DNA from: Verrucomicrobiota bacterium | GTDB taxonomy: Bacteria > Verrucomicrobiota > Verrucomicrobiia > Limisphaerales > SIBE01 | Reading direction: 5' to 3' | Length of the DNA: 64,000 bases | Assembly: GCA_016871515.1 (NCBI GenBank) | Contig: VHDE01000002.1 | Span: forward strand, 1-64,000 | Shown here: positions 1 through 64,000 of the stretch, in pieces | How the letters are laid out: every line of letters begins with the position of its first letter | How positions within the stretch are numbered: the stretch's first letter is position 1 | Made by a program: the position numbers and the translations under genes | The notes under the pieces: model-generated | The model's input: only the letters and a program-made list of their open reading frames with translations | Database searches by the model: none | Told to the model about the DNA's origin: nothing

Positions 1-265
1 CCAACGCCGCAAAGACTCGATTAAATGTATCGTGCGAGGGGATGCCGTTGCGCAGTTTCAAAAACGTTTTGAACCACTCCTGCTTGGCTTGGCCAAAATC
101 TTCCATGTCGTTAAACGTTTCGGCACCGCACAGCAGCGCACAAATGGCAATGACTAAGATGTCGACTAAATCGTGAGCTTTGGTGCGATCCACGCGTGGA
201 TCGGGCAGGTCTTTGTAATGTTCGATCAAACTTTGCTGAGGATGCGTGTTTTGCATCCATCTCAT
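1..265 (-). CDS. ISAs1-type transposase, N-terminal part (runs off left edge)
   Basis: Translating the minus strand from 265 gives an open frame to the window edge of about 88 residues. It contains HYKDLPDPRVDRTKAHDLVD followed by a hydrophobic IAICALLCGAE and then GIPSHDTFNRVF. This is the pattern of the transposase-associated N-terminal domain of ISAs1-family (DDE) elements: the 'DPR' motif, a helix ending in CGA-type residues, and the 'PSHDTFxRVF' motif. Only the N-terminus is inside the window, so the DDE residues cannot be seen. The start may be the ATG at 265 or the one at 256. I could not identify the terminal inverted repeat between this start and the riboswitch at 411. Catalysis and completeness are unknown. 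Confidence 0.75.
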   Translation of the reverse strand, partial: MRWMQNTHPQQSLIEHYKDLPDPRVDRTKAHDLVDILVIAICALLCGAETFNDMEDFGQAKQEWFKTFLKLRNGIPSHDTFNRVFAAL

Positions 266-410
266 TTATACACGTACAGAAAAAGTACAAGCGCCCAATT
301 GTCTCACTTGTCTCGCTTGCTGGCGTCTCTTTCGCTCAATTTAGGTGGGTCTGCCCTGCGCGCGACTCCCCACTGCATTGACAGGCTCCGCGGTTTATGA
401 CATTGATTCG

Positions 411-550
411 GCGCAGCCTAAATCCGGCTTCGTTGTGAGGTTGGATGCGGGGGAACCACACCCGGAGAAATCGGGTTGGGGCGAGCGGCAAAGAAGCCTT
501 GCCGGGGCCACTTTCAAGGCCTAGCCCGTCAGCTAACCTCGCCGGCATTT
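411..550 (+). promoter_or_regulatory. c-di-AMP riboswitch (ydaO/yuaA type) upstream of kup
   Basis: The 5' leader of the potassium-transporter gene contains the conserved blocks of the ydaO class in order: GGGGGAACC at 449-457, a TTGGGGCGAGC block near 477-487, and the diagnostic 3' segment CCGTCAGCTAACCTCGCCGG ending near 545. The helix closing the aptamer can be drawn: GAGGTT (437-442) pairs with AACCTC (535-540), and CCGGC (424-428) pairs with GCCGG (541-545). A short hairpin, CCGCA/TGCGG at 571-582, follows and could belong to the expression platform. Riboswitches of this class bind cyclic di-AMP and commonly control K+ uptake genes, usually switching expression off when the ligand is high. 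The order riboswitch then kup fits that role. Confidence 0.85.
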
Positions 551-716
551 GAAAGGGCGATCCTCTACGACCGCAAGTGCGGTTGCCACGATTTCCCGAA
601 AAGAACAGCGTTCCGTTAAGTTGAACTGGCAAAATCTTGAACCATTGAGACCGACGCGCAGAGATGCTTCCGTTATGTGCGAACCGGGTCAGGATGGTTT
701 ACGGTGAGGCAATGGT

Positions 717-2597
717 ATGCAAGCGAAGGATTCTGATCGGCGTTATCTTGCGGGTCTGGTCATTGGCGCGTTGGGAGTGGTTTTTGGCGACATCGGGACA
801 AGTCCGCTTTATGCCCTGCGCGAATGTTTTCATGGTGAGCATGCTGTTGCCGTGACGCGCGCTAATATTCTGGGCGTTCTCTCTCTCATTTTCTGGTCGC
901 TGCTGATTATCGTTTCCATCAAGTATCTCACGTTTGTCATGCGCGCGGACAACAAAGGAGAAGGTGGGATCCTTGCTTTGCTCTCACTCGCGCTGGGAGA
1001 GCGCGCGGCGACACGCAGACGAGCGCATTGGCTCACCGCCATCGGCTTGTTTGGCGCGGCCTTGCTTTACGGCGATGGGATGATTACGCCCGCGATTTCG
1101 GTCCTGAGCGCTGTGGAGGGCTTGCAGATCGCTTCGCCTGTTTTTCAGACGTACATTATTCCGATCACGGCAGGCATTCTAGTGGCTCTCTTCTCGGTTC
1201 AGCGCTTCGGCACGGGACGTGTTGGAATTACGTTTGGGCCGGTCACCTTCGCGTGGTTCGTTACGATTGCCGTGCTGGGAATTAAGGGCATCCTTCAGTC
1301 ACCCGATGTCTTGTTGTCGCTCCATCCTTACTATGCAGTCCGTTTCTTTGCTGACAACGGTTCGACGGCCTTTCTGGCTTTGGGCGCAGTCTTTCTGGCG
1401 GTGACTGGCGCCGAAGCTCTTTACGCGGACATGGGGCATTTCGGCGTGAAACCGATCCGTTTTGGGTGGTTTGCGCTTGTGCTGCCGTCATTGCTGCTCA
1501 ATTACTGGGGACAGGGCGCGTTGTTGTTGAATGATCCCGGCGCTGCGGTTAATCCGTTTTACAGTCTTCCGCCGAAGTGGGCGCTCTATCCGATGGTGGT
1601 CCTGGCAACGATGGCGGCAGTAATTGCTTCGCAAGCGCTGATCTCGGGCGTGTTTTCGCTCACGATGCACGCCATTCAGTTGGGCTATTTTCCGCGCCTC
1701 GAAATCAAACACACGTCGTCGGATGAGCGCGGTCAGATTTATCTGCCGCAAGTTAACTGGGCTTTGATGGTGGCCTGCATCGGACTTGTTCTGGGGTTTC
1801 AGTCGTCGAGCAATCTGGCGGCCGCGTACGGAATCGCCGTGACGCTCACGATGATTGTTACGACTATCCTTTTTTACAACGTGGCGCGGCATCTCTGGGG
1901 ATGGAGCCTCTGGAAAACGTCGGTCTTGTGCAGCTCATTTCTGCTTCTAGAAACAGCATTCTGCGGCGCGAACTTCCTTAAGATCACCCATGGCGGTTGG
2001 TTCCCTCTCGTGATGGGCGCTTTCATCTATACGCTGATGACGACATGGAAAACGGGCCGCCAGCTTTTGCGGGAGCGATTGCAAGCGGCGACCATTTCTT
2101 ATCGTTTATTCCTCGATGATCTGCTCAAGAGCAAACCGTTGCGCGTGGCTGGGACGGCGGTCTTTATGGCGGGCAATCCTGAAGGGACGCCGATTGCGCT
2201 GCTGCACAATCTGAAACACAACAAAGTCCTGCACGAACGAACTGTCGTCCTAACCATCGCCACAGAAGAGATGCCGCACGTGAACCCGGAACATCGCATA
2301 GACGTCGAGTGTTTGCATGACGGCTTTTACCGGGTCATTGGACGCTACGGCTTTATGGAGGAACCGAGCGTGTCTGAAGTTCTCAAAGCTTGCGAAACTA
2401 AAGGGCTCAAATTCGTGCCCGAGCAGACGACCTATTTCTTGAGCCGCGAGTCGATCATTCCCACTCAGCATCCCGGAATGGCCATCTGGCGCGAGCGATT
2501 ATTTGCCATCATGGCCCGAAACGCGCAACCCGCGACGACGTTCTTCCGCCTTCCCGCCAATCGCGTGGTTGAACTCGGCATGCAAGTGGAACTGTAA
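717..2597 (+). CDS. kup: Kup-family potassium uptake transporter
   Basis: This is a 626-residue integral membrane protein, the usual length for Kup/HAK/KT transporters, which bring K+ into the cell with protons. The N-terminus carries the family signature GVVFGDIGTSPLYALRE at about residues 20-36, followed by GILALLSLAL and LYGDGMITPAISVLSAVEGL. About twelve hydrophobic segments fill the first 450 residues and a soluble C-terminal region follows. The ATG at 717 is chosen because the conserved GDIGTSPLY motif lies close to the N-terminus, as in the family. A c-di-AMP riboswitch precedes the gene, so expression is probably repressed when c-di-AMP is high. The stop codon overlaps the earliest possible start of the next gene by one base (TAATG). 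Confidence 0.96.
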   Translation: MQAKDSDRRYLAGLVIGALGVVFGDIGTSPLYALRECFHGEHAVAVTRANILGVLSLIFWSLLIIVSIKYLTFVMRADNKGEGGILALLSLALGERAATRRRAHWLTAIGLFGAALLYGDGMITPAISVLSAVEGLQIASPVFQTYIIPITAGILVALFSVQRFGTGRVGITFGPVTFAWFVTIAVLGIKGILQSPDVLLSLHPYYAVRFFADNGSTAFLALGAVFLAVTGAEALYADMGHFGVKPIRFGWFALVLPSLLLNYWGQGALLLNDPGAAVNPFYSLPPKWALYPMVVLATMAAVIASQALISGVFSLTMHAIQLGYFPRLEIKHTSSDERGQIYLPQVNWALMVACIGLVLGFQSSSNLAAAYGIAVTLTMIVTTILFYNVARHLWGWSLWKTSVLCSSFLLLETAFCGANFLKITHGGWFPLVMGAFIYTLMTTWKTGRQLLRERLQAATISYRLFLDDLLKSKPLRVAGTAVFMAGNPEGTPIALLHNLKHNKVLHERTVVLTIATEEMPHVNPEHRIDVECLHDGFYRVIGRYGFMEEPSVSEVLKACETKGLKFVPEQTTYFLSRESIIPTQHPGMAIWRERLFAIMARNAQPATTFFRLPANRVVELGMQVEL

Positions 2598-5142
2598 TGA
2601 CTTCTGATGTCGCGATTCCCAGTGCGCGGTTCTGCGGAGGTCCGCGAGCACTCGCAGCGCGATTTTTCGCTGTTCTCGAAGGAGCATCCGGATCGAACAG
2701 CATGGCAGAGCACGGCACAGACTTCATAGCAGGCAGCAGCTCTCAAGCGCGGCCCGTCAGTGTCGCGGAGACGGTCAACCCACCACCGGAACAAGGACTG
2801 AGTCTTGTCAGCCAGATTTTCAGACATCGTCTGCGGCAGGAAGATGTCGAGCGCATCCTCGCCGCACTATCCACATCGGACCGGGTCGAATTCGTCAGCA
2901 AGATTGGGGATCTTTTGCGGCGCGTCTCAGCGTTGCTGGATGTTTACAACCGCATCGCTGATGTTCTTTCGTTGGACCTTCTGCTCAAGCGGTTGATCGA
3001 GATTATTACAGAAGCGCTCAATGCGGATCGCTCCACGTTGTACCTGTACGATCCCGAGACGCGCGAATTGTTTTCGCGGATTGCGCAAGGTGACTTGACC
3101 CAGGAGATTCGGTTTCCGAGCCACCTGGGCATTGCCGGCTCAGTTTTTACCAGTGGCGGAGGAGTGATTATCAAAGACGCGTATTCCGATCCGCGCTTCA
3201 ATCAGGAGGTGGATCGCAAGACGGGTTATCACACTCGCAACATACTCTGCACTGCGCTTCGCAATAAGAAGAGAGAGCTTATTGGTGTCAGCCAGGTCCT
3301 GAACAAAGCCGAGGTCCACTTCAGCATTGAAGACATGGCGATGCTCGAAGCCATCACGACGCAGGCGGCGGCCGCGATTGAGAATGCGCAATTGCACGAC
3401 AAGGTCGAACGGGCGCGGCGCGAAGAGGAAAAGATGCTGGAGGTCGCGAAGCGATTTCCACAGAACTCCCGCTCGAACCTTTGTTGGGCAAAATCATGCA
3501 TGTGACCACGCAGATTCTCGATGCCGACCGCAGCACTTTGTTCATGCACGATCCTAAGACCAAGGAACTCTGGTCACGCGTGGCGGGAGGTGTCGGCAGA
3601 AAGGAGATTCGATTCCCGGATTCGGCAGGAATTGCCGGGTCTGTCTTCACGAGCGGAAAGACACTCAATATTGCCGACGCGTACAAGGATCCGCGGTTCA
3701 ATCAGGACATCGACCGCAAGACCGGTTGCCGGACGCGCAATATCCTCTGCATGCCGATCATTAATAAGGCCGGGCGCGCTTTGGGAGTCACGCAAGTCTT
3801 GAACAAGAAAGGCGGGCCATTTACCGCCGAAGATGAGAAACGCTTGAAGGCTTTCACCGCCCAGGCCGCCATTGCTTTGGAAAACGCGCAGCTTTTCGAA
3901 GATGTAATGAATGCTCGCAATTACAACGAAAGCATTCTCAAAAGTCTGAGCAACGGCGTGATTACGCTGAACGCTGAGCGGACCATCATCAAAGTGAACG
4001 AGGCTGCCTCAAAGATTCTGCGCGTGAAGGAGACGGACATCATCGAACGACCGGCCGCTGAGGTCTTCAAGGGCAAGACAATGTGGGTTCTGGAGAGCAT
4101 TCGGGACGTGGAAAAGACCGGCACGACCGACTTCACCATGGACACCGACTTGGAGCTCAAGGATGGAACGACGGTTTCGGTGAACCTCGCCGTGGTGCCC
4201 CTCATTAACATCAAGAATCAGCCGATCGGCTGCATGCTGGTCTTCGAAGATATTTCCAATGAGAAACGCGTCAAAGGCACGATGGCGCGTTACATGAGCA
4301 AAGCTGTCGTCGACCAATTGCTCAAGGAAGGCGCAGACGCTCTGGTTGGCTCGGTCCAGGAGGTGACGATTCTGTTCTCTGATATCAGAAGCTTTACGAC
4401 GTTCTCCGAGCGGATCGGCGCGCGCGGCACCGTTTCGATGCTGAACAGTTATTTCACCGAAATGGTCGATGTGATTTTCAACCAAGGCGGCATTCTCGAT
4501 AAGTATATCGGAGACGCGATCATGGCTGTTTTCGGCACACCGTTCAAAAAGCCTGAGGACCCCGACAATGCCGTCACGGCCGCAGTCGAAATGTTATTGA
4601 CGCTCCGATCGTACAACGCGCAGCGCATCGCCGCTGGCGAGGAGCCGATTGACATGGGGGTGGGAGTAAACACGGACGAAGTTGTCGCCGGCAATATCGG
4701 ATCGCAAAAGAGAATGGATTACACCGTGATTGGCGATGGCGTGAACCTGGCCTCGCGGCTAGTCGGCGCGTCAAAGTATTACGGCGCCAGCATTCTGATT
4801 AGTGAATCGACCTTTAACAAACAGAAGAGACCTCGGATCGCGCGCCATCTCGATCTCATCCGGGTCAAAGGCAAAGAGAAACCGATCTCGGTCTATGAGA
4901 TTCTCGATTTTCATACCGAGGAAACCTTTCCAAACCGGACCGCGGTCCTGAAGCTTTTTGAGAAAGGGTACAAACAGTTTCGAAAACGGGATTGGGGATA
5001 CGCTGCCGGCACGTTTCGCGACGCGTTAAATCTTCATCCTGGGGATGTCGCGTCGCAGCTCTATTTGGACCGTTGCTTGAAATATCAAGCCAATCCACCC
5101 GACGATTCTTGGGACGCTGTGTTGACGATGACGTCGAAGTAA
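2597..5142 (+). CDS. GAF-GAF-PAS-class III adenylate/guanylate cyclase, frameshifted
   Basis: Two overlapping frames (2597-3505 and 3481-5142) together encode one roughly 848-residue protein. The first frame holds a GAF domain with [19 protein letters not shown] and GIAGSVF. The second begins inside a second, very similar GAF domain ([19 protein letters not shown]), then has a PAS-like segment, then a class III nucleotide cyclase domain. That domain has metal-binding Asp in FSDIRSFT and in [13 protein letters not shown], the substrate-region motif [16 protein letters not shown], and a short C-terminal tail. Near 3445-3448 one base appears to be missing: restoring it gives a continuous [17 protein letters not shown] between the GAF domains. 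It probably makes cAMP in response to a ligand bound by the GAF domains. An alternative start is the ATG at 2702 (MAEHG), with AAGGAG about 17 nt upstream. Whether the frameshift is real or a read error is open. Confidence 0.85.
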
Positions 5143-5236
5143 GGAGCGCGGATGCCCTCATCCGCGTCGGGATTTGAATGCCCTGCCCTCGATGATTACT
5201 TTGCTTGGCGTGTGCGGATGTGGGCATCCGCGCTCC
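5143..5236. repeat. Palindromic intergenic element between convergent genes
   Basis: GGAGCGCGGATGCCC at 5143-5157 is exactly inverted as GGGCATCCGCGCTCC at 5222-5236. It begins one base after the cyclase stop codon and ends seven bases before the prepilin stop codon. The element may act as a bidirectional transcription terminator, but it also matches the general style of the dispersed GCGGA/TCCGC repeats elsewhere in the window. Confidence 0.75.
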
Positions 5237-5243
5237 TATTGCT

Positions 5244-6016
5244 TCACTCTCCGGTCTTGGTATCCGGCCCACACCAGAGCAACCCCGGCTTGTTGAATCT
5301 CTGTTCGCGTTGGAAGTCTTCGTGCTTGATAAAATGCACTTGCCGCTGAATCCCATGATGACGGCGCCTTTCTTGTGCCTTCGGCCGACACCTTCCGACT
5401 CGTTGGGATATTGGCTGGCGTCGTGACCCGGGTTCGGACCCCACACACCGTTGAAGTTTCGAATTTCCGGTTCCCACATCGCGTAAGCTGCTGAGTTGAA
5501 CGCGGCGAGCTTATGCGTCTTGCCGTTCGCGAAGCGCCCGAAACTGCAGACGGCGCCATTGATAATGTAGCTCGAGAGCCGTTGCTGCCGGCGTTGCCAG
5601 GAGACGTGATTCGTTTTGTCGAGCGGACAATTATAAGTCCTCCGTTCCTTGAGGAAGGGCCAGTAAAGCCCGGCTTCGATATTCTTCCATTCATTGGTCT
5701 TTAAAGGATCCGGAGCGCGTCCGCTCACGCGCTGATACAACCAGCCTAGTCCGTAGTCATTGGCCCAATTGGGCCACGGCATGAGATCTCTGTTCTCGTC
5801 GCTGTACATCAACATCGCGAGCGACAGTTGTTTGTTGTTGTTCACGCAGTACGTCCGGCTTGCTTTCTCTTTAGCATGAGCGAGCGCTGGCAAGAGCAGA
5901 GAAGCCAGGATGGCGATGATGGCAATCACGACCAAGAGCTCAATCAAGGTGAATGCCAATGGTGTATGCGCGGGGGCAGGGGAGTGCATCGGGAACAGGT
6001 TGGCCGGGCTTTGCAT
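5244..6016 (-). CDS. Prepilin-type N-terminal methylation domain protein, frameshifted near C-terminus
   Basis: The protein starts with a short positively charged leader and the type IV pilin-like signal [18 protein letters not shown] (about residues 21-38). Glu5 after the predicted cleavage site is present and is followed by [13 protein letters not shown]. This is the N-terminal helix of the pseudopilin-like proteins abundant in Verrucomicrobiota and Planctomycetota. The body has [19 protein letters not shown] and a Cys in [10 protein letters not shown], typical of the H-X9-DG family. The frame reads on without a stop into the antisense of the cyclase gene, but a one-base change near 5342 restores a natural ending ([12 protein letters not shown] and so on) with a stop at 5244. 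I therefore take 5244 as the true end. Export would be by the type II/IV pilus system. Confidence 0.8.
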
Positions 6017-6046
6017 GCGGAGCCAACTAAAGTGCTCCCGAACACA

Positions 6047-7324
6047 TTATTCGAGCTTACAACGCGACCGCGGAGGCCAATTCCAAAACAAGAGCAGGAA
6101 AACAAAAGCAATCAAGGGCAGCCAACCCACCAACGCCAAGCCGAGATCAAATGAGCCTGTTCGGTCCACCAGCCGGCCAAAGAGCTTTTGAAAAGGCGAC
6201 GAGGTGACCCACGCGACAAATCCGAGGAGACCCGTCACTTTACCCTGATGGCGCGTGCTCAATTCTTGCGTAAAGGAATAGTAACAGGGGAATAATCCGA
6301 GCGCGCCTGCGCCGACCAGCAATAATAAACCGAGCAACCCCCACCCTTTGGGGGCAAACGCCGCCAATGTCGTCAGGGCAGTAAGTGCTGCGCACAGTCC
6401 ATAAACAGCGACGCGCGACGAGTGAACAGCCAAGCCACGCTTGACCAGCCAAAGAGAGATAATGCCCGCGCCAAGGCATCCAACATCGGTCGCGATATAG
6501 TATAGCGAGTTGAAGTACAATGCCGCCGACTCCGTATAGCCGCGTCCTTCCTGCAGGAACTTAGGCAACCACGCGCGGATCAATTGCCAGCAGATATTGA
6601 TGCAGGCGACAATGATGGTCAGGACGAAAAACCGGCGGCTGAACACGATTCGCCAAAAGCTCCTTTCGCCGTCCGGAGTCGCGACCTGTCCGCCTCCAGA
6701 TTCTGCAAGGCTGAATGCGGCTTTGGAAAAGTCGGCCTCGCGCAACAGCGTAAACCACGCGACCAGCCAGAGGACTCCAAGGCTGCCGATAATAAGAAAG
6801 GGTTGTCGCCAAACGCCGGGCTCTGTCCGGCCAGCCAACATCCAATTCATCACAAGTGGTGTGAGAATGGCGCCGAATGAGGCGCCGCTTTGCAAGACGC
6901 TGTTGCCCATCGTCCGTTGATCCCGCGCCAGCAAGCGTTGCGTTGTCTTGAGCGCGCATGGCCAATGGCCCGACTCAAAGAAACCGAGCAGCGTGCGGCA
7001 AAGGAGCAGGCCAGGATAGCTTTCCACCAACCCCGTGAGGAAACCCATCAACGACCAGCCGACCACGACAGCCGGATAAAGCCAGCGCACGCTCCATTTG
7101 TCGGCGACAAAGCCGAACACTAAAGAGCCCAAGGCAAACGCATAGCCAAACCGCATCTCGAGAATTCCATATTGCTCTTGAGAGAGGTTGAATTCCCGGC
7201 TTACACGCGTGGCAACGCTCGGCAATGTTTGCCGATCCATGTACATCAACATCGAGGCGCACAGAAGCAAACCGCAGACGGTCCATTTCCACAGCGTGGA
7301 TCGCGTTGGAACGGCGTCGTTCAT
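6047..7324 (-). CDS. Major facilitator superfamily transporter (ACS/hexuronate-like)
   Basis: This is a 425-residue protein with about twelve hydrophobic segments, the usual MFS size. The N-terminal half has MLMYMDRQTLPSVATRVSRE and then GYAFALGSLVFGFVADKWSVRW, which contains the MFS loop 2-3 motif (G-x-x-x-D-K-x-x-x-R). This is followed by GFFESGHWPCALKTTQRLLA, characteristic of the anion:cation symporter family that includes ExuT-like hexuronate and sugar-acid carriers. It probably imports an organic acid or sugar acid; the substrate cannot be read from sequence. The gene lies 30 bp upstream of the prepilin gene on the same strand, and the two may be co-transcribed. The start at 7324 is the first in-frame ATG and gives a short cytoplasmic N-terminus. 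Confidence 0.88.
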   Translation of the reverse strand: MNDAVPTRSTLWKWTVCGLLLCASMLMYMDRQTLPSVATRVSREFNLSQEQYGILEMRFGYAFALGSLVFGFVADKWSVRWLYPAVVVGWSLMGFLTGLVESYPGLLLCRTLLGFFESGHWPCALKTTQRLLARDQRTMGNSVLQSGASFGAILTPLVMNWMLAGRTEPGVWRQPFLIIGSLGVLWLVAWFTLLREADFSKAAFSLAESGGGQVATPDGERSFWRIVFSRRFFVLTIIVACINICWQLIRAWLPKFLQEGRGYTESAALYFNSLYYIATDVGCLGAGIISLWLVKRGLAVHSSRVAVYGLCAALTALTTLAAFAPKGWGLLGLLLLVGAGALGLFPCYYSFTQELSTRHQGKVTGLLGFVAWVTSSPFQKLFGRLVDRTGSFDLGLALVGWLPLIAFVFLLLFWNWPPRSRCKLE

Positions 7325-7333
7325 ACTTTCGTC

Positions 7334-7632
7334 GTAGCGCAGAGTCTCACTCTATTAGTATGGCGCGGGATTATCGCAAGCCGCGACGATTTTTCGCAGC
7401 GCGGACATTCTTGTCCGCAGCAATTTGAAATGAAAAGCGCGCGTTCGAACTTTCGAAAACCGCCAGGCATTCGGACGTTGCTGCGGACAAGAATGTCCGC
7501 GCTCCGTTTTGGTCGCGGCTTGCGTCCGCGTTGCGCTGCATGGCCGACTTGTAGTTGGCAGCGTATCCTCATTGTCCAACCTTTTCGAACTTGCTGAAGT
7601 GCTGCAGATTGAAACTCTGCGCTACGTTAGGG
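7334..7632. repeat. Composite of palindromic repeat elements
   Basis: The intergenic space between the creatininase and MFS genes is almost wholly repeat. A 25-bp arm at 7399-7423 (GCGCGGACATTCTTGTCCGC plus AGCAA) is perfectly inverted at 7478-7502. Outside it, CGTAGCGCAGAGTCTCACTCT (7334-7354) and AACTCTGCGCTACG near 7611-7624 form an outer inverted pair. The segment of about 110 bp from 7450 to 7560 is closely repeated at 15291-15400. No coding potential is evident. Confidence 0.8.
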
Positions 7633-7657
7633 AAAGACGAAGGCCGCATACGACCGC

Positions 7658-8416
7658 TTATCCGTTCCACGATTTGCCATCCCAAGCAATGACGCGTTCG
7701 AGAAGCGACACCGCATCGTCGGTAAAAATGCGGAAGAGTTTCTCGCCTTTTTCCGCCGTGGCATGGCTGGGATCTCCAATATGACCGGGTCCAGTGCGTT
7801 CCCGCGTAATCCAACCGCGCGTCGCCGGAGTGAAGGGGCGGCCGAATTCGACGGGTTGAACTTGTTTCAGTTCGCCTACCAGGTGCGGAGCGATGCGAAG
7901 GATCATGGACGTTTCCCATTCGCAGGCGTGCCCCATTTCCTGTTGACGAAAGCCTGAGTCCGCTTGATGTGGTTTGCCTCCCAAGTGCCAGTAAGTGGCG
8001 AAGAGCAGAAGCAGATCGTCACGGCTTCGATGCCGCTGCCGCACTTCGAAGACAGCTTGCTTGCCGGGCACGTCGTTCCCGCCGTGACCATTGAGGATCA
8101 CGAGCCGCTGGAATCCATGTTGAATGAAGTTCTCCAGCAGGCCGCACAGCATATCGAGGTAAGTGCGCGGTGGCGCTGACAACGTGCCAGGGAAATCGAG
8201 GTGATGATCGGAGTTGCCGAGCCACATCAACGGCGCAAAGAGCACGCGATGGTTCAGACGCTCCGACGAGCGCCGGATAATTTCGCCCAACAGGATGCTG
8301 TCGGTGAAAACGGGCAAGTGATGCCCATGTTGTTCGAGCGCAGCGACAGGGAAAACCACGGGCGTGTCTTTGCCCAGCGCGCGCACGGCAGGCCAATTGA
8401 GATCAATCAGATGCAT
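7658..8416 (-). CDS. Creatininase (creatinine amidohydrolase) family protein
   Basis: This is a 252-residue protein of the family's usual length. Metal-binding motifs are visible in order: VAALEQHGHHLPVFTD (Glu, His and Asp ligands near residues 27-42), WLGNSDHHLDFPGTLS, VILNGHGGN near residues 104-114, and GHACEWETSMILR near 165-177, which supplies the distal Glu. Members hydrolyse cyclic amides or formamides, for example creatinine, or act in riboflavin, F420 and mycofactocin-type pathways. The neighbouring genes do not show which applies, so only the family is assigned. The gene stands alone on the minus strand between two repeat-rich intergenic regions. Confidence 0.88.
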   Translation of the reverse strand: MHLIDLNWPAVRALGKDTPVVFPVAALEQHGHHLPVFTDSILLGEIIRRSSERLNHRVLFAPLMWLGNSDHHLDFPGTLSAPPRTYLDMLCGLLENFIQHGFQRLVILNGHGGNDVPGKQAVFEVRQRHRSRDDLLLLFATYWHLGGKPHQADSGFRQQEMGHACEWETSMILRIAPHLVGELKQVQPVEFGRPFTPATRGWITRERTGPGHIGDPSHATAEKGEKLFRIFTDDAVSLLERVIAWDGKSWNG

Positions 8417-8936
8417 GGTGTGGTGATATGCTACTCCGAAGGAACACGCTTAGGCAAGCCATGCCGCTCTGCAGACTGCCTTCGGGGTGCATCTCGACAG
8501 CACCCGCGTCCGAACGCGCGTTGGTCGTAACGCAGAGTTTCACTCTGCTGCGCCGCCAGCTTCGTGGGCTTAACAAGGCGGCGCAGCAACGCCGCCCTAC
8601 CTTTACGTTCATGGAAAGTTTCCATTTCTTTTGGACACGCATTGGGACCCTGAACCAACCGGGCTGGAGGATCCGTCGTCGCGACAGCGTCTTGGACTGC
8701 GGTGACGGAGTCTGCGCAGTCACCGCTTTGGCGTCGGCACTTCGAAAACGCTGCGCAGTTCGGAACAAGTCCTGGGCTCTTTCACACTAAAGCGGCGATT
8801 GCGCAGACTCCATTGTCGCACTCCAAGACCTGTCGGCGTTTCGACGATCAGGTTCATGGGAAGCATCACCGTTGCGAAGCTGTGGGAGAAGGGAGAACTG
8901 CCCAATTGGTGTTTGGGCCGACGCCAGAGATTCGCC
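8417..8936. repeat. Repeat-rich intergenic region, no gene
   Basis: Three kinds of element are visible. At about 8527-8551 is a GTAACGCAGAGTTTCACTCTG copy, followed by a GCGCCGCC...GGCGGCGC hairpin near 8550-8587. At 8688-8830, two copies of one hairpin unit face each other: CGTCTTGGACTGCGGTGACG at 8689-8708 and, inverted, the segment ending GTCGCACTCCAAGAC at 8829. The left unit forms GCGGTGAC...GTCACCGC. I see no convincing open frame on either strand. Confidence 0.7.
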
Positions 8937-9463
8937 TTACTTGACGTTGTAGCGCGAGCGGACTTGTTCGAAGCGTTCCTTGGCTTCGTCGCATAAGCGC
9001 TCAAAGGCTTGCGCGTTGAGTCCGAGGCGTTCGTTGACTTCGGACGAAGGCAGCAGGTCGAGCGTTTTGCCCACAAGTTTCGCCTCAGTTTTTTCGCGCC
9101 GAGATTCGAGACGTAGACGATGTCGCAAATCGGATCGTTTCCTTGATCGGGATTGTGATGATAAATAATGCCTCGGACGATGCGCTCGGGAAACTTCCAA
9201 TGCTGTGCGATGATGCCGCCCAACTCGCCATGGTGAACTTGCAGGATCTTCGTTTCGGCTTCGAGCACGGTGAGCTTTCCGGACGTCCGCGCTTGATGCA
9301 TCAATTCGAGAATGTCCGTGCTGAGAAACCGCGCCATAATGAGTTTGCCAATGTCATGCAGCAGCGCCGCTGTGAAGGCTTCGGCCGGAAGGGGCACCTT
9401 AATGTGCGGTTGGATGACTTCGGTTACAAGGGCGGCAGCGACGGAATGACGGATGGACGCCAT
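8937..9463 (-). pseudogene. HDOD-domain protein, 5'-truncated and frameshifted
   Basis: From 9463 the frame reads RHSVAAALVTEV, then AALLHDIGKLIMARFL and VHHGELGGIIAQHWKFPE, then GIIYHHNPDQ. These are the second half of an HDOD domain: the HSxAVA helix, the HDIGK motif, GAxLAxxWxFP and the HHxP motif. The first half of the domain (over 100 residues) is missing and an in-frame stop lies just upstream. Near 9089-9094 a run of six A on the coding strand interrupts the frame; a seventh A would give KTEAKLVGKTLDLLPSSE and a natural stop at 8937. HDOD proteins act in signalling. This copy is unlikely to be functional, though the A-run indel could be a read error. Confidence 0.75.
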
Positions 9464-9521
9464 CGCGCGCGATTAACGTGAGCACTCAGGGGATAATGGC
9501 GTCCATGTGGTAAAAACAGAA

Positions 9522-9545
9522 AGCGCGGACAAGGCTGTCCGCGCT
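9522..9545. repeat. Palindromic repeat unit (AGCGCGGACA/TGTCCGCGCT)
   Basis: AGCGCGGACA at 9522-9531 is inverted as TGTCCGCGCT at 9536-9545, with an AGGC loop. It lies between the broken HDOD gene and the next prepilin gene, near the latter's 3' end, and belongs to the same family as units at 7399, 15313 and 31741. Confidence 0.75.
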
Positions 9546-9571
9546 CCGGGCGGCTGACAATTCTTAAAGCG

Positions 9572-10468
9572 CTATTGCAGAGGTTCCCATTTCTTGTGCT
9601 TGTATCGTTGGTAAACCCAGCCGAAATCAGGGTTTCGTATATTGCCGCCGGCCCAATAGAAGCTCTCGCGGCCGTTCGAAGAATCGCGTGCGGCCTTGAT
9701 CACGCCCGCATCTCTCCAAGTGTGACTTTCCGCATGGCCATCGGCAAACGATATAGTGCTGACGTTGCCATGAAAAATGGCAAACGGATCAACCCAACCC
9801 GGCGAGGGCTTAACGTCGATGACCCACGTTCCCTTGTTATTCCCGCGCGGGTCTGCCTCTTCTAGGAAGACCATCGCTTCGGCAGGATTTAGCACGGTGG
9901 TCAGCTTTTGATAAAAAGGTTGAGGACCGCTCTCGGCCGATGAACCCTGCCAGCCGCCGCCATTCATGCCATTGGCTTTCGAGTAACTGTCGTACGCATA
10001 CCCGCGTCCGGGATTGAGCCGCTTGGTTCGCAGATCTCCCGGACAATGATAAGACCCCGCACTGTTGACGAACGGATAGAGGGCGCCTTTCCGAATACCG
10101 TTCTCGACGTATCTCTGCGCGGTAGTCTTTGACATCGTGGTTGACAGGTCCTGGTATTGCCCATTGTCGTTGTGTGGGCCGGGCCAGAAACCGCCCGCAG
10201 GGTTGCCGATCTGCCCGGGGTTTCCGTCAGTATAGAGCATCTTGTCGGCGTTATCCTCGGAATAAAGAATGAAACCTAGGAGGAGTTGTTTCTGGTTATT
10301 GAGGCAAGCGGCATTGGTCGCTTTTAGTTTCGCCCGCGTCAAAGCGGGCAGCAACATGCCGGCCAGAATCGCGATGATCGCAATCACTACGAGCAATTCA
10401 ATGAGCGTAAACCCGCGGTCGTGGTTCGCTCGGCGCCGAGCAGCCAAATGAGTGTGAAAGGTTTTCAT
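9572..10468 (-). CDS. Prepilin-type N-terminal methylation domain protein (H-X9-DG family)
   Basis: The protein of about 298 residues begins [13 protein letters not shown] and then has [19 protein letters not shown]. This is a canonical prepilin peptidase site (G|F) with Glu5 and a hydrophobic helix ending [10 protein letters not shown]. The middle has [20 protein letters not shown] and a CPGD motif. Near the C-terminus is [19 protein letters not shown], the H-X9-DG motif that names the family. The ATG at 10468 is chosen because it puts a short basic leader before the cleavage site; an upstream ATG at 10510 is possible. Such proteins are thought to be exported pseudopilin-like proteins of unknown function. 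Confidence 0.9.
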
Positions 10469-10523
10469 GATCCCGTAAACTTTCATTGATGGTTGGATTG
10501 ACCACGTCATCCTTACGGCATTC

Positions 10524-11636
10524 GTGGCTCCCTGTGAAGAACAAAATGTCGGTAACGTCGGTTGCGTCGCGACGGCTGAGATTCTGCGCTCCGTGGCAAT
10601 AGGGCAAGATCACAAACAGGCACTAAGTGGTTTAGGGTTCGAATTGGTTGCGCTATTGACCTCGGCGTTCGCATCGAGTGCTGAATTAATTTCGGCGCCG
10701 GCTGCAACAAATCGCTTGTCGGCGCCTTTAGGTCTCGAAGCTTCGCTTCCGATTCCGGAAGATAATCCGTTGACACCCGAAAGAATCGCCCTGGGTAAAA
10801 AGCTTTTTTACGATCCGATACTTTCCCAAAGCGGAACGATTTCATGTTCGTCGTGCCACCTTCCGGAACGCGGTTTCGCTAGCGACGCTGCTTTGTCGGC
10901 TGGCATTGAAGGAAAAAAAGGACGCCGAAATGCGCCGAGCCTCTTTAATCGCCTGTACGCCGCCTCTTTGTTTTGGGACGGACGCGTTTCGAGTCTGGAA
11001 GCTCAGGCGCTCGAGCCCATTCAGAATCCGGTGGAGATGGGAAGCAGTCTCGAAGCTGTTCTAGAACGGCTTCGGGCCAACGCGGATTACCGGCAAGCCT
11101 TCAAGCTGGCTTTCTCCGATGGTATCAGCACCCAAAACCTTGCCCGCGCCATCGCGTCTTTCGAACGGACTTTGCTCAGCGGCAATAGTCCTGTGGACCG
11201 GTTTCGCAATAGCCAATTCTCCGCCCTTTCCGATTCTGCGCGCCAAGGGCTTTGGATTTTCGAAAGCAAAGGACTTTGCTCGAAATGCCATTCCGGACGA
11301 AATTTTACGGACGAGAAATTCCGCAACACCGGCGTGAGCTGGGGCAAAGCGCCGAATGATTCGGGACGTTTCGAGGTCACCGGTCACGAAGCTGATCGTG
11401 GACGCTTCAAGACGCCAACCTTGCGCGACGTCTCGAAAACTGCGCCTTACATGCATGACGGCAGCTTGGTGAGTTTGCGCGAGGTCGTCGAATTTTACAA
11501 TCGAGGTGGTGTGCCGAATCCAAATCTTGATCCAAGCATGAAGCCTCTCAATCTTTCGGATTCGGAGATTCAAAACCTGGTTGATTTCCTCGAGGCGTTA
11601 AGCGGTGGCAAAGTTCCTTCGACGCAGTTGAAATGA
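10524..11636 (+). CDS. Di-haem cytochrome c peroxidase (MauG/CcpA family)
   Basis: The 370-residue frame has two c-type haem sites: [14 protein letters not shown] (about residue 110) and [13 protein letters not shown] (about residue 254). Between them is [20 protein letters not shown] and after them the distal-haem Met region [20 protein letters not shown]. This is the layout of bacterial di-haem peroxidases that reduce H2O2 in the periplasm, or of MauG-like enzymes. The first roughly 40 residues do not look like a leader, while [14 protein letters not shown] just after them does. The true start may be a non-ATG codon near 10593-10641. No pathway partner is adjacent. An Arg-rich extension between the haem sites matches the family. 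Confidence 0.88.
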
Positions 11637-12310
11637 TTGATGTGTCCGCGGGGTCTTGCGGTCGGAACGCGGCCTTGCCGGATTGCCTGTGATTACGGAA
11701 CGATTGGCAGGTTCGGACGTTTCTGCAAGCGTGAACGCTGGGCACCGGGCAGCATGCGTTCGGCAAGCGAGCGCTATAAGCTATTGAAACGTCACCTTCA
11801 GGGACCGCGTGATTACGGCCCGGGACACCCGGCTGTCATCGGCCAGTAAAATATTCACTTCACTACTTTTCGGTCTGCGTCGCGCTCTGTTGCATCGCGA
11901 CTAGTTGTTCCTGCCGCACGAATCAACAGCCCGAACGCGGAGTTCACACTTGGTGATTTGAAACACGCGTGTGACTTCGGAAGGTAGCGCCTAGCCGAGC
12001 GAAATCAAGGAAAACGGCCAGGTCCCTTGGCAGCTGCCATGGTGCCGCTAGGGGCGTTGGAACCAATCGATGACGAATGACTGCTGGCCAATGACGAAAG
12101 AATGACAAAGCTCCAATGCTTAATGAATTTCGGGCATCGCACGCGATGGTCGATGGTCAGCTCATTCGAACTTCGTCATTAGTCATTCCTTGGTCATTCA
12201 GATTTCGTCATTCGTCATTGGTCTGCTTCACGGGTCACGTTCTAGCTGAAAACGCTCGGCCTCGAGGCAGCGGGTTGAAACTCCTCTGGCGCTTGCTTAT
12301 GCTGCCCCAT
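11637..12310. other. Intergenic region with short repeats, no supported gene
   Basis: A 70-codon frame (11637-11849) has no recognisable features and I do not call it. From 12070 to 12230 there are repeated words of the form AATGACGAATGAC on one side and TCATTCGTCATTGGTC on the other, which can pair over about 100 bp. A longer reading of the next gene from 12116 would pass through these repeats and is not accepted. Confidence 0.5.
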
Positions 12311-13042
12311 ATGGGACGTCAATGGCTTCATGCAAAACGGGCTGTCGCTTCGCTCAAAAAAGCGCAGGCCACCGGCAAGATCGTGCGCGAGATGATGGTC
12401 GCGGCCAAGTTGGGCGGAGCGGACCCAGAAAGCAATGCGCGGCTGGCGGCAGCGATCGAGAAGGCCCGCAAGGAAAGTGTCTCTCGCGATGTGATCGAGC
12501 GCGCCATCAAAAAGGGCTCAGGCACCGGTGATGAAAAAGTGGTGATGGAACACATCGTTTTCGAGGGTTACGCGCCGCACAAAGTTCCGGTCATCGTCGA
12601 AGTCTTTACGGACAATACAAATCGAACGGCATCCGAAATACGGGTCCTATTTCGAAGCGGCCAATTGGGTGGCGGCGGGAGCAACAAATTCCTTTTTGAC
12701 CACGTCGGTCTCGTTGAAGCACATCATCCAGATGCCGGCATCGATCGTGAAACGGCCGCGATTGAAGCTGGCGCCAATGAGGTCGAACCGTTGACATCGC
12801 CGCAAAACGACGACATTCCCGAGACCGCGGCGGGCGCTCGATTCATTACGGACCGTCCGGCGGTTCACACGGTTTCGAGATGGCTCGCTCAAAATGGTTG
12901 GACGGTTGTCACGAGCGAATTCGGTTATCTCCCGAAACATTATCCTTCGCTCCATGACGCGCAACGTGTGGAAGTCGGCGAATTCCTGCAAGCGCTCGAA
13001 GATCACGACGACGTTCAGCGGGTGTGGGCGGCGGTGAAGTGA
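12311..13042 (+). CDS. YebC/PmpR-family transcriptional regulator
   Basis: The 243-residue protein begins MGRQWLHAKRAVASLKKAQA and continues with EMMVAAKLGGADPESNARLA, AIEKARKESVSRDVIERAI and KKGSGTGDEKVVMEHIVFEG. These are the hallmarks of the YebC/PmpR (TACO1-like) family. The C-terminal part, GGGGSNKFLFDHVG with alternating helices and strands, completes the three-domain fold. Members bind DNA or help ribosomes translate proline stretches. I chose the ATG at 12311 because family members start with MGR- or MAGH-like sequences directly before the basic helix; the in-frame extension to 12116 lies in repeat DNA. It has no operon partner. Confidence 0.92.
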   Translation: MGRQWLHAKRAVASLKKAQATGKIVREMMVAAKLGGADPESNARLAAAIEKARKESVSRDVIERAIKKGSGTGDEKVVMEHIVFEGYAPHKVPVIVEVFTDNTNRTASEIRVLFRSGQLGGGGSNKFLFDHVGLVEAHHPDAGIDRETAAIEAGANEVEPLTSPQNDDIPETAAGARFITDRPAVHTVSRWLAQNGWTVVTSEFGYLPKHYPSLHDAQRVEVGEFLQALEDHDDVQRVWAAVK

Positions 13043-13104
13043 CCGAGAGCAGCTTGCCAAGTGCGCAGTCAGATTGTCTCCGAAATAGATTTCCGGAAAA
13101 GTGC

Positions 13105-13289
13105 GGCAAACCTGCGGGTTTGCCGGAAACGCGGCAACGTCTTCCTCCCGTCGCAGAGGGTTGTGACAGCAGTTGCAGTTCTCTTTTTGGCAGTTCTTGG
13201 CAGGGCGCGTCACTCCGTGCGCGCCGTTTCCGCAAAGGGCCTTGGTTTTCCGGCCCTGTTTCGGCGCGCACGGAGTGACGCGCCCTGCC
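13105..13289. repeat. Hairpin and long inverted repeat downstream of yebC-like gene
   Basis: GGCAAACC (13105-13112) pairs with GGTTTGCC (13117-13124). A longer element follows: a 28-bp arm at 13199-13226 beginning GGCAGGGCGCGTCACTCCGT is perfectly inverted at 13262-13289, with a 35-bp centre. The position between two same-strand genes would allow a terminator role, but there is no T-run. No gene is supported between 13043 and 13347. Confidence 0.8.
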
Positions 13290-13386
13290 GTTGGTCCCAA
13301 AATGAGAACCGCTAGTCGTGTGATGATCATTGTCGTTTTGAGGAAATATGCTAGAACACAGACACAACCCAAACTCTCTTGCTCCT

Positions 13387-14835
13387 ATGGCAAATCTTGA
13401 AGCAACCGAATTACATCTCGGAAGGCTGGCCGGATCGAGTGTCAATGTCGCAGGCGTCGGCAAATTGGAATTGACCCGCTTGATCAACCAAAACAGTGAG
13501 ACATCGGTCTATGCGACGTCTCATCCTGGGATGGTCGTAAAGACGTTCGATGTGGATTGCGGCAAAGTGGGCGAAGTCAGTTACGGGCCTTATCTAAGCT
13601 TCCGTGTGGAAGTCGAGAACTTCGATGATATCCAAGGGATCGAAGAACTACGCGCACGCGTCCCGGCTTACTACGGATCGAACATGGACGTCGAACGGAA
13701 GTTTGCTTTTATTGCGATGGAATATTTGCAGGGCGAAAACTTGCTCGCTTGGTGCCAATCCGCGGCGGCCGCAGGCTATCCCGAAGAATGGGCCGCTCAA
13801 TTCAGGGCGGCGCTCTATGACACCCTCGCGATCGTTCGGTTATTCCATCGCCACGGCATTATTCTCATCGACTTTAAGCCTGACAATGTGATCCGAATGT
13901 TCGACGGGGTTGTTAAGTTTGTGGACCTCGGCGCGTTCTTTACACCGCGCCATGGCCGCGACACCGAGAATTACGTCTATTCAGCGACACCGGACTACGC
14001 GGAATTGGTCATCGACACGTCTAATGTCCAGACGGGCTTGCCTCTGACGCAAGGATCGGACATTTTCTCCGCGGGCGTGGCCTTGTTCGAGTTAGCCACG
14101 GAAAACTCGCGGCTGGCGATTGCCGACGAAACTGCGGACAGCATGCTGGCCCAACCGTCAGTTTATCGCTTTCGAGATTCACAAATTCGCGATGTCTGGA
14201 AGGCTTGCCCGCATTTGCAGGACCTTCTGCCACTAGTCGAAACGCAACTCCAGGAACGTCGGATTCTATTTTCAGAGTTTTGGCACGTCTTAAAAGGTTA
14301 CCTGGCTGCTCAGGTTGCAGAATGGGAATCCTTGTCTGAAGCAGAACATGAAGAGATGATCCTCAACACCGGGACCGCGTTCATCTCGGACCAACTTCCG
14401 CCGCAGTTGCAATGGCTGGCTCACCCGATCGCTCGTGCGACGACGTTGCGAAGTTTCCGCCTGAAAAGCGTCGCGGAACTTATGGACCTGCTCACCGAGC
14501 TGGCTTCCGACGCTGTCTGCGAAGATGTCATTCAGCATAATTTGCTCCTCCAGCTCGCGCGCGACCTTGATCCGCCCGTTCAGTTTCGCGAGTCACTCAA
14601 CGTTTGGGAGGTGAGACTGAATCCGCAGACGGAACACTGGGCCATTTGCACACCGCTGGCCGCTGCGGAATTGCGACCGGTTGCCAGCTTCACATTTCTC
14701 AAACAAACACATCGCGACGATGAAGGACATCGATACTTCCAAATTGTGGGTGACCAGGAAGCAGATGATTTGGACGGCGAGAAGCTGACCTTGGCCCGGC
14801 TTGCTTACGACCACACGGCGTGGGTCGGGGCGTAA
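13387..14835 (+). CDS. Protein kinase-like protein
   Basis: The protein of about 482 residues starts MANLEATELHLGRLAG. It shows a divergent eukaryotic-type kinase fold: SVYATSHPGMVVKTFD (candidate ATP-binding Lys), IAMEYLQGENLLAW (hinge), LFHRHGIILIDFKPDNVIR (catalytic loop with Asp, Lys and Asn but no HRD), and VKFVDLGAFF in place of DFG. PDYAELVID and GSDIFSAGVALFELAT resemble the APE and DxWxxG segments. The last roughly 180 residues match nothing I recognise. Substrate and trigger are unknown. The upstream ATG at 13348 (MLEHRHN) is less likely because ATG 13387 sits before the first conserved strand. Activity is plausible because the key Asp and Asn remain. Confidence 0.75.
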   Translation: MANLEATELHLGRLAGSSVNVAGVGKLELTRLINQNSETSVYATSHPGMVVKTFDVDCGKVGEVSYGPYLSFRVEVENFDDIQGIEELRARVPAYYGSNMDVERKFAFIAMEYLQGENLLAWCQSAAAAGYPEEWAAQFRAALYDTLAIVRLFHRHGIILIDFKPDNVIRMFDGVVKFVDLGAFFTPRHGRDTENYVYSATPDYAELVIDTSNVQTGLPLTQGSDIFSAGVALFELATENSRLAIADETADSMLAQPSVYRFRDSQIRDVWKACPHLQDLLPLVETQLQERRILFSEFWHVLKGYLAAQVAEWESLSEAEHEEMILNTGTAFISDQLPPQLQWLAHPIARATTLRSFRLKSVAELMDLLTELASDAVCEDVIQHNLLLQLARDLDPPVQFRESLNVWEVRLNPQTEHWAICTPLAAAELRPVASFTFLKQTHRDDEGHRYFQIVGDQEADDLDGEKLTLARLAYDHTAWVGA

Positions 14836-14926
14836 GCCGATACGCTCCTGAAGCCGGGCAAGTCCTTCCACACGCTCGGTCCTGTCACGTCACATCGCTG
14901 TTCGCATGCCCGCCGTGGCCGGCGAT

Positions 14927-15310
14927 TCAGTGAAGCGAGCACATGGGCGTGAACCTTGGGTCGAACACCGTTCGTGCGTTGATATTGAGCAAAAAGCTCA
15001 TCAAACAAATCAGATAAAAATGATTCAGATAAAGAGCCTCATCGAGAAGGAAGACATAAGTGAAACCGACACAGAAGAGTGCCGCCGACGCACGATAAAA
15101 AAGCCCGAGAGCGATCATCAATGCGAGAATGCCTTGAGCAGCAAAATGCCAATACATGCCATTCCCACTCCATCGCGGCAGGAACGAGAAAAAGCCGAAA
15201 AGGAATTCTGGATCGACGAAATTGCGCTTGACCGCCCCCGACAGCAGATAACCCCACGACTCGACAGCCAGCAACACCTCAAAGCAAATTCGAAAAACTG
15301 CCAGGCCTTC
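14927..15310 (-). pseudogene. HTTM (vitamin-K-dependent gamma-carboxylase-like) domain fragment
   Basis: The minus strand reads LAVFRICFEVLLAVESWGYL, then PRWSGNGMYWHFAAQGILAL, FYRASAALFCVGFTYVFLLD and LYLNHFYLICLMSFLLNI. This is the N-terminal four-helix membrane part of the HTTM domain, with the conserved GNGMYxHF and LNHFYL words. The rest of the usual protein of around 450 residues is missing: the frame stops at 14927 against the end of the kinase gene. At the other end the reading frame runs directly into a dispersed repeat at 15291-15345, so the natural start is also gone. I regard it as a relic flanked by repeat insertion. Confidence 0.7.
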
Positions 15311-15480
15311 GGACGTTGCTGCGGACAAGAATGTCCGCGCTCCCTTCTGGTTGCGGCTGCGTCCGCGTTGCGCTGTATCGCCGACTTGCAGTCGGCAGCG
15401 CTCTCGCCTTATGCAGCGCGTTCGAGCTCTGCGCTAGCTCTGCCGAGTGAAACTCTGCGCGTTACGGCAATGGCTCGTCC
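15291..15480. repeat. Copy of the composite repeat also found at 7450-7560
   Basis: From CGAAAAACTGCCAGGCCTTC through TTGCTGCGGACAAGAATGTC to CGACTTGCAGTCGGCAGCG, this stretch closely follows 7450-7560. Only the right arm of the inverted repeat is present here. An ACTCTGCGCGTTACGG unit near 15460 resembles the CAGAGTTTCACTCTGC family. No gene is supported between 15345 and 15629. Confidence 0.75.
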
Positions 15481-15629
15481 TGGGCGGTGGCGATGTCAAG
15501 ACGGCCCATTCTTCCCTCCCTGCAGCGACAGCACCCCAGAAAGCAAAGCATGAAACGTGGTTCGATTGGCGAGACTCGTCCCTGCCGCTTCAGCGCTTGG
15601 CGCAGGGCTCATTTTTCAGCCAGCGCCGC

Positions 15630-16049
15630 TCAAATCCGCTTCTCGTCCGCATCGATATAATCGACGAAAGTCTGGATATCGTCGCGATGCGTCAGCCCGG
15701 ATTGTTCTTTGCGCATGTTGAGGCGCGCCTGCATCTCCGGTTCGCGGCCGCGATTGAGGATATGATCTCTGAAGGCGGCCTGCTCGGCCTCAGGCTTTTT
15801 TACATTCCGCCCGATCCAATCAGCGACCTCGCCGTCGGTAATGCTGTTCTTCACGACCTCAATAAATTGTTCAGCCGTGACGCCGGCCGTCTTGAGCCAC
15901 GCGCCGTCGAAGCCTTTGCCAAAATTCTCCTGGTAATCGGGGTGAAGTTTTCCGGCCAAGTGCAGACGTATTTTGTCAACGAACCGAGGCAAGTACGTCC
16001 AACCGGCCATTTCTTCGCGAGGACTTCGTGGGTAGATGATCTTTTCCAT
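15630..16049 (-). CDS. DUF5069 domain-containing protein
   Basis: This is a 139-residue soluble protein: IIYPRSPREEMAGWTYLPRF, DKIRLHLAGKLHPDYQENFG, then GVTAEQFIEVVKNSITDGEV and a charged C-terminus. The PRSPRxxxGGxxxLPRxxDK pattern at the start is the mark of DUF5069, a family of unknown function common in Verrucomicrobiota. There is no signal peptide or membrane segment. It lies just downstream of the TIM-barrel/DUF1080 gene with a 19-bp gap on the same strand, so the two may be co-transcribed. The start at 16049 gives the expected N-terminus. Confidence 0.85.
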   Translation of the reverse strand: MEKIIYPRSPREEMAGWTYLPRFVDKIRLHLAGKLHPDYQENFGKGFDGAWLKTAGVTAEQFIEVVKNSITDGEVADWIGRNVKKPEAEQAAFRDHILNRGREPEMQARLNMRKEQSGLTHRDDIQTFVDYIDADEKRI

Positions 16050-16068
16050 ATCGACGCATGGCTCCGAG

Positions 16069-17505
16069 CTATATCTCTTCTAACCGAATGTTGCGAAATT
16101 TCACTTCCGAACGATTGTCGTGATTCTGCAACCCGATGTAACCTCGAAGCGAACGATCCAATTCGGCATCGATGATTCGTTCCCCATTCATCTCAACGGT
16201 GACCTTCTGCCCCTTCGCAAGAATGGTGGCGTAATTCCATTGGTCGGCTGGACGGATTGCGTTCTTCGTCGGAGCGACCACGCTATAGAGGGAACCCGCG
16301 CCGCCCTTGGACGGTGGTCTCCCCGCCGAATCGTGAATTTGCATTTCATAACCGGTGAAGGCGGGATTTTTCTCATGCGCGGACCTGAAGAACACGCCAC
16401 TGTTGCCGCCCTTGTTAATGGTGAACTGAAACTCGAGCCGGAAATCGCCATATTGTTTCTCCGTGCTCAGCCATGAACCAGTTTTCTCCGGATTGGTCGA
16501 CCAATTCTGGCCGTTGCGCCCGATAAGAGTACCATCCTTAACTTCCCACTCGCCCCTTTCGATCTTTGTCCAGCCCGAAAGATCGCGGCCATTAAAGATG
16601 GGTTTCACACGCTTGTGCTCTCCGCGGATGCGTTTCAGGAGGTCGCGCGTCTTGCGAACTGCGTCGGCTTCGCCTTCTTGCGTGCGGGCGCCCGATTCGA
16701 CGCCAACATGACCGTGATAACCCCAGTCCCGGACAATGCGCATCATGCGAAAATAATCGGTCTCGACGACCAAACCTTCCGCAGTGAACTCAGCCGACTT
16801 CGCACTGACCGCCTTCGCGTACGGCATGAACATTTCGACAGCCTCGTACCGGTTGACGGAATCCGGAAAATTGCCGAAATCGGGCAGTGTTCCGAAATTC
16901 GGCTTATTCACGCCTTTCATGACCGAAACCAACCATTCCGGATCAGATGACAAGCCGCCATGGTTTTCGATGGCAATGTTCAGCTTCCGTTCGGCGGCGT
17001 AATCTGCCAAACGCGAACAGCTCTCGACGATGCGTTCCCGCAATTCTTCCGCGCTGCCGGGCCCGCGAGCATTGATTCGAACGGTGTGGCAGCCCAAATA
17101 TTTGGCGGCATCAATCCATGCGAAGGTCTTTTCAATCGCCAGGGCCCGAGCCCCTCTGTCCGCTGCGCCAAAGTCGCCCGTTGTATCGATCATGATCAAC
17201 CCCATTTTCACTCCCTCCGATGCAGCACGATCCTTGAGGTCTTTCAGATAAGCCATGTCCTTGGCTTTCTCCCGAAAGAACTGATCCACGAATTCGATGC
17301 AATCTATGCCAAATTCTTTCTTCGCGACGCGCGGAAAATCGAGGTTGGTCAGCTTGTTCGCACGAAGCGTTTTGACCAGGGACCATTCAGCCAATGAAAT
17401 CATAAAAGGTTCGTCATGGTGGTCCGCCCGCACAAGTTGGAAAGGAGCGAGAGAAACACCGAAGGCAGTTCCGGCGCTTAGTTTGAGGAAAATTCTTCGT
17501 TTCAT
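16069..17505 (-). CDS. Sugar-phosphate isomerase/epimerase-like TIM barrel fused to DUF1080 (3-keto-disaccharide hydrolase-like)
   Basis: The 478-residue protein starts MKRRIFLKLSAGTAFGVSLA, a leader with a twin basic start typical of exported proteins, ending near FQLVRADHH. Residues about 35-280 look like an AP-endonuclease-type TIM barrel with GLIMIDTTGDFG, TVRINARGPGS, LNIAIENHGG and YHGHVGVESG. Residues about 295-478 are a DUF1080 domain: FNGRDLSGWT, GKDG-like turns, NSGVFFRSA, YEMQIHDSAG, and the ending RGYIGLQNHDNRSEVKFRNI. DUF1080 proteins are secreted sugar-binding or hydrolase-like jelly rolls. The fusion suggests periplasmic processing of an oxidised sugar. The ATG at 17505 is preferred over 17526 for the leader. 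Confidence 0.88.
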   Translation of the reverse strand: MKRRIFLKLSAGTAFGVSLAPFQLVRADHHDEPFMISLAEWSLVKTLRANKLTNLDFPRVAKKEFGIDCIEFVDQFFREKAKDMAYLKDLKDRAASEGVKMGLIMIDTTGDFGAADRGARALAIEKTFAWIDAAKYLGCHTVRINARGPGSAEELRERIVESCSRLADYAAERKLNIAIENHGGLSSDPEWLVSVMKGVNKPNFGTLPDFGNFPDSVNRYEAVEMFMPYAKAVSAKSAEFTAEGLVVETDYFRMMRIVRDWGYHGHVGVESGARTQEGEADAVRKTRDLLKRIRGEHKRVKPIFNGRDLSGWTKIERGEWEVKDGTLIGRNGQNWSTNPEKTGSWLSTEKQYGDFRLEFQFTINKGGNSGVFFRSAHEKNPAFTGYEMQIHDSAGRPPSKGGAGSLYSVVAPTKNAIRPADQWNYATILAKGQKVTVEMNGERIIDAELDRSLRGYIGLQNHDNRSEVKFRNIRLEEI

Positions 17506-17609
17506 AGGTTGCGCGCAGTTCAGCATATTTTCCGCAGTAACGCCTAGTACAAAAACACAATGTTCGAGAGTCTCGCGTTAAGAGCGCGTTTTAGCATTCC
17601 GTCAAATCG

Positions 17610-17707
17610 TAGCAGCCGAGGTAACGAGGCTCTGATTTGATTCGACAGTCAGACATAATCCCAGTCCCAGACAGAACCATTTCAGAGCCTCGTTACCTCG
17701 GCTGCTA
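17610..17707. repeat. Perfect long inverted repeat between gcvH and the DUF1080 gene
   Basis: A 26-bp arm at 17610-17635 containing GCAGCCGAGGTAACGAGGCT is exactly inverted at 17682-17707, with a 46-bp centre. It ends in TTTTTA on the plus strand. The genes on both sides are on the minus strand, so it may insulate transcription after gcvH, or it may simply be a dispersed element. Confidence 0.85.
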
Positions 17708-17745
17708 TTTTTAAAACAGGTTCTAATGCGCCACTCGCTGCCGAT

Positions 17746-18129
17746 CTATTGGTTTATCTGCTTGCCGTAATCAGCCGCGGTTAATAGTTGGCTCAATTCG
17801 CCGGCCTGGCTCGGCGTCAGCTTGTAAAACCAACCGGCTCCGTAAGGATCCGAGTTGATCAAGGCGGGATTGTCGACAATTGCTTGATTCACCTCAGTGA
17901 TGGTGCCGCTCAGCGGTGAATAGATGTCGCTGGCGGTCTTCACCGATTCTACAACAGCGCACGCTTCGCCTGACTTAAGCGCTCTTCCAACCGCGGGCAA
18001 TTCGACGAACACCAGATCGGTTAACTCGTGTTGTGCATGATCGGTGATGCCGACGGTAGCAACGTTGTCGGTCATTCGCACCCATTCGTGGCTCTTGGCG
18101 TATTTCAGCTCCGGAGGAACTTTGGTCAT
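17746..18129 (-). CDS. gcvH: Glycine cleavage system H protein
   Basis: At 127 residues it has the family's usual size. MTKVPPELKYAKSHEWVR is followed by VGITDHAQHELTDLVFVELP. The lipoylation site is Lys in ESVKTASDIYSPLSG (about residue 63), and the domain ends with DPYGAGWFYKLTP. The H protein shuttles the aminomethyl group of glycine between the P, T and L proteins through its lipoyl arm. It lies 48 bp downstream of gcvT on the same strand, the common gcvT-gcvH order. gcvP is not in this window. Confidence 0.96.
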   Translation of the reverse strand: MTKVPPELKYAKSHEWVRMTDNVATVGITDHAQHELTDLVFVELPAVGRALKSGEACAVVESVKTASDIYSPLSGTITEVNQAIVDNPALINSDPYGAGWFYKLTPSQAGELSQLLTAADYGKQINQ

Positions 18130-18177
18130 ATGATGATAATTCGGCTCGCTGTGATTTACTGAGCGAAGAGTCCGCCG

Positions 18178-19317
18178 TCAAACCGGTTTCTTGTAAATGG
18201 GCTTGGGGACGATAACAGCAGGAGCGAGTTTGCCCCGTATCTCGATGCGAAGACTCGCGCCGGCCTTCGCCAGTTCCGCCGGCACGTAGCCCATCCCCAT
18301 GCCCATTCCAAGCGACGGGCTTTGCGTCCCGCTCACGACCTCGCCGATTTTCTCATTGGCGTCACTGCGCCAAATAGGATAGTGCGGACGCGGCGGAGCG
18401 GATTTGTCCGTCATCTTGAACGCGACGCATTTCTTCGTAACGCCGTTGGTCTTTTGATCCAGCAACTTGGAACGCCCGACAAAATCGTTCTTGTCCCAAC
18501 CGACGAAGAAACTGAGCCCCGCTTCGACCGGCGTGGTGTTCTCATCCAGTTCATGGCCGTACAACGGGTAACAGACCTCGGTCCGCAAGGTGTCGCGAGC
18601 GCCTAAGCCAGCAGGCTTCAACCCATGCCCTTGGCCCAATTCCACAAGACGATTCCACAACGATTCCATGCTCTGCGCGGGCGCCACGATTTCGAAACCA
18701 TCCTCCCCTGTATAGCCCGTGCGTGCGATCCAGGCGGACTCGCGGTTCACCTGAACCTCGGCAATCTGATTTTTCTTCAGCTGGCTGGGCTTCTCCACCT
18801 TGGTCCCGCCCGTGGACGGATTGGAAATACATTGGTCGATGAATTCGATAACCCTCGGACCTTGTATGGCCAACGCGCCGAATCGATCAGACTCGTTGCT
18901 CAGCTTCGTTTGTTTGTCCGACGCGAATCTCTGGAATTGCTGTTGCAACCAATCCCAATCCGCCTCAATTCGCGAAGCGTTGACAATCAGCAGGAAATCC
19001 TCTTTCGCGAGCCGATAAAGATAAAGGTCGTCGATGACGCCGCCGCGCGCATTGCACAGGAGCGTATACTGCCCTTGGCCAACCTCGAGTCTCGACGCGT
19101 CATTGGTCAGCACATGATTGAGAAAGGCCAGCGCGGACGGTCCGGAAACACGCATATCCCCCATGTGGCAAATGTCGAACAGTCCGGCTGCCGTTCGGAC
19201 CGTTTCATGCTCGTCCATAATACTCGTGTAATGGACGGGCATCTCCCAGCCGGCGAATTCGACCAAGCGCGCGCCGAGTTTCCGGTGGACTTCAAAGAGC
19301 GGCGTTCGTTTCAACAT
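18178..19317 (-). CDS. gcvT: Glycine cleavage system T protein (aminomethyltransferase)
   Basis: The 379-residue protein begins [20 protein letters not shown] and contains [20 protein letters not shown] and [20 protein letters not shown]. Further in are the folate-binding region [32 protein letters not shown] and [20 protein letters not shown]. These are the standard GcvT motifs. It transfers the methylene group from the H-protein lipoyl arm to tetrahydrofolate and releases ammonia. A run of Met-Gly near the end ([10 protein letters not shown]) matches the usual GMGYV motif with two extra copies, a small slippage-type expansion. It is directly upstream of gcvH. Confidence 0.96.
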
Positions 19318-19453
19318 AGAACTGTAGAATGGAAACCGAAACCGAGAATTGAAATCCGGCGGAGTGGACGGCCGAACCTCTCAACCTGTTATGCTGCCGC
19401 ATAAGCTCTCAGAAACTCCTCTCGCGAGATTCGCGCTTGGGCACAAATTGTCC

Positions 19454-19642
19454 TCAAAGTGGAACTCTTGATTCGTGGCTTTCTGGGCCAAAAGTCTCCA
19501 AGTGGAAGTGAATTGGGGACTTACAATCCGCAATTGCCTCTTCATAAGAATCCCCCTGGCCGACAACAACACCTTTGAGGCCGAGCGGACACGCGACATA
19601 CCCATCCGGGTGCTTCTCAACGACTACCTCACGACGTTTCAT
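19454..19642 (-). CDS. HicB-like antitoxin family protein, short
   Basis: The frame reads MKRREVVVEKHPDGYVACPL, then GLKGVVVGQGDSYEEAIADC and IHFHLETFGPES. This is the HicB partial RNase-H-like fold (VEKHPDGYxAxPLGLKGVVxQGDSxEEAL). The protein ends about 62 residues in, after ETFG, where relatives usually carry some further residues. Another frame just downstream (19381-19450) reads ICAQARISREEFLRAYAAA, which could be a shifted natural tail. No HicA toxin is next to it, so it is probably an orphan or a decaying antitoxin. The ATG at 19642 is preferred over 19657 because the family starts MKR-like. Confidence 0.6.
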   Translation of the reverse strand: MKRREVVVEKHPDGYVACPLGLKGVVVGQGDSYEEAIADCKSPIHFHLETFGPESHESRVPL

Positions 19643-19741
19643 GCATTCACAGTACACAAATCTGACGTGCTAGTAAAGCGGGCCTCCGGGTCATTTTGAC
19701 GAGACTCTAGACGACCACGTGGCAGTCGAGCCCTGACTGCC

Positions 19742-20458
19742 TCAACCCCACTTCTCCGTCTTTAATTGTTCTTTTGGAATATTGAGGTCCTGCCGCACCA
19801 ATGTCTCAGCGAACTCGACCAGTTCGTTCGGACCACAAGCGTAGAAAATTGTGTTCGGCAAATCGTGAATATGCTCTTTCACCCAAGCCGCATCGATTCG
19901 CCCGCGGCGTCCGGTCCACGGATCAGCGGGATGCAAACGCGTGCAGGTGACATAGAAATCGAAATTGGAATTGTCCATTTCCAACTGATGAAACTCGTCG
20001 TAGAAAATGATGTCGTTTGTTGTCCGCACGCTGTAGAGGACGGTAATCTTCGTTTCCAATTCTCGCCGCGTGGCCTCACGCACAAAGGCCCGGAACGGTG
20101 TCACGCCCGAACCGCCTGCGATGCAAATCAAATGTTTGTCCGGCTCGTAAACAGGAAGGAATTTTCCAACCGGTTCGATCACGCCCATTTTGTCGCCCGG
20201 CTTGGCCCAATCCACAATGCGCGTCCCCATTTTTCCGTCGCGTCTGACGGTGACCTCATAAAACCCGCGGTCCAAGGCGCAAGAGGAAAGTGAATACGCT
20301 CGTTTGTAGGTTGGCGTGTCCAGCCAATAGAGCGTGATGAATTGCCCCGTTTTGAAATCGATGTCGTAACCTTCCGGCCATTTGAATCGAATGGTTTTGG
20401 TATCCGGTAACTCCATCGTGACCTGCTCGATCACCATTTCCACAGTCTGTTTTGCCAT
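19742..20458 (-). CDS. Ferredoxin-NADP reductase-like FAD-binding oxidoreductase
   Basis: The 238-residue protein carries the FNR fold: KRAYSLSSCALDRG (FAD-binding RxYSxSS), TVRRDGKMGTRIVDWAKPGD, GVIEPVGKF, then CIAGGSGVTPFRAFVRE (the NAD(P)-binding GGxGxTP motif) and FYACGPNELVEFAETLV at the C-terminus. There is no C-terminal 2Fe-2S domain, so electrons probably go to a separate carrier. It moves electrons between NAD(P)H and a redox partner that the neighbours do not identify. The start at 20458 gives a short N-terminus before the first beta strand. Confidence 0.9.
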   Translation of the reverse strand: MAKQTVEMVIEQVTMELPDTKTIRFKWPEGYDIDFKTGQFITLYWLDTPTYKRAYSLSSCALDRGFYEVTVRRDGKMGTRIVDWAKPGDKMGVIEPVGKFLPVYEPDKHLICIAGGSGVTPFRAFVREATRRELETKITVLYSVRTTNDIIFYDEFHQLEMDNSNFDFYVTCTRLHPADPWTGRRGRIDAAWVKEHIHDLPNTIFYACGPNELVEFAETLVRQDLNIPKEQLKTEKWG

Positions 20459-20568
20459 AAGCCCAATTTACTCCAATGATCCCGCCAGTCCTAAATCGAA
20501 ATACACAACAGCGCCAACGCTGCGGTCGTTGCACAACTGTATCCCATAATATGGTCTGCACAATCGGA

Positions 20569-21369
20569 TCAGTTAGCGGGCGCTTGCGGAGCCTGCAATT
20601 TCAGCCGCGTTGCCACTTCCTGAGCCAGCACCTCGTAGGCGGCTGCGCCTGCACTGTACTTGTCATAGTAAATAATCGGTTTGCCAAAACTCGGCGCTTC
20701 GGCCAGGCGCGTTGTTCTTGGAATGACGGTCTCGAATACCGCATGGCCAAAGTGCTGCCGAACTTCGCCAACGACTTGTTGGGAAAGCTTCGTCCGCCCG
20801 TCGAACATGGTCATCACGACACCGAGCAATTCCAAACGCGGGTTCACTCCGGTTTCACGGAGCTGCGTCAGGACGCGCGTAATCATCGAAATGCCTTCCA
20901 GCGCGTAATATTCGGATTGCAGCGGCACGAGCAGCCAGTCGGCCGCGGCGAACACATTCAACGTCAGGATGCCGAGCGATGGAGGACAATCGATCAGGAT
21001 CAAATCAAAACGAGCCGATTCTCGAATTGGCTCCAGCGCTTGCCGCAATCGCAGAAGATGATTGTCCAGACGGGAAAGCTCGATCTCGGCGCCGCACATG
21101 TCGGGTTCGCTGGGAATAATCTCGAGGCGGTCGAAGGCGGTCGATTGAATCTTCCCGGCCATCGGTTCTTCGCCGAGTAATGCGCGATAGGCGCTTGCGC
21201 CCTCCGCCTTTTCCAAGCCCAGGCCGCTGGTCGCGTTGGCCTGCGGATCGAAATCGACCAGCAGAACTTTGTAGCCGATGGCCGCCAAACAAGCCGCCAA
21301 ATTCACCGAGGTCGTGGTTTTGCCCACGCCCCCTTTCTGATTGGCTATAGCTGTCACCGTGGTCGGCAC
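20569..21369 (-). CDS. ParA/Soj-family ATPase
   Basis: The 266-residue protein begins IANQKGGVGKTTTSVNLAA, a deviant Walker A (KGGVGKTT) of ParA. It goes on with LLVDFDPQANATSGLGLE (Walker A' Asp), LILIDCPPSLGILTLN (Walker B) and the C-terminal IPRTTRLAEAPSFGKPIIYY typical of Soj. Chromosomal ParA proteins segregate origins with ParB and parS sites. No parB gene or parS-like repeat is visible close by, so this may be a second, orphan ParA with a positioning role. The spelling and length are otherwise standard. Confidence 0.93.
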   Translation of the reverse strand: MPTTVTAIANQKGGVGKTTTSVNLAACLAAIGYKVLLVDFDPQANATSGLGLEKAEGASAYRALLGEEPMAGKIQSTAFDRLEIIPSEPDMCGAEIELSRLDNHLLRLRQALEPIRESARFDLILIDCPPSLGILTLNVFAAADWLLVPLQSEYYALEGISMITRVLTQLRETGVNPRLELLGVVMTMFDGRTKLSQQVVGEVRQHFGHAVFETVIPRTTRLAEAPSFGKPIIYYDKYSAGAAAYEVLAQEVATRLKLQAPQAPAN

Positions 21370-21468
21370 GCCCTGATTTAATGAGACGCCAACACGAAGT
21401 TCAAGACTTTCACTGAAAAACGCGCATCATTTAGAATTTTGGAGCTCATTTAGAGGCGGGAGAGGGAC

Positions 21469-21762
21469 TCAAAGGACCGGTGGTAGAATTGGCAAACCCT
21501 CGTCCGCTGCTTGCTTGCGCAACTCAGGATTGAAACTCATGAAGGTCGCGCCCGAAATCGCTGCCACTCCCACATGGAGTAATAGGCCCCAGCCCGGCGG
21601 TTGATGTTGGCAGGCTGCGTTCCAAGCGGTCGCCTTCGCGAAAGCAGCTTCCAAGTCGAAAGGCACAATGACGAACACTTCTTCATCGAGGTGCTGGCGC
21701 CACACCTGAATACCCGCTTTCCTGGCAATGCAACTGGATTCTGTCCTAGCGCAGTGTCTCAA
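21469..21762 (-). pseudogene. PIN-domain-like C-terminal fragment
   Basis: The 97-codon frame starts with a TTG and has no ATG. Its last half, WGLLLHVGVAAISGATFMSF followed by NPELRKQAADEGL, resembles the end of VapC-type PIN domains (DLLHVAAALxLG, hydrophobic-SFD, RxxAxxxGL). The preceding VFVIVPFDLEAAFAKA resembles the strand before it. The N-terminal third with the first catalytic Asp is not found upstream, where the frame is closed. Probably a relic of a toxin; the resemblance is modest. Confidence 0.4.
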
Positions 21763-21813
21763 TAGCAGTGCCTCCCGAACAATCAGCGCTGCGAGGCAAT
21801 CGATGCGACCCCT

Positions 21814-24690
21814 TCACTGCAGCTGCAAACCTTGAGGCAAACCTTCGCCGAAGACTTGGTTCTGCTCCTCCCGCTCCAATTCTCCGCCTTCTCGAACCAA
21901 TTTAGTGTAATGCGCTGGCGCCTGATCCGTCGTCATTCGGTTCACGACCAAACTGCGGACCTGTTCTGAAAGATCGCGGTAGCGATCGCCGGTTCGGCGC
22001 ACCATCTGCATGACTGTGAACCACGGCTCCTTGTCAAGCTCTGGGAATCTCATCAGAACCTGAACCCATCTTTCGACAACCTCGATCGGCACGAGCGTAT
22101 TGAGCGGGCCATACATTGGAACGCGCGATCCGATGCGTCCCAGAGCCCACGCGCCCGCGCCTCCCCACAAAGTTGGCCCCTTTCTCTCCAAGTGTTCGAT
22201 CAAGAGATTGCCCAACTCGATCTTGACTTCAGCGCTCAATAATTCCAGGGACCCGAGCAGCCGCCACGCTTCCTGGGTTTCATGCGCACCGAACCTGAAA
22301 TCGACTGCGCTCGAACTCTTGGCGCGCCGGCTTGCTTTCTCAGTGCGCGCTCGCAGCGCGGCGATCAACGGCTCCGCCAAAACGCGTTGTTGTCCGGGAA
22401 CGAGGCCACCGGCGATGCGACGCCACAAAATCCACCACTCAGCCCGGCAAAGCTCGTTGCTGGAATGGTGAATCTTGGAAATCCGCCAAGTCTGTGCAAC
22501 TCGCCAGTCATCGACCGCGACGCCGTAGCCCGGCCGAAGCGAAAAACCCAACAGGTTCAGCCAGCGCGCCTCGTGCAAGATGCTGCGCTTTCGCCCATCC
22601 TCCACTTTCAGCAGTTCTTCCCAAAGCCCGCGCAAAAATGAAGGCGGCAATTCGAGCCGCGTGGCGCCCATGATCATTTCCATTCGTCGAACCAACTGCT
22701 CGGGCGGTGCGGATTCGTCGGGACTGGCAAATGTTTTCTGAATCAATTCGCGACACTGCTGCACGAGCTGTTCGTCAACGAAACCTGCGCGTTCGCCCGC
22801 CCCTTCATGAACATCGATGTCTGTTTGGGTCGCCGATCTGACATCAAATTGAAGTTTCCACTTTCTCGAACCATTCAACTCGGAACACCAGACTTCCATT
22901 GTGCCGATCTCGCTCAATCGCGCATGGAGTTGGACCGAGACGGTTCCCGCCGAAGCCGATTTGCTCCCGGCTCGCAGGACCGTCCGGATTGGCGGCAACG
23001 CGCTCAGTTGCGACGCGTCCAATTCCACAACGTCACCTGGCTTGTCCATAGTCCGAGCGCTCGAAACAAACAGAGGAAACTCGACTGGTTGACGTATGAG
23101 GAGGTCAAAGTGCTTCTCCAACTTTACTTCCTGGCCTTCCTCGAGCCCGGCCGGCACCAGGCACAGGGCCAACGGTTTCTGCTCATGCGTTACGCCAATG
23201 TAATACGACCGCGCCAGGCCTCCGGAAATACGAACGCCCAACCCGCGCCGCACCAGTCCGTAGTAAGCTGCGCCAACCGCCACGGCGAGATCGAGGCGTT
23301 GATTTTCGAGGAGAAGCGGTTGCCAACCCGTTCCGCGATCAAACCAAGAAGCAATCACTTCGAGAAGCCGCGCGCGCATTTGAGCGGATTCGAACAATCC
23401 GCCATTGAGCAAGATGACATCTGGGCGAGCGGGATCCGGGTAGGACAGTGCGTCTCGCCTGTCCTGGTTCATAGCAAGAGTTGGGACAGGCGAGACGCCT
23501 GTCCTACTTGTGTCCGGTCCCAGCGTATTGCGATGTGCCATCAGGAACGCGGCCAGATAACGTGTGATTGCATGATCCGGCGCAAAGGGAAGACCAAATT
23601 CCTGAAACCCGGAAGTGCGCCGGGCTGGTTTGTCATCCAAGGTCACACGCGGCAAAAATCCGTTGACGAGGAGGTTGACCACTTCGTCATGAGTTACCTC
23701 CAATTTGAGCCCGCCTCCGATCAATCTCGACCCGCTCGCCGGCACGTGCACGGTCAAGCGTTCCGGCGGCGACGCCCCAAGCAACGTTTCTTTCGCCTGC
23801 TGGCAGCGTCGCACGAGAATGCTCCACTGCCTGGGTTCGAGTTTCCCTCCTTGCGTCAGTTTCTCTTCAATGAAATGAGCGAGGGCAAGGTCCAAGTTGT
23901 CACCACCTAAAATCAAATGCTCGCCCACAGCGAAACGATGGAAACGCACCTCGCCGCCTTCGCCGGGCCTGACTTGGATCAGCGTAAAATCGGTCGTGCC
24001 GCCGCCGACATCGCAGACTAGAATTTTCTGTCCGGGCTTAAGCTTCTCTGCCCAATCCCGTCTCTGCGGTTGCAACCATGCGTAGAACGCGGCTTGAGGT
24101 TCCTCCAAAAGAAGTATGCGTGGCAGGCCCGCGCGTTGCGCGGCCGCGACCGTTAGTTCGCGAGCGATCTCATCGAACGAAGCTGGGATTGTGATGACCA
24201 CATCCTGCTTTTCCAACGGAAATTCCGGCCAGCGATAGTTCCAGGCCGAACGTATGTGACTTAGATAACGAGAAATGACCTCTGTCGGAGAAAGTTTCTC
24301 GACGTCCGGCGCGCCATGCCAGGGCAATAAGTTCGCGGTGCGGTCCACCCCCGAGTGGCTTAACCAAGACTTCGCCGAGACCACAAGCCGGCCGGGAACT
24401 CCGGCCCCATGCTCCCGTGCGAGAATGCCCACAAGGTGGCTGGGGCTTTCTGTTTCCCAAGGCAATCGCATCGCACCAAGTTCGCCCGACGCCGGCGCGT
24501 AATGGAACGACGGAAGTATCTCACGAGCTTCGATCTCGCTGGACGCAACGAATTGGAGAACTGGGAATATCTGAACCTTCAGGTCCGAAGATGTTGTGTC
24601 GACATGCGCGACCGCAGAGTTGGTTGTCCCAAGATCGATTCCAACGGTGAAGCGTGGGGGAGACTGACCTGCACGAGCAACTGAATTCAT
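21814..24690 (-). CDS. Hsp70-family ATPase with DUF3731-type C-terminal region
   Basis: This is a 958-residue protein. The N-terminal ATPase half has FTVGIDLGTTNSAVAHVDTT (phosphate 1), VVITIPASFDEIARELTVAA, LEEPQAAFYAWL, CDVGGGTTDFTLIQV (phosphate 2), LGGDNLDLALAHF and VILLNGGLFESAQMRARLLE (adenosine site). The substrate-binding half is replaced by a long helical C-terminal region, about residues 600-958, similar to what is called DUF3731. It belongs to a poorly studied DnaK-like group found with DUF2760. It is the last gene of an apparent minus-strand operon: DUF2760, a shorter Hsp70, then this. Residues about 397-422 form an insert that the adjacent paralogue lacks and that coincides with a palindromic element (see 23441). 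No DnaJ is nearby. Confidence 0.88.
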   Translation of the reverse strand: MNSVARAGQSPPRFTVGIDLGTTNSAVAHVDTTSSDLKVQIFPVLQFVASSEIEAREILPSFHYAPASGELGAMRLPWETESPSHLVGILAREHGAGVPGRLVVSAKSWLSHSGVDRTANLLPWHGAPDVEKLSPTEVISRYLSHIRSAWNYRWPEFPLEKQDVVITIPASFDEIARELTVAAAQRAGLPRILLLEEPQAAFYAWLQPQRRDWAEKLKPGQKILVCDVGGGTTDFTLIQVRPGEGGEVRFHRFAVGEHLILGGDNLDLALAHFIEEKLTQGGKLEPRQWSILVRRCQQAKETLLGASPPERLTVHVPASGSRLIGGGLKLEVTHDEVVNLLVNGFLPRVTLDDKPARRTSGFQEFGLPFAPDHAITRYLAAFLMAHRNTLGPDTSRTGVSPVPTLAMNQDRRDALSYPDPARPDVILLNGGLFESAQMRARLLEVIASWFDRGTGWQPLLLENQRLDLAVAVGAAYYGLVRRGLGVRISGGLARSYYIGVTHEQKPLALCLVPAGLEEGQEVKLEKHFDLLIRQPVEFPLFVSSARTMDKPGDVVELDASQLSALPPIRTVLRAGSKSASAGTVSVQLHARLSEIGTMEVWCSELNGSRKWKLQFDVRSATQTDIDVHEGAGERAGFVDEQLVQQCRELIQKTFASPDESAPPEQLVRRMEMIMGATRLELPPSFLRGLWEELLKVEDGRKRSILHEARWLNLLGFSLRPGYGVAVDDWRVAQTWRISKIHHSSNELCRAEWWILWRRIAGGLVPGQQRVLAEPLIAALRARTEKASRRAKSSSAVDFRFGAHETQEAWRLLGSLELLSAEVKIELGNLLIEHLERKGPTLWGGAGAWALGRIGSRVPMYGPLNTLVPIEVVERWVQVLMRFPELDKEPWFTVMQMVRRTGDRYRDLSEQVRSLVVNRMTTDQAPAHYTKLVREGGELEREEQNQVFGEGLPQGLQLQ
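23441..23516. repeat. Palindromic element inside the Hsp70 reading frame
   Basis: TAGGACAGTGCGTCTCGCCT at 23441-23460 and its near-inverse AGGCGAGACGCCTGTCCTA at 23498-23516 bracket about 75 bp. It is read in frame as a roughly 24-residue insert containing SRTGVSPVP and QDRRDALSYP. The adjacent Hsp70 paralogue reads smoothly across the same point without it. Confidence 0.85.
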
Positions 24691-24750
24691 GGATTACGCG
24701 ATTTACCAACTCGAAACGAGATTACCCTCTCTATGCAACGGAGCAGGGTC

Positions 24751-24777
24751 GCAGGACAGGCGTCTCGCCTGTCCTGC
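24751..24777. repeat. Perfect hairpin in the gap between the two Hsp70 genes
   Basis: GCAGGACAGGCG (24751-24762) and CGCCTGTCCTGC (24766-24777) form a 12-bp stem with a TCT loop. It is the same sequence family as the element inside the neighbouring gene at 23441. A diverged partner, CAGGCGAGATGCTCTGTCCT, lies at about 24805-24824. The 189-bp gap between the genes is largely made of this element. Confidence 0.85.
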
Positions 24778-24879
24778 GCTTGCGTGCACCAATCCAGAAT
24801 CAACAGGCGAGATGCTCTGTCCTATCAGGCTCATTGGCCAATGCATGTGCAAAGCGAAAGGAGTCTCTCCTGTCAGTTC

Positions 24880-26691
24880 TCATCTCTCCGCATCTTCCCG
24901 CACGCTAAATTCGAGCTTCCAGCGGTCGTCGGAGATCGTGCTCACACACCACAGTTCTAACATCCCCAATTCCGTGATGCGCGACTCGAATCGAATCGGC
25001 ACGAATTCGTCCTCGACTTCGGCCGCCTTGGGTAACGTCGCTTGGAGTGAATCGGTCTCCGCAATCTCAGTTTCGCTCCAGCGATCGGCGATATTCCCCG
25101 GCTTGTCTTGCTTGCGAACGGGCGAGCTGAAAAATCGGAATTGAGCAGGCTCGCCAACGATCAGGCCGATGGGATCGCTTTGCACCCGCGCTTCAGTTCC
25201 TTCCTCCATTCCAAATGGCGCCACACATAACAACCGAAGCGGCCGGGCGGCGCCCGGCACAGCCAAGCCGGCTGTTTCGATTCCAACATAATAAGATCTC
25301 GCTGTGCCCCCTCGAATGCGGACGCCGCGGCCTTGTTTGACCAAACCGTAATAAGCCGCGCCTCTCCCGACCGCGAAGTCGAGGTCCAAATTCCCTTGCA
25401 GAACTTTGGGAGCAGGTTCGTTCGGAAACCAGGAGCCGACGACTTCCAGCAAACGCGACCGGAGCGCTGCGGCCTTCAACACACCGCCGTTGAACAAAAC
25501 GTGCGTTGGACGAATTGGCCGTCCCTGACCGTGCAGGGTGAGGAATTGCGCCAGGTGCCGCGTGATGGCCGTGTCCGATTCGAACGGCAGGCCAATTTCC
25601 TGGAACCCGGAAACACGCCGGCGCGCCGGTTTGTCGCTGAGCGCGCACGCGGGAAAGAATCCATCCAGCAATGCCGCCGAAACTTCCTTGCGATCCAGAT
25701 CGACGGAAATGGCGCCTCCAATTAATCGACTGCCGCGTCCGAGCACCGCGACGGGTTGTTTCTTGGGTCCTTCGGGCCCCAGCAACGTTTCCTTGGCGGT
25801 CCGGCAAGCATGCCATAACGCCACCGACTGCCAGGGATCCACCTCGACTCCCTTGGCTGAGAAAGCGTTCTTGGCGAGGTGCGCGAGCGTTAAATCCATG
25901 TTGTCGCCGCCAACCAAGATGTGATCTCCAACGGCCACGCGTTGCAACGTGAGAACGCCGTCCTCTTCCGCAACGCGAATCAACGTGAAGTCTGTCGTCC
26001 CACCGCCGACATCAGCGACCAAAATCGTTTCACCGACGCGCAGCTCGCGGCGCCAGCGATTTCCCATGTCCGCCAGCCACGCATAGAGCGCAGCTTGGGG
26101 CTCCTCGAGCAGGACCAAACTTTCGGGAAAGCCGGCGTCAAGCGCCGCTTCTCGCGTCAATTCACGTGCGCTGGCATCGAACGAAGCCGGGACCGTCAGC
26201 ACGATGTGTTGCGCGGCGAACGGCGCATCTGGAAAAGCCGCGTTCCACGCCGCGATCATGTGCTCCAGATAGCGCTGTGCGGCTTGAACAGGAGAAACCT
26301 TCGGCACTTCCGGCGGCGCATTCCACGGCAGAATATTCTGATGCCGGTCCACACGACTATGGGCCAGCCAGGACTTCGCGGCGGCGACCACACGCGTTGG
26401 GACATCAGCCGCTTGCCGGCGAGCGAACTCACCCACCACATAGTCTCGCTTCTTCGACCACGGCAAATCGTAGCCGCCGCCCGTGCCTTCACCTTCTGTT
26501 GCCAGGTAAAGAAACGAAGGCAAGGCCGAACGCGTCTCAACCGTTGCGGGAGAAACGACTTGAGGAATCGAAACGAGCTCGACCTTCGCTTCTTCCTGTT
26601 CCAATGGAGCGCACGCGATAACGCTGTTCGTCGTTCCTAAATCGATTCCGATTGAATACTGGGCAGGCTCGCTCGGTGGTTTCTTCGCCAT
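24880..26691 (-). CDS. Hsp70-family ATPase, shorter paralogue
   Basis: The 603-residue protein starts MAKKPPSEPAQYSIGIDLGT and has GIDLGTTNSVIACAPLEQEE, HIVLTVPASFDASARELTRE, LEEPQAALYAWLADMG, ADVGGGTTDFTLIRV, VGGDNMDLTLAHLAK and HVLFNGGVLKAAALRSRLLE. These match the same positions in the neighbouring 958-residue protein, so the two arose by duplication. This copy lacks the DUF3731-like tail and ends soon after the propeller-like strands EFVPIRFESRITELGMLELW. It sits 19 bp downstream of the DUF2760 gene. An ATP-driven chaperone-like role on an unknown client is inferred. Confidence 0.9.
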   Translation of the reverse strand: MAKKPPSEPAQYSIGIDLGTTNSVIACAPLEQEEAKVELVSIPQVVSPATVETRSALPSFLYLATEGEGTGGGYDLPWSKKRDYVVGEFARRQAADVPTRVVAAAKSWLAHSRVDRHQNILPWNAPPEVPKVSPVQAAQRYLEHMIAAWNAAFPDAPFAAQHIVLTVPASFDASARELTREAALDAGFPESLVLLEEPQAALYAWLADMGNRWRRELRVGETILVADVGGGTTDFTLIRVAEEDGVLTLQRVAVGDHILVGGDNMDLTLAHLAKNAFSAKGVEVDPWQSVALWHACRTAKETLLGPEGPKKQPVAVLGRGSRLIGGAISVDLDRKEVSAALLDGFFPACALSDKPARRRVSGFQEIGLPFESDTAITRHLAQFLTLHGQGRPIRPTHVLFNGGVLKAAALRSRLLEVVGSWFPNEPAPKVLQGNLDLDFAVGRGAAYYGLVKQGRGVRIRGGTARSYYVGIETAGLAVPGAARPLRLLCVAPFGMEEGTEARVQSDPIGLIVGEPAQFRFFSSPVRKQDKPGNIADRWSETEIAETDSLQATLPKAAEVEDEFVPIRFESRITELGMLELWCVSTISDDRWKLEFSVREDAER

Positions 26692-26710
26692 AAACTTCGG
26701 TTATTTTGCC

Positions 26711-27247
26711 TTACTTCAGTTCCACTTCCGCCGGTGCAACGACCGTCGCGGACGCGCTGCTGCCCATCCATTCCGGCAATTCGCATTTGGTTGCTTTCCA
26801 TCCATGATGGCAGAGCTGGCCGCGAAAAGGCGGTTCCTTCCCGACGTTGCCCGTCAACCGAAATTGAGCCGGATCGAAGCCCCGCGGCACTTCGCACGAT
26901 GCTCCCTCAGGGGCGTCCATCAACGGTCGCAAAGCAAAAAGACGGTCGAGAACGCTCGCGCAATTCTTGTGCACGTCCCGGACCGCTGCCCCAATCTGCG
27001 CGTCTGAATACGCGGCAATCGGTTCCTGGATGAAATCAACGAAGCGTGCCTCACGTTGCAAAACGGCCAGCAGGGTCAACGCATCGCTGCGGCGCGGCTC
27101 TGGCGCTTGCGGTCGTGCCTCAGCCTTCGGCTGAGGCACAGTCACCGGCGCCAGCCTGCCCTCTTCCAACTGTCGAACCTTTTCCGCAAAAGCATCATCG
27201 CGCCAAATGCGCCATAGGCTTCGCAAACCTAAACCAAAATTTCCCAT
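26711..27247 (-). CDS. DUF2760 domain-containing protein
   Basis: The 178-residue protein starts MGNFGLGLRSLWRIWRDDAF, followed by a proline- and charge-rich linker. Its C-terminal domain has SDALTLLAVLQREARFVDFI, EPIAAYSDAQIGAAVRDVHK, LFALRPLMDAPEGASCEVP and GQLCHHGWKATKCELPEW. This is the DUF2760 pattern. The start is fixed by AGGAAGGA a few bases upstream of the ATG at 27247. It is the first gene of a three-gene minus-strand operon with two Hsp70-like genes, a recurring association that suggests it is a partner or adaptor of these ATPases. Its biochemical role is unknown. Confidence 0.88.
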   Translation of the reverse strand: MGNFGLGLRSLWRIWRDDAFAEKVRQLEEGRLAPVTVPQPKAEARPQAPEPRRSDALTLLAVLQREARFVDFIQEPIAAYSDAQIGAAVRDVHKNCASVLDRLFALRPLMDAPEGASCEVPRGFDPAQFRLTGNVGKEPPFRGQLCHHGWKATKCELPEWMGSSASATVVAPAEVELK

Positions 27248-27311
27248 AATTTGTCCTTCCTGCTCTGATTCTAGGTGGAATTGCGAAATGTTCAACCGAG
27301 ACGAAAGCTAC

Positions 27312-27416
27312 ACTCTTTCTCAAAATAGATTCGGGATAGGCAGGCAAACCTGCTGATTCTCGCCGCATGCGCAGCAACGCCTCCCTGCCTATCCGGAATC
27401 TATTTTGAGAAAGAGT
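27312..27416. repeat. Inverted-repeat (MITE-like) element truncating a response regulator
   Basis: The arm at 27312-27344 starting ACTCTTTCTCAAAATAGATT is repeated inverted at 27384-27416 with only small differences, around a 39-bp centre. The right arm supplies the last codons and stop of the response-regulator frame, so the element lies at the point where that gene is broken. Confidence 0.85.
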
Positions 27417-27723
27417 AATCAACCAACAAAACCGTTGGGAATGGGTGAGCCTCGCGGTCGGAATAAGGCCCCACGCCCTTGAGGTAATCCAGCGCTTGCT
27501 CACCGTCCTTGACCGCCTGCACATTGGGAATCTCGGCTTTCCGAGAAGCTCTGCGCAGCAGTGTTACATCATCGTCTAAGTCTTCAGCGAGCAATACGGT
27601 CGGTTGCAGATTGAGCTCATCTCGTCGGGCCGCAGCGAATAAAAGTTTAGCCAAACGACCATTTGTTCCAACATCGGTGGATTCCCTGAAAACGGAATCG
27701 GGCATTCCCTTTTGTAACGACAC
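27400..27723 (-). pseudogene. Response regulator receiver domain, truncated
   Basis: The frame contains PTVLLAEDLDDDVTLLRRAS, IPNVQAVKDGEQALDYLKG and HPFPTVLLVDYSFSK, then stops. This is the first half of a CheY-like receiver domain: acidic pair EDxDDD, QAVKDGEQALDYL, and the phosphate-accepting Asp in VLLVDY. Everything after the Asp (the Thr/Ser and Lys switch residues and the last two strands) is lost at the inverted repeat 27312-27416. The region upstream of LNLQPTVLL is not like other receiver proteins, so the true start is uncertain. Non-functional. Confidence 0.7.
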
Positions 27724-27767
27724 GATGCGCGCCTGCAGCGGCCCTTCTCATCCAACGCGGGTCGCCA

Positions 27768-28961
27768 ATGGTTAAACAAACATTGCGCTCCAGTCCTCGC
27801 CGCGACGAAGATGATCGCGTGCAAACACGCTTTCGTTGCTGGGCGGAGATAGACCTCGATGCGTTGCGTTCTAATCTCGCCTGGATTCGTCACCGCGCAG
27901 GGCCAAGGATCAAGATTCTCACCGTTGTCAAAGCGGATGCATATGGTCACGGCCTCAAACAAATCGCCGCGCTCCTTATGCAGAGTGGAACCGATATCTT
28001 TGGCGTGGCGAACCTGGCTGAAGCGCGAACCATTCGTCACGTGGGCCGAGGCTGGCCGATTCTCCTCCTAGGTGTTTGCTTGCCCGAAGAGATGGAAACG
28101 GTTGTGCGAGACCAGATCATGCCCACAATTTCATCGCTGAACGAAGCCGAACAGTTCGCCGCCATCGCGAAGCAACTCGGGCAGCAGGTGACCGTTCATG
28201 TCAAAGTGGATTCAGGAATGGGCCGGTTAGGTGTCAGCGCTGACAAAGCCCTTGCGCTTGTCGAAGAGGTAACTCGATTAAGAGAGTTAAAACTGCAAGG
28301 ACTGTACACCCATTACTCTTCAGCGGAAGACGACGCGGAGTATTCCCGATTCCAGCGCGACCGGTTTTCCGGCGTCCTGCGACAACTCCGGGAGGCCAGG
28401 ATTGAAGTGCCGTTGATCCATGCCAATAACAGCGCCGCGTTGCTGCACGAGCCCGACACAACGTTCAATCTCATTCGTCCCGGCTTGCTCGTCTATGGGA
28501 TTGTCCCCGCCAGCGCCAAGCGAACTCTGGCCATTCCAGCTCGATCGGTTCGGCCTGCGCTTGCGCTCTATTGCCGAGTCGGGTTCGTGAAAGAAATACC
28601 TCGCGGCACGCGTCTGAGCTATGGACAAACATTCAAAGCGCCTCGACGCATGCGCGTAGCGACGCTGACCGCCGGCTATGGCGATGCCTATCTTCGTTCC
28701 GGAAGCAACCGGGCGGAGGTTCTCATTGGCGGGCAGCGCTGCCGCGTGCTTGGCAATATTACGATGGACCAAATGCTGGCTGACGTGTCACGTGTGCCCA
28801 ACGCGCGAATGGGCGACCGCGCTGTATTGATTGGGGCCGAAGGCAACGAGAGCATTACCGCGAGCGAGGTGGCAGCGTGGTGCGACACTGTGCCATGGGA
28901 AGTGCTAACCAACATCACGTACCGCGTGACACGTATTTACCGCGGCGCGCAGGCTGCCTAG
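27768..28961 (+). CDS. alr: Alanine racemase
   Basis: The 397-residue protein has all the main motifs. WAEIDLDALRSNLAWIRHRA is followed by ILTVVKADAYGHGLKQIAAL, where Lys binds pyridoxal phosphate. VKVDSGMGRLGV and HANNSAALLHEP come next, and RLSYGQTFKAPRRMRVATLT carries the catalytic Tyr. The end has RVLGNITMDQMLADVSRVP. It interconverts L- and D-alanine for peptidoglycan synthesis in the cytoplasm. The start at 27768 gives a slightly long N-terminus; a later ATG is not apparent before the first strand. It lies divergent from the truncated response regulator. Confidence 0.95.
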   Translation: MVKQTLRSSPRRDEDDRVQTRFRCWAEIDLDALRSNLAWIRHRAGPRIKILTVVKADAYGHGLKQIAALLMQSGTDIFGVANLAEARTIRHVGRGWPILLLGVCLPEEMETVVRDQIMPTISSLNEAEQFAAIAKQLGQQVTVHVKVDSGMGRLGVSADKALALVEEVTRLRELKLQGLYTHYSSAEDDAEYSRFQRDRFSGVLRQLREARIEVPLIHANNSAALLHEPDTTFNLIRPGLLVYGIVPASAKRTLAIPARSVRPALALYCRVGFVKEIPRGTRLSYGQTFKAPRRMRVATLTAGYGDAYLRSGSNRAEVLIGGQRCRVLGNITMDQMLADVSRVPNARMGDRAVLIGAEGNESITASEVAAWCDTVPWEVLTNITYRVTRIYRGAQAA

Positions 28962-29164
28962 GGCTCAGGCGCAAGCAAGCGGTAGCGCTCGTTATCCTGA
29001 CAAGCGGGGATGGCAACCGCGGATTTCGCCGATAGCGCAGATAACACATAAGCTGCTGGGACCGCCATCATCATTCACCTCAGCGGTGATCCCTTCAGCC
29101 GCTGAGGCTGCTTCTGTATTCGCGTTCATCCGGGTTATCTGCGGTCCAGCTGCTTCTTTTGAGT
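28962..29164. other. Intergenic region between convergent alr and DedA genes
   Basis: About 200 bp with no open frame. A short inverted pair, CTCAGCGG near 29078 and CCGCTGAG near 29099, could form a hairpin serving as a shared terminator, but there is no T-run. Confidence 0.4.
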
Positions 29165-29821
29165 TCAAAGCTGCGAGGTTTGAATGCGCTTGCGCTCGCG
29201 GAGAAACTCGATAACGGCAGGCAGGAGTGAAATGCGTATGATTGCGAGGACCACCAGGGTGAAATTATTCTTCACGATAGGAAAACTTCCAAAGAAGTAG
29301 CCGGCTAGAGTCATTGAGACGATACAAAGAATGCCGCCCACGGCGTTGTATGTCATGAAGCGGATGTAAATCATCCGGCCAATTCCCGCCACGAAAGGCG
29401 CGAACGTCCGAATGATCGGCACAAAACGCGCGATGATAATTGTTTTGCCGCCGTAACGTTCGTAGAACGCGTGTGTCTGGTCGAGATGCTTCTTGTTGAG
29501 GAAACGCACATTGCCGCTCTTGAACACTTTTGGGCCGATGAAATAGCCGGTCCAATAATTGACGGTATCGCCCGCCATGGCCGCAACGCTGAGCAGGACG
29601 ATCAGCAAAGTGAGGTCCGGCGAACTGCCCGTAGCCGCAATGGCGCCCAACGCGAACAGAAACGAATCGCCCGGCCGAAACGGCGTTACCACCAAGCCAG
29701 TTTCGCAGAAGATCACGAGTAAGAAGATCACGTACGCCCAGGGCCCGAGCGTTTCGATAATGTTATGCAAATGTTTGTCCAGGTGCAGGACGCTATCGAT
29801 CAGTTGTTTCAAAAGTTCCAT
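29165..29821 (-). CDS. DedA-family membrane protein
   Basis: The 218-residue protein has LGPWAYVIFLLVIFCETGLV with the acidic Glu typical of the family. FRPGDSFLFALGAIAATGSS and GDTVNYWTGYFIGPKVF follow, then ERYGGKTIIIARFVPIIRTF and APFVAGIGRMIYIRFMTYNA. These are DedA (SNARE-associated/VTT) signatures, including the FxPGE/D-like turn and the GRFxPxxRTxxP motif. DedA proteins are polytopic and some flip undecaprenyl phosphate or other lipids. About five hydrophobic segments are visible. The start at 29821 precedes an amphipathic helix. Convergent with alr. Confidence 0.93.
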   Translation of the reverse strand: MELLKQLIDSVLHLDKHLHNIIETLGPWAYVIFLLVIFCETGLVVTPFRPGDSFLFALGAIAATGSSPDLTLLIVLLSVAAMAGDTVNYWTGYFIGPKVFKSGNVRFLNKKHLDQTHAFYERYGGKTIIIARFVPIIRTFAPFVAGIGRMIYIRFMTYNAVGGILCIVSMTLAGYFFGSFPIVKNNFTLVVLAIIRISLLPAVIEFLRERKRIQTSQL

Positions 29822-29929
29822 TCAGCCGCATTCCATGCGGCAGATGCCAATTTAGCGCAGCGAGAAAAAGCGAGAAAAATCAGACTGGACCAACTCTATT
29901 CCGCTTAGGTAAAAGGTTCGCCAAAAAAT

Positions 29930-30445
29930 ATGGCCTCCAAGCAAAAACCACTCGTCGGCATTATCATGGGCAGCCAATCGGACTGGGAAACGATGCAACA
30001 CGCGGCCGCCCAGCTCAAAGAACTCAAAGTGCCTTATGAAGCCCAGGCAATTTCGGCCCATCGCACACCTGACTTGCTGTTCGAATACGCGAGCAGCGCC
30101 GCAGGGCGCGGTCTGGAAGTCATTATCGCCGCAGCCGGGGGCGCGGCCCACTTGGCTGGCGTGACCGCGGCCAAGACCGACCTTCCCGTTCTGGGCGTCC
30201 CAATCGAATCCAAAGCGTTGCATGGAATGGATTCATTGCTTTCGATGGTTCAGATGCCCGCGGGTGTCCCAGTAGGAACGTTCGCCATTGGCAAAGCTGG
30301 CGCGATTAACGCAGCCCTTTTCGCAACTGCTATTCTGGGAAGAAAGCATCGCCAGTTCCGGACGGCTTATCAGGCGTTCCGAAAACGTCAGACCAGCAAA
30401 GGAATCGCGAACCGGGAAATCAAGGAAAGTGGACAGTCGGCTTGA
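29930..30445 (+). CDS. purE: N5-carboxyaminoimidazole ribonucleotide mutase
   Basis: The 171-residue protein has [80 protein letters not shown] and [20 protein letters not shown]. This is the full class I PurE signature, including the SxSD and SAHRTP active-site motifs. It moves the carboxyl group in purine biosynthesis from N5-CAIR to CAIR. purK is not adjacent. The gene ends before two strong hairpins at 30498-30566, a likely terminator shared with the opposite gene. Confidence 0.96.
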
Positions 30446-30497
30446 CTGCGTTAGACCGCGCTATGCACGTACGATAATATTGCAGTGGTAAACGAAA

Positions 30498-30566
30498 ACG
30501 CAGCCCGTGAATCGGACGGGCTGCGTCTTACTGAGCTCGGAGGTCTTAGTTCCCTAGACTTCCGAG
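30498..30566. terminator. Two hairpins between convergent genes, likely bidirectional terminator
   Basis: ACGCAGCCCGT (30498-30508) pairs perfectly with ACGGGCTGCGT (30516-30526). GCTCGGAGGTCT (30535-30546) pairs with AGACTTCCGAGC (30555-30566), with one mismatch. The pair lies between purE (plus) and the secreted-protein gene (minus). T-runs are weak, so the mechanism is inferred from position and stem strength. Confidence 0.65.
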
Positions 30567-30591
30567 CCGACTCCTTGACGTCGTGGTTTGC

Positions 30592-31032
30592 TTAGTTAGT
30601 CGCTTGCTGCTTGGCTTTTTCGCGTTTGGCTTCCCACTGGGTTTTCACGGGGTCGCCGCCGTCGCGGCCGGGCCGTTCATTTGTGCCTTTGATCGTATCG
30701 CCACTGATCTTGCCGGCATATTTGGTCGCGAATCGGTTGCCTTGGAATTCACGTGTCACGTCAAACGAGATTTCGTCCGCTTTCAGCTTGGCATTTTCAA
30801 TCGGCGTTTCGGTGGGGTTGCCGCCTTGGCGTCCCGGACGGGTCAATGTTCCAGTCAGTTTCTCGCCTTCGAGCTTAAGCTTCAGAGTGATCTCGATTGG
30901 GTCACCGCCCTGACGTCCTGGCTGGCTCCATTTCCAAGTGCCGGTAGGATCGACTTTCTTGTCCTGAGCTGGCGCGGTGATGCCCAGCATAAGGGCCGCA
31001 ATTGTTGTTAAGGTAAACAATGGTCGTCGCAT
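30592..31032 (-). CDS. Small secreted protein with RPGRxGG repeats
   Basis: The 146-residue protein has an N-terminal signal peptide, MRRPLFTLTTIAALMLGITA ending near PAQD. The mature part alternates beta-strand-like KLKLEGEKLTGTLT and AGKISGDTIKGTN with a repeated turn: QPGRQGGDP, RPGRQGGNP and RPGRDGGDP, spaced about 28-60 residues apart. The pattern of strands plus the words LTGTLT and IKGT resembles small secreted beta-barrel or lipocalin-like proteins, but I do not recognise a named family. A role in the envelope is likely. It is convergent with purE and divergent from the cyclic-nucleotide-binding gene. Confidence 0.75.
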   Translation of the reverse strand: MRRPLFTLTTIAALMLGITAPAQDKKVDPTGTWKWSQPGRQGGDPIEITLKLKLEGEKLTGTLTRPGRQGGNPTETPIENAKLKADEISFDVTREFQGNRFATKYAGKISGDTIKGTNERPGRDGGDPVKTQWEAKREKAKQQATN

Positions 31033-31210
31033 ATAACGGATAGGTTGAGGTTTGTTGGCGCCGATTCCCCGAAAACAAGCCTACAAGGCAAATTCCTGGG
31101 AACGGTTGTTCGGAAAGACGCCTCGGCGAATGGACTGGTTACAGCCGGTTCGCAAAATCAAAACGGCATGGCCGTTGCGAAGACTCATTTGCTGGAAATC
31201 GCTTTGGAAT

Positions 31211-31735
31211 ATGCCAACTGTTACCACCAACACCATCTCGGGACTTCCCTCCACCGTTCAACTTGTCAAACGTTCACAGGATCAGGTCGTTGATATGATC
31301 CTGGGCGCTCGCCTGTTTCAGGATATGAATCAGGACGATGTGACCATCCTCGCCCGGTTCCTAACGCTCCACAACGTCGAGCAAGGCGCCGTCGTATTCC
31401 ATGAAGGCGATACGGGCGACTTTCTCGGCCTAATTGTGGAGGGCGCCGTTGAACTTTTCAAAGACGGGCCTAACGACGCAAAGGCCAAGGTCGCGTCAGA
31501 GGGAGCCGGCAAACTTCTGGGGGAAATGGCGTTGGTCGATGGAGAACCGCGATCGGCGACAGCGCGGTTCCTGCAACCTGGCCATGTCTTGATTTTGACG
31601 AAGGATAATTTTCAAAGGCTCCTCCATGAGCACCCTCGCGCGGCGGCCAATTTCCTCTTTCGGCTAAGCCGCTTGTTAAGCCAGCGGCTGCGGCGCACCA
31701 CCGGGATGCTCGCCAGTTGTCTGAAGGCAGGTTAA
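31211..31735 (+). CDS. Cyclic nucleotide-binding domain protein
   Basis: About 174 residues from MPTVTTNTISGLPSTVQLVK. The domain has LFQDMNQDDVTILARFLTLH, EQGAVVFHEGDTGDFLGLIV, EGAVELFKDGP and LLGEMALVDGEPRSATARFL. The last is the phosphate-binding cassette (GE(M/L)AL...PRSATA) of cAMP-binding proteins. There is no DNA-binding helix-turn-helix, so it is not a complete CRP; it probably senses cAMP or a related nucleotide for a partner. The adenylate cyclase-like gene at 2597 is in the same window but far away. An extension upstream to 31052 has no recognisable features, so the ATG at 31211 is chosen. Confidence 0.85.
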   Translation: MPTVTTNTISGLPSTVQLVKRSQDQVVDMILGARLFQDMNQDDVTILARFLTLHNVEQGAVVFHEGDTGDFLGLIVEGAVELFKDGPNDAKAKVASEGAGKLLGEMALVDGEPRSATARFLQPGHVLILTKDNFQRLLHEHPRAAANFLFRLSRLLSQRLRRTTGMLASCLKAG

Positions 31736-31740
31736 GAAAG

Positions 31741-31799
31741 AGCGCGGACGGAGTGGTCCGCGCGCCGAAGCTGAATACGTGGACAAGGCTGTCCGCGCT
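31741..31799. repeat. Two GCGCGGAC-type palindromic units
   Basis: AGCGCGGACGGAGTGGTCCG at 31741-31760 forms GCGCGGAC/GTCCGCGC. GGACAAGGCTGTCCGCGC at about 31781-31798 is the other unit. Both are related to the units at 9522 and 7399. They lie between the convergent cyclic-nucleotide-binding gene and sodC. Confidence 0.7.
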
Positions 31800-31831
31800 T
31801 CGATTGATACTTGAGGGGAACGAGCCAATCG

Positions 31832-32392
31832 CTATTTCGGTGGGCTCGCGAGTCCAATCACTCCGCAAGCGATTCGAGCGCCCGCGTTGCCGACCGGCTG
31901 GCCACCGTCATCGACCTTGGCGTGAACGATGACCGAGCGTCCGATGATCGGATTCTTGGCGCCGGCAACCGTTACGTTCTTGATCGTTAGTTCATATTTT
32001 GCTTTTCCGCCATTGTCGGCTTGAAGATTACCTAGATCGCCGGCATGGCGCTGTTCCGTGGTGGGCAACCCGTGCGCATGCTTTTCCGGATTGTAATGGC
32101 CGCCGGCACTTGTGGCGTCAGCAGCAGTGCAATCGCCAAACTCATGGATATGAATCGCATGTTTTTGGCCCGGCGTGAGGCCTTCGACAATCGCGACTAC
32201 CTTGACTGAATCGCCGTCCTGCGTGAAACGAATCTCGCCCTTGCACTTGTTGCCCGCAGTGGGATGGAGCACAGCGACCACTTGTTTCACGGAGGCCCAA
32301 GCGTTGGCGTGCGCTTGATCGGCTGCGTGCGACGACGCTGCATAAACTCCGGAAATGGCCAAGCTGGCCAGCAATGTTGCTAGTTTTCTCAT
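31832..32392 (-). CDS. sodC: Copper-zinc superoxide dismutase, secreted
   Basis: The protein of about 186 residues starts MRKLATLLASLAISGVYAAS, a signal peptide. The domain has KHAIHIHEFGDC (copper ligands and the disulphide Cys), AGGHYNPEKHAHGLP (bridging and zinc His), HAGDLGNLQAD (zinc His and Asp), SVIVHAKVDD (last copper His) and AGARIACGVIGL (second Cys). It converts superoxide to H2O2 outside the cytoplasm. The di-haem peroxidase of this window could remove the H2O2, but the genes are not linked. The ATG at 32392 is chosen over 32452 because the signal peptide begins there. Confidence 0.95.
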   Translation of the reverse strand: MRKLATLLASLAISGVYAASSHAADQAHANAWASVKQVVAVLHPTAGNKCKGEIRFTQDGDSVKVVAIVEGLTPGQKHAIHIHEFGDCTAADATSAGGHYNPEKHAHGLPTTEQRHAGDLGNLQADNGGKAKYELTIKNVTVAGAKNPIIGRSVIVHAKVDDGGQPVGNAGARIACGVIGLASPPK

Positions 32393-32482
32393 ACTCGTTT
32401 TTGGTGTTGTTCTTAGTTTAGTTGATGGCGGACACTTCTGTTTGGCTGGCAAATCGACTTTTCCGTGCCCCAGTCGCGCATT

Positions 32483-34903
32483 TCATAACCCGCTTCGGTT
32501 CTGGGACAATTCCTCGCGCGCAGGCTGGTTGTTGCGAGGGCCAGCCAATTGCACTTTGATGGCTTGGTTGAGCAATCGTTTCGATTCGCCGAGCAGAAAG
32601 ATTGTCTCCTTGAACGGCTCATAACTGATATCCTGCCAGCGGACCAAGCCTTCACCGTCGATTAGGAATGTGCCGTGCAACGGCATATTCTCGAAATCGT
32701 CAAACGCGCGGTAAGCTTTGAAGGCGGTCAATTCATGATCGGAAACCAACGGGAACGGAAAACCTGCGCCGTCTTTGCTCTTGGCGAGCGTTTGGCTTAG
32801 TCCCTCTACGGTATCGGTGCTGACAGCCACCAAGGAAATTCCGGCGTCTCGGAAATCGTTCGCCATTGGCGCGAATGCATTCAGTTGTTCGATGCAATGA
32901 GGACAACCGAAACCCAAGTAGAAAATGACGATCACCGGCCTGCCGTGATATTGCTTGAGAGCGATCTGCTTGCCTTCGCTATCCGGCAAGCTCCAATTCG
33001 GCGCAGGCGAAGGATGCCAGCGGAAGGGCCCAAGAGAATCGAGGCTCGGACGATCTCCAGCATCTTCAGCGATTGAAGATGAAAGGCGCCAGTCTTCAGG
33101 CCAGTTCAGTGCTGCGGCAATCGGTTTGAGGCGTTGAAACACCGGCATCCCAATCTCTAGGTATCCTGAAATCGCCCTCAGTTTTTCGAAAGCCTCTTGC
33201 GCTTCTCTCTTCTTATCAGCGCGCCAAAGAATATCGGTGTAGTTGGCGAGCAGTTGCACTTGATTCGTTCCCGCCTCGACGGCCTCGCGAGCGAGGCGTT
33301 CCGCTTTTTCCTTGTCACCCATTCGCCAGTGAAGGATCGCGAGCCGTTCCTTCGGCAAGTCCTTAACATCATCGAAGTAACCGCGCGCCAAGCCGTTGCT
33401 TCCTTTCGCGAGCTCACCGTGACCGCGCAATTCGGTCAGCGCCGTCTCGATCGGTTTCATCCGAGTGGAATGAGTTTGCAGCGCGTCAGTCATCGCTTTG
33501 GCGACTTTGTCTTCCGAGAGCTTTTCCTTCCGCGCTTTCGCTTCCGCTTCGTCAATGCCGGCGTGCCGGGCTTCCCGCTGCTTTTTCAGAAGCGCTTCGA
33601 GTTCGGGAATTTGCCGTTCGCCATTTTCCACATCGCCTTTGCTGAAGTGCGCGAGCCCGAGCGAACGCAAGCGTTTGATTTGCTCTTCCAAAATCTCGGT
33701 CGGCTCCAAATAAACGGTGTGACAAAGAGCGATTAATTCATCCCAAAGCTCGTAGCGGATCAAGGTTTCGAACAAGCGCGAACGGCCGAAGCTGGAACTC
33801 CCACCGGTCTTCTCGTAAACGCCACTGCTGTTGGTGCGGGCAAACGTGTTGAACTTCGGATGGCGCGGCAGTTCGATGAGATTTTTCGCCAGATCAATCG
33901 CATCCCGAACGCGGCCGATATATTCAAGGTCTTCGACCAGCCACTGGTTGTTGTGCGCGTAGTTGTGAATTTGGTCGGGCAAAACTCGGTCGCGAATCAT
34001 GTGGGCATGATCAACCCGCGCCGAAGCTTCCTGCTGCCAGGCGGCGTCCGCGTAGCGATGCAGTTTGGAAAACGTATGTCCCGGCATGTGCCACATATGC
34101 GCAATGCCCGGCGAACCCTGGCCGCAACGCGCGGCTGAATTGATGGCGCGGCTGTCTTTCTCATCGTTCCAAAGGTGAATGCGGGCATGGTGAATCGGGT
34201 GCAACGGATCTTTGGCGAGAACCTCCCGCGACAGCGCATCAACCGCCAGATGACTCGATATTCTCAAGTCCTTCCCGTTGTTATCCCAGACCTTGAATAG
34301 AAGAAAAGTCTTGGCTTCGATGTCATCAGGATGCCTGTCCACGATATTCTCGATTGCGCGCACGTACTCGCGATGACGCGATTGATTGCCGCGATTTGCA
34401 GGCCGATTGCTGCTCGCTGTGCTGTTCGTCGCTTCCTTGCTCGGTTCGCTCGGATAAAAACTGGAGAGTGATTCAATCCACATTCTTTCGCGATGGCTCG
34501 CTTTGTCCTTGAGGGCAACCGCCTTTTGGACAAATTCCTTCGCGCGTTTTTCGTTGTTCACGTTGGCCATGGCCATCCCCCAGTAAGCCATCGCGCAATT
34601 GGTATCGAGTGCCGCAACCTGACGGAAAGATCGTTCCGCTTCAAAGTGCCAAAATCCGTGGAGCTGGCCAATCCCTTGATTGAAGAATTGTTGAGCCTCG
34701 AGGAGTTGGGTGGTAACGGGGAAATCGATCTTCGGCATTCCCTCCATCAAATAAGCTTTTTGGCGCGGGCCTTCATTGAATGCTTCGCCATGGGACGAAT
34801 GTCCGGCCGGCAGGACCGAGGCGTCTTTCGCTGGCGCCGCGTCGTCAGCCCAAAGAGACAGGCCGAACAGCGCTGACAAGAATAATGGAAGCAAGATGTT
34901 CAT
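32483..34903 (-). CDS. TPR-repeat protein with C-terminal redoxin (AhpC/TSA-like) domain
   Basis: The 806-residue protein starts MNILLPLFLSALFGLSLWAD, a signal peptide. It continues with an alpha-helical TPR-like region: FFNQGIGQLHGFWHFEAERS, LDTNCAMAYWGMAMANVNNE, IDLAKNLIELPRHPKF. Residues about 630-775 are a redoxin domain with APNWSLPDSEGKQIAL, YHGRPVIVIFYLGFGCPHCI (redox Cys pair C-P-H-C), LVAVSTDTVEGL, and HGTFLIDGEGLVRW. It is probably a periplasmic thiol-disulphide protein acting on client proteins gathered by the helical repeats. An upstream reading to 35116 consists of palindromic repeat DNA and is not used. Confidence 0.88.
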   Translation of the reverse strand: MNILLPLFLSALFGLSLWADDAAPAKDASVLPAGHSSHGEAFNEGPRQKAYLMEGMPKIDFPVTTQLLEAQQFFNQGIGQLHGFWHFEAERSFRQVAALDTNCAMAYWGMAMANVNNEKRAKEFVQKAVALKDKASHRERMWIESLSSFYPSEPSKEATNSTASSNRPANRGNQSRHREYVRAIENIVDRHPDDIEAKTFLLFKVWDNNGKDLRISSHLAVDALSREVLAKDPLHPIHHARIHLWNDEKDSRAINSAARCGQGSPGIAHMWHMPGHTFSKLHRYADAAWQQEASARVDHAHMIRDRVLPDQIHNYAHNNQWLVEDLEYIGRVRDAIDLAKNLIELPRHPKFNTFARTNSSGVYEKTGGSSSFGRSRLFETLIRYELWDELIALCHTVYLEPTEILEEQIKRLRSLGLAHFSKGDVENGERQIPELEALLKKQREARHAGIDEAEAKARKEKLSEDKVAKAMTDALQTHSTRMKPIETALTELRGHGELAKGSNGLARGYFDDVKDLPKERLAILHWRMGDKEKAERLAREAVEAGTNQVQLLANYTDILWRADKKREAQEAFEKLRAISGYLEIGMPVFQRLKPIAAALNWPEDWRLSSSIAEDAGDRPSLDSLGPFRWHPSPAPNWSLPDSEGKQIALKQYHGRPVIVIFYLGFGCPHCIEQLNAFAPMANDFRDAGISLVAVSTDTVEGLSQTLAKSKDGAGFPFPLVSDHELTAFKAYRAFDDFENMPLHGTFLIDGEGLVRWQDISYEPFKETIFLLGESKRLLNQAIKVQLAGPRNNQPAREELSQNRSGL

Positions 34904-34991
34904 GGCGGTTTGCTGGCAGCACAGTGCGTCTCGCACAAATCTGCGACGGAGCCTCCATTCACCTCGCGCACGCATCGGGACCATGAACCTG

Positions 34992-35064
34992 GCAGGACAG
35001 CGCGTCTCGCCTGTCTCATCCAGTCTTGGTGTGCGCAAATGCTGGACAGGCGGGACGCCTATCC
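34992..35064. repeat. Palindromic element between the PQQ and TPR-redoxin genes
   Basis: CAGGACAGCGCGTCTCGCCT at about 34993-35012 and GGACAGGCGGGACGCCTATC at about 35044-35063 are near-inverses of each other and related to the element inside the Hsp70 gene at 23441. A further short TGCGTCTCGCAC hairpin lies near 34924-34936. Confidence 0.75.
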
Positions 35065-35125
35065 AGCCGCGCAGATTCATGGGGAGGCTAAGAAAAGTGG
35101 CAACGCTCGTCTTCATACTCGCGGC

Positions 35126-36460
35126 TTAACGTCCGTTTTGGACCGTCTGCTTCACTCCGCTGATGCACCAGAGATGTTTGTCAGTGCGAATGAAGAGTTC
35201 GCCATTCGACACAGCGATCGACGAATTGGCCGGTTCGCCACCCATCGAGTTGACCGCGATCTTTTCAAATTTCGGACTCGCCCGAAATACAATCGTGTCG
35301 CCTGACTTGTTCAGGATATAGATTTTGTCGCCCGACAAAACCATGGAAGACCATGACTCGGAAGAGGCGCCGGTTCCGAGGAGACGTTCTTCCCAGACAA
35401 TATTGCCGGTCTTTAATTCGCTGCAAACGCCAACGGCGGCGTACATGTTATAGATGTAGCCATCGCTAATCACACCTGTGCCGATGCCAGATTTGCCGCG
35501 CACTTGACGCCAAAGCCGGTGGGACGAAGTGACATTGGCCGAGCCGCCGGGCTTGACAGCAAGGTGTGAACCATAGAACCCGCCCATCGCCACAACAATC
35601 CCGTCCCCGTAAATTGGGGAGGTATAGACCAATGGATTTAACCCATCGCAAACCCAGAGTTCTTTGCCCGTCAATGGGTCGAATGCCCGCACTTGCCCCG
35701 GATAAGTCATAACCAATTCATCGCGTCCGTTCGCTCTGACAATAATCGGCGTGCTCCAGGAACCAACGTAACCATCGTCCTTCCCGGCGAACCCGTCCGT
35801 CCTCTCTTTCGTGGCGACTGGCTGTGGCGGATCAAATTGCCAAACCTTCTCGCCGGTCTTCTTGTTCAACGCGATCAGGAATGTCCGAGGCCCTGGCCCG
35901 AAATTCACGATGCACAAATCCCCGTGCAACACTGGCGACGCACCGTATCCCCAATCATGGATTTGTTTTCCAAGATCGCGATGCCAAAGTTCCTTGCCTG
36001 CGAAGTCGTAGCAGAACACGCCCGCAGATCCAAACCAAGCAATGACGCGCTCGCCATCAGTCGCTGGCGAAGCGGACGACTGCGGATTATCATCGTGGGA
36101 TTCTTCCTTGGCTTCGTAATTGGTCCCCGATTGCCAGAGTTGTTTGCCAGTTGTTCGATCGACACACACAACCGTGCGGTGGCGGCCGTTGTCCATCGGT
36201 TGAGTGATGAAGACTCGGTTTCCCCAGACGATGGGTGATGAGTTGCCAGGTTCCGCCAGCGGCAATTTCCACCGGACATTTTCGGTCGCGCTCCAGCGGG
36301 TGGGCAAATTGGTTTCTGTGGTGACTCCCGAACCGGTGGGGCCTCGCCAAGCTGGCCAGTTGGCGGTCCGCGCCGAGACGGTCGATAGGAGCGCGATCGC
36401 GCCGATCCACTGTCCACTGCGCGCGAGTCTTGGGCGGCGGTGAGTTGTAACCAATTGCAT
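35126..36460 (-). CDS. PQQ-binding-like beta-propeller repeat protein
   Basis: The protein of about 444 residues starts MQLVTTHRRPRLARSGQWIG and a hydrophobic segment ending SARTANW, a likely export signal. It then has WPAWRGPTGSGVTTETNLPT, the usual start of this family. Propeller blades end in GKQLWQSG, GKELWHRD, GEKVWQFD, GKELWVCD and GNIVWEER. The protein probably sits in the periplasm. Without the full dehydrogenase metal and PQQ ligands it is more likely a non-enzymatic propeller than a true quinoprotein dehydrogenase. An alternative start is 36478. Confidence 0.88.
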   Translation of the reverse strand: MQLVTTHRRPRLARSGQWIGAIALLSTVSARTANWPAWRGPTGSGVTTETNLPTRWSATENVRWKLPLAEPGNSSPIVWGNRVFITQPMDNGRHRTVVCVDRTTGKQLWQSGTNYEAKEESHDDNPQSSASPATDGERVIAWFGSAGVFCYDFAGKELWHRDLGKQIHDWGYGASPVLHGDLCIVNFGPGPRTFLIALNKKTGEKVWQFDPPQPVATKERTDGFAGKDDGYVGSWSTPIIVRANGRDELVMTYPGQVRAFDPLTGKELWVCDGLNPLVYTSPIYGDGIVVAMGGFYGSHLAVKPGGSANVTSSHRLWRQVRGKSGIGTGVISDGYIYNMYAAVGVCSELKTGNIVWEERLLGTGASSESWSSMVLSGDKIYILNKSGDTIVFRASPKFEKIAVNSMGGEPANSSIAVSNGELFIRTDKHLWCISGVKQTVQNGR

Positions 36461-36594
36461 AGTCTTGTTTGTCCTCATTCTGGTTTCGATTCGTAGCGAC
36501 GAATTGTTCGATGGTTCCCCTAGTTGACGCGTGTGGACGAGTTTTCCTTCAAAATGGCGTTCTCACGTTTGGAGGTTCGAACCAAGGTCAGAGT

Positions 36595-37038
36595 TTAACG
36601 CTCCACGGCCTTCCCATCCTTTGTCCAACCATTATATCCAGGTTCAAGATTATAAAGGTGTGAGAACTTGAGTTCGCCCAATTTGTCACACGCTTTCGCG
36701 CTGCGCCGCCCGGCCGCGCAGTGCACGAGGTAAACCTTTGTTTTGTCCAGGGCTGCCACCTTCTTCTCAAAGTCGGGCGCATTGACGTCGATGTTAATTG
36801 CACCAGGGATGTGACCGTCTTGGAACTCTTTGGCCGTTCGCACGTCGAGCACGACGTTCTTTTTATCGCTCGCGAGCTTGGCGAATTCTTCGACGCCGAT
36901 GTTCTTATATGGTTTGGCTTCCGAACTGGATTTGTTCGATTCGGAGGCGGCTGGCTTTTTGTTGTCTTGAGCCCTCAGAGTGGGTGCAGTGAGAACTCCA
37001 AACATTGCGGTAAGGGCGATGAGTTTGGTGAGATTCAT
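36595..37038 (-). CDS. Secreted rhodanese-like domain protein
   Basis: The 147-residue protein has a signal peptide (MNLTKLIALTAMFGVLTAPT ending near LRAQD), then a lysine- and serine-rich linker and one rhodanese domain: FAKLASDKKNVVLDVRTAKE, FQDGHIPGAINIDV, VYLVHCAAGRRSAKACDKL, ending GYNGWTKDGKAVER. The active-site loop HCAAGRRS carries the persulphide-forming Cys and the six-residue length typical of sulphurtransferases. It acts outside the cytoplasm, perhaps in sulphur or thiol handling. The neighbouring PQQ gene is on the same strand, 135 bp away. Confidence 0.9.
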   Translation of the reverse strand: MNLTKLIALTAMFGVLTAPTLRAQDNKKPAASESNKSSSEAKPYKNIGVEEFAKLASDKKNVVLDVRTAKEFQDGHIPGAINIDVNAPDFEKKVAALDKTKVYLVHCAAGRRSAKACDKLGELKFSHLYNLEPGYNGWTKDGKAVER

Positions 37039-37196
37039 ATTTGCGTGTTACTCGGTTCACGTTAATTATGCACGTCCTTGCTTTCCTGGCAATGCGGGTC
37101 TCGCCCACTCGCCTGCGTTCCTCTGCGTTCCTGAACACGGGCCGCTTTCTCGTCGGCGGTTTGATCTCACCTCACCACCAATCGAAGAGCATCCGT

Positions 37197-37880
37197 TTAG
37201 TCCGTCTTGTCTGTTCGCCGCTGCGTTTTAGCGGACGCAACGGACGAAACTGACCGGCCCGATTGGCCCGTGCGTGCTCGATAAAGCCGCTCTGAAAAAC
37301 CTCCGCCCGCCTCGAAGTCTCGCGCGTGCCTATCCAACAGCCGCTCCGTGAGCCAATGAGCCTGCCCAGCGAGGATCGCCCCCAGGTTGGCGGCGCGTTC
37401 CTCAGCAGGCTGGGCTGCACCCGGGCGGTTGCCCCACGCGGCGGCTTCCTCCAATGTCTTGGGGCGCAGGTTGCGAGCCTCGGAAAATATTGCTTCATCC
37501 TCCTGCCAATGCCGCAGCCCTAGGGTCGCGAGGTGTTTGATGTAATCTTTGCGTGCTTCGTCCAAACTCGCGCGCGCCACGTTGGTCAGGTTCATTTCCA
37601 ATTTCTTGCTCGTTGCGCTGTCTTCGCTGCCCTCGGCAATGTTTTGATAACCACTTCGCGCCGCCTGCACCATCTGATCATGATGCCGGTCGGTCCTGGG
37701 AACGTACCGCGTGCAGAAACGGCAAGTAAAATCGTACAGCAATTCCGCCACCTGATAAGCCTTGAGCTTCCGATAGCCGCTGTGCTGGCCATATACTCTT
37801 CCAGCCGCTTCAGAGGACATAGCCTTGCCTCGCTGGCCTTCCGCGTCGCTCTGCCTGTCCGGTCCGTTCGGTCCGCTCAT
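37197..37880 (-). CDS. Four-helix-bundle suffix (23S rRNA IVP-like) protein
   Basis: The 227-residue protein has GYRKLKAYQVAELLYDFTCR, YVPRTDRHHDQMVQAARSGY, QNIAEGSEDSATSKKLEMNL and ASLDEARKDYIKHLATLGLR, the four-helix-bundle family first seen as insertions in 23S rRNA genes. The N-terminal MSGPNGPDRQSDAEGQRGKA and C-terminal SASAKTQRRTDKTD-like tails are low-complexity and vary in this family. The start codon overlaps the stop of the ceramidase-like gene by 4 bp (ATGA), implying translational coupling. Function unknown; a carry-over of mobile IVP DNA is possible. Confidence 0.85.
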   Translation of the reverse strand: MSGPNGPDRQSDAEGQRGKAMSSEAAGRVYGQHSGYRKLKAYQVAELLYDFTCRFCTRYVPRTDRHHDQMVQAARSGYQNIAEGSEDSATSKKLEMNLTNVARASLDEARKDYIKHLATLGLRHWQEDEAIFSEARNLRPKTLEEAAAWGNRPGAAQPAEERAANLGAILAGQAHWLTERLLDRHARDFEAGGGFSERLYRARTGQSGRSVSSVASAKTQRRTDKTD

Positions 37881-39277
37881 TTGTCCAATTCCTTTAGCAT
37901 ACTGACCATCTCCTCCACAATCTGCTCACCAGTCCCCGGTTCGGCGTAGCTATGCAAGCCGGTCCAAACTTGGTATCCACCGAGCTTGTGTCCGTCCAAG
38001 TCCGGCAAGTAACCGATCCAATCATTGGCGAGTTCCGCAACGTAAGTGTAACGAAACGGCGAGCGATTCTTGATGTCGAGGCCAAGTTTAGTGAAGTATT
38101 CAGCGGGCACTCCGACAATCGCGACGTCGCCAATGACCATCGCTTGCAGCCACGTTTCGCGTTCCTGACCTCGCTGAGGCGCGAGCGTTTTTCTCATGTC
38201 ACGAAACACTTGGATGACCTGTTCGCCGTACGGTCCGACCCACTTGCGGCAGTATCGAACGACCGCCTCATCTTCCTTCGCCTCGTCAAACTGGCGCACC
38301 TTGAATTTGAAAGGCCGTTTCACCGCGGCTAGACGCGCGACCGGACGCGGCTGGGCTTTCGCCAGCGCCTCACGAACGGTCTGTTTGATTTGGTCCGTTG
38401 CTTGCCCTCCGTTAAGGCTCAGATTGTGCGTCGACCCGGATGCGCCTTCGAGAAAACAGAAGGCGCCACCGAGTTCCGCTTCCAACTCCTGGGCGGCCAT
38501 ACCGTAAAACCCTGGCGACCGCCGCCGGTCATTTCGTGTGCCAATCGTATGCGTCGAATGGTTGAAGATAAGAGCCCGCAATTTGTCGGCCGAATCGCGG
38601 AACGCCAAAACCGGCAGCTCCGGATCAAATGGTCCGGTCGGGCGGACAAAGTGATCACGCGGGCCAACCCAATAAATCTGACCATCCGGCAGCAGTTGGC
38701 GGCTATTTTGGCCAACTGCTTTCTCCTCCGCGAGATGGAATAAGAAGCGGCAGTCGTCTTTCGAGAGATTCGCATTAGCCTCCACAACGGCTTTCACGAT
38801 GCCGCGCTGGACGCGTTCGGCGAATATCTTGTCTGTGCCGTAACCATGAATGGCCAGCGTGCTCGGGGCGTGATGGGTATGCGTCGCATTAATGAGGATG
38901 TGTGCTCTCGGGATGCCTGTCTTCGATTCGATTTCAGCGACGGCCGGATCGAGCCATTCACGCGTGATCATCAGAATGTCGCAGGCCACGATCGCCAGCT
39001 TGGACTGCGACGGTTTTTCCAGCACGATCGCCACGGCGCGGAGTTTGCCCTCCTGTCCAGTGACCTTGCCACCCGTGATTCCTCCCGCAATAACCATGGC
39101 ATCGTCGGCTTCGAATTCAGCCGTGGCCGCGCCGACTCGCAGCGTGGCATTGCCAGCTGCTGAGTTCCGGGACCGGTCAGCATTCTCGGGCTTCGGCTGC
39201 TCTTGATTGGCTCCGGCGAGAATCGCCATGTGAAGTGAGAGGAGAAGACAAGGCAACCGTGGTGTTAGCGGTTTCAT
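37877..39277 (-). CDS. Neutral/alkaline non-lysosomal ceramidase-like protein
   Basis: The protein of about 466 residues starts MKPLTPRLPCLLLSLHMAIL, a signal peptide. It then has LRVGAATAEFEADDAMVIAG, VAIVLEKPSQSKLAIVACDI, ILINATHTHHAPSTLAIHG (the zinc-binding HTHHAP motif), IFNHSTHTIGTRNDRRRSPG and FLEGASGSTHNLSL. These match the N-terminal catalytic domain of neutral ceramidase. The usual C-terminal domain seems short. It probably cleaves an amide in an extracellular lipid or related substrate. Divergent from the ArsC-like gene with a 34-bp gap, so the promoters overlap. Confidence 0.85.
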   Translation of the reverse strand: MKPLTPRLPCLLLSLHMAILAGANQEQPKPENADRSRNSAAGNATLRVGAATAEFEADDAMVIAGGITGGKVTGQEGKLRAVAIVLEKPSQSKLAIVACDILMITREWLDPAVAEIESKTGIPRAHILINATHTHHAPSTLAIHGYGTDKIFAERVQRGIVKAVVEANANLSKDDCRFLFHLAEEKAVGQNSRQLLPDGQIYWVGPRDHFVRPTGPFDPELPVLAFRDSADKLRALIFNHSTHTIGTRNDRRRSPGFYGMAAQELEAELGGAFCFLEGASGSTHNLSLNGGQATDQIKQTVREALAKAQPRPVARLAAVKRPFKFKVRQFDEAKEDEAVVRYCRKWVGPYGEQVIQVFRDMRKTLAPQRGQERETWLQAMVIGDVAIVGVPAEYFTKLGLDIKNRSPFRYTYVAELANDWIGYLPDLDGHKLGGYQVWTGLHSYAEPGTGEQIVEEMVSMLKELDK

Positions 39278-39311
39278 AGTGTCGCAGATTTTGCAATAGT
39301 TCGGCATTGCA

Positions 39312-39665
39312 ATGAAACTTAAAATTTACACTTACAAAAACTGCGGGACGTGCCGCAGCGCGTTGAGATATTTGGACGAGCGCGGCGTCAGCTGCGAGAC
39401 GGTCCCGATACGCGAACGGCCGCCCAGCAAGGCTGAATTCAAGCGAATGCTGAAGGTTTATGGCGGCCAGATTCGGAAGCTGTTCAATACTTCGGGCCAG
39501 GATTACAAAGAGCTGAACTTAAAGGAAAAGCTTCCCGAGCTGACCGAAAACGAAGCGATCGAGTTGCTTTCGACAAACGGCAATCTCGTGAAACGTCCGT
39601 TCGTGTTGACCGCAACTGGGGGCATGGTTGGCTTTGACGAAGATGAATGGGAGAAATTGCTTTAA
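39312..39665 (+). CDS. ArsC/Spx/MgsR-family reductase-like protein
   Basis: The 117-residue protein starts MKLKIYTYKNCGTCRSALRY and has the CxxC at residues 11-14, then LDERGVSCETVPIRERPPSK and, near residue 96, KRPFVLT. This is the ArsC/Spx fold, with the arsenate reductase RPxxxT-like motif kept in part. Arsenate reductase proper uses a single Cys and three Arg; with CGTC here a redox or Spx-like role is also possible. No arsenic resistance genes are near. The start codon follows the ceramidase-like gene's divergent start by 34 bp. Confidence 0.88.
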   Translation: MKLKIYTYKNCGTCRSALRYLDERGVSCETVPIRERPPSKAEFKRMLKVYGGQIRKLFNTSGQDYKELNLKEKLPELTENEAIELLSTNGNLVKRPFVLTATGGMVGFDEDEWEKLL

Positions 39666-39769
39666 GCTCCGGGTCGAAACCACCGCGTCACACCGCGTGA
39701 TTGTCCGCGGCCGCATCCGAATGCCTGGCTCAGTTGAGCATGGCCGAGGCATTGACGATGGCGCGCCAG

Positions 39770-39825
39770 CGTCTTGGAGTGCGGCGACGGAGTCTGCGTC
39801 AGTCGCCGCTTTGATGCTCGCGCTT
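39770..39825. repeat. Hairpin repeat, same family as 8688-8830
   Basis: GTCTTGGAGTGCGGCGACGG leads into GCGGCGAC...GTCGCCGC (39781-39809), a perfect 8-bp stem around GGAGTCTGCGTCA. The copy at 8700-8727 has GCGGTGAC...GTCACCGC at the same places, so one stem pair has changed on both sides. Confidence 0.8.
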
Positions 39826-39920
39826 CCAAAAGCGCTGAACGGTTGGGGAATGTTCTGGAGCAGCCGCAAACTCGAAGAGTTTCCACCTGGGAACGCCCGC
39901 GCAAGCCAGGTCTTACCGAA

Positions 39921-40108
39921 CTACCGAACCAGAAGGCGAAAGAACTGCTGTTTCGCCGACGTGGACCGCGGAATTGTGATCGTCCCCTGCACGTTCGTGT
40001 GACACCCAAAGAAGTCCATGTTTTGAGGTCGTCCGAACTTTCGACTTCGACTTCCCGCCCCAGTTCACCGCGCACATCGAGGACAACCGCGCCATCTGAA
40101 AAAGGCAC
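39921..40108 (-). pseudogene. C-terminal remnant of a secreted protein
   Basis: The frame reads GAVVLDVRGELGREVEVESS and DDLKTWTSLGV. A one-base change near 40000 then continues as TNVQGTITIPRSTSAKQQFF with a natural end RLLVR and a stop at 39921. 'SSDDLKTWTSLGVT...GTITIxDxxSxxxQFFRxxV' is the usual C-terminal ending of many Verrucomicrobiota secreted proteins, the SDL-W-box. The front of the gene is gone; a stop lies just upstream of the GTG at 40108. Relic. Confidence 0.6.
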
Positions 40109-40249
40109 TCACCACCGCTAAGCGGCGACTCGCCTGCATCTATCGCGTCCCGGCAATGGCGACACTCGCGCCATCAACGTATCGACGCCATCGCCGCGTT
40201 TCGATAAGTCCGGCGCGTTCATGACGGCCCTTCGTGTCGAGTAATAGCC

Positions 40250-41062
40250 TTAAGGATCGAGACCGTGCACCACCGGCCAGCATCCTCGCACCGAGGGCGC
40301 GTGCGGTCGCAATGATGGATTGTCACCGATCCAACCAGGACGACCCTTTTCATCGACGAACGCGACGCCGATGGGCAGATCGGGCTGCTCGTCGGCCACG
40401 CGGATCATCTGCGCTTCCGCTTCGTCGCTCATCTCGATCCAGGCCATTTTCAGCATCACCGGGTCAAGCGCGCGCGCTTTGATCTTATCAAGCTCGGTTG
40501 GGTTAATGCGCGCAAACCGTTTCATCATCTTGAGCAAAGACAAAGGGCTGAAACCTGGATCCTTGCCGCAGGCTCCCCAGCAGATGGCGGCCAAAGGATA
40601 AGTTTTGTGGAGTTCCACAACGTCAACATAATCGCGCGTTTCAGTGCGAGCCGACAATGCAAGTGCCTTGTTGGTTGCCACGTCGAAGAGATGCAGACGC
40701 CATCCCAATTGCGGATCGCGCTCGATTGGAAAGAAACGGAAGGCAGAGTCCGCCGCCCAATCAATCTCAATGGCCTGCCCGCTTCGGCTCACTTTCGCTT
40801 TGCGAAACGTGGATTCCTTCTCCCACTCGCCATAGCGCGACAATGTTTCCACGCAGAACCCGGCTGCGCGCAGGCTTTCGACGTCACGGTTGCTGGCCCG
40901 GGTCACTTCCTCCGCCAACTCGTGAAAAATGTCGAAGTCATGCGAGAACCGAGCGGAGTCTTCGGTTGAGTTGAGCACAATCCCGCCGGCGAAGTGACTT
41001 TCTTCACTGCGATTTCCAGCGAGGATTGTTAAGCAGTCTTTTTGAAGAGCGGTGAGAGGCAT
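40250..41062 (-). CDS. Nucleotidyltransferase AbiEii/AbiGii toxin-family-like protein
   Basis: The protein of about 270 residues starts MPLTALQKDCLTILAGNRSE with AGGAA upstream. It has HFAGGIVLNSTEDSARFSHD followed by FDIFHE, matching the nucleotidyltransferase G-G and hDhDh motif. Further on are LFDVATNKALALSARTETRD and YVDVVELHKTYPLAAICW, matching the DxxxxKxxAxxxRxxxRDxxDLxxL region of the AbiEii/DUF1814 group. Such toxins modify tRNA or act in abortive infection. Its start lies 34 bp inside the end of the upstream small gene, so the two are translationally coupled. No AbiEi-type helix-turn-helix antitoxin is seen. Confidence 0.72.
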   Translation of the reverse strand: MPLTALQKDCLTILAGNRSEESHFAGGIVLNSTEDSARFSHDFDIFHELAEEVTRASNRDVESLRAAGFCVETLSRYGEWEKESTFRKAKVSRSGQAIEIDWAADSAFRFFPIERDPQLGWRLHLFDVATNKALALSARTETRDYVDVVELHKTYPLAAICWGACGKDPGFSPLSLLKMMKRFARINPTELDKIKARALDPVMLKMAWIEMSDEAEAQMIRVADEQPDLPIGVAFVDEKGRPGWIGDNPSLRPHAPSVRGCWPVVHGLDP

Positions 41063-41286
41063 CGGTATAGTTCCTGTGCAGAGCGCCACGCTCGGCGGTC
41101 TCCGTACTCGCGCAAGTGGTCGATGACGAGTCGCACGTCCTCCAGATATCGCACCCGTGCATCCGGATGCCAAAACCAAAAGCATTCCGGATGTGCTTTG
41201 ACCAATGCGGAGGCGCGTTCAATCAGTTCCGGTGGCGCCGGAGTGGGCGGCGGAGATTCGTGTAATTCGTCAGGCGCGGCAGCCAT
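41029..41286 (-). CDS. Small conserved-looking partner of the AbiEii-like gene
   Basis: The 85-residue protein starts MAAAPDELHESPPPTPAPPE, followed by a helical domain: LIERASALVKAHPECFWFWH, PDARVRYLEDVRLVIDHLRE, YGDRRAWRSAQELYRCLSPL, FKKTA. I do not recognise the family. It is acidic and helical, as antitoxins often are, and overlaps the nucleotidyltransferase start by 34 bp. This is the order expected of an antitoxin-toxin pair. The function is inferred only from size, overlap and partner. Confidence 0.6.
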   Translation of the reverse strand: MAAAPDELHESPPPTPAPPELIERASALVKAHPECFWFWHPDARVRYLEDVRLVIDHLREYGDRRAWRSAQELYRCLSPLFKKTA

Positions 41287-41427
41287 GAGCACACACTACG
41301 AAGCAGGCGTTTGGAGTGCAAGGCGTGTTCGACCAAATGGCTATCGCGAACCCCACCGTTCGCTCTTTCCCGGAAAATGCTTTGACGCCCTGACAGCGTC
41401 TGTTGAAAGCTAAGCGGGCGCAGAATC

Positions 41428-42972
41428 ATGCGCGAGATGGCACACCACCCATTGCTCTACGAAATCAACACGCGTTGCTGGCTGAATGAATTTTCGACGC
41501 AAGCGGGCACGGAAATTCATCTCGGCAATGTTCCGGAAGAAGAATTCCTGCGCTGGAAACGCCTCGGTTTTACTCATATCTGGCTCATGGGGGTTTGGAC
41601 GACCGGCCCGCGCGCGCGCAGGCATTCACTGAACGATCCGGGCCTGCGACAAAAATACTCCGAAGTTCTGCCCGATTGGCAGGAGCGAGATGTTTTGGGA
41701 TCACCGTACGCGGTGGCGGAATATCGAGTTGCGATTCGACTGGGCGGAGAGGCAGGCCTTCGGCGCTTCCGAGAGAGGCTTTGCGAACAAGGCCTCAAAT
41801 TAATTCTCGATTTTGTTCCCAATCACCTGGGCATTGACCACGACTGGATCGTCGAGCGTCCCGAGTTGCTCGTCCAAACCTCCGCGCATGCTCCCGAGTC
41901 ATTTCGCCGAAAAACACGCGAAGGCAATCGCTGGTTTGCCCATGGAAAGGATCCGAACTTCCCCGCGTGGGTTGACACGGTGCAACTCGATTACCGGCGG
42001 GCAGAAACACGCGCCGCCATGATCGAGGGGTTGCAGGCAATCAGCAATCTCTGCGATGGCGTCCGCTGTGATATGGCGATGTTGCTCCTGAACGAAGTAA
42101 TGACAAAGGTTTGGGGCGCGCCCGCCGCAAGTTCGGCCATCGACCAAGAGTTTTGGCCGGAGGCTATCGATCGCGTGAAGCAAGCTCGTCCCGATTTTCT
42201 GTTCCTCGCCGAAGTTTATTGGGGCCTCGAATCGCGCCTGCAAGAGATGGGTTTCGATTACACTTATGAGAAGGAGTCCTACGACTATTTGATCGCTCGA
42301 AATCACGGCGCGCTTCAACGTCATCTGTTGAATAAACCGCCCGATTACCTGCGCCGTTCCATTCATTTTCTCGAGAATCACGACGAGCCGCGCATCGCTT
42401 CAACGCTGACTTTGGCCGAGCATCGTGCAGCCGCTCTCGCAACCCTGGGATTGCCGGGAATGCGCCTTCTCCACGAGGGCCAATTGACCGGCTTACGAAT
42501 TCAGGCTTTGGTTCATCTCGGACGCAGGGCGCGTGAGGGCGTTGATCCAGAAGTGGCCACGTTCTATGAGAATCTGCTCGCCGTCCTCCAGAACACCGCA
42601 GTTGGCCGGGGGCAATTTGCGGTGTTGCGTCCATTTGCTGTTTGGGATGGGAATTCAACCACGGAAAACTTCGTTATCGTCCAATGGTGGGAAGCGCCAA
42701 AGGCCTTTGATCTAGTTGTCGTGAATTTGACCGGCCACCAAAGCCAATGCTGCGTCCGGATCATCTCTGTTGGTATCGCTGAACATTTATGGCGGATGCA
42801 AGACCTCCTTGGGAACCAGTCGTACGAGCGGTCCAGCGATCATCTGCAACAACATGGCCTCTTCCTGGACGTGGCCGCTCATGCCACCCAGTTGTTCCAT
42901 TGCCAATGTATATATAAACCAAACAGTTTAACCGCAAAGAACGCAGAGATTATAAAGAAAAGCCGCACTTGA
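41428..42972 (+). CDS. GH13 alpha-amylase-family glycosidase or transferase
   Basis: The protein of about 514 residues has HPLLYEINTRCWLNEFSTQA and GLKLILDFVPNHLGIDHDW (GH13 region I). NLCDGVRCDMAMLLLNEVM carries the nucleophile Asp (region II), FLFLAEVYWGLESRLQEMGF the acid/base Glu (region III), and HFLENHDEPRIASTLTL the third Asp (region IV). All catalytic residues are present. The target could be alpha-glucan hydrolysis or a transfer reaction such as in trehalose or GlgE-type routes. The last roughly 25 residues (YKPNSLTAKNAEIIKKSRT) are translated from a dispersed repeat, so the ancestral end was probably near 42910. No signal peptide is seen. Confidence 0.9.
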   Translation: MREMAHHPLLYEINTRCWLNEFSTQAGTEIHLGNVPEEEFLRWKRLGFTHIWLMGVWTTGPRARRHSLNDPGLRQKYSEVLPDWQERDVLGSPYAVAEYRVAIRLGGEAGLRRFRERLCEQGLKLILDFVPNHLGIDHDWIVERPELLVQTSAHAPESFRRKTREGNRWFAHGKDPNFPAWVDTVQLDYRRAETRAAMIEGLQAISNLCDGVRCDMAMLLLNEVMTKVWGAPAASSAIDQEFWPEAIDRVKQARPDFLFLAEVYWGLESRLQEMGFDYTYEKESYDYLIARNHGALQRHLLNKPPDYLRRSIHFLENHDEPRIASTLTLAEHRAAALATLGLPGMRLLHEGQLTGLRIQALVHLGRRAREGVDPEVATFYENLLAVLQNTAVGRGQFAVLRPFAVWDGNSTTENFVIVQWWEAPKAFDLVVVNLTGHQSQCCVRIISVGIAEHLWRMQDLLGNQSYERSSDHLQQHGLFLDVAAHATQLFHCQCIYKPNSLTAKNAEIIKKSRT

Positions 42973-43212
42973 AGCTGCAAAGGCACTTCACGTGCTCGAT
43001 GAGAAGCGTTCCCCTCTGTAATGCAATAGGTGAAAGTCCTGCATTTTTAAGAAGATCTTTTGGCTTGTGGTTTGAACAGAAGATCGCAAAGGACCCGAAG
43101 ATCTGAGCATTCCCCAATCAAATTTCTTTGCGGGCTTCGTGATCTCTGTGTTAGCCGGGTTTTCAAGATGGGTTTGGTTGCGGCTTCGCCGCGCTGTGTT
43201 CTTTGCGGTTAA
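42929..43212. repeat. Repeat-bounded intergenic region with inverted TTAACCGCAAAGAACGCAGA copies
   Basis: TTTAACCGCAAAGAACGCAG at 42927-42946 has an inverted counterpart near 43195-43213 (GTGTTCTTTGCGGTTAATAA). About 250 bp in between holds no convincing gene. Related TTAACCGCA words occur at 62556, 62757 and 62850 in the last part of the window. Confidence 0.65.
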
Positions 43213-43294
43213 TAAAGTCCCGTTTCTTTGGACAAATTATTGATCTTAAAAAAGGCTGTCCTCTGTTTTTCCCCTTCCGCCATTCAAAGGTTGA

Positions 43295-46200
43295 TCACGG
43301 CGATTTCGCTGAACCTCCGATGACCGCATCGATTTGTTCCAGCGAATCGGCCTGTAGGACCCGCACGAAAGGCTTCAGCATCGGGCCTGATCTGCTCGCC
43401 ACAACCAAAGTGTTCCCGTCCGGCGAGAAAAATGCCCGAACCGCAAGATGCAGCGGTGATCTGACCGTCAAGACGACACGCCCGGAAGCGATGTTCCAGA
43501 GCTCGACCCGTCCATCGGCGCCGCTTGTGATCACCAACTTTCCGTCGGGTGAGAATGCAACCTGGCTGACCCCATTTTCGTTGCGGCTCTTGAGGACCGC
43601 ACGCACCTGGCCAGTCGGAACATCCCACAAGCAGACCGTTTCCCGATATCCGCCGGCCAGCAATCTGCCATCAGGCGAGAAGGCGAGGCTGAGCAAGTCT
43701 CCTTTCGTTCCGGCTACGTTACTCAACTCAGTTTGCGTGCGGACATCCGAGAATTTGGCCCGGCTTTCCGTCGATGCAGTCGCGAGCACTTTGCCGTCCG
43801 GTGACAGCGCCACGGCGGGAAACCGAAGAATTGTCGTGGTCGACTCGAAACGAAAGAATTTAGCCCAGCGCGTCTCCAAATCCCAGACGTGGACGGTTCC
43901 CGACGAAGTTGCTCCGAGCTTCTTCCAATCTGCCGCAGCGAGAAACCGACCGTTGCCGGAGAAGGTCAACGTGTTCAGGGCCGAGGTGTCTCCGGCCAAC
44001 GTCTCCTTGAGCTGCCGCTTCTGGAGGTCCCAGACTTGCACGGCGCCATTTGTTAAAACAACCGCGAGTTGCCTGCCGTCGGACGAGATCGCTCGGTTGT
44101 TGAAGTTCGTCATGCTCGCCGGAGGAAGCTCCAACGCGACGGCTTCGGAGCGCCGGGCATCGCTCGGCCGGCCGAGCGATGCCCGGCGCTCCGGTTCATG
44201 ATCCTGCTGCGTGTTCGACAAATCGCGTTGGCTATCCCAGAAACGAAGCCTCCGGTTCGCGTCCGCGGTGATCAACGTCCGGCTGTCCGCGGAAAAACCA
44301 ACCGGGACGCCGCGATCAGCCCAAACCTCTCGTTCTGGTTCAGCCTCGGCTCGCCAGAACCGAATCTCACGGTCCACGCTCGTGGTCGCGAGGAATTGGC
44401 CATCGGGCGAAAAGTTGATCTGGATAATTCCACTGCGATGTCCGCGAAATGCCGCGACCTGCTTTCATGTCCCGACCTCCCAAAGCTTGACCAACTGATC
44501 GCTCGAACCCGACACCAGAAAGTTCCCATCCGGCGAAAAGGCGAGAGTGACCGCCGCCATCGTGTGCGCGAGAAAACTGGTCAGTGCTTGCCGCGAGCGC
44601 GCATTCCAGAGCTTGATCCGGCCCTGTTGAGTCCCGGCCGCCAGCAGATCGCCGCGCGGCGAAAACGCCAGGGAATTCATCGGCTCGGCCGAGCCGGCTC
44701 GTTCGAAATCACCGAGCCTGGTTTGCGACTGCAGATCCCAAAGTCCAATTGGCCGCCTGCCGCCCGGCAGGCAAGCCAGCAGACCGCCGTCAAACGAGAT
44801 GGCCGACGGGAACGATCCGGCCGCAATCGAGTCGAATCGCGCCTTGGGCTGCCCACGTCGCGGTGTCCCATATTTGAACGCCTCTCGCGCCGCCGGAAAA
44901 AAACTGGGTCACAAGAGTTTTGCCTTCCGCAGAGAAGGCCGGCTCGAACCAAAGCCTGAGCTTCGGATTCTCCAGCCGTCGAAATTCCTTCCAAGTCGAT
45001 GTGTCGAACAGGATTGTTTGCGAGCGGCCGGGCACCGCCAGTGTTTTCCCGTCGCGCGAGAACGCCAAGTCGCCTCTCCAGAGCAGGTCCTCAAACTGTG
45101 GCAGCGTGATCAAAAGCTTTCCGGTCGTGAGATTCCAAATCTTCACGGTTCGATCTTGAAAACCACCCGAGCCCAGCAAGGTGCCGTCGGGTGAATAGGC
45201 CAGACAACTGACTCCCTCCTCATGCGCGTCGAGAGTTAAGGCTGTGAGATTGCCCTGGCAAAGCTTGCAGAAATAGCGCCACTTGAAACCGCGCAGGTCG
45301 TCCTCCCCGGCTTTGGGAATATGTCTTTCCAGCAAATTGTAGGCGCGGCCAAGATCGTTCTCTTCGAGCGCTTGCTGGTGGGCGACGTTCATGTCGGCGG
45401 CATAAAGATTATGGCCAAGGTTTGTCGCGCTTTGTTCGGCGCGCCGCCATTGCCAGACCACGCCGGCAAGGCCAAGCCCAATTGCGAGCGCCACCGCCGC
45501 CGCCAGACTCGTAACCATTGGCTTGCGCCGCACCCATTTTTCCGCCTTTTCGCAAACCGTGCTCGGCCGTGCGTGAATCGGTTCGCGGCGCAACCAGCGA
45601 TCGAGATCATCCGCCAGCGCTTGAGCTGAGGCATACCGACGAGCCGGTTCTTTCTCCAAGCATTTCAAACAAATCGTTTCCAAGTCCGGAGGCACATCAG
45701 GATTCAGGGCGCGCGGCTTTTCAGGTTCGCATTCGACGACTTGCCGCATCACATCCAGGACGCTGCCCGATCTGAAGGGAGGCCGGCCCGCGAGCAATTC
45801 GTACAGCACCGCGCCGAGGCTATAGACATCCGCGGCGATGGTGATCTGTTTGCCTGATGCTTGTTCGGGCGCCATGTAACTGGCGGTGCCGATGACGGCC
45901 ATGGTGCGGGTCAGATCCGTGTCGCTCTCGACGAGCTTCGCCAAGCCGAAGTCGGTGACGAACGGTTCGCCGTGCGCGTCGAGCAGGATGTTTCCCGGCT
46001 TGATGTCGCGATGCAGGATGCCGCGTTGATGGGCGTAATGAACGGCGCGGGAGACTTTCGCCAACAGACGAGCAATTTGCGATTTCGGCGTGACGGACGG
46101 TGCATCGTTTGATTTCAAATCGCAAATCGGCAATCTAAAATCTAAAATCCTCTCCGCCAGGCTTCCTCCTTCCACGAACTTCATCGAGAAGTAATGCTGG

Positions 46201-46625
46201 CCGTCGTGTTCGCCGATTTCGTAGATCGGAACGATGTTCGGATGATCGAGCTTCGCCGCGGCTTGTGCCTCTGTGTAGAACCGCTGCACGGCAGCGCGCG
46301 AGGCCAAACGTCCGGCCAGAATCATTTTCAGCGCAACGATGCGGTTCAGGCTGATTTGCCGCGCCTTGAAGATCACGCCCATCCCGCCGCGCGCCATTTC
46401 TTCGAGCAATTCGTAATCGCCGAAATAGCGGAGCTTTGCTGGTGGCGAGTGGAAAGTGGTGAGGGGTGAGGGGCGAGAGGCGAGGGACGAGTCTGACGCC
46501 TCGCTCGTCGCTTCGGCCTCGTCTGCATCGCTGAGCCCGAGTTGAATGAGTCATTGCGGGCAGACGCCCTCCGGGGCGTCGAGCGGGAGTTCAGAGCCGC
46601 AGTCGGGACAAGTCGGTTTCGCCAT
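43295..46625 (-). pseudogene. Serine/threonine protein kinase with C-terminal WD40 repeats, multiply disrupted
   Basis: The minus strand first encodes MAKPTCPDCGSELPLDAPEG and then VCPQ followed by TGA (46551-46553), exactly where family members have the second Cys of a zinc ribbon. After it, [12 protein letters not shown] leads into the kinase ([50 protein letters not shown]), a membrane helix ([17 protein letters not shown]), and WD40 blades. Near 44843 the frame shifts (restored reading [20 protein letters not shown]) and at 44465-44467 there is an in-frame TGA after KLWEVGT. The blades then continue (SGGSDRE-like) to 43295. A 46-bp perfect palindrome sits inside the later blades at 44148. 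Three lesions make a functional product unlikely. Confidence 0.85.
44148..44193. repeat. 46-bp perfect palindrome inside the WD40 coding region
   Basis: GGAGCGCCGGGCATCGCTCG begins a 23-bp arm that is followed with no spacer by its exact inverse, ending at 44193. It is read in the WD40 frame as PERRASLGRPSDARRSE. A perfect palindrome this long does not arise from coding constraint, so it looks like an inserted element. Confidence 0.9.
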
Positions 46626-46639
46626 TTGCATTGGGTTCC

Positions 46640-47078
46640 GCCGCGCTTGGGAGCGTGGCACTGTTGGTTTGTTGCCGCAAGGCTCCAGAGACATTGGAGT
46701 TCGAGCTCGACGTCACCTCAAGAGGAAGCTTGGCCGTCGAATCGCGGAGCGATGGACTGACGGTAGCGGTGCGATTGATCCCACGGTTTGGGTTCGCCGA
46801 ACCGTGGGCGTCGCGCAGCGACGCTTGAAATTTCGGCGTTGCTCAAGTCGGCCGCTGCCTTTCAACCGTCGCTCCGCGACGGGATCGCGCTTTGATTCCC
46901 GTCCGTGGCTTGAAAGCAGGCTTGAAAGCCACGGCTACGGTCATCTCGTCGCTGTGCGACGGGATAATCCTGCGGTTGCTCTCCATGGCTTCAATAGCTG
47001 TTTAGCGCGCCGAAGTGACAACTTCTCGATGGACCGGTTCATTGCAGCCCATATCATTTCGCCAGGCTGGTCGTGCGT
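46640..47078. repeat. Cluster of hairpin-forming repeats, no gene
   Basis: CCCACGGTT (46780-46788) pairs with AACCGTGGG (46800-46808), and GTCGCGCAGCGAC follows at about 46810-46822. CGTCGCTCCGCGACGGG and CGTCGCTGTGCGACGGG occur near 46866 and 46947. CCGTGGCTTGAAAGCAGGCT leads to the inverse GAAAGCCACGG near 46925-46935. No open frame is convincing. The nearby truncated prepilin gene ends against this block. Confidence 0.75.
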
Positions 47079-47486
47079 TCAGACAACCAAATCATATCGA
47101 CGTTGTTCGGCGACGGGACCGACGGGACCGTGAGAGTTAATCTGTTGTTGTATTTCGGTTGCGGCTTGGTGCGCGGGTCTAACCATTTTGTTGGTCGCAA
47201 AATCAAGCCAGCCATAAACCCACGCCGGATTCAGATCATCCCCGGCGGGAGCGAGTTTGTCTTGATTGTCTTCAGGATAAAGCAAAGCGCCCAGTTGAAT
47301 CTGCCGCAGGTTGCTGAGGCATTGAATCCCCTGAGCCTTGATCTTTGCCTTGGCCAAAGCAGGCAACAACATGCCGGCCAGGATTGCGATGATCACAATC
47401 ACGACGAGAAGTTGGATCAGCGTGAACGCCCGCGAGGCCTTGGAAGTTAGACGGATTTGATGGAGGCGTAACTTCGGTGTGCTCAT
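47079..47486 (-). pseudogene. Prepilin-type protein, truncated, with altered cleavage-site Glu
   Basis: The 135-codon frame starts [20 protein letters not shown] and has [19 protein letters not shown], then [20 protein letters not shown] and [20 protein letters not shown]. It is the same family as the proteins at 5244 and 9572. The Gly at -1 is Ala and the Glu at +5 is Gln, the residue normally needed for methylation and assembly. The protein stops at half the normal length, at a repeat cluster. An upstream ATG at 47516 also exists. Probably non-functional. Confidence 0.7.
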
Positions 47487-47532
47487 AACGATTCGTTTGA
47501 AGTTCGATCGGTTCAACTCCGATTCCGCCCGC

Positions 47533-48180
47533 TCACTCTTTCAAGAACTCCTTCACTTCGGGAAACGTGGGCAAGGGACCATCGAACAAGTGATCGTCTT
47601 GATTCTTTAAATATTTGTTGAAGAAAGAGACGAGGTAAGTTCGGGTGATTTGGCTCACGCGGACACCGGAGATTTGCTCTTCGGGCGGAACGGCTCCGAG
47701 TGGAACTAACGCTTCCGGCTCGAAGATTAACCCGTTCAGATTAAAATTCCAGCGAATGGTCTTCGCTACTTTCAGCCAAAAGCCGTCCTTCTGGAGTTCT
47801 TCGTAAACGTTTTTGACATCCCCATCGGATTCGTCTGCCCGAAAGATGATCAACGGTTTGTTCTGGGTTTGCGCATCCGTGACCGGCCCCCAGAACCTAC
47901 CGTGAATGTTTGCGCTGGCCTTGCAGCGAGCATCGATGCGGCATAGCTCTGCGGCAGTGAAACCGCCGATCGTGAACCCAAACGCCCCTACACGTTCCAA
48001 GTCGGCATGCTGAGCGAGCGGGAGAATCCCTGCGCTGCCTCGCGCCAGTTCATCAAGGATCAACCGCCAGTCCAGGACGCGGTCGCTGGTCCTAGCCGCT
48101 CCGTCCGTTACTGGGCCCAGTCCATTAACAACATAACAGCGGCCATCGAACGAGAGCATGGGCATCGATTTGATTACCAC
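47533..48180 (-). pseudogene. Alpha/beta-hydrolase (PAF-acetylhydrolase/dienelactone-hydrolase-like) C-terminal remnant
   Basis: The frame runs from 48180, where the DUF5615 gene ends, so its N-terminal half is absent. What remains has DWRLILDELARGSAGILPLA, DLERVGAFGFTIGGFTAAEL, CRIDARCKASANIHGRFW and VYEELQKDGFWLKV. Relatives read GHSFGG...AAxxCxxDxRFKAxxNxDG; here GFTIGG replaces the GHSFGG elbow, losing the Ser nucleophile. The C-terminal His region is not identified. A pseudogene is the simplest reading, though a non-catalytic protein cannot be ruled out. Confidence 0.6.
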
Positions 48181-48563
48181 TTCACAACGTTGGTTGTTCG
48201 CGTGCCGGCTTTCCAGAACTTCACGCTTGCAACGTGGACATGGATAACCTTTCCGAGGCGCTTTGCCGTGGCATCGAACTCAGGATGCCGCAGGAATCGG
48301 CGGATGTAGCCCGCAACCTGTCCTTCGTGTTCAGGAACGTCCATGTAAACCAAAGCATAGGCAGGATGACAAAGCGCTGGTTTGTAGAAATCTCGGTCTT
48401 TCGTGAAGAACGTTGGTCGCTTGAGGCGATGCAGAATCGCAAGAATGTTTTCGTCGCTGATGCTTTTTTCGGCGATTTCTTCCCCGATGACCCGAACGGT
48501 GATGCGCCACTCACGCAGCCGCCAGATTTCGATCTCGGAGATGTTCTCGTCGATAAGTAGCAT
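48174..48563 (-). CDS. DUF5615-type PIN-like protein (toxin-like)
   Basis: The protein of about 129 residues starts MLLIDENISEIEIWRLREWR and has ITVRVIGEEIAEKSISDENI, LKRPTFFTKDRDFYKPALCH and YALVYMDVPEHEGQVAGYIR. DUF5615 is a PIN-like domain whose conserved acidic residues (DEN near the start, TKDRDF in the middle) suggest a nuclease. It overlaps the upstream DUF433 gene by about 53 bp, the usual arrangement of this pair, which is thought to be a toxin-antitoxin-like module. A longer frame to 48683 precedes it but the family starts near MLLIDEN. Confidence 0.8.
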   Translation of the reverse strand: MLLIDENISEIEIWRLREWRITVRVIGEEIAEKSISDENILAILHRLKRPTFFTKDRDFYKPALCHPAYALVYMDVPEHEGQVAGYIRRFLRHPEFDATAKRLGKVIHVHVASVKFWKAGTRTTNVVKW

Positions 48564-48822
48564 TGCTCTTGAAGAACCGCTTCTCCTTAAATTGTTCGCT
48601 CGCCAATCGAACGGCCTCGGTAATTGCTTCCATTGGCACCTTGCCGCGCCACGACCAGACAATACGTTCCCATGGCGTGCCATACGCCACCTGTTCCAAC
48701 ACCTGATAAACCATCACCCGAGTTCCTTTGAACGTCGGTTTGCCATGACAGATCGCTGGATCAGCGACGATGTATTCGCCCAAGGGTACGGCTTGCGGTT
48801 TTCGGTCTGCTTTGTTCTTCAT
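48511..48822 (-). CDS. DUF433 antitoxin-like protein
   Basis: The 103-residue protein from MKNKADRKPQAVPLGEYIVA has DPAICHGKPTFKGTRVMVYQ, VLEQVAYGTPWERIVWSWRG and KVPMEAITEAVRLASEQFK. This is the DUF433 helix-turn-helix family (the GxPxxxGTRxxV motif), the usual antitoxin and DNA-binding partner of DUF5615. The overlap with the downstream gene implies coupled translation. A longer frame to 49227 is not used. A likely self-regulating pair, with the operator not located. Confidence 0.82.
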   Translation of the reverse strand: MKNKADRKPQAVPLGEYIVADPAICHGKPTFKGTRVMVYQVLEQVAYGTPWERIVWSWRGKVPMEAITEAVRLASEQFKEKRFFKSNATYRREHLRDRNLAAA

Positions 48823-49019
48823 TCGACTGTTCGACGATACGCTTAGCGTGTCGCTTTGGCAATCCCAACGGTTGACGGTAAGGAAAGAGATTTTGGCATT
48901 TTCTATCTTCGCGTCCTTTGCGATCTTCTGTTCAACCCGTGGGACATATGCGCTGTCAAACGAACTCAGAATCGCAATTGGTGATAACGTCAGAAAGCGG
49001 CTGCATTCATGGACCACCA

Positions 49020-49961
49020 TCACTGACGAATGCGAAAGAATAGAGCACCCACGGCTATTGGAACCGTTTTTGGATTTGTTTGACTTGCCGCAGCGCTCCA
49101 AGGGCCGGTCACAGCGGTTGCTTGTTGTAACGTCCCGGTTCCCGTCCAGGAGATAATGATATTTTTTCCCTGGCGTACGATGGGGTTGAGCATTGGCGGT
49201 GCGGTCGAGGCACCCCCAGTAGCCCATTTTACTGCGGTATCGAATAACTTCAGTCCGTCTGCATTGAGATTCGCGTAAGTGGTATCACCGAAGGGAAGCA
49301 TCACGCGCCGCGCGGGCGCTTTGAAGCCGTTGAACATCGCCGCGCCAGCTTCATAGGCGTAAAATGGGACTTGTTAGGGCACACCGGGAACACGGGCGAT
49401 AATGACGGCGCTGCTTGTCGGCAGTCCCCAACTCCAAACGTCAACGTCCTTCACGATCGTAACGACGCCGTTGAGTTCAGCGGCCAGCGGATGCGAGGTG
49501 TTGACGAACTCCAAATCCGTTTGACCAGCGACTTTGGCGTGATTAGTCAAGGCGTCGCCCGTCATCATGAAATCGTCTTGGACGGCTTGCCCCCAGTTAA
49601 TCACCGGCACCGTCGCGGCTCGAAACTCCGCTCCGACATTAACAGACGCTACGGTGGAGGAAACGACGATCAACGCTTTGTTGTTGGCATCCGCGTCTGT
49701 TGTGGACGCGTCGGCCTTCAAAGTGACGGAGAAGCCAAGGGATTCAAGACGGCCTTTCACAGCAGCATCCGAAGCGTTGAGGATGGGAACGCTAACGGTG
49801 CCGACGACGAGCAGCGCCGCCGATTCTGGATCCCCAACAGGTGGCGTAGTGGCAGTTGGTGTTCCTGGAACCGTCGCTTTGAGTTCAGCAATGGAATTGT
49901 ATCTGCGGGCGATCTGCGGAGGGTTCGTGGATGAGAAGACGAGTTTGGAACTCTGCGACAC
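49020..49961 (-). pseudogene. C-terminal part of a secreted Verrucomicrobiota protein, interrupted by TAA
   Basis: Two same-frame pieces (49374-49961 and 49020-49371) join across an in-frame TAA at 49374-49376. The joined reading gives RVPGVP, stop, QVPFYAYEAGAAMFNGFKAP and continues RRVMLPFGD. The first piece contains alternating strands with LVVGTVSVPILNASDAAVKG and LIVVSSTVASVNVGAEF. The end, SWTGTGTLQQATAVTGPWSA, followed by a last blade with FFRIRQ, is the standard C-terminal ending of exported proteins here. The 5' end is missing. A small change, or decay, explains the stop. Confidence 0.65.
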
Positions 49962-50952
49962 CGACTCTCCGCTGATGGATTACACCTTCCAGAATTTGTG
50001 TTTCGATGCGATCGGCCAGAAGTGGCTCGACATCCTTCCCGAAAAACTCAAGCCGAGTCCCTTCGGCGGTCACAGCCCGCTGCCGCGCACGCAAATGTAT
50101 GCGGAGATCTTCAACAACTTCGCCCTCTGCGTGAACAAGCTCGACAAAGTGCGGATCGAACTCCCGCTGCCGGTCCAATCGAAGCTCATCAAGTTCACGC
50201 AAGGCTTGCTTCCGATTTTGCCCAAGTTTGGAGATGACCCACCTGATGGTGCCTGCACCTGTCCGCCGTCCGGAAGCTTTCGCGTCTGCGATTCAACAAT
50301 TGGGAATTATGCGTTTACCAGCGCGCCGCTGGTGCCTCCGACTGAAAGTTGGCGAGACTTGTGCGTCGAGATCGGGTGTGAGTGGGTGGACGGCTACGGC
50401 AACGCCTACGCCAGCCTGGATGCGACGATCCTCCGAGGCCCGGGACCCGGCACAGGGCCAGCGCTGATGTGTGAGAACGGTCTTTTCCGTTTTCCCGCGA
50501 TGGGCGAAAAACGAGTTGGAACCATTCGCATCAATCCGGACCGCGACGAACTCCTGGCCGTGCCGGAACAATGGCGCGACATGATCACCCGCGACGATAA
50601 TCAGCTTGGCGTCATGGGCAAACTTGTCATCCAGCGCAATTGGGTGGTGTACGACCAGGTCAATGGCGAGCGGGAAGATTTCGGCGCCGACTGCGCAGGC
50701 TCACCCTGGGTCATCCGTGTTGATCCAGACGATCCCAACAGTGATTTCGTGCGGATTCGCGACGCGTGGGAGACCGCTGAGAAATGCGTTCTCCTGGTCG
50801 GCAGCCTGGAACCACATTTGCGACCGCTGCCGGAGTCAGTTCTGACTTGGTACAACCGCGCCCGCTGGCAGAAACAGCGCGGAGCGTCCAGTAGCGTGGG
50901 TTTTGTGCCGCTTAGTAATCCAGTTCCTTTCGTCCAAGTGCCGCTTGTTTGA
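49891..50952 (+). CDS. Unrecognised protein, possibly island-borne
   Basis: The 353-residue frame from the ATG at 49891 (MELYLRAICGGFVDEKTSLE) reads LSQC-poor, mixed-composition sequence: FCFDAIGQKWLDILPEKLKP, GACTCPPSGSFRVCDSTIGN, ALMCENGLFRFPAMGEKRVG, TIRINPDRDELLAVPEQWRD. No family is recognised. A short Cys cluster (CTCPPSGSFRVC) is notable. The frame can be extended upstream to 49567, but that part is antisense to the secreted-protein remnant, so a start at 49891 or 49978 (MDYTFQNLC) is more sensible. It could be a phage structural protein, given the phage-like genes further right, but there is no direct evidence. Confidence 0.5.
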   Translation: MELYLRAICGGFVDEKTSLELCDTDSPLMDYTFQNLCFDAIGQKWLDILPEKLKPSPFGGHSPLPRTQMYAEIFNNFALCVNKLDKVRIELPLPVQSKLIKFTQGLLPILPKFGDDPPDGACTCPPSGSFRVCDSTIGNYAFTSAPLVPPTESWRDLCVEIGCEWVDGYGNAYASLDATILRGPGPGTGPALMCENGLFRFPAMGEKRVGTIRINPDRDELLAVPEQWRDMITRDDNQLGVMGKLVIQRNWVVYDQVNGEREDFGADCAGSPWVIRVDPDDPNSDFVRIRDAWETAEKCVLLVGSLEPHLRPLPESVLTWYNRARWQKQRGASSSVGFVPLSNPVPFVQVPLV

Positions 50953-51465
50953 CCGAGACGAGTCAAGCATCCCATGCAACGGAACGTTAAATTCGTGAAC
51001 CCAGAGCGCGGGGATCTGCGTGTCTTGCAAGCGACGAGTGAAGTCCGCCCTCTTGAAATTGCCACCGACCGAACGGTTAAACTTTCCCTCGAACAGAAGG
51101 AGGCGATTTGTCGCTCGTGCCCAACTCAGTGGTTCCATGCGTACTTTGAAAGATGTTTGCATCCCCAATGCGGCTGCCCGCGCTCAGAAGCCGGAAGACA
51201 TCCCTGGTCGAAACTTAAGCGTTGTCCTCAAGGGCACTGGTGGTGCCAACTCCCCTTCCGTGTCGCACCGGCCAAAGGCCGAATTGGTCGTTTCGCGGTA
51301 AAACTACCCGGTTTTCATTGTTCGTCTGACCAATGTCGATCTGTCCCGTTAATCCACCGATTGGGCTTTACCTGCGGTCAAGTGACCGCTAGAAAGTTTT
51401 CAAAGACCTGAGAGAGCAACACCTGTTGGTGGGACATAGACTCAAAGCCATGACGGTTGTGCGTT
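50953..51465. other. No supported gene; short competing frames
   Basis: Three frames cross this 500-bp stretch (50974-51411, 51020-51301 and, reversed, up to 51168), none with a recognisable motif. The plus frame ending at 51301 has MRTLKDVCIPNAAARAQKPE, which faintly resembles starts of some large defence ATPases, but nothing supports it further. This could be decayed DNA. Confidence 0.35.
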
Positions 51466-52014
51466 ATGAAGACTTTTGGCTCAAGTCAGGAATCCGCGGG
51501 ATCCTTCGGCGTCAGGATCCTTCATGCGAAGGCTGCGAAGGCCATCGTGGTTGACCGGAAGATCGCGTTTGTTACTTTTGCCAGTTTCACAGAAGCGGCA
51601 CACAACCGAAATATTGAAGTAGGTGTCCTGATTCGCCTGCCCCGCGTCGCAGAAAGGCTCCACACCTACTTTTGGCCTCATCCATATAAACGTTCTCCGA
51701 CGAATCCACTGCTAATGCCACTCAGTCCGATAGACGAGAAACTCCGCAAACAACCCTTGGAAGCCAAAAGACTTACGGCGCCCCCGAGGTTCTTACCGGA
51801 AGTGATCGCGCTGCCGATCATCCAAACGGACGTGATCACGATTCTAAGGCACGCGGAACTTATACGTCGGCACCATTCTTCTTGTTCCAACTCCCTCGGG
51901 AGTGCTCAGGGCTGCACTTGGAGGTATTGGCGAAATCATCAAGAAAGAAACTCTAACGTCCACGTAACTCCCGATGCCGATATTCTACGAACAAGCGATG
52001 CGTGCCGGAGTTGA
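51466..52014 (+). pseudogene. Phospholipase-D-like (HKD) fragment
   Basis: From MKTFGSSQESAGSFGVRILH the frame has VRILHAKAAKAIVVDRKIAF, VTFASFTEAAHNRNIEVGVL and IRLPRVAERLHTYFW. This closely follows the second half of PLD-family nucleases (HxKxxxxD, then GSANFTEAxxxRNxExGVL). Between His-x-Lys and Asp there are three extra residues, explained by a 9-nt tandem duplication (GCGAAGGCT then GCGAAGGCC, 51526-51543). The residues after YFW are not PLD-like and overlap the next gene by 41 bp. The first HKD half is missing. It resembles the PLD protein DrmC of DISARM systems, but the fit is to the superfamily only. Confidence 0.55.
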
Positions 52015-55000
52015 CGGCGAGCCGGTAGATTGGCTCAAGGAGCAGCATTTGTCCGACTGGCACGGCTTGGCTGCCGCACTTGATAGACTCACACCTGAAC
52101 AGCGTTGCGACGCGATATATGCCGACTGGTTGCTGCAGCTCAATAGCCCCGCGCATTTAGCCTTGCTTCAAGTTCGAAATCTCCTCATCGGCCAGGGTGC
52201 ATTGGCGGCGAATTACCTCGCAGAACTGGCACAGAATGCTGACGACGCATCCGATGGCGAAGAAGCGGAGGTTCGCATCCTTCTACATGGCGATTGGCTT
52301 TTCGTAAGCAACAACGGGCGAAAGGTAACGTCGTTAAACCTTCTTGGACTTTCTCGGTTCTTTGTCCACGCGGCCGGTGGGGGGGTTGAACTTAACGAGC
52401 AAACCATCGGCCGATTCGGCATCGGATTCAAATCTTGCTACCGAATTGCGTCGACGGTTTTCGTGCACACATGGGATGAGACCGGTCATTTCGGCTTTCG
52501 TCTTCCCATCTGCCGGGAGGGGGACGCAGAGTCGCTCCCGGACAGCAGTAAGTTGAAGCATCTGGTCACGAAACTTCGCAGCGTTGGGGTGATGCTTGAT
52601 CCGAGACTTCGAGATGTCAAATGGCTCGGCTATTGCACGCCGGAATATCAAGAAAGCTTACCGGCCGATCTGGAGCAAGTGACCTCCAACCTGAGACAAA
52701 CCATACGCGGGACACTGTTTTGTTTTCGCATTCGCCAAGACAAACAAGCGGAAGTTTGCAGTCGAATTTCAGGTCAGGCCCATGAAGTCTATGAGCTCTG
52801 TCCCTTGTTCCTGCGTAACGTGCGCCTAGTCCAGCTTGGGCGGAACGAGTTGCGCATGCGAGAAATCCGGCGAGTTGCCGAGAATGATCTTCCAAGCAAA
52901 GTCGAAGCAACTAAAGTCGAACTGGCTTCGCAATCGCTCGGCGAGCGGCCTTCCACCTCACGATTCTGGCGCCTGAAGGGCGTCACTGCGGGAGATCTAT
53001 GGCAGATCGCATTGCACGCGGACAGGCAATTCCGGCTGCGAATCGAACAGGAGGAGGATGAACATGGAACCACCGTTAAAGACGGAGCCGCTTATGCCTT
53101 TTTCCCGCTGAACGCGGTGACAAAAACATGGCCCTTCCGCCTCCACTTGCATATCAAGCTTCCGACGAATCTGGCCCGCGACGATTGGAATCCTGACGAC
53201 GCCGTACAAGTGCGTGAGCAGATTGAGCGTGCGATTGCGGGAGTATCGGAATGGCTTGAGCACCATACGGACAAGTGGCACCCAGACTGGAGGATTGAAT
53301 CGCTCGTTGTCAGAAAACCTAACACGAATGAGACGTGGGCATGGCAAATCTGGAACAGGCTTGTTGCTGAACGTCGTGAAAGAAAACTCGTCCGCAACTT
53401 AAGTGGGAATCTTGTCAAAGGAGCACCCGTAAAGGCCATCTGTTTGGTCGAACGGCAGGAAGCGAAAGCCGCCTGGCAGCAGGTTCTCCAATGGCAGGCA
53501 CGAAGTGAAAGCCACTTGGATTTGGCGGTCGCGCCTGACGAGACATTTCCAATGACCGAAGTGTCAGCCCAGGATGTGGCAGCCCTGTGCCGAGGCGCAC
53601 TCGAAGGACCTGACGACGAGGATTCCAAACACCGTGCTGCTTTGACGGCTTTCCTCGGCTGCCATAACCTGATGTTTCACCGTTCGCCCAGCGCGCTCCT
53701 TGAATTTCTTAAGTTGGTTAACTGCGAGACTTCGACAGGGATCAAGATTTCACTGATGGATCTTTGTGAGCAACCCGGAGGAGCGGAATTATCCGATGAG
53801 TGGCATCAAGCCATACGAGTTATTGAGACCTGGGCAACAGAAGTGTCGTGGGCCATGGTGCCGGTGGGAGGACGGCCGCTTTCAGAGCAACTCAAGAAAC
53901 TTTCGAAACCGGAATTCAACCCGGCGTGGCCCGAACTTCCGGTACGGCTTGCTACGGAAGAGCAATGGAGAGTTTATGGCGAAAGGTTCTGGAGAACACC
54001 ACGTGGTCGATGTCCGGAGTCGGTAAGGCAAATGACCCTCTCGTGCATTCGCGTGCCGAATCAAAAAGGAGCTTGGCTGCTCATTGCTGACCTGTGGCTC
54101 GGCGAGGATTCTGCGGTGGATTGCTTTTGTGGCCTACTTAAGAAATGGGACCGCCCACGAACAGACCAACGGCGGAGGGACATTGTCGAGAAATTGGAGG
54201 ACTGGGGACTTTTGGGAACTTGGGAGAATTCAACAAGGACTTCATTGAAGGAGAGGTTGTCTGGTGTCCTCGCACGCCAGTTGGCTCGGCATGCCGGAGA
54301 AGACGCTTTTTCACTCGTCTTCAACAAGTCGTTCGAGGCCGCGTGTCGTCGTCTGGACGATCGCTGGAAGCATATCGTTGACGACGCTGAAGAAACCGCG
54401 GTTAGTCGCTTTCTCGGTGCCCAGGTGAAAGAACACCAGCTTGCCAAGAAAACTCTTGTTAGCCGGACCGTTCCAGATTCCATCCGGTTTGCACTGGAGT
54501 TGCTTCCGCAGTACAGCTCAGCGCCGCTCTGGCTGACCGATGCCGCATATCAGCGCATTATGCGGCTTGGCCTTCAAACCGAGATTGATTTCAAGTTTTT
54601 GAGTCAACAGGAACTTGACGACAATCAAGAGTTCCTTGCTCGGGAGCTACTTGAGAACTTCCACCAATGGCCGCAAGCTCCACTTGAGAAAGCCGCCCTG
54701 GCTGGACTGGGAGTGCTTTGTGGCAGCGCGAGTCTCAGGCAGCGGCGCGACTGGTCGTTGGGATTGGGAGCCCAGAAGACGAGGCGGCTTCGCGATTTAA
54801 TTCTACCGACCTCTGCGAGCATGCAGTTGCCCGCAGGGAGTCGCCTCCAGGAATATCTGCTGCACGATGCCAAATGGCGGGTTGAGAAGTTGCCGGGATC
54901 CTTGGTCGAGGTTTCGGCCTTAGCCGAAGCTTGTGTTCAACCTGATAAACTTGAAATCGACCCAGTTGGCGGCATCTTGACACCTTTGGATCTCGACCAA

Positions 55001-57658
55001 CTGCCGGCCGACATGCCCGTGTCAGTAGAAATCACGGAGATTGTTAAGGCTGGTGCGTACAAACTTTTCGGAAGTCCCAAGGCGTTGAATCTGCGGTGGC
55101 GGTACGAAGGTGAGATTGTTGCGGAGATGGACGACGCATTGTTCGCCTTGGATGCGGAGCGAATCGTTGTCCATCGGTTTCGGCCACCGGCTGACGAAGA
55201 ACAATGCCGCCGTGTTCTGGGGGTGTTTGAAACAAATGCGACAGTATCTCCCGCTTACCAAGCCGACGCAGCTCTGTCACCTTTCGAGCGATACCAGAAG
55301 TACCGTGATACGATTCGCCAGACGCTGTTAAGAGAACTGGTTGCGAAAGTTGGCTACGAAAAGCACCACATCCTTCGCGAGTTGTTGCAGAATGCCGAAA
55401 GCGCTTATGCAAGTAAGAAAAACCCAGAGGCGGAGGCTTGGTTTGAGTTCACAATTGAATCTGTCGCACAGGTGGGGCAGCGAAAGATTGTTGCGCGTCA
55501 CGCCGGTCGAGTTTTCAACGAACCCGACATTGATGGACATGATCGACACGATGTAGAGCGGATTTGGCGTCTCGCGGCTGAAAGTGAACGCACCGCTGAT
55601 GAAATTGGGCGTTTTAATCGAGGATTCAAAACACTGTTCACAGTGGCTGCAAACGGCCTGGTCCACATCCGCAGTGGCGATTACGACTTCGAGGTGATCG
55701 ATCTGCTGCTGCTCAAGCCAGCGGATCCGCGACCGGTTCCGGCCAAGCATTCTCCTCTGACTGAGTTTACTTTTGAAGCGGATTACAAACACGTGCTCGA
55801 GATGCTTCGTCTGGAGGTTACGCCGCGCCCGAACACTCCTCTTCCGGTAGTCAACCCCGCATCATTGGTTTTTCTCATCTATTTGCACCGTATTCGCGTC
55901 ACATTCGAGCAGCGCGTATGGCAGTGGCGAATCGCGCGAAGCCAGAACATCGACAACTGGCGATATGTCACGATTACCGAAGAAGGAGTTGAGTCACCGG
56001 AGCGTTTTCTGGTCTTCTTCGATGCGGCGATGAATTCAGCGACGACTACGCCCTGCCGTAGGTTCGCGGCGGCAGTGCGTATCGATGCCAAGGGATCGCC
56101 AATCACCCTGGAGAAGTCTTGGCGAAAATTCCATCTAACCTTTGAGACCGAGCACGATTTCCCACTGGATTTTCTGGTCAATGGCGACTTCGAAGCCGAC
56201 CAGGGCCGTGTCGGGCTTCGGAACATCGCCCGGAGTGGGTTGGTCGAGCGAGCCTACGATGCTGTCATCCGGCGGGCGACAAGCGAAATCCGCAAGAACC
56301 CTTCGAGCCGGGTTTGGCTTGCCTGGGCTCGGGTGCTTCATTTGAAGGAGGCACCAATGGAGCTTGAGGCGAGCAGCGAGCTTCGACCATTGCGCCGCCA
56401 TGCGGAAAAAGCGGCTGAGGACCTTTGTGAAATCGTACCTCATGGCGGCGGGTTGGTTGCCGCCTCCGCGCTGGAATTTCCCTCCATGCTCTTCCGTCGG
56501 ATTGGGGGTGTTTTTGGATCCCGCTGGCAGATCAATCAATCAAGGTGGATTGATGCCGAAATTGCTGCGGTTCTCCCTGACGGGGATCATCACCGGGTGA
56601 CTTTCGACGGCTGGATCATTTCGCAACAGCCTGAGTCACCTCTTCTCCGACTCGTCGATGCGGACCTGAAATCTGAAGCGTTTACAAGATTGCGCCTTTC
56701 CGGTCCAGAGAAGGACGAACTTGATAAAGCCAAAGGCATTTTGGCGGAGAAGCTGCGACCCGTTGCCCCACCGCTGCCTCCCGAGCCAGCGCTGCCGGTA
56801 GTCGAAGCCTGGTCCATCGCGAATCTCTGGCACTGGTGGGAACGACGTGGCAAGCCGATGTCAAACTATACGCTCGAAGGAGATGAGAATTGGCGTCTGC
56901 TTTACAAAAGTAGCGATGCCGATACAAATGCACGCCGCGCGCGGTTGAAAACAGATTTGCTTGCCGCCAGCTCGGAAGCTGGAAAAAACATTTGGTACCG
57001 TCTTTTCGGATTGGCCTGTTTGATGTCTGTCGGCAGGCGCATGACCGAAGTGCGAGAATTTTGGTGCACCGAGTTGAACGGACGACAATTCTGGGAACGC
57101 ACGAGCGGGAAAACGTTTGGCGAGGGCACAGACGCGTTGTTTGCAGACGTGACAAGACATCCTTTCTCAAATTTGGGTGCGAGCGGAGAATGCGCTTATT
57201 TCTGGCGGCGTGTGTTCTACGACATTCGCAAAATTCACAAGCTTGTGTGGGAAGACGAATTTCAGGGGACACTCCTGCAACTCGTCGCGTCAGGGCGGGG
57301 CGCTCAACTTCTGAACTTCCTAAAAACCGGCCGCTTGCCGGGGCAACATGCTTGGGTCGGGGTTTTCGGGCAAAGTGCTGGCGCACCTCTATTCTTTGTG
57401 GTCCGGGAGTTGTGCCGGCTCGGAGTAATCACCGATTCTGCGGTGAAACCGCTCGCCTTTTTTGTATCCACGCCAGTGCGCCGCGCAATGGAGCGAATCG
57501 GCTGGCTCGATGCCGAAATCGGTAATCGCGCCGACTTCGAGTCGCTTGCGACTTTGAGCGAGTCACTCTACCAGAAGCTCGCTGCCGATGCGGAATTTGG
57601 CCCTCGCCTGATAACGTATTACGACATTCCACTCCTCCATCTCGGCCTAGAAGGTTAG
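51974..57658 (+). CDS. Giant sacsin-like protein with two GHKL-type ATP-binding modules
   Basis: The 1894-residue protein has a first ATP-binding module at about residues 65-180: YLAELAQNADDASDGEEAEV (N box with Glu84 and Asn88), LFVSNNGRKVTSLNLLGLSR (an altered G1 box) and IGRFGIGFKSCYR (G2 box). A second, similar module lies at about residues 1115-1300: HHILRELLQNAESAYASKKN, then IGRFNRGFKTLF. This repeated layout and the ELxQNAxxA...GRFxxGFKS pattern match the sacsin/Hsp90-type ATPases. The middle and C-terminal regions have no recognised domain. The gene ends 2 nt before the helicase gene, so the two form an operon. An upstream PLD-like fragment and downstream phage-like genes point to anti-phage or phage-related use. 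Start at 51974; 52001 is an alternative. Confidence 0.8.
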   Translation: MPIFYEQAMRAGVDGEPVDWLKEQHLSDWHGLAAALDRLTPEQRCDAIYADWLLQLNSPAHLALLQVRNLLIGQGALAANYLAELAQNADDASDGEEAEVRILLHGDWLFVSNNGRKVTSLNLLGLSRFFVHAAGGGVELNEQTIGRFGIGFKSCYRIASTVFVHTWDETGHFGFRLPICREGDAESLPDSSKLKHLVTKLRSVGVMLDPRLRDVKWLGYCTPEYQESLPADLEQVTSNLRQTIRGTLFCFRIRQDKQAEVCSRISGQAHEVYELCPLFLRNVRLVQLGRNELRMREIRRVAENDLPSKVEATKVELASQSLGERPSTSRFWRLKGVTAGDLWQIALHADRQFRLRIEQEEDEHGTTVKDGAAYAFFPLNAVTKTWPFRLHLHIKLPTNLARDDWNPDDAVQVREQIERAIAGVSEWLEHHTDKWHPDWRIESLVVRKPNTNETWAWQIWNRLVAERRERKLVRNLSGNLVKGAPVKAICLVERQEAKAAWQQVLQWQARSESHLDLAVAPDETFPMTEVSAQDVAALCRGALEGPDDEDSKHRAALTAFLGCHNLMFHRSPSALLEFLKLVNCETSTGIKISLMDLCEQPGGAELSDEWHQAIRVIETWATEVSWAMVPVGGRPLSEQLKKLSKPEFNPAWPELPVRLATEEQWRVYGERFWRTPRGRCPESVRQMTLSCIRVPNQKGAWLLIADLWLGEDSAVDCFCGLLKKWDRPRTDQRRRDIVEKLEDWGLLGTWENSTRTSLKERLSGVLARQLARHAGEDAFSLVFNKSFEAACRRLDDRWKHIVDDAEETAVSRFLGAQVKEHQLAKKTLVSRTVPDSIRFALELLPQYSSAPLWLTDAAYQRIMRLGLQTEIDFKFLSQQELDDNQEFLARELLENFHQWPQAPLEKAALAGLGVLCGSASLRQRRDWSLGLGAQKTRRLRDLILPTSASMQLPAGSRLQEYLLHDAKWRVEKLPGSLVEVSALAEACVQPDKLEIDPVGGILTPLDLDQLPADMPVSVEITEIVKAGAYKLFGSPKALNLRWRYEGEIVAEMDDALFALDAERIVVHRFRPPADEEQCRRVLGVFETNATVSPAYQADAALSPFERYQKYRDTIRQTLLRELVAKVGYEKHHILRELLQNAESAYASKKNPEAEAWFEFTIESVAQVGQRKIVARHAGRVFNEPDIDGHDRHDVERIWRLAAESERTADEIGRFNRGFKTLFTVAANGLVHIRSGDYDFEVIDLLLLKPADPRPVPAKHSPLTEFTFEADYKHVLEMLRLEVTPRPNTPLPVVNPASLVFLIYLHRIRVTFEQRVWQWRIARSQNIDNWRYVTITEEGVESPERFLVFFDAAMNSATTTPCRRFAAAVRIDAKGSPITLEKSWRKFHLTFETEHDFPLDFLVNGDFEADQGRVGLRNIARSGLVERAYDAVIRRATSEIRKNPSSRVWLAWARVLHLKEAPMELEASSELRPLRRHAEKAAEDLCEIVPHGGGLVAASALEFPSMLFRRIGGVFGSRWQINQSRWIDAEIAAVLPDGDHHRVTFDGWIISQQPESPLLRLVDADLKSEAFTRLRLSGPEKDELDKAKGILAEKLRPVAPPLPPEPALPVVEAWSIANLWHWWERRGKPMSNYTLEGDENWRLLYKSSDADTNARRARLKTDLLAASSEAGKNIWYRLFGLACLMSVGRRMTEVREFWCTELNGRQFWERTSGKTFGEGTDALFADVTRHPFSNLGASGECAYFWRRVFYDIRKIHKLVWEDEFQGTLLQLVASGRGAQLLNFLKTGRLPGQHAWVGVFGQSAGAPLFFVVRELCRLGVITDSAVKPLAFFVSTPVRRAMERIGWLDAEIGNRADFESLATLSESLYQKLAADAEFGPRLITYYDIPLLHLGLEG

Positions 57659-57660
57659 TC

Positions 57661-60408
57661 ATGAGCAGTACGTTCCAGCCCCAGACACGCCTGTTTCACC
57701 GTACTCATCCAGAATACGGGTTCGGCCTCGTGCGCTATGTTGAGGAGGATGCGTTCGGCGAATTGCGAATGCAGGTGTCATTCGACCACCTCGATCAACT
57801 TCTTAATGTTGCCCCGAGCGAAGTTGAGATTTGCCAAGACCCGATGGCAGATGCCTCTACTGAGACTTGTGGCGAGGTTGAGGTTTTCAAGCGCAAGCTG
57901 GCTGCTGGACTCATCATTGCGGAAAACAATCTGACTGGTGGCTTTACCAAGGCCGCAGTTCAACCTCTCCCTCACCAAGCATTCCTCTTGGAGAAAGTTC
58001 TGGCTTCCGAGCGCTTTGGCCACGTCCTGGCGGACGATGTCGGGCTTGGAAAGACAGTTGAGGCGGGATTGTTGATCACCTGCCTTATGCGTCGAGAACC
58101 GCCACAGCGTGTGTTGGTCGTCTGCCCTGCGGGGTTGGCTCTCCAATGGAAGGACGAGATGGATGAGCATTTTGGGTTGAACTTCACGATTCTTGGGCGC
58201 GATTTCGATGGCAAGCTCGCGTCGAACTGGCAAAACCAACCCCTGGTCATTGCACCGATTGATCGATTGAAACGTGACGAATACCGCGAACTGATCGCAC
58301 AAGTGGGTGGGTTTGACCTGGTTGCCTGTGATGAGGCGCACCGATTGACGGCTCAACGCCGCTTTCTGAGCCAGAAGCTTGAAAAGACATCCAACTACCG
58401 GTTGTTTGAGTTCCTGGTGACAAGCAGGCTCATCCGCCACGTGAACAACGCGGACAACACGCCACGCTCCCCTAGGCTCCTCCTCCTGTCGGCGACGCCG
58501 CACCAGGGTGACGACGAGAGATTCCTCTACCTGCTTCATCTGGCTCGTCCGGACTTGTTTCAGCCGGGCAATCGGCCATTGGGCCAGCAACTCACAACAG
58601 CAGCCCTCGTTGAAACGCTGACTCGCACTCCGAAATCTAGGGCTGTTGATTGGGAAGGGAGGCTCTTGTTCAAGGGGCATCAAGCTATGACGCTCGATGT
58701 GCGATGGACAACCGAGGAGACTGAAGTGTCGAGGCTGCTCACGGAGTACATTTTGAAAAGTCTGGATTTTGTGCGTGACTCCGATCGAGGAACACAACTC
58801 GTTGTGCAACTCGTAATGCACACTTTCCACAAGCTTGCGGCAAGCAGTTGGCAGGCTCTGGGCCGGGCCTTGCAGCGTCGGCTCGAATCTTTAAAAGGCC
58901 GTACAGAACGGTTGGCAGAATTGTTGGAAGTGGACGAGGAGGATGAGGACAGTGACGAAGTCCGAGATTTCGCCCTGCCGACCAGAGCGTTCTTTGAAAA
59001 TGAACGAGTCCTGCTCGAGACACTCTTGACTCGGTTGCACGAGTTATCGAGCGATTCAAAGTGGAAACACTGTGCGGAGCTGCTCGCTGAGTTGGAAAAG
59101 ACCGAATGTGGTGCGAAAGTTCTCATCTTCACACAATACCGCACCACTCAGGAAATGCTCCAACAGCGCGTCGCGGGTTTGTTTCCCGGTTCGGTCGTAG
59201 AAGTAATCCACGGAGATGTCGAGATGGAGGACCGCAAGTCGGCCCGAATCAGGTTTGAGCGCAATTCGCGGTTCATGGTATCCACCGAGGCGGGAGGCGA
59301 GGGAATCAACCTCCAGAAGGCCTGCCACTTAATGATCAACTACGATTTGCCCTGGAACCCGATGCGCTTGCAGCAACGGATCGGTCGGCTCGACCGATTC
59401 GGACAGGAGCATGTTGTTCGTGTCTTCAACCTGCGCGTTCCCGATTCGTGGGATCACCACATCTCCACGCGCATCCTGGAGCGTCTCGATGTGATTCAAC
59501 GCACCATGACGGCGGCTGGTTCAGGGTCTGCTGAAGATTACCGGGAAATGATTCTCGGCCAAGTGGCGGAGCAGATTGATGCAACCCGGCTTTTTACAGA
59601 GTCACGAGCTGGCCACGGCGTGACGGATGAACAGATGGACTCGTGGATCAAGTCGGCGCTGGAATCAATGTCACGGTGGCGGGACTTGTTCAGTCCAGAG
59701 TTGGGCTTGTCAGACAACGGTACGAGATTGAAACCATCGCTGGGCAGCGCGGAGTTCAAGTTGGCGTTCAGACTTGCGTGCGAAGCTCAAGGCATCCGGC
59801 TGCGCGAAACCCGCAATAGTGAAAATCAATTTGTGCCGGAGGTTTTCAACTTCGACCTGCCAACCGCGTTCCGGGATCCCATTTTTCGCCCGTTGCGGAC
59901 AATGCATGTCGTGTTCGATCGCGATGTGTATGCCGCTGTTCGCGGGCAGGACCTTGGCACAGTGCGTGGCCAGCCAATTCGTCCGGTTCTTGCGGGCTTT
60001 GGCGAGCCGTTTACGGACTGGCTGTTCCAGACCGCGTTACGCGCAACTGCTGGCCCAAGCGCCTTTTCCCTGTGCTCAGGCGATGAATGGCCACTTGGAA
60101 AAGGTTGGTTGCTCGTCTATGCCCTTCGCTGGATGGGGAAAAGCCGCCGGATCGCTGCGCCAGATTCAATCGTTGTTTGTCACGTCAATGATTCAGGTCA
60201 AGCGCGTCAGATCGATTCGTCAGAGACCATAAAACTGGCGGACGCCACAACTACTGCCGCCGGGCATCTGAATCTACCTTCTGAAGAGGCGCAAGCTGCC
60301 GCTCGAAAGCTTGCCCAGCAGAGTTTGAAGAATTGTGCCGCAAACCGAGATGCATTCGCGCGAGGTGCGGCTGGCCTGTCGCTCTTGATGGCTGCCAGGG
60401 TTGTGTAG
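57661..60408 (+). CDS. SNF2-family DEAD/DEAH helicase
   Basis: The 915-residue protein has VLADDVGLGKTVEAGLL (Walker A, about residues 121-137), LVVCPAGLALQWKDEMDEHF (motif Ia), DLVACDEAHRLTAQR (Walker B, DEAH, about 220) and RLLLLSATPHQGDDE (motif III). The second helicase half is VLIFTQYRTTQEML, FMVSTEAGGEGINLQKACHL, and INYDLPWNPMRLQQRIGRLD, with RFGQ just after (motif VI). This is the SNF2/RapA-like layout. The C-terminal part, about residues 630-915, is not recognised. It starts 2 nt after the sacsin-like gene stop, so the ATPase and helicase probably act together. It resembles, but is not proven to be, DrmD of DISARM; the other DISARM genes are missing. A DNA translocase used in defence is inferred. 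Confidence 0.85.
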   Translation: MSSTFQPQTRLFHRTHPEYGFGLVRYVEEDAFGELRMQVSFDHLDQLLNVAPSEVEICQDPMADASTETCGEVEVFKRKLAAGLIIAENNLTGGFTKAAVQPLPHQAFLLEKVLASERFGHVLADDVGLGKTVEAGLLITCLMRREPPQRVLVVCPAGLALQWKDEMDEHFGLNFTILGRDFDGKLASNWQNQPLVIAPIDRLKRDEYRELIAQVGGFDLVACDEAHRLTAQRRFLSQKLEKTSNYRLFEFLVTSRLIRHVNNADNTPRSPRLLLLSATPHQGDDERFLYLLHLARPDLFQPGNRPLGQQLTTAALVETLTRTPKSRAVDWEGRLLFKGHQAMTLDVRWTTEETEVSRLLTEYILKSLDFVRDSDRGTQLVVQLVMHTFHKLAASSWQALGRALQRRLESLKGRTERLAELLEVDEEDEDSDEVRDFALPTRAFFENERVLLETLLTRLHELSSDSKWKHCAELLAELEKTECGAKVLIFTQYRTTQEMLQQRVAGLFPGSVVEVIHGDVEMEDRKSARIRFERNSRFMVSTEAGGEGINLQKACHLMINYDLPWNPMRLQQRIGRLDRFGQEHVVRVFNLRVPDSWDHHISTRILERLDVIQRTMTAAGSGSAEDYREMILGQVAEQIDATRLFTESRAGHGVTDEQMDSWIKSALESMSRWRDLFSPELGLSDNGTRLKPSLGSAEFKLAFRLACEAQGIRLRETRNSENQFVPEVFNFDLPTAFRDPIFRPLRTMHVVFDRDVYAAVRGQDLGTVRGQPIRPVLAGFGEPFTDWLFQTALRATAGPSAFSLCSGDEWPLGKGWLLVYALRWMGKSRRIAAPDSIVVCHVNDSGQARQIDSSETIKLADATTTAAGHLNLPSEEAQAAARKLAQQSLKNCAANRDAFARGAAGLSLLMAARVV

Positions 60409-60528
60409 TTTCTGGCATACTTAACCTCACGCGATCATTTTGCTGAGCACATTTTGCTTGCAGGTCGCCAGCCGCTTTGCTTCCTTCTTCCGCAACAAGG
60501 CAGGATGAATTCCTGACAACATGGAGTG

Positions 60529-61254
60529 ATGGACAGGAAGTGTCTCCAGATTCCGGTGGACTTCGCGAGTCGCACGGAGTTCCGGTTGCTCGAACGAGCG
60601 ATTGGAAAGCCCGGCGTCGCGGCGGTGCTCTTCCTCTACCTCTGGCGGGCGTTGGCCTACGCAGCGGAGAATGGGCGGCCAGGTGCGTTGTCTCGCGATC
60701 AATCGGTACTGCTGGCAGAAGACTTGGCTTTTCTCGAACTCCAGGATCCGATCGCGTTGTTAACCACGCCGAATGGGTTTCTGGTTCTGGAAGGGGACGG
60801 ATATTTCTGTCCGCTGTTCTCCGCCGCAAACAAGCATCTCGCTTCTGATTTCGTCCCGATCCAACGCCAAGCTGGGTTGGCGCGCGGGGTGGTGATGAAA
60901 CGCCGGTCGCTGGAAGGAGTCGCGCAACAGCAAAGTTTGTTGTTGGACCCGGCGCTGTTCAAACGGCCGGACAGGAGTCCGATGAGCCCGGATGAAATCA
61001 ATCGCGCGATCATGCTCATCAAATTGCTCGGCGGTTATTTGGGCCGGCGCGCCCGGTTGAACTCGGAATCTTCCCCCGGCCTCATCGCCGATGCCCACCG
61101 CGCGGATCGCGCTTACTCGGAAGACACGATCAATCGTTTTTGCTCGTGGCTTTATGTGCAACGGCAAAGCCACGCGGGGCATCCGGGCCTGCCGGAAACG
61201 ACCGAGCAGGTGTTGCACGATTTTGAGCGGTACGTGAAGGCCGTGGAAAACTGA
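60529..61254 (+). CDS. Unrecognised protein, probably phage-related
   Basis: The 241-residue protein from MDRKCLQIPVDFASRTEFRL (ATG at 60529, or GTG at 60526) has LERAIGKPGVAAVLFLYLWR, ALAYAAENGRPGALSRDQSV, PLFSAANKHLASDFVPIQRQ and SEDTINRFCSWLYVQRQSHA. Mixed helices, no signal peptide and no known domain. The stop overlaps the next start by one base (TGATG), so they are coupled. Position just before two more genes and a terminase suggests a phage packaging or structural operon. A gap of about 120 bp separates it from the helicase. Confidence 0.55.
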   Translation: MDRKCLQIPVDFASRTEFRLLERAIGKPGVAAVLFLYLWRALAYAAENGRPGALSRDQSVLLAEDLAFLELQDPIALLTTPNGFLVLEGDGYFCPLFSAANKHLASDFVPIQRQAGLARGVVMKRRSLEGVAQQQSLLLDPALFKRPDRSPMSPDEINRAIMLIKLLGGYLGRRARLNSESSPGLIADAHRADRAYSEDTINRFCSWLYVQRQSHAGHPGLPETTEQVLHDFERYVKAVEN

Positions 61255-62558
61255 TGCGCAAGAAGTCGAAGTTACCGTCCCCGATTCAAGCCCAGCTTCG
61301 GCCTGTCGAACCGGCTCCAGCCGAGTCTCCGGCTTTGGCGGCTGTCGTCGAATACCGGCCCGTCAACGAATCTGGTCTGTGGCGAGTTGAGCAATGGGAG
61401 TTGTTCGCCGGGGAATTCTCACTCGTTCGCAAGGAGGACTTGCCTGTTTTTCATGAAATGCTTTCGCGTTCGCCTCGGGCCTGGATGATCGTCCGGCGAC
61501 TATTTGGTTTTCGGCCGCTGCGGCTGCCTCTGAACGGAAACCCGGATGACTATCGCACGTGGTCTCGATTCGAGCTGTGCGACAATATGGGCATTGCCGA
61601 AAAGGAGCTGGCTGCGGAACTGGAAGCGCTGCGGACATTCTGGCAGCAACACTTATCGCCGAAACAACCGGACACTCCACCGCCTCCGCCTTCTGCTCCA
61701 AACGGTCAAATGACCTTGGTGGAGACGGACGATGAAGTGTTGAAGAAGTATGGCTTCAATTCGTCCGTGTTCGATCTGCCGCATCGTTCTCCGGAAGACA
61801 ACAAGGTCGAAAAGCAATGGTTCGCGATTCGCGTGCGGGAATGGCGGAAACTGTTCGACCAATCCATGACCGCGCGGCTCGCCACACAGGCGCTCTTCAA
61901 CGAGATGCGGCTGCGCCGCGAAGAGAACGCCTTGTGGGACCTGGACAAGCAACCGGTGCCGGAGAGCCTGGAGAAACGAAATCTCCTGGAGAAAAACAAA
62001 GCGGCCATCGAAAACCGGATCACGGAATTGGAGCAGTCGTACCAGGAGCAATTGAAAAACATCGAGGACATCGCGCCGTGGTTCAACGCCACGGGTAAAC
62101 AGATTTCGATTACGGGCGCGATCGGCGAACTGATCAAGGGCGTTCAGGAATACAAAGCGAAGAAGGACACCCGCATCCTCGATGGCGTCTTCACGGCGTT
62201 GGAATTGCAGGTCCTCATGCAGCAAAGCCGGCAGGTGCCTGAGCCGATGTATCGTTTTGGCTGGGTCACGTATATCAATTCCACCAAAGCGTTCCTCTGG
62301 GACCAGAGTTTCGAATCAGCGTCTCGGCCGGCTGATCTGGCGAAATTGGACGCGGGTTTCAAAGCGGGGGTGCAGCGGTTCACCGAGGAGCGCGGTGACG
62401 TGCTGCCCGACCTGGAACGCGACGGACCGGAAGGCGAATATGAAGAACTCTACAGCCGAGAAGAGAAAACGAAGACGCAAGGACCTCAACCTGGCCCGCG
62501 CGACCGATCTGAAACAGTTCTTCCGCAAGCGTCGGTGGAGACGGGCGACGGGATTTAA
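61254..62558 (+). CDS. Unrecognised coiled-coil protein, probably phage-related
   Basis: The 434-residue protein from MRKKSKLPSPIQAQLRPVEP has a proline-rich start, then FHEMLSRSPRAWMIVRRLFG, SRFELCDNMGIAEKELAAEL, and a proline-rich linker (PPPPPSAPNGQ). A coiled coil, LEKNKAAIENRITELEQSYQ, lies around residues 248-285. The last part is acidic (DLERDGPEGEYEELYSREEK). I do not recognise a family. It is coupled to the gene before it and followed by the terminase large subunit. A small-terminase or portal-related role is possible by position only. Confidence 0.5.
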   Translation: MRKKSKLPSPIQAQLRPVEPAPAESPALAAVVEYRPVNESGLWRVEQWELFAGEFSLVRKEDLPVFHEMLSRSPRAWMIVRRLFGFRPLRLPLNGNPDDYRTWSRFELCDNMGIAEKELAAELEALRTFWQQHLSPKQPDTPPPPPSAPNGQMTLVETDDEVLKKYGFNSSVFDLPHRSPEDNKVEKQWFAIRVREWRKLFDQSMTARLATQALFNEMRLRREENALWDLDKQPVPESLEKRNLLEKNKAAIENRITELEQSYQEQLKNIEDIAPWFNATGKQISITGAIGELIKGVQEYKAKKDTRILDGVFTALELQVLMQQSRQVPEPMYRFGWVTYINSTKAFLWDQSFESASRPADLAKLDAGFKAGVQRFTEERGDVLPDLERDGPEGEYEELYSREEKTKTQGPQPGPRDRSETVLPQASVETGDGI

Positions 62559-62850
62559 CCGCAAGGAGCTCAAAGAACTCGAAGTCCCCTCTCCCGTTCC
62601 CTCTCCCCGCGCTATTCGCCAGCTCCGCATTCACCCGCGCGGGGAGAGGGTCAAGGGTGAGGGGCGAGTGACCTTTCGATAGCATGCCCATAGCCATTCT
62701 GAACAAATTCCAGATTCGGAAATTCGTCTGGTCCGAGATAGGTCGGATCAGGAAATAACCGCAGGGAGTTTAACCGCAGAGCGCGCAGAGATCCCAAAGC
62801 GGGGACGAGCTGCCACCTCTCTTTGAGTTCTTTGAGCTCTTTGCGGTTAA
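62559..62850. repeat. Repeat-rich gap before the terminase gene
   Basis: CCTCTCCCGTTCCCTCTCCC (62587-62606) faces GCGCGGGGAGAGGG-type words (to about 62651), and a TTAACCGCA-type repeat occurs at 62556-62564, 62757-62790 and, inverted, 62838-62851. No gene is supported. Confidence 0.6.
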
Positions 62851-64000
62851 ATGATTCCACCCGTGAACATCCTGATCTCCACCGATCCCCCCAAACACCT
62901 TCGCATCACCCAGACCATGTTGGAGAATCTCCTCTGGGACCCGGTCATGGCCGCATGGGTGTTTTTCAAGATCAAACTCGACGCCTTCCAGGCCGTGCGC
63001 CTGCGCATTTACTGGCTCACGCCGGACGTCGAGGATCACAGCGGGTTTACCAGCGGCAAAACCATCGTCGATTGGGTCTGGTGCAATCTCTCCGCCGTCC
63101 TCCTCTACGATTGCCATATCGGGGTAATCTTCCAAACGTTTCAAATCGGGAAGGACAACTTCTGGCAGTACTACAAGGAGTTCAGCACGCCCCTGTTCCG
63201 CGCACAACTCGGGCTGATGGAGGAAGAGGTCCGGGAGAAATCGCAGTTTAAGGAGCCAGGCTGTTGGAAGCAGCATTTCAAAAACCGGAGCATGGTCGCG
63301 ATGCCGGCGCCGGGCTTTTTGCAGGAAGCGCGCAATCTGGCCGGCTGGCGCGTGAACCGGCTGCTCATCGACGAATGGACCAAGATCATGATGTCGGCCG
63401 GGGGCGCCGAAGGCATCCAGAAACAATTGTTGGGGCGGGTCACCCGGCCCTGCTACAACGCCAATCACCCGGTCTGGTGCAACAACGTCGTGCGGTCCGC
63501 GACGGCGGAGCTGGGCAATCATCCCGGATTCCGGGTGCATCGCGAATACGAACGGGAGGTCAAGCGCGGCAACCCGGACTACTGGACCTTCGGCTTTTCC
63601 TACGAGAACTACTCCAACCTGCGCTGTCACACGGGCAAAACGTTCAAGGACCAATATCGCGATGAAAAGCGGCTGCGCACGTTGAAGCTGTCGAACACGC
63701 CGGAGAAATTCCGCGCCGAGGGCCTTGGCCTTTGGCAAAAGCAATCCAAGGGCTGGTACACCTCGGAGATGATCGAGGCTGGCCAGGCGTTGGGGCGACA
63801 ACGGAAATTGGAGCCGATCCTCAGCCGGGCGACCGATCCCCTCGGAAAAGACCCGGAAGTGCGGTACTTCCTGGGCGTGGACCCGGCTCCGAGCCAGGGG
63901 CAACGCAGCGACGAAGGCGCGATCATGGTGTTGCGCGCCCGGCCCGCCCCGTGGAGAACCCCGGCGATTTCGAGGGCGATTGGACCACGGACTTCGTCTA
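62851..64000 (+). CDS. Phage terminase large subunit-like protein (runs off right edge)
   Basis: An open frame from the ATG at 62851 reads MIPPVNILISTDPPKHLRIT and then DHSGFTSGKTIVDWVWCNLS, a Walker A-like loop (GFTSGKT, residue ~69). RVNRLLIDEWTKIMMSAGGA (Walker B) follows. Downstream, RYFLGVDPAPSQGQRSDEGA has the nuclease Asp and acidic residues expected of the terminase RNase-H-fold nuclease, about 350 residues in. This is the usual terminase layout. Near 63931-63950 a one-base change would allow a better reading (RPVENPGDFEGDWTTDFV) than the current frame, so another indel is likely there. The real protein continues beyond 64000. Confidence 0.75.
   Translation, partial: MIPPVNILISTDPPKHLRITQTMLENLLWDPVMAAWVFFKIKLDAFQAVRLRIYWLTPDVEDHSGFTSGKTIVDWVWCNLSAVLLYDCHIGVIFQTFQIGKDNFWQYYKEFSTPLFRAQLGLMEEEVREKSQFKEPGCWKQHFKNRSMVAMPAPGFLQEARNLAGWRVNRLLIDEWTKIMMSAGGAEGIQKQLLGRVTRPCYNANHPVWCNNVVRSATAELGNHPGFRVHREYEREVKRGNPDYWTFGFSYENYSNLRCHTGKTFKDQYRDEKRLRTLKLSNTPEKFRAEGLGLWQKQSKGWYTSEMIEAGQALGRQRKLEPILSRATDPLGKDPEVRYFLGVDPAPSQGQRSDEGAIMVLRARPAPWRTPAISRAIGPRTSS

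What the first reader, a model, noticed from the sequence alone, without database searches (positions are those of the whole stretch)
51974..60408. Two-gene module: a double-GHKL sacsin-like giant protein next to an SNF2 helicase
Directly seen: the 1894-residue protein has two separate N-box/G2-box sets (ELAQNADDA with FGIGFKS, and ELLQNAESA with FNRGFKT) about 1050 residues apart, and the SNF2 gene begins 2 nt after its stop. Known: sacsin-type repeats of Hsp90-like ATP sites occur in eukaryotic sacsin and in some bacterial proteins near defence genes; SNF2 helicases occur in DISARM and Zorya. Inference: this is a small, probably unnamed anti-phage or DNA-surveillance system in which an ATP-driven clamp feeds a translocase. 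The second module's altered G2 box (FNRGF) may make it a regulatory rather than catalytic site.
Basis: partly seen in the sequence, partly recalled or inferred. Interest (0 to 1): 0.85.

Follow-up and report, generated by a model that had tools for sequence, protein, structure and literature searches.

The report
Sacsin-like double-ATPase plus SNF2 defence pair
Two bacterial genes, one for a giant protein with two Hsp90/sacsin-type ATP sites and one for a DNA-motor protein, travel together between genomes, often beside known anti-virus genes, and probably form an undescribed bacterial immune module, although no virus-resistance test has been done.

Summary
In detail: an 1894-aa protein (51974-57658, +) has two GHKL/sacsin ATP-site modules 1052 residues apart, and an SNF2 gene (57661-60408) starts 2 nt after its stop.

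The pairing is real and reciprocal. Of 320 genomes of the same order, 10 carry the window-type SNF2, and the same 10 carry the giant protein next to it (hypergeometric P about 1e-15, not corrected for relatedness). Distribution is patchy; same-genus relatives lack it. Divergent versions, fused or split in two genes, occur with an SNF2 gene on Deinococcus, cyanobacterial and Sphingomonas plasmids.

Neighbours point to defence. One homologous pair sits inside a BREX operon with Septu upstream, others lie next to Mrr or Eco57I genes, and the cyanobacterial one lies beside complete DISARM. The window itself holds a drmC remnant 300 bp upstream.

Module 2 has lost a canonical G2 glycine (GRFNRGFK) in all seven window-type copies that cover it; divergent types keep it. 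A conserved ~280-aa C-terminal domain spans the double-module types.

It fails membership tests for DISARM, BREX, Hma and Tiamat. Most likely it is an undescribed defence module in which the GHKL protein gates an SNF2 DNA translocase. Phage resistance is untested; both structure predictions failed.

The parts
51974..57658 (+). Giant protein with two GHKL/sacsin modules, 1894 aa
   Evidence: ORF; NF047352 2 stretches 84.5 bits; SACS 2 stretches; homologues 65% (L001) and 44% (L002) identical
52151..52528 (+). GHKL module 1 (about residues 60-185), canonical N-box E84/N88/D91 and G2 GRFGIGFKS
   Evidence: motif positions; GRFGIGFKS present in all window-type copies that cover it
55301..55753 (+). 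GHKL module 2 (about residues 1110-1260): N-box E1136/N1140 kept, N-box Asp replaced by Ser1143, H[AS]GR where a G1 box is expected, G2 altered to GRFNRGFK
   Evidence: alignment of 7 window-type copies
56813..57649 (+). Conserved C-terminal domain (residues about 1614-1892), proposed SNF2-docking domain, no Pfam match
   Evidence: hhalign to the Deinococcus/Trichormus/Sphingomonas family E 7.8e-13; alignment of 12 pairs
57661..60408 (+). SNF2-family DNA translocase/helicase, 915 aa
   Evidence: Pfam SNF2-rel_dom, Helicase_C; 70% identical to its counterpart in L002
57943..59499 (+). Helicase core of the SNF2 protein (residues about 95-613; Walker A K131, DEAH 224-227)
   Evidence: PADLOC BrxHI/HmaA/DrmD core matches; motifs
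51535..51672 (+). 3' remnant of a DISARM drmC-like phospholipase D gene
   Evidence: PADLOC DrmC E 3.9e-14; 54% identity over 46 aa to Trichormus DrmC

Best explanation
This is a horizontally mobile, tightly coupled two-gene defence module. SHOWN: the giant double-GHKL protein and a dedicated SNF2 translocase are inherited as a unit, the giant protein ends in a C-terminal domain conserved across the double-module types, and such pairs repeatedly sit in or beside restriction, BREX, DISARM, Septu and Hma genes. INFERRED: the giant protein dimerises like Hsp90/MutL/MORC and works as an ATP-gated clamp or sensor; module 1 hydrolyses ATP, while module 2 (G2 glycine lost, N-box Asp lost) binds nucleotide or protein without normal turnover and acts as a regulatory module; the C-terminal domain docks the SNF2 motor; on sensing invading DNA the clamp licenses the motor to translocate on it, blocking replication or transcription or delivering the DNA to a nuclease supplied by a neighbouring system. 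No nuclease domain was found in the pair itself.
For: Reciprocal co-occurrence in 10/10 genomes of the order, adjacent, same strand, gap about -8 to +6 nt in intact pairs. Patchy distribution: no match in two same-genus genomes, and only one of five other same-family genomes has the window type. Fused and split versions with SNF2 in Deinococcota, Cyanobacteria, Alphaproteobacteria. Defence context: BREX (PglX-GHKL-SNF2-BrxC/PglY-PglZ-BrxD-BrxHI) with PtuAB upstream in G345; Mrr gene 3 nt upstream in L001; Eco57I MTase next to the G551 pair; complete DISARM next to the Trichormus version; Hma next to G495; drmC remnant in the window. C-terminal-domain and SNF2 distances correlate, r 0.92. Module-2 alteration invariant in 7 copies. 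Precedent for GHKL + SF2 helicase + nuclease/MTase operons (PMC2292703) and a phage-defending GHKL-nuclease, VcSduA (PMC12137116).
Against: No experimental phage data. The own genome has no PglZ and no MZB (DrmB proxy) match and the drmC copy is a remnant, so the window pair must act alone if active. L002 and G317 pairs have no recognised defence neighbour. No nuclease or toxin domain in the pair. Closest solved SNF2 relative is RapA, an RNA-polymerase recycling factor. The distance correlation is dominated by two clades. Structure predictions unusable.
Confidence: 0.55

Rival explanations
1. Accessory part of a larger known system (BREX or DISARM): the pair supplies an extra sensor/motor to PglX-PglZ or DrmAB machinery and is not a defence system by itself.
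For: In G345 the pair lies between PglX and BrxC/PglY in one run of same-strand genes; a drmC remnant lies beside the window pair and complete DISARM beside the Trichormus version; SNF2 core resembles BrxHI and DrmD.
Against: G345 BREX has its own BrxHI at 927 bits and Trichormus DISARM its own drmD, so the pair replaces neither. Most pairs have no BREX or DISARM recognised next to them, and the own genome has no PglZ or MZB match.
Confidence: 0.2
2. Transcription-linked surveillance: the SNF2 acts on stalled RNA polymerase like RapA and the GHKL protein controls it.
For: RapA is the closest solved relative of the SNF2, E 1.7e-26; NCBIfam RapA 148 bits.
Against: RapA score far below the RapA cut-off of 576; core matches to BrxHI, HmaA and DrmD are stronger; patchy distribution is unlike a housekeeping factor.
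Confidence: 0.1
3. Protein quality control: the giant protein is a sacsin/Hsp90-type chaperone and the SNF2 neighbour is incidental or a client.
For: Sacsin domain family matches; Hsp70 + TPR gene next to a truncated copy in G434.
Against: Reciprocal, tight linkage to one SNF2 subfamily; no Ubl, J or HEPN domain matched; restriction/BREX/DISARM neighbours.
Confidence: 0.08
4. Mobile-element cargo used by the element itself (plasmid or prophage competition) with no benefit to the host.
For: Relatives on plasmids; right flank of the window has a terminase-like gene 95% identical in another genus.
Against: No relative found in phage records or viral contigs.
Confidence: 0.07

Closest known systems
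Tiamat (TmtA)
   Same: Sacsin-type GHKL ATP-site region; PADLOC TmtA profiles match with E down to 4e-20.
   Different: Match covers only profile positions 47-222 of 1302; Tiamat is a single-gene system (own knowledge), whereas this is a double-module protein with a dedicated SNF2 partner and its own C-terminal domain.
MORC/paraMORC restriction-modification operons (Iyer et al. 2008, PMC2292703)
   Same: GHKL ATPase plus superfamily II (including SNF2) helicase, with nucleases and DNA methylases nearby.
   Different: The GHKL modules here match the sacsin models, not HATPase_c_3, are duplicated in one 1894-aa chain, and the chain carries a distinct C-terminal domain.
DISARM DrmD
   Same: SNF2 core; 307.6 bits to NF038317; a drmC remnant lies upstream.
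   Different: Below the 610-bit cut-off; no MZB/DrmB match in the genome; the Trichormus relative lies beside a DISARM locus that has its own drmD.
BREX BrxHI/BrxHII
   Same: Best PADLOC match of the SNF2, core only, 301.9 bits; a homologous pair is embedded in a BREX locus.
   Different: That BREX locus has its own BrxHI (927 bits); no PglZ in the own genome.
Hma (HmaABC)
   Same: SNF2 core, 272.5 bits to HmaA.
   Different: No HmaB methylase or HmaC ATPase recognised with the window pair; in G495 Hma genes lie next to a pair of the divergent type.
Sacsin
   Same: Repeated Hsp90-like ATP sites in one giant chain.
   Different: Two modules, not three; no Ubl, J or HEPN domain matched; partnered with a DNA motor.

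Membership tests
Sacsin N-terminal ATP-binding-like domain (NF047352 / PF25794) | Profile score above the curated cut-off | tested here: met
   84.5 against 50 bits; 34.9 against 32.8 bits
Sacsin protein | Three repeats plus Ubl, J and HEPN domains | tested here: not met
   Pfam finds only the sacsin/HATPase matches, in two places
Tiamat (TmtA) | Full-length match to TmtA | tested here: not met
   Only the GHKL region, at best profile 47-222 of 1302
Tiamat (TmtA) | Stand-alone gene | tested here: not met
   SNF2 partner adjacent in intact copies
DISARM | DrmD above cut-off | tested here: not met
   307.6 against 610 bits
DISARM | DrmA and DrmB present | tested here: not met
   No MZB (PF09369, used as the DrmB proxy) match in the own genome; DrmA not searched separately
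BREX | PglZ present | tested here: not met
   No PF08665 match in the own genome, 92% complete; a relative in G345 does lie in a BREX locus
Hma | HmaB methylase and HmaC ATPase adjacent | tested here: not met
   Right-hand neighbours 60526-62558 have no HmaB/HmaC match in PADLOC
MORC/paraMORC | GHKL followed by an S5 fold with the MORC motif | not testable with these tools
   No usable structure model; HATPase_c_3 not matched
Anti-phage defence system | Reduces phage infection | not testable with these tools
   Needs a bench assay

The most novel reading that the evidence does not exclude
A previously unnamed superfamily of defence systems, defined by a double-sacsin-GHKL protein with a conserved C-terminal docking domain plus a coupled SNF2 translocase, in fused, split and bridging forms across at least four phyla; in the Verrucomicrobiota branch the second ATPase has become a fixed regulatory pseudo-ATPase, and the module can plug into BREX and DISARM loci.
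Probability: 0.5. Interest if true: 0.8.

Novelty: new variant of a known kind. Interest (0 to 1): 0.62.

Why it matters
Sacsin-type Hsp90 modules are known mainly from a human ataxia protein whose ATPase mechanism is debated. A bacterial version tied to a DNA motor in immune islands would give a tractable system for asking what such modules do, and would link MORC/MutL-like ATP clamps to SNF2 translocases in defence. It also suggests that some genes labelled DrmD in defence databases may belong to a different system.

Tried and rejected
AlphaFold2 on residues 1-1094 and 1095-1894 with three-sequence alignments gave mean pLDDT 36.6 and 35.0; discarded, so no fold search was run. Viral contigs and phage records gave no relatives. 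The window protein itself finds nothing in plasmids by tblastn; distant relatives were reached through the SNF2 neighbour and confirmed by hhalign. Rejected: that the SNF2 is DrmD or BrxHI (scores, and relatives' loci have their own); a general sacsin-SNF2 rule in the phylum, since of the 8 genomes with a sacsin-like match above cut-off only 3, the window included, have a clear adjacent SNF2-family gene. SNF2 genes of D. actinosclerus, D. aquaticus and Nitrosococcus have other, non-GHKL partners. Raw sacsin-domain counts in the phylum are inflated by proteins of about 630 aa, taken to be HtpG/GyrB/MutL. A guess at the Pfam family PF24410 (wHTH-HSP90_Na-assoc) gave nothing, controls included.

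Full report
WHAT IS THERE. The 1894-aa ORF (51974-57658) and the 915-aa SNF2 ORF (57661-60408) are real and 2 nt apart. The first has two sacsin-type GHKL modules with N-boxes at E84 and E1136 and G2 boxes at 148 and 1214; NCBIfam and Pfam sacsin models score above cut-off with two stretches each. The second has SNF2-rel_dom and Helicase_C.

IS THE PAIR REAL? A scan of genome contigs gave two close relatives: L002, with both genes (44% and 70% identity), and L001, whose contig ends inside the giant gene. A profile search of all 320 genomes held for the order found 27 with matches, 15 of them of the window type at 50 bits or more. I fetched their surroundings and searched all ORFs. Adjacent SNF2 genes of the window's own subfamily occur in the window, G369 (the genome of L002), G317, G345, G308, G551, G552 and G264, with rearranged remains in G293 (an in-frame chimera) and G283 (decayed). 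The exceptions are contig ends (G453, G289) or fragments (G434, G471, G292). The reverse search for the SNF2 over the same 320 genomes shows a sharp gap: the same 10 genomes reach 300 bits or more, all others 264 or less. Hypergeometric P is 1.1e-15, or 2.4e-14 without one of the two congeneric genomes; shared ancestry is not corrected for. Intact pairs are same-strand with gaps of about -8 to +6 nt. Two same-genus genomes have no match and only one of five other same-family genomes has the window type, so it is an accessory, mobile trait.

A WIDER FAMILY. The plasmid of Trichormus variabilis has a split form: 828 aa (GHKL 1), 1853 aa (GHKL 2 plus C-terminal domain), then SNF2. Deinococcus wulumuqiensis (two copies) and D. 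sp. QL22 have fused forms of about 2450 aa followed by SNF2, and Sphingomonas a form split elsewhere. Profile-profile comparison links them to the window protein through the C-terminal domain (E 7.8e-13) and GHKL 2 (E 2.6e-6). G551 is a bridge: canonical ATP motifs in both modules, but the window-type C-terminal domain and SNF2. C-terminal-domain and SNF2 distances correlate (r 0.92, 12 pairs), mostly because both split into the same two clades. A third arrangement, SNF2 upstream of a single-module TmtA-like protein, occurs in nine further loci, one SNF2 with an N-terminal HEPN_Swt1 domain.

THE SECOND ATP SITE. In seven window-type copies module 2 keeps the catalytic Glu and the Asn of the N-box but has Ser or Asn where Hsp90 has Asp40, H[AS]GR where a G1 box is expected, and GRFNRGFK in place of GRFGxGFK. 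In the Hsp90-sacsin comparison (PMC9880540) Asp40 and Gly121 are invariant ATP-site residues. Module 1 keeps GRFGIGFKS, and Trichormus, Deinococcus and G551 keep FGLGFK in module 2. The change is therefore fixed in one branch and not a sequencing accident. That it makes the site regulatory is inference.

CONTEXT. In G345 the order is PtuA, PtuB, PglX, an ORF that looks PD-(D/E)XK-like by eye, giant GHKL, SNF2, BrxC/PglY, PglZ, BrxD, BrxHI. L001 has an Mrr_cat + zinc-ribbon gene ending 3 nt upstream; G551 an Eco57I methylase; Trichormus complete DISARM with its own drmD; G495 Hma genes; D. wulumuqiensis a NucS-domain gene, a methylase and an S subunit. In the window a drmC 3' remnant lies 300 bp upstream. 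L002 and G317 have no recognised defence neighbour.

MECHANISM. Shown: co-inheritance, tight gene spacing, conserved C-terminal domain, asymmetric ATP sites, defence neighbours. Inferred: GHKL dimer clamp, ATP-gated sensing, docking of SNF2 through the C-terminal domain, translocation on invading DNA, and destruction by a nuclease in trans or a roadblock effect. No nuclease was found in the pair. The 2008 MORC/paraMORC proposal (PMC2292703) is the nearest published mechanism, and VcSduA (PMC12137116) is a tested GHKL-nuclease defence protein.

MEMBERSHIP AND NOVELTY. The pair fails tests for DISARM, BREX, Hma and Tiamat. Text searches of the open library found no description of a double-sacsin-GHKL + SNF2 system, but subscription papers and most preprints are not held. 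I therefore call it a new variant of a known kind: GHKL plus helicase defence modules.

LIMITS.

Noticed in passing
L063:5888-12864 and L064, L113, L116, L118, L119, L121, L122, L123: A third arrangement: SNF2-family gene directly upstream of a single-module TmtA(Tiamat)-like protein; in L063 the SNF2 has an N-terminal HEPN_Swt1 domain. Tiamat-like proteins may often be two-gene systems.
   Followed up: partly
L062:25304-28006 (Trichormus variabilis plasmid): PADLOC DrmD model PDLC02634 matches this SNF2 over its whole length (2174 bits), but the adjacent DISARM locus has its own drmD; the model may mislabel GHKL-paired SNF2 genes as DISARM.
   Followed up: partly
L129:11512-18421 (G434): DUF6088/AbiEi-like gene, an Hsp70 + TPR gene, a UvrD-like helicase gene and a truncated window-type GHKL gene in a row on one strand.
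   Followed up: partly
L008:9813-14373; L009:5745-12412; L010:5709-12421: Nitrosococcus and two Deinococcus plasmids pair a related SNF2 with a non-GHKL protein; the partners differ in length (524 to 1315 aa) but share a C-terminal domain starting GRLTRRQRAE. Possibly a parallel two-gene system.
   Followed up: no
62851-64000: Terminase-large-like gene to the right of the pair, GC3 about 81% against 58-62% for the pair, 95% identical in another genus (G369) and in several pieces in G370: a recent mobile element.
   Followed up: partly
L103:4804-8232 (G293): In-frame chimera joining the middle of the giant GHKL gene to the C-terminal part of SNF2, from a deletion or an assembly error.
   Followed up: no
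48174-49227: Two minus-strand ORFs that look by eye like a DUF433/DUF5615-type toxin-antitoxin pair.
   Followed up: no
43295-46409: Protein kinase with WD40-like repeats (by eye) read in two separate minus-strand ORFs, possibly frameshifted.
   Followed up: no
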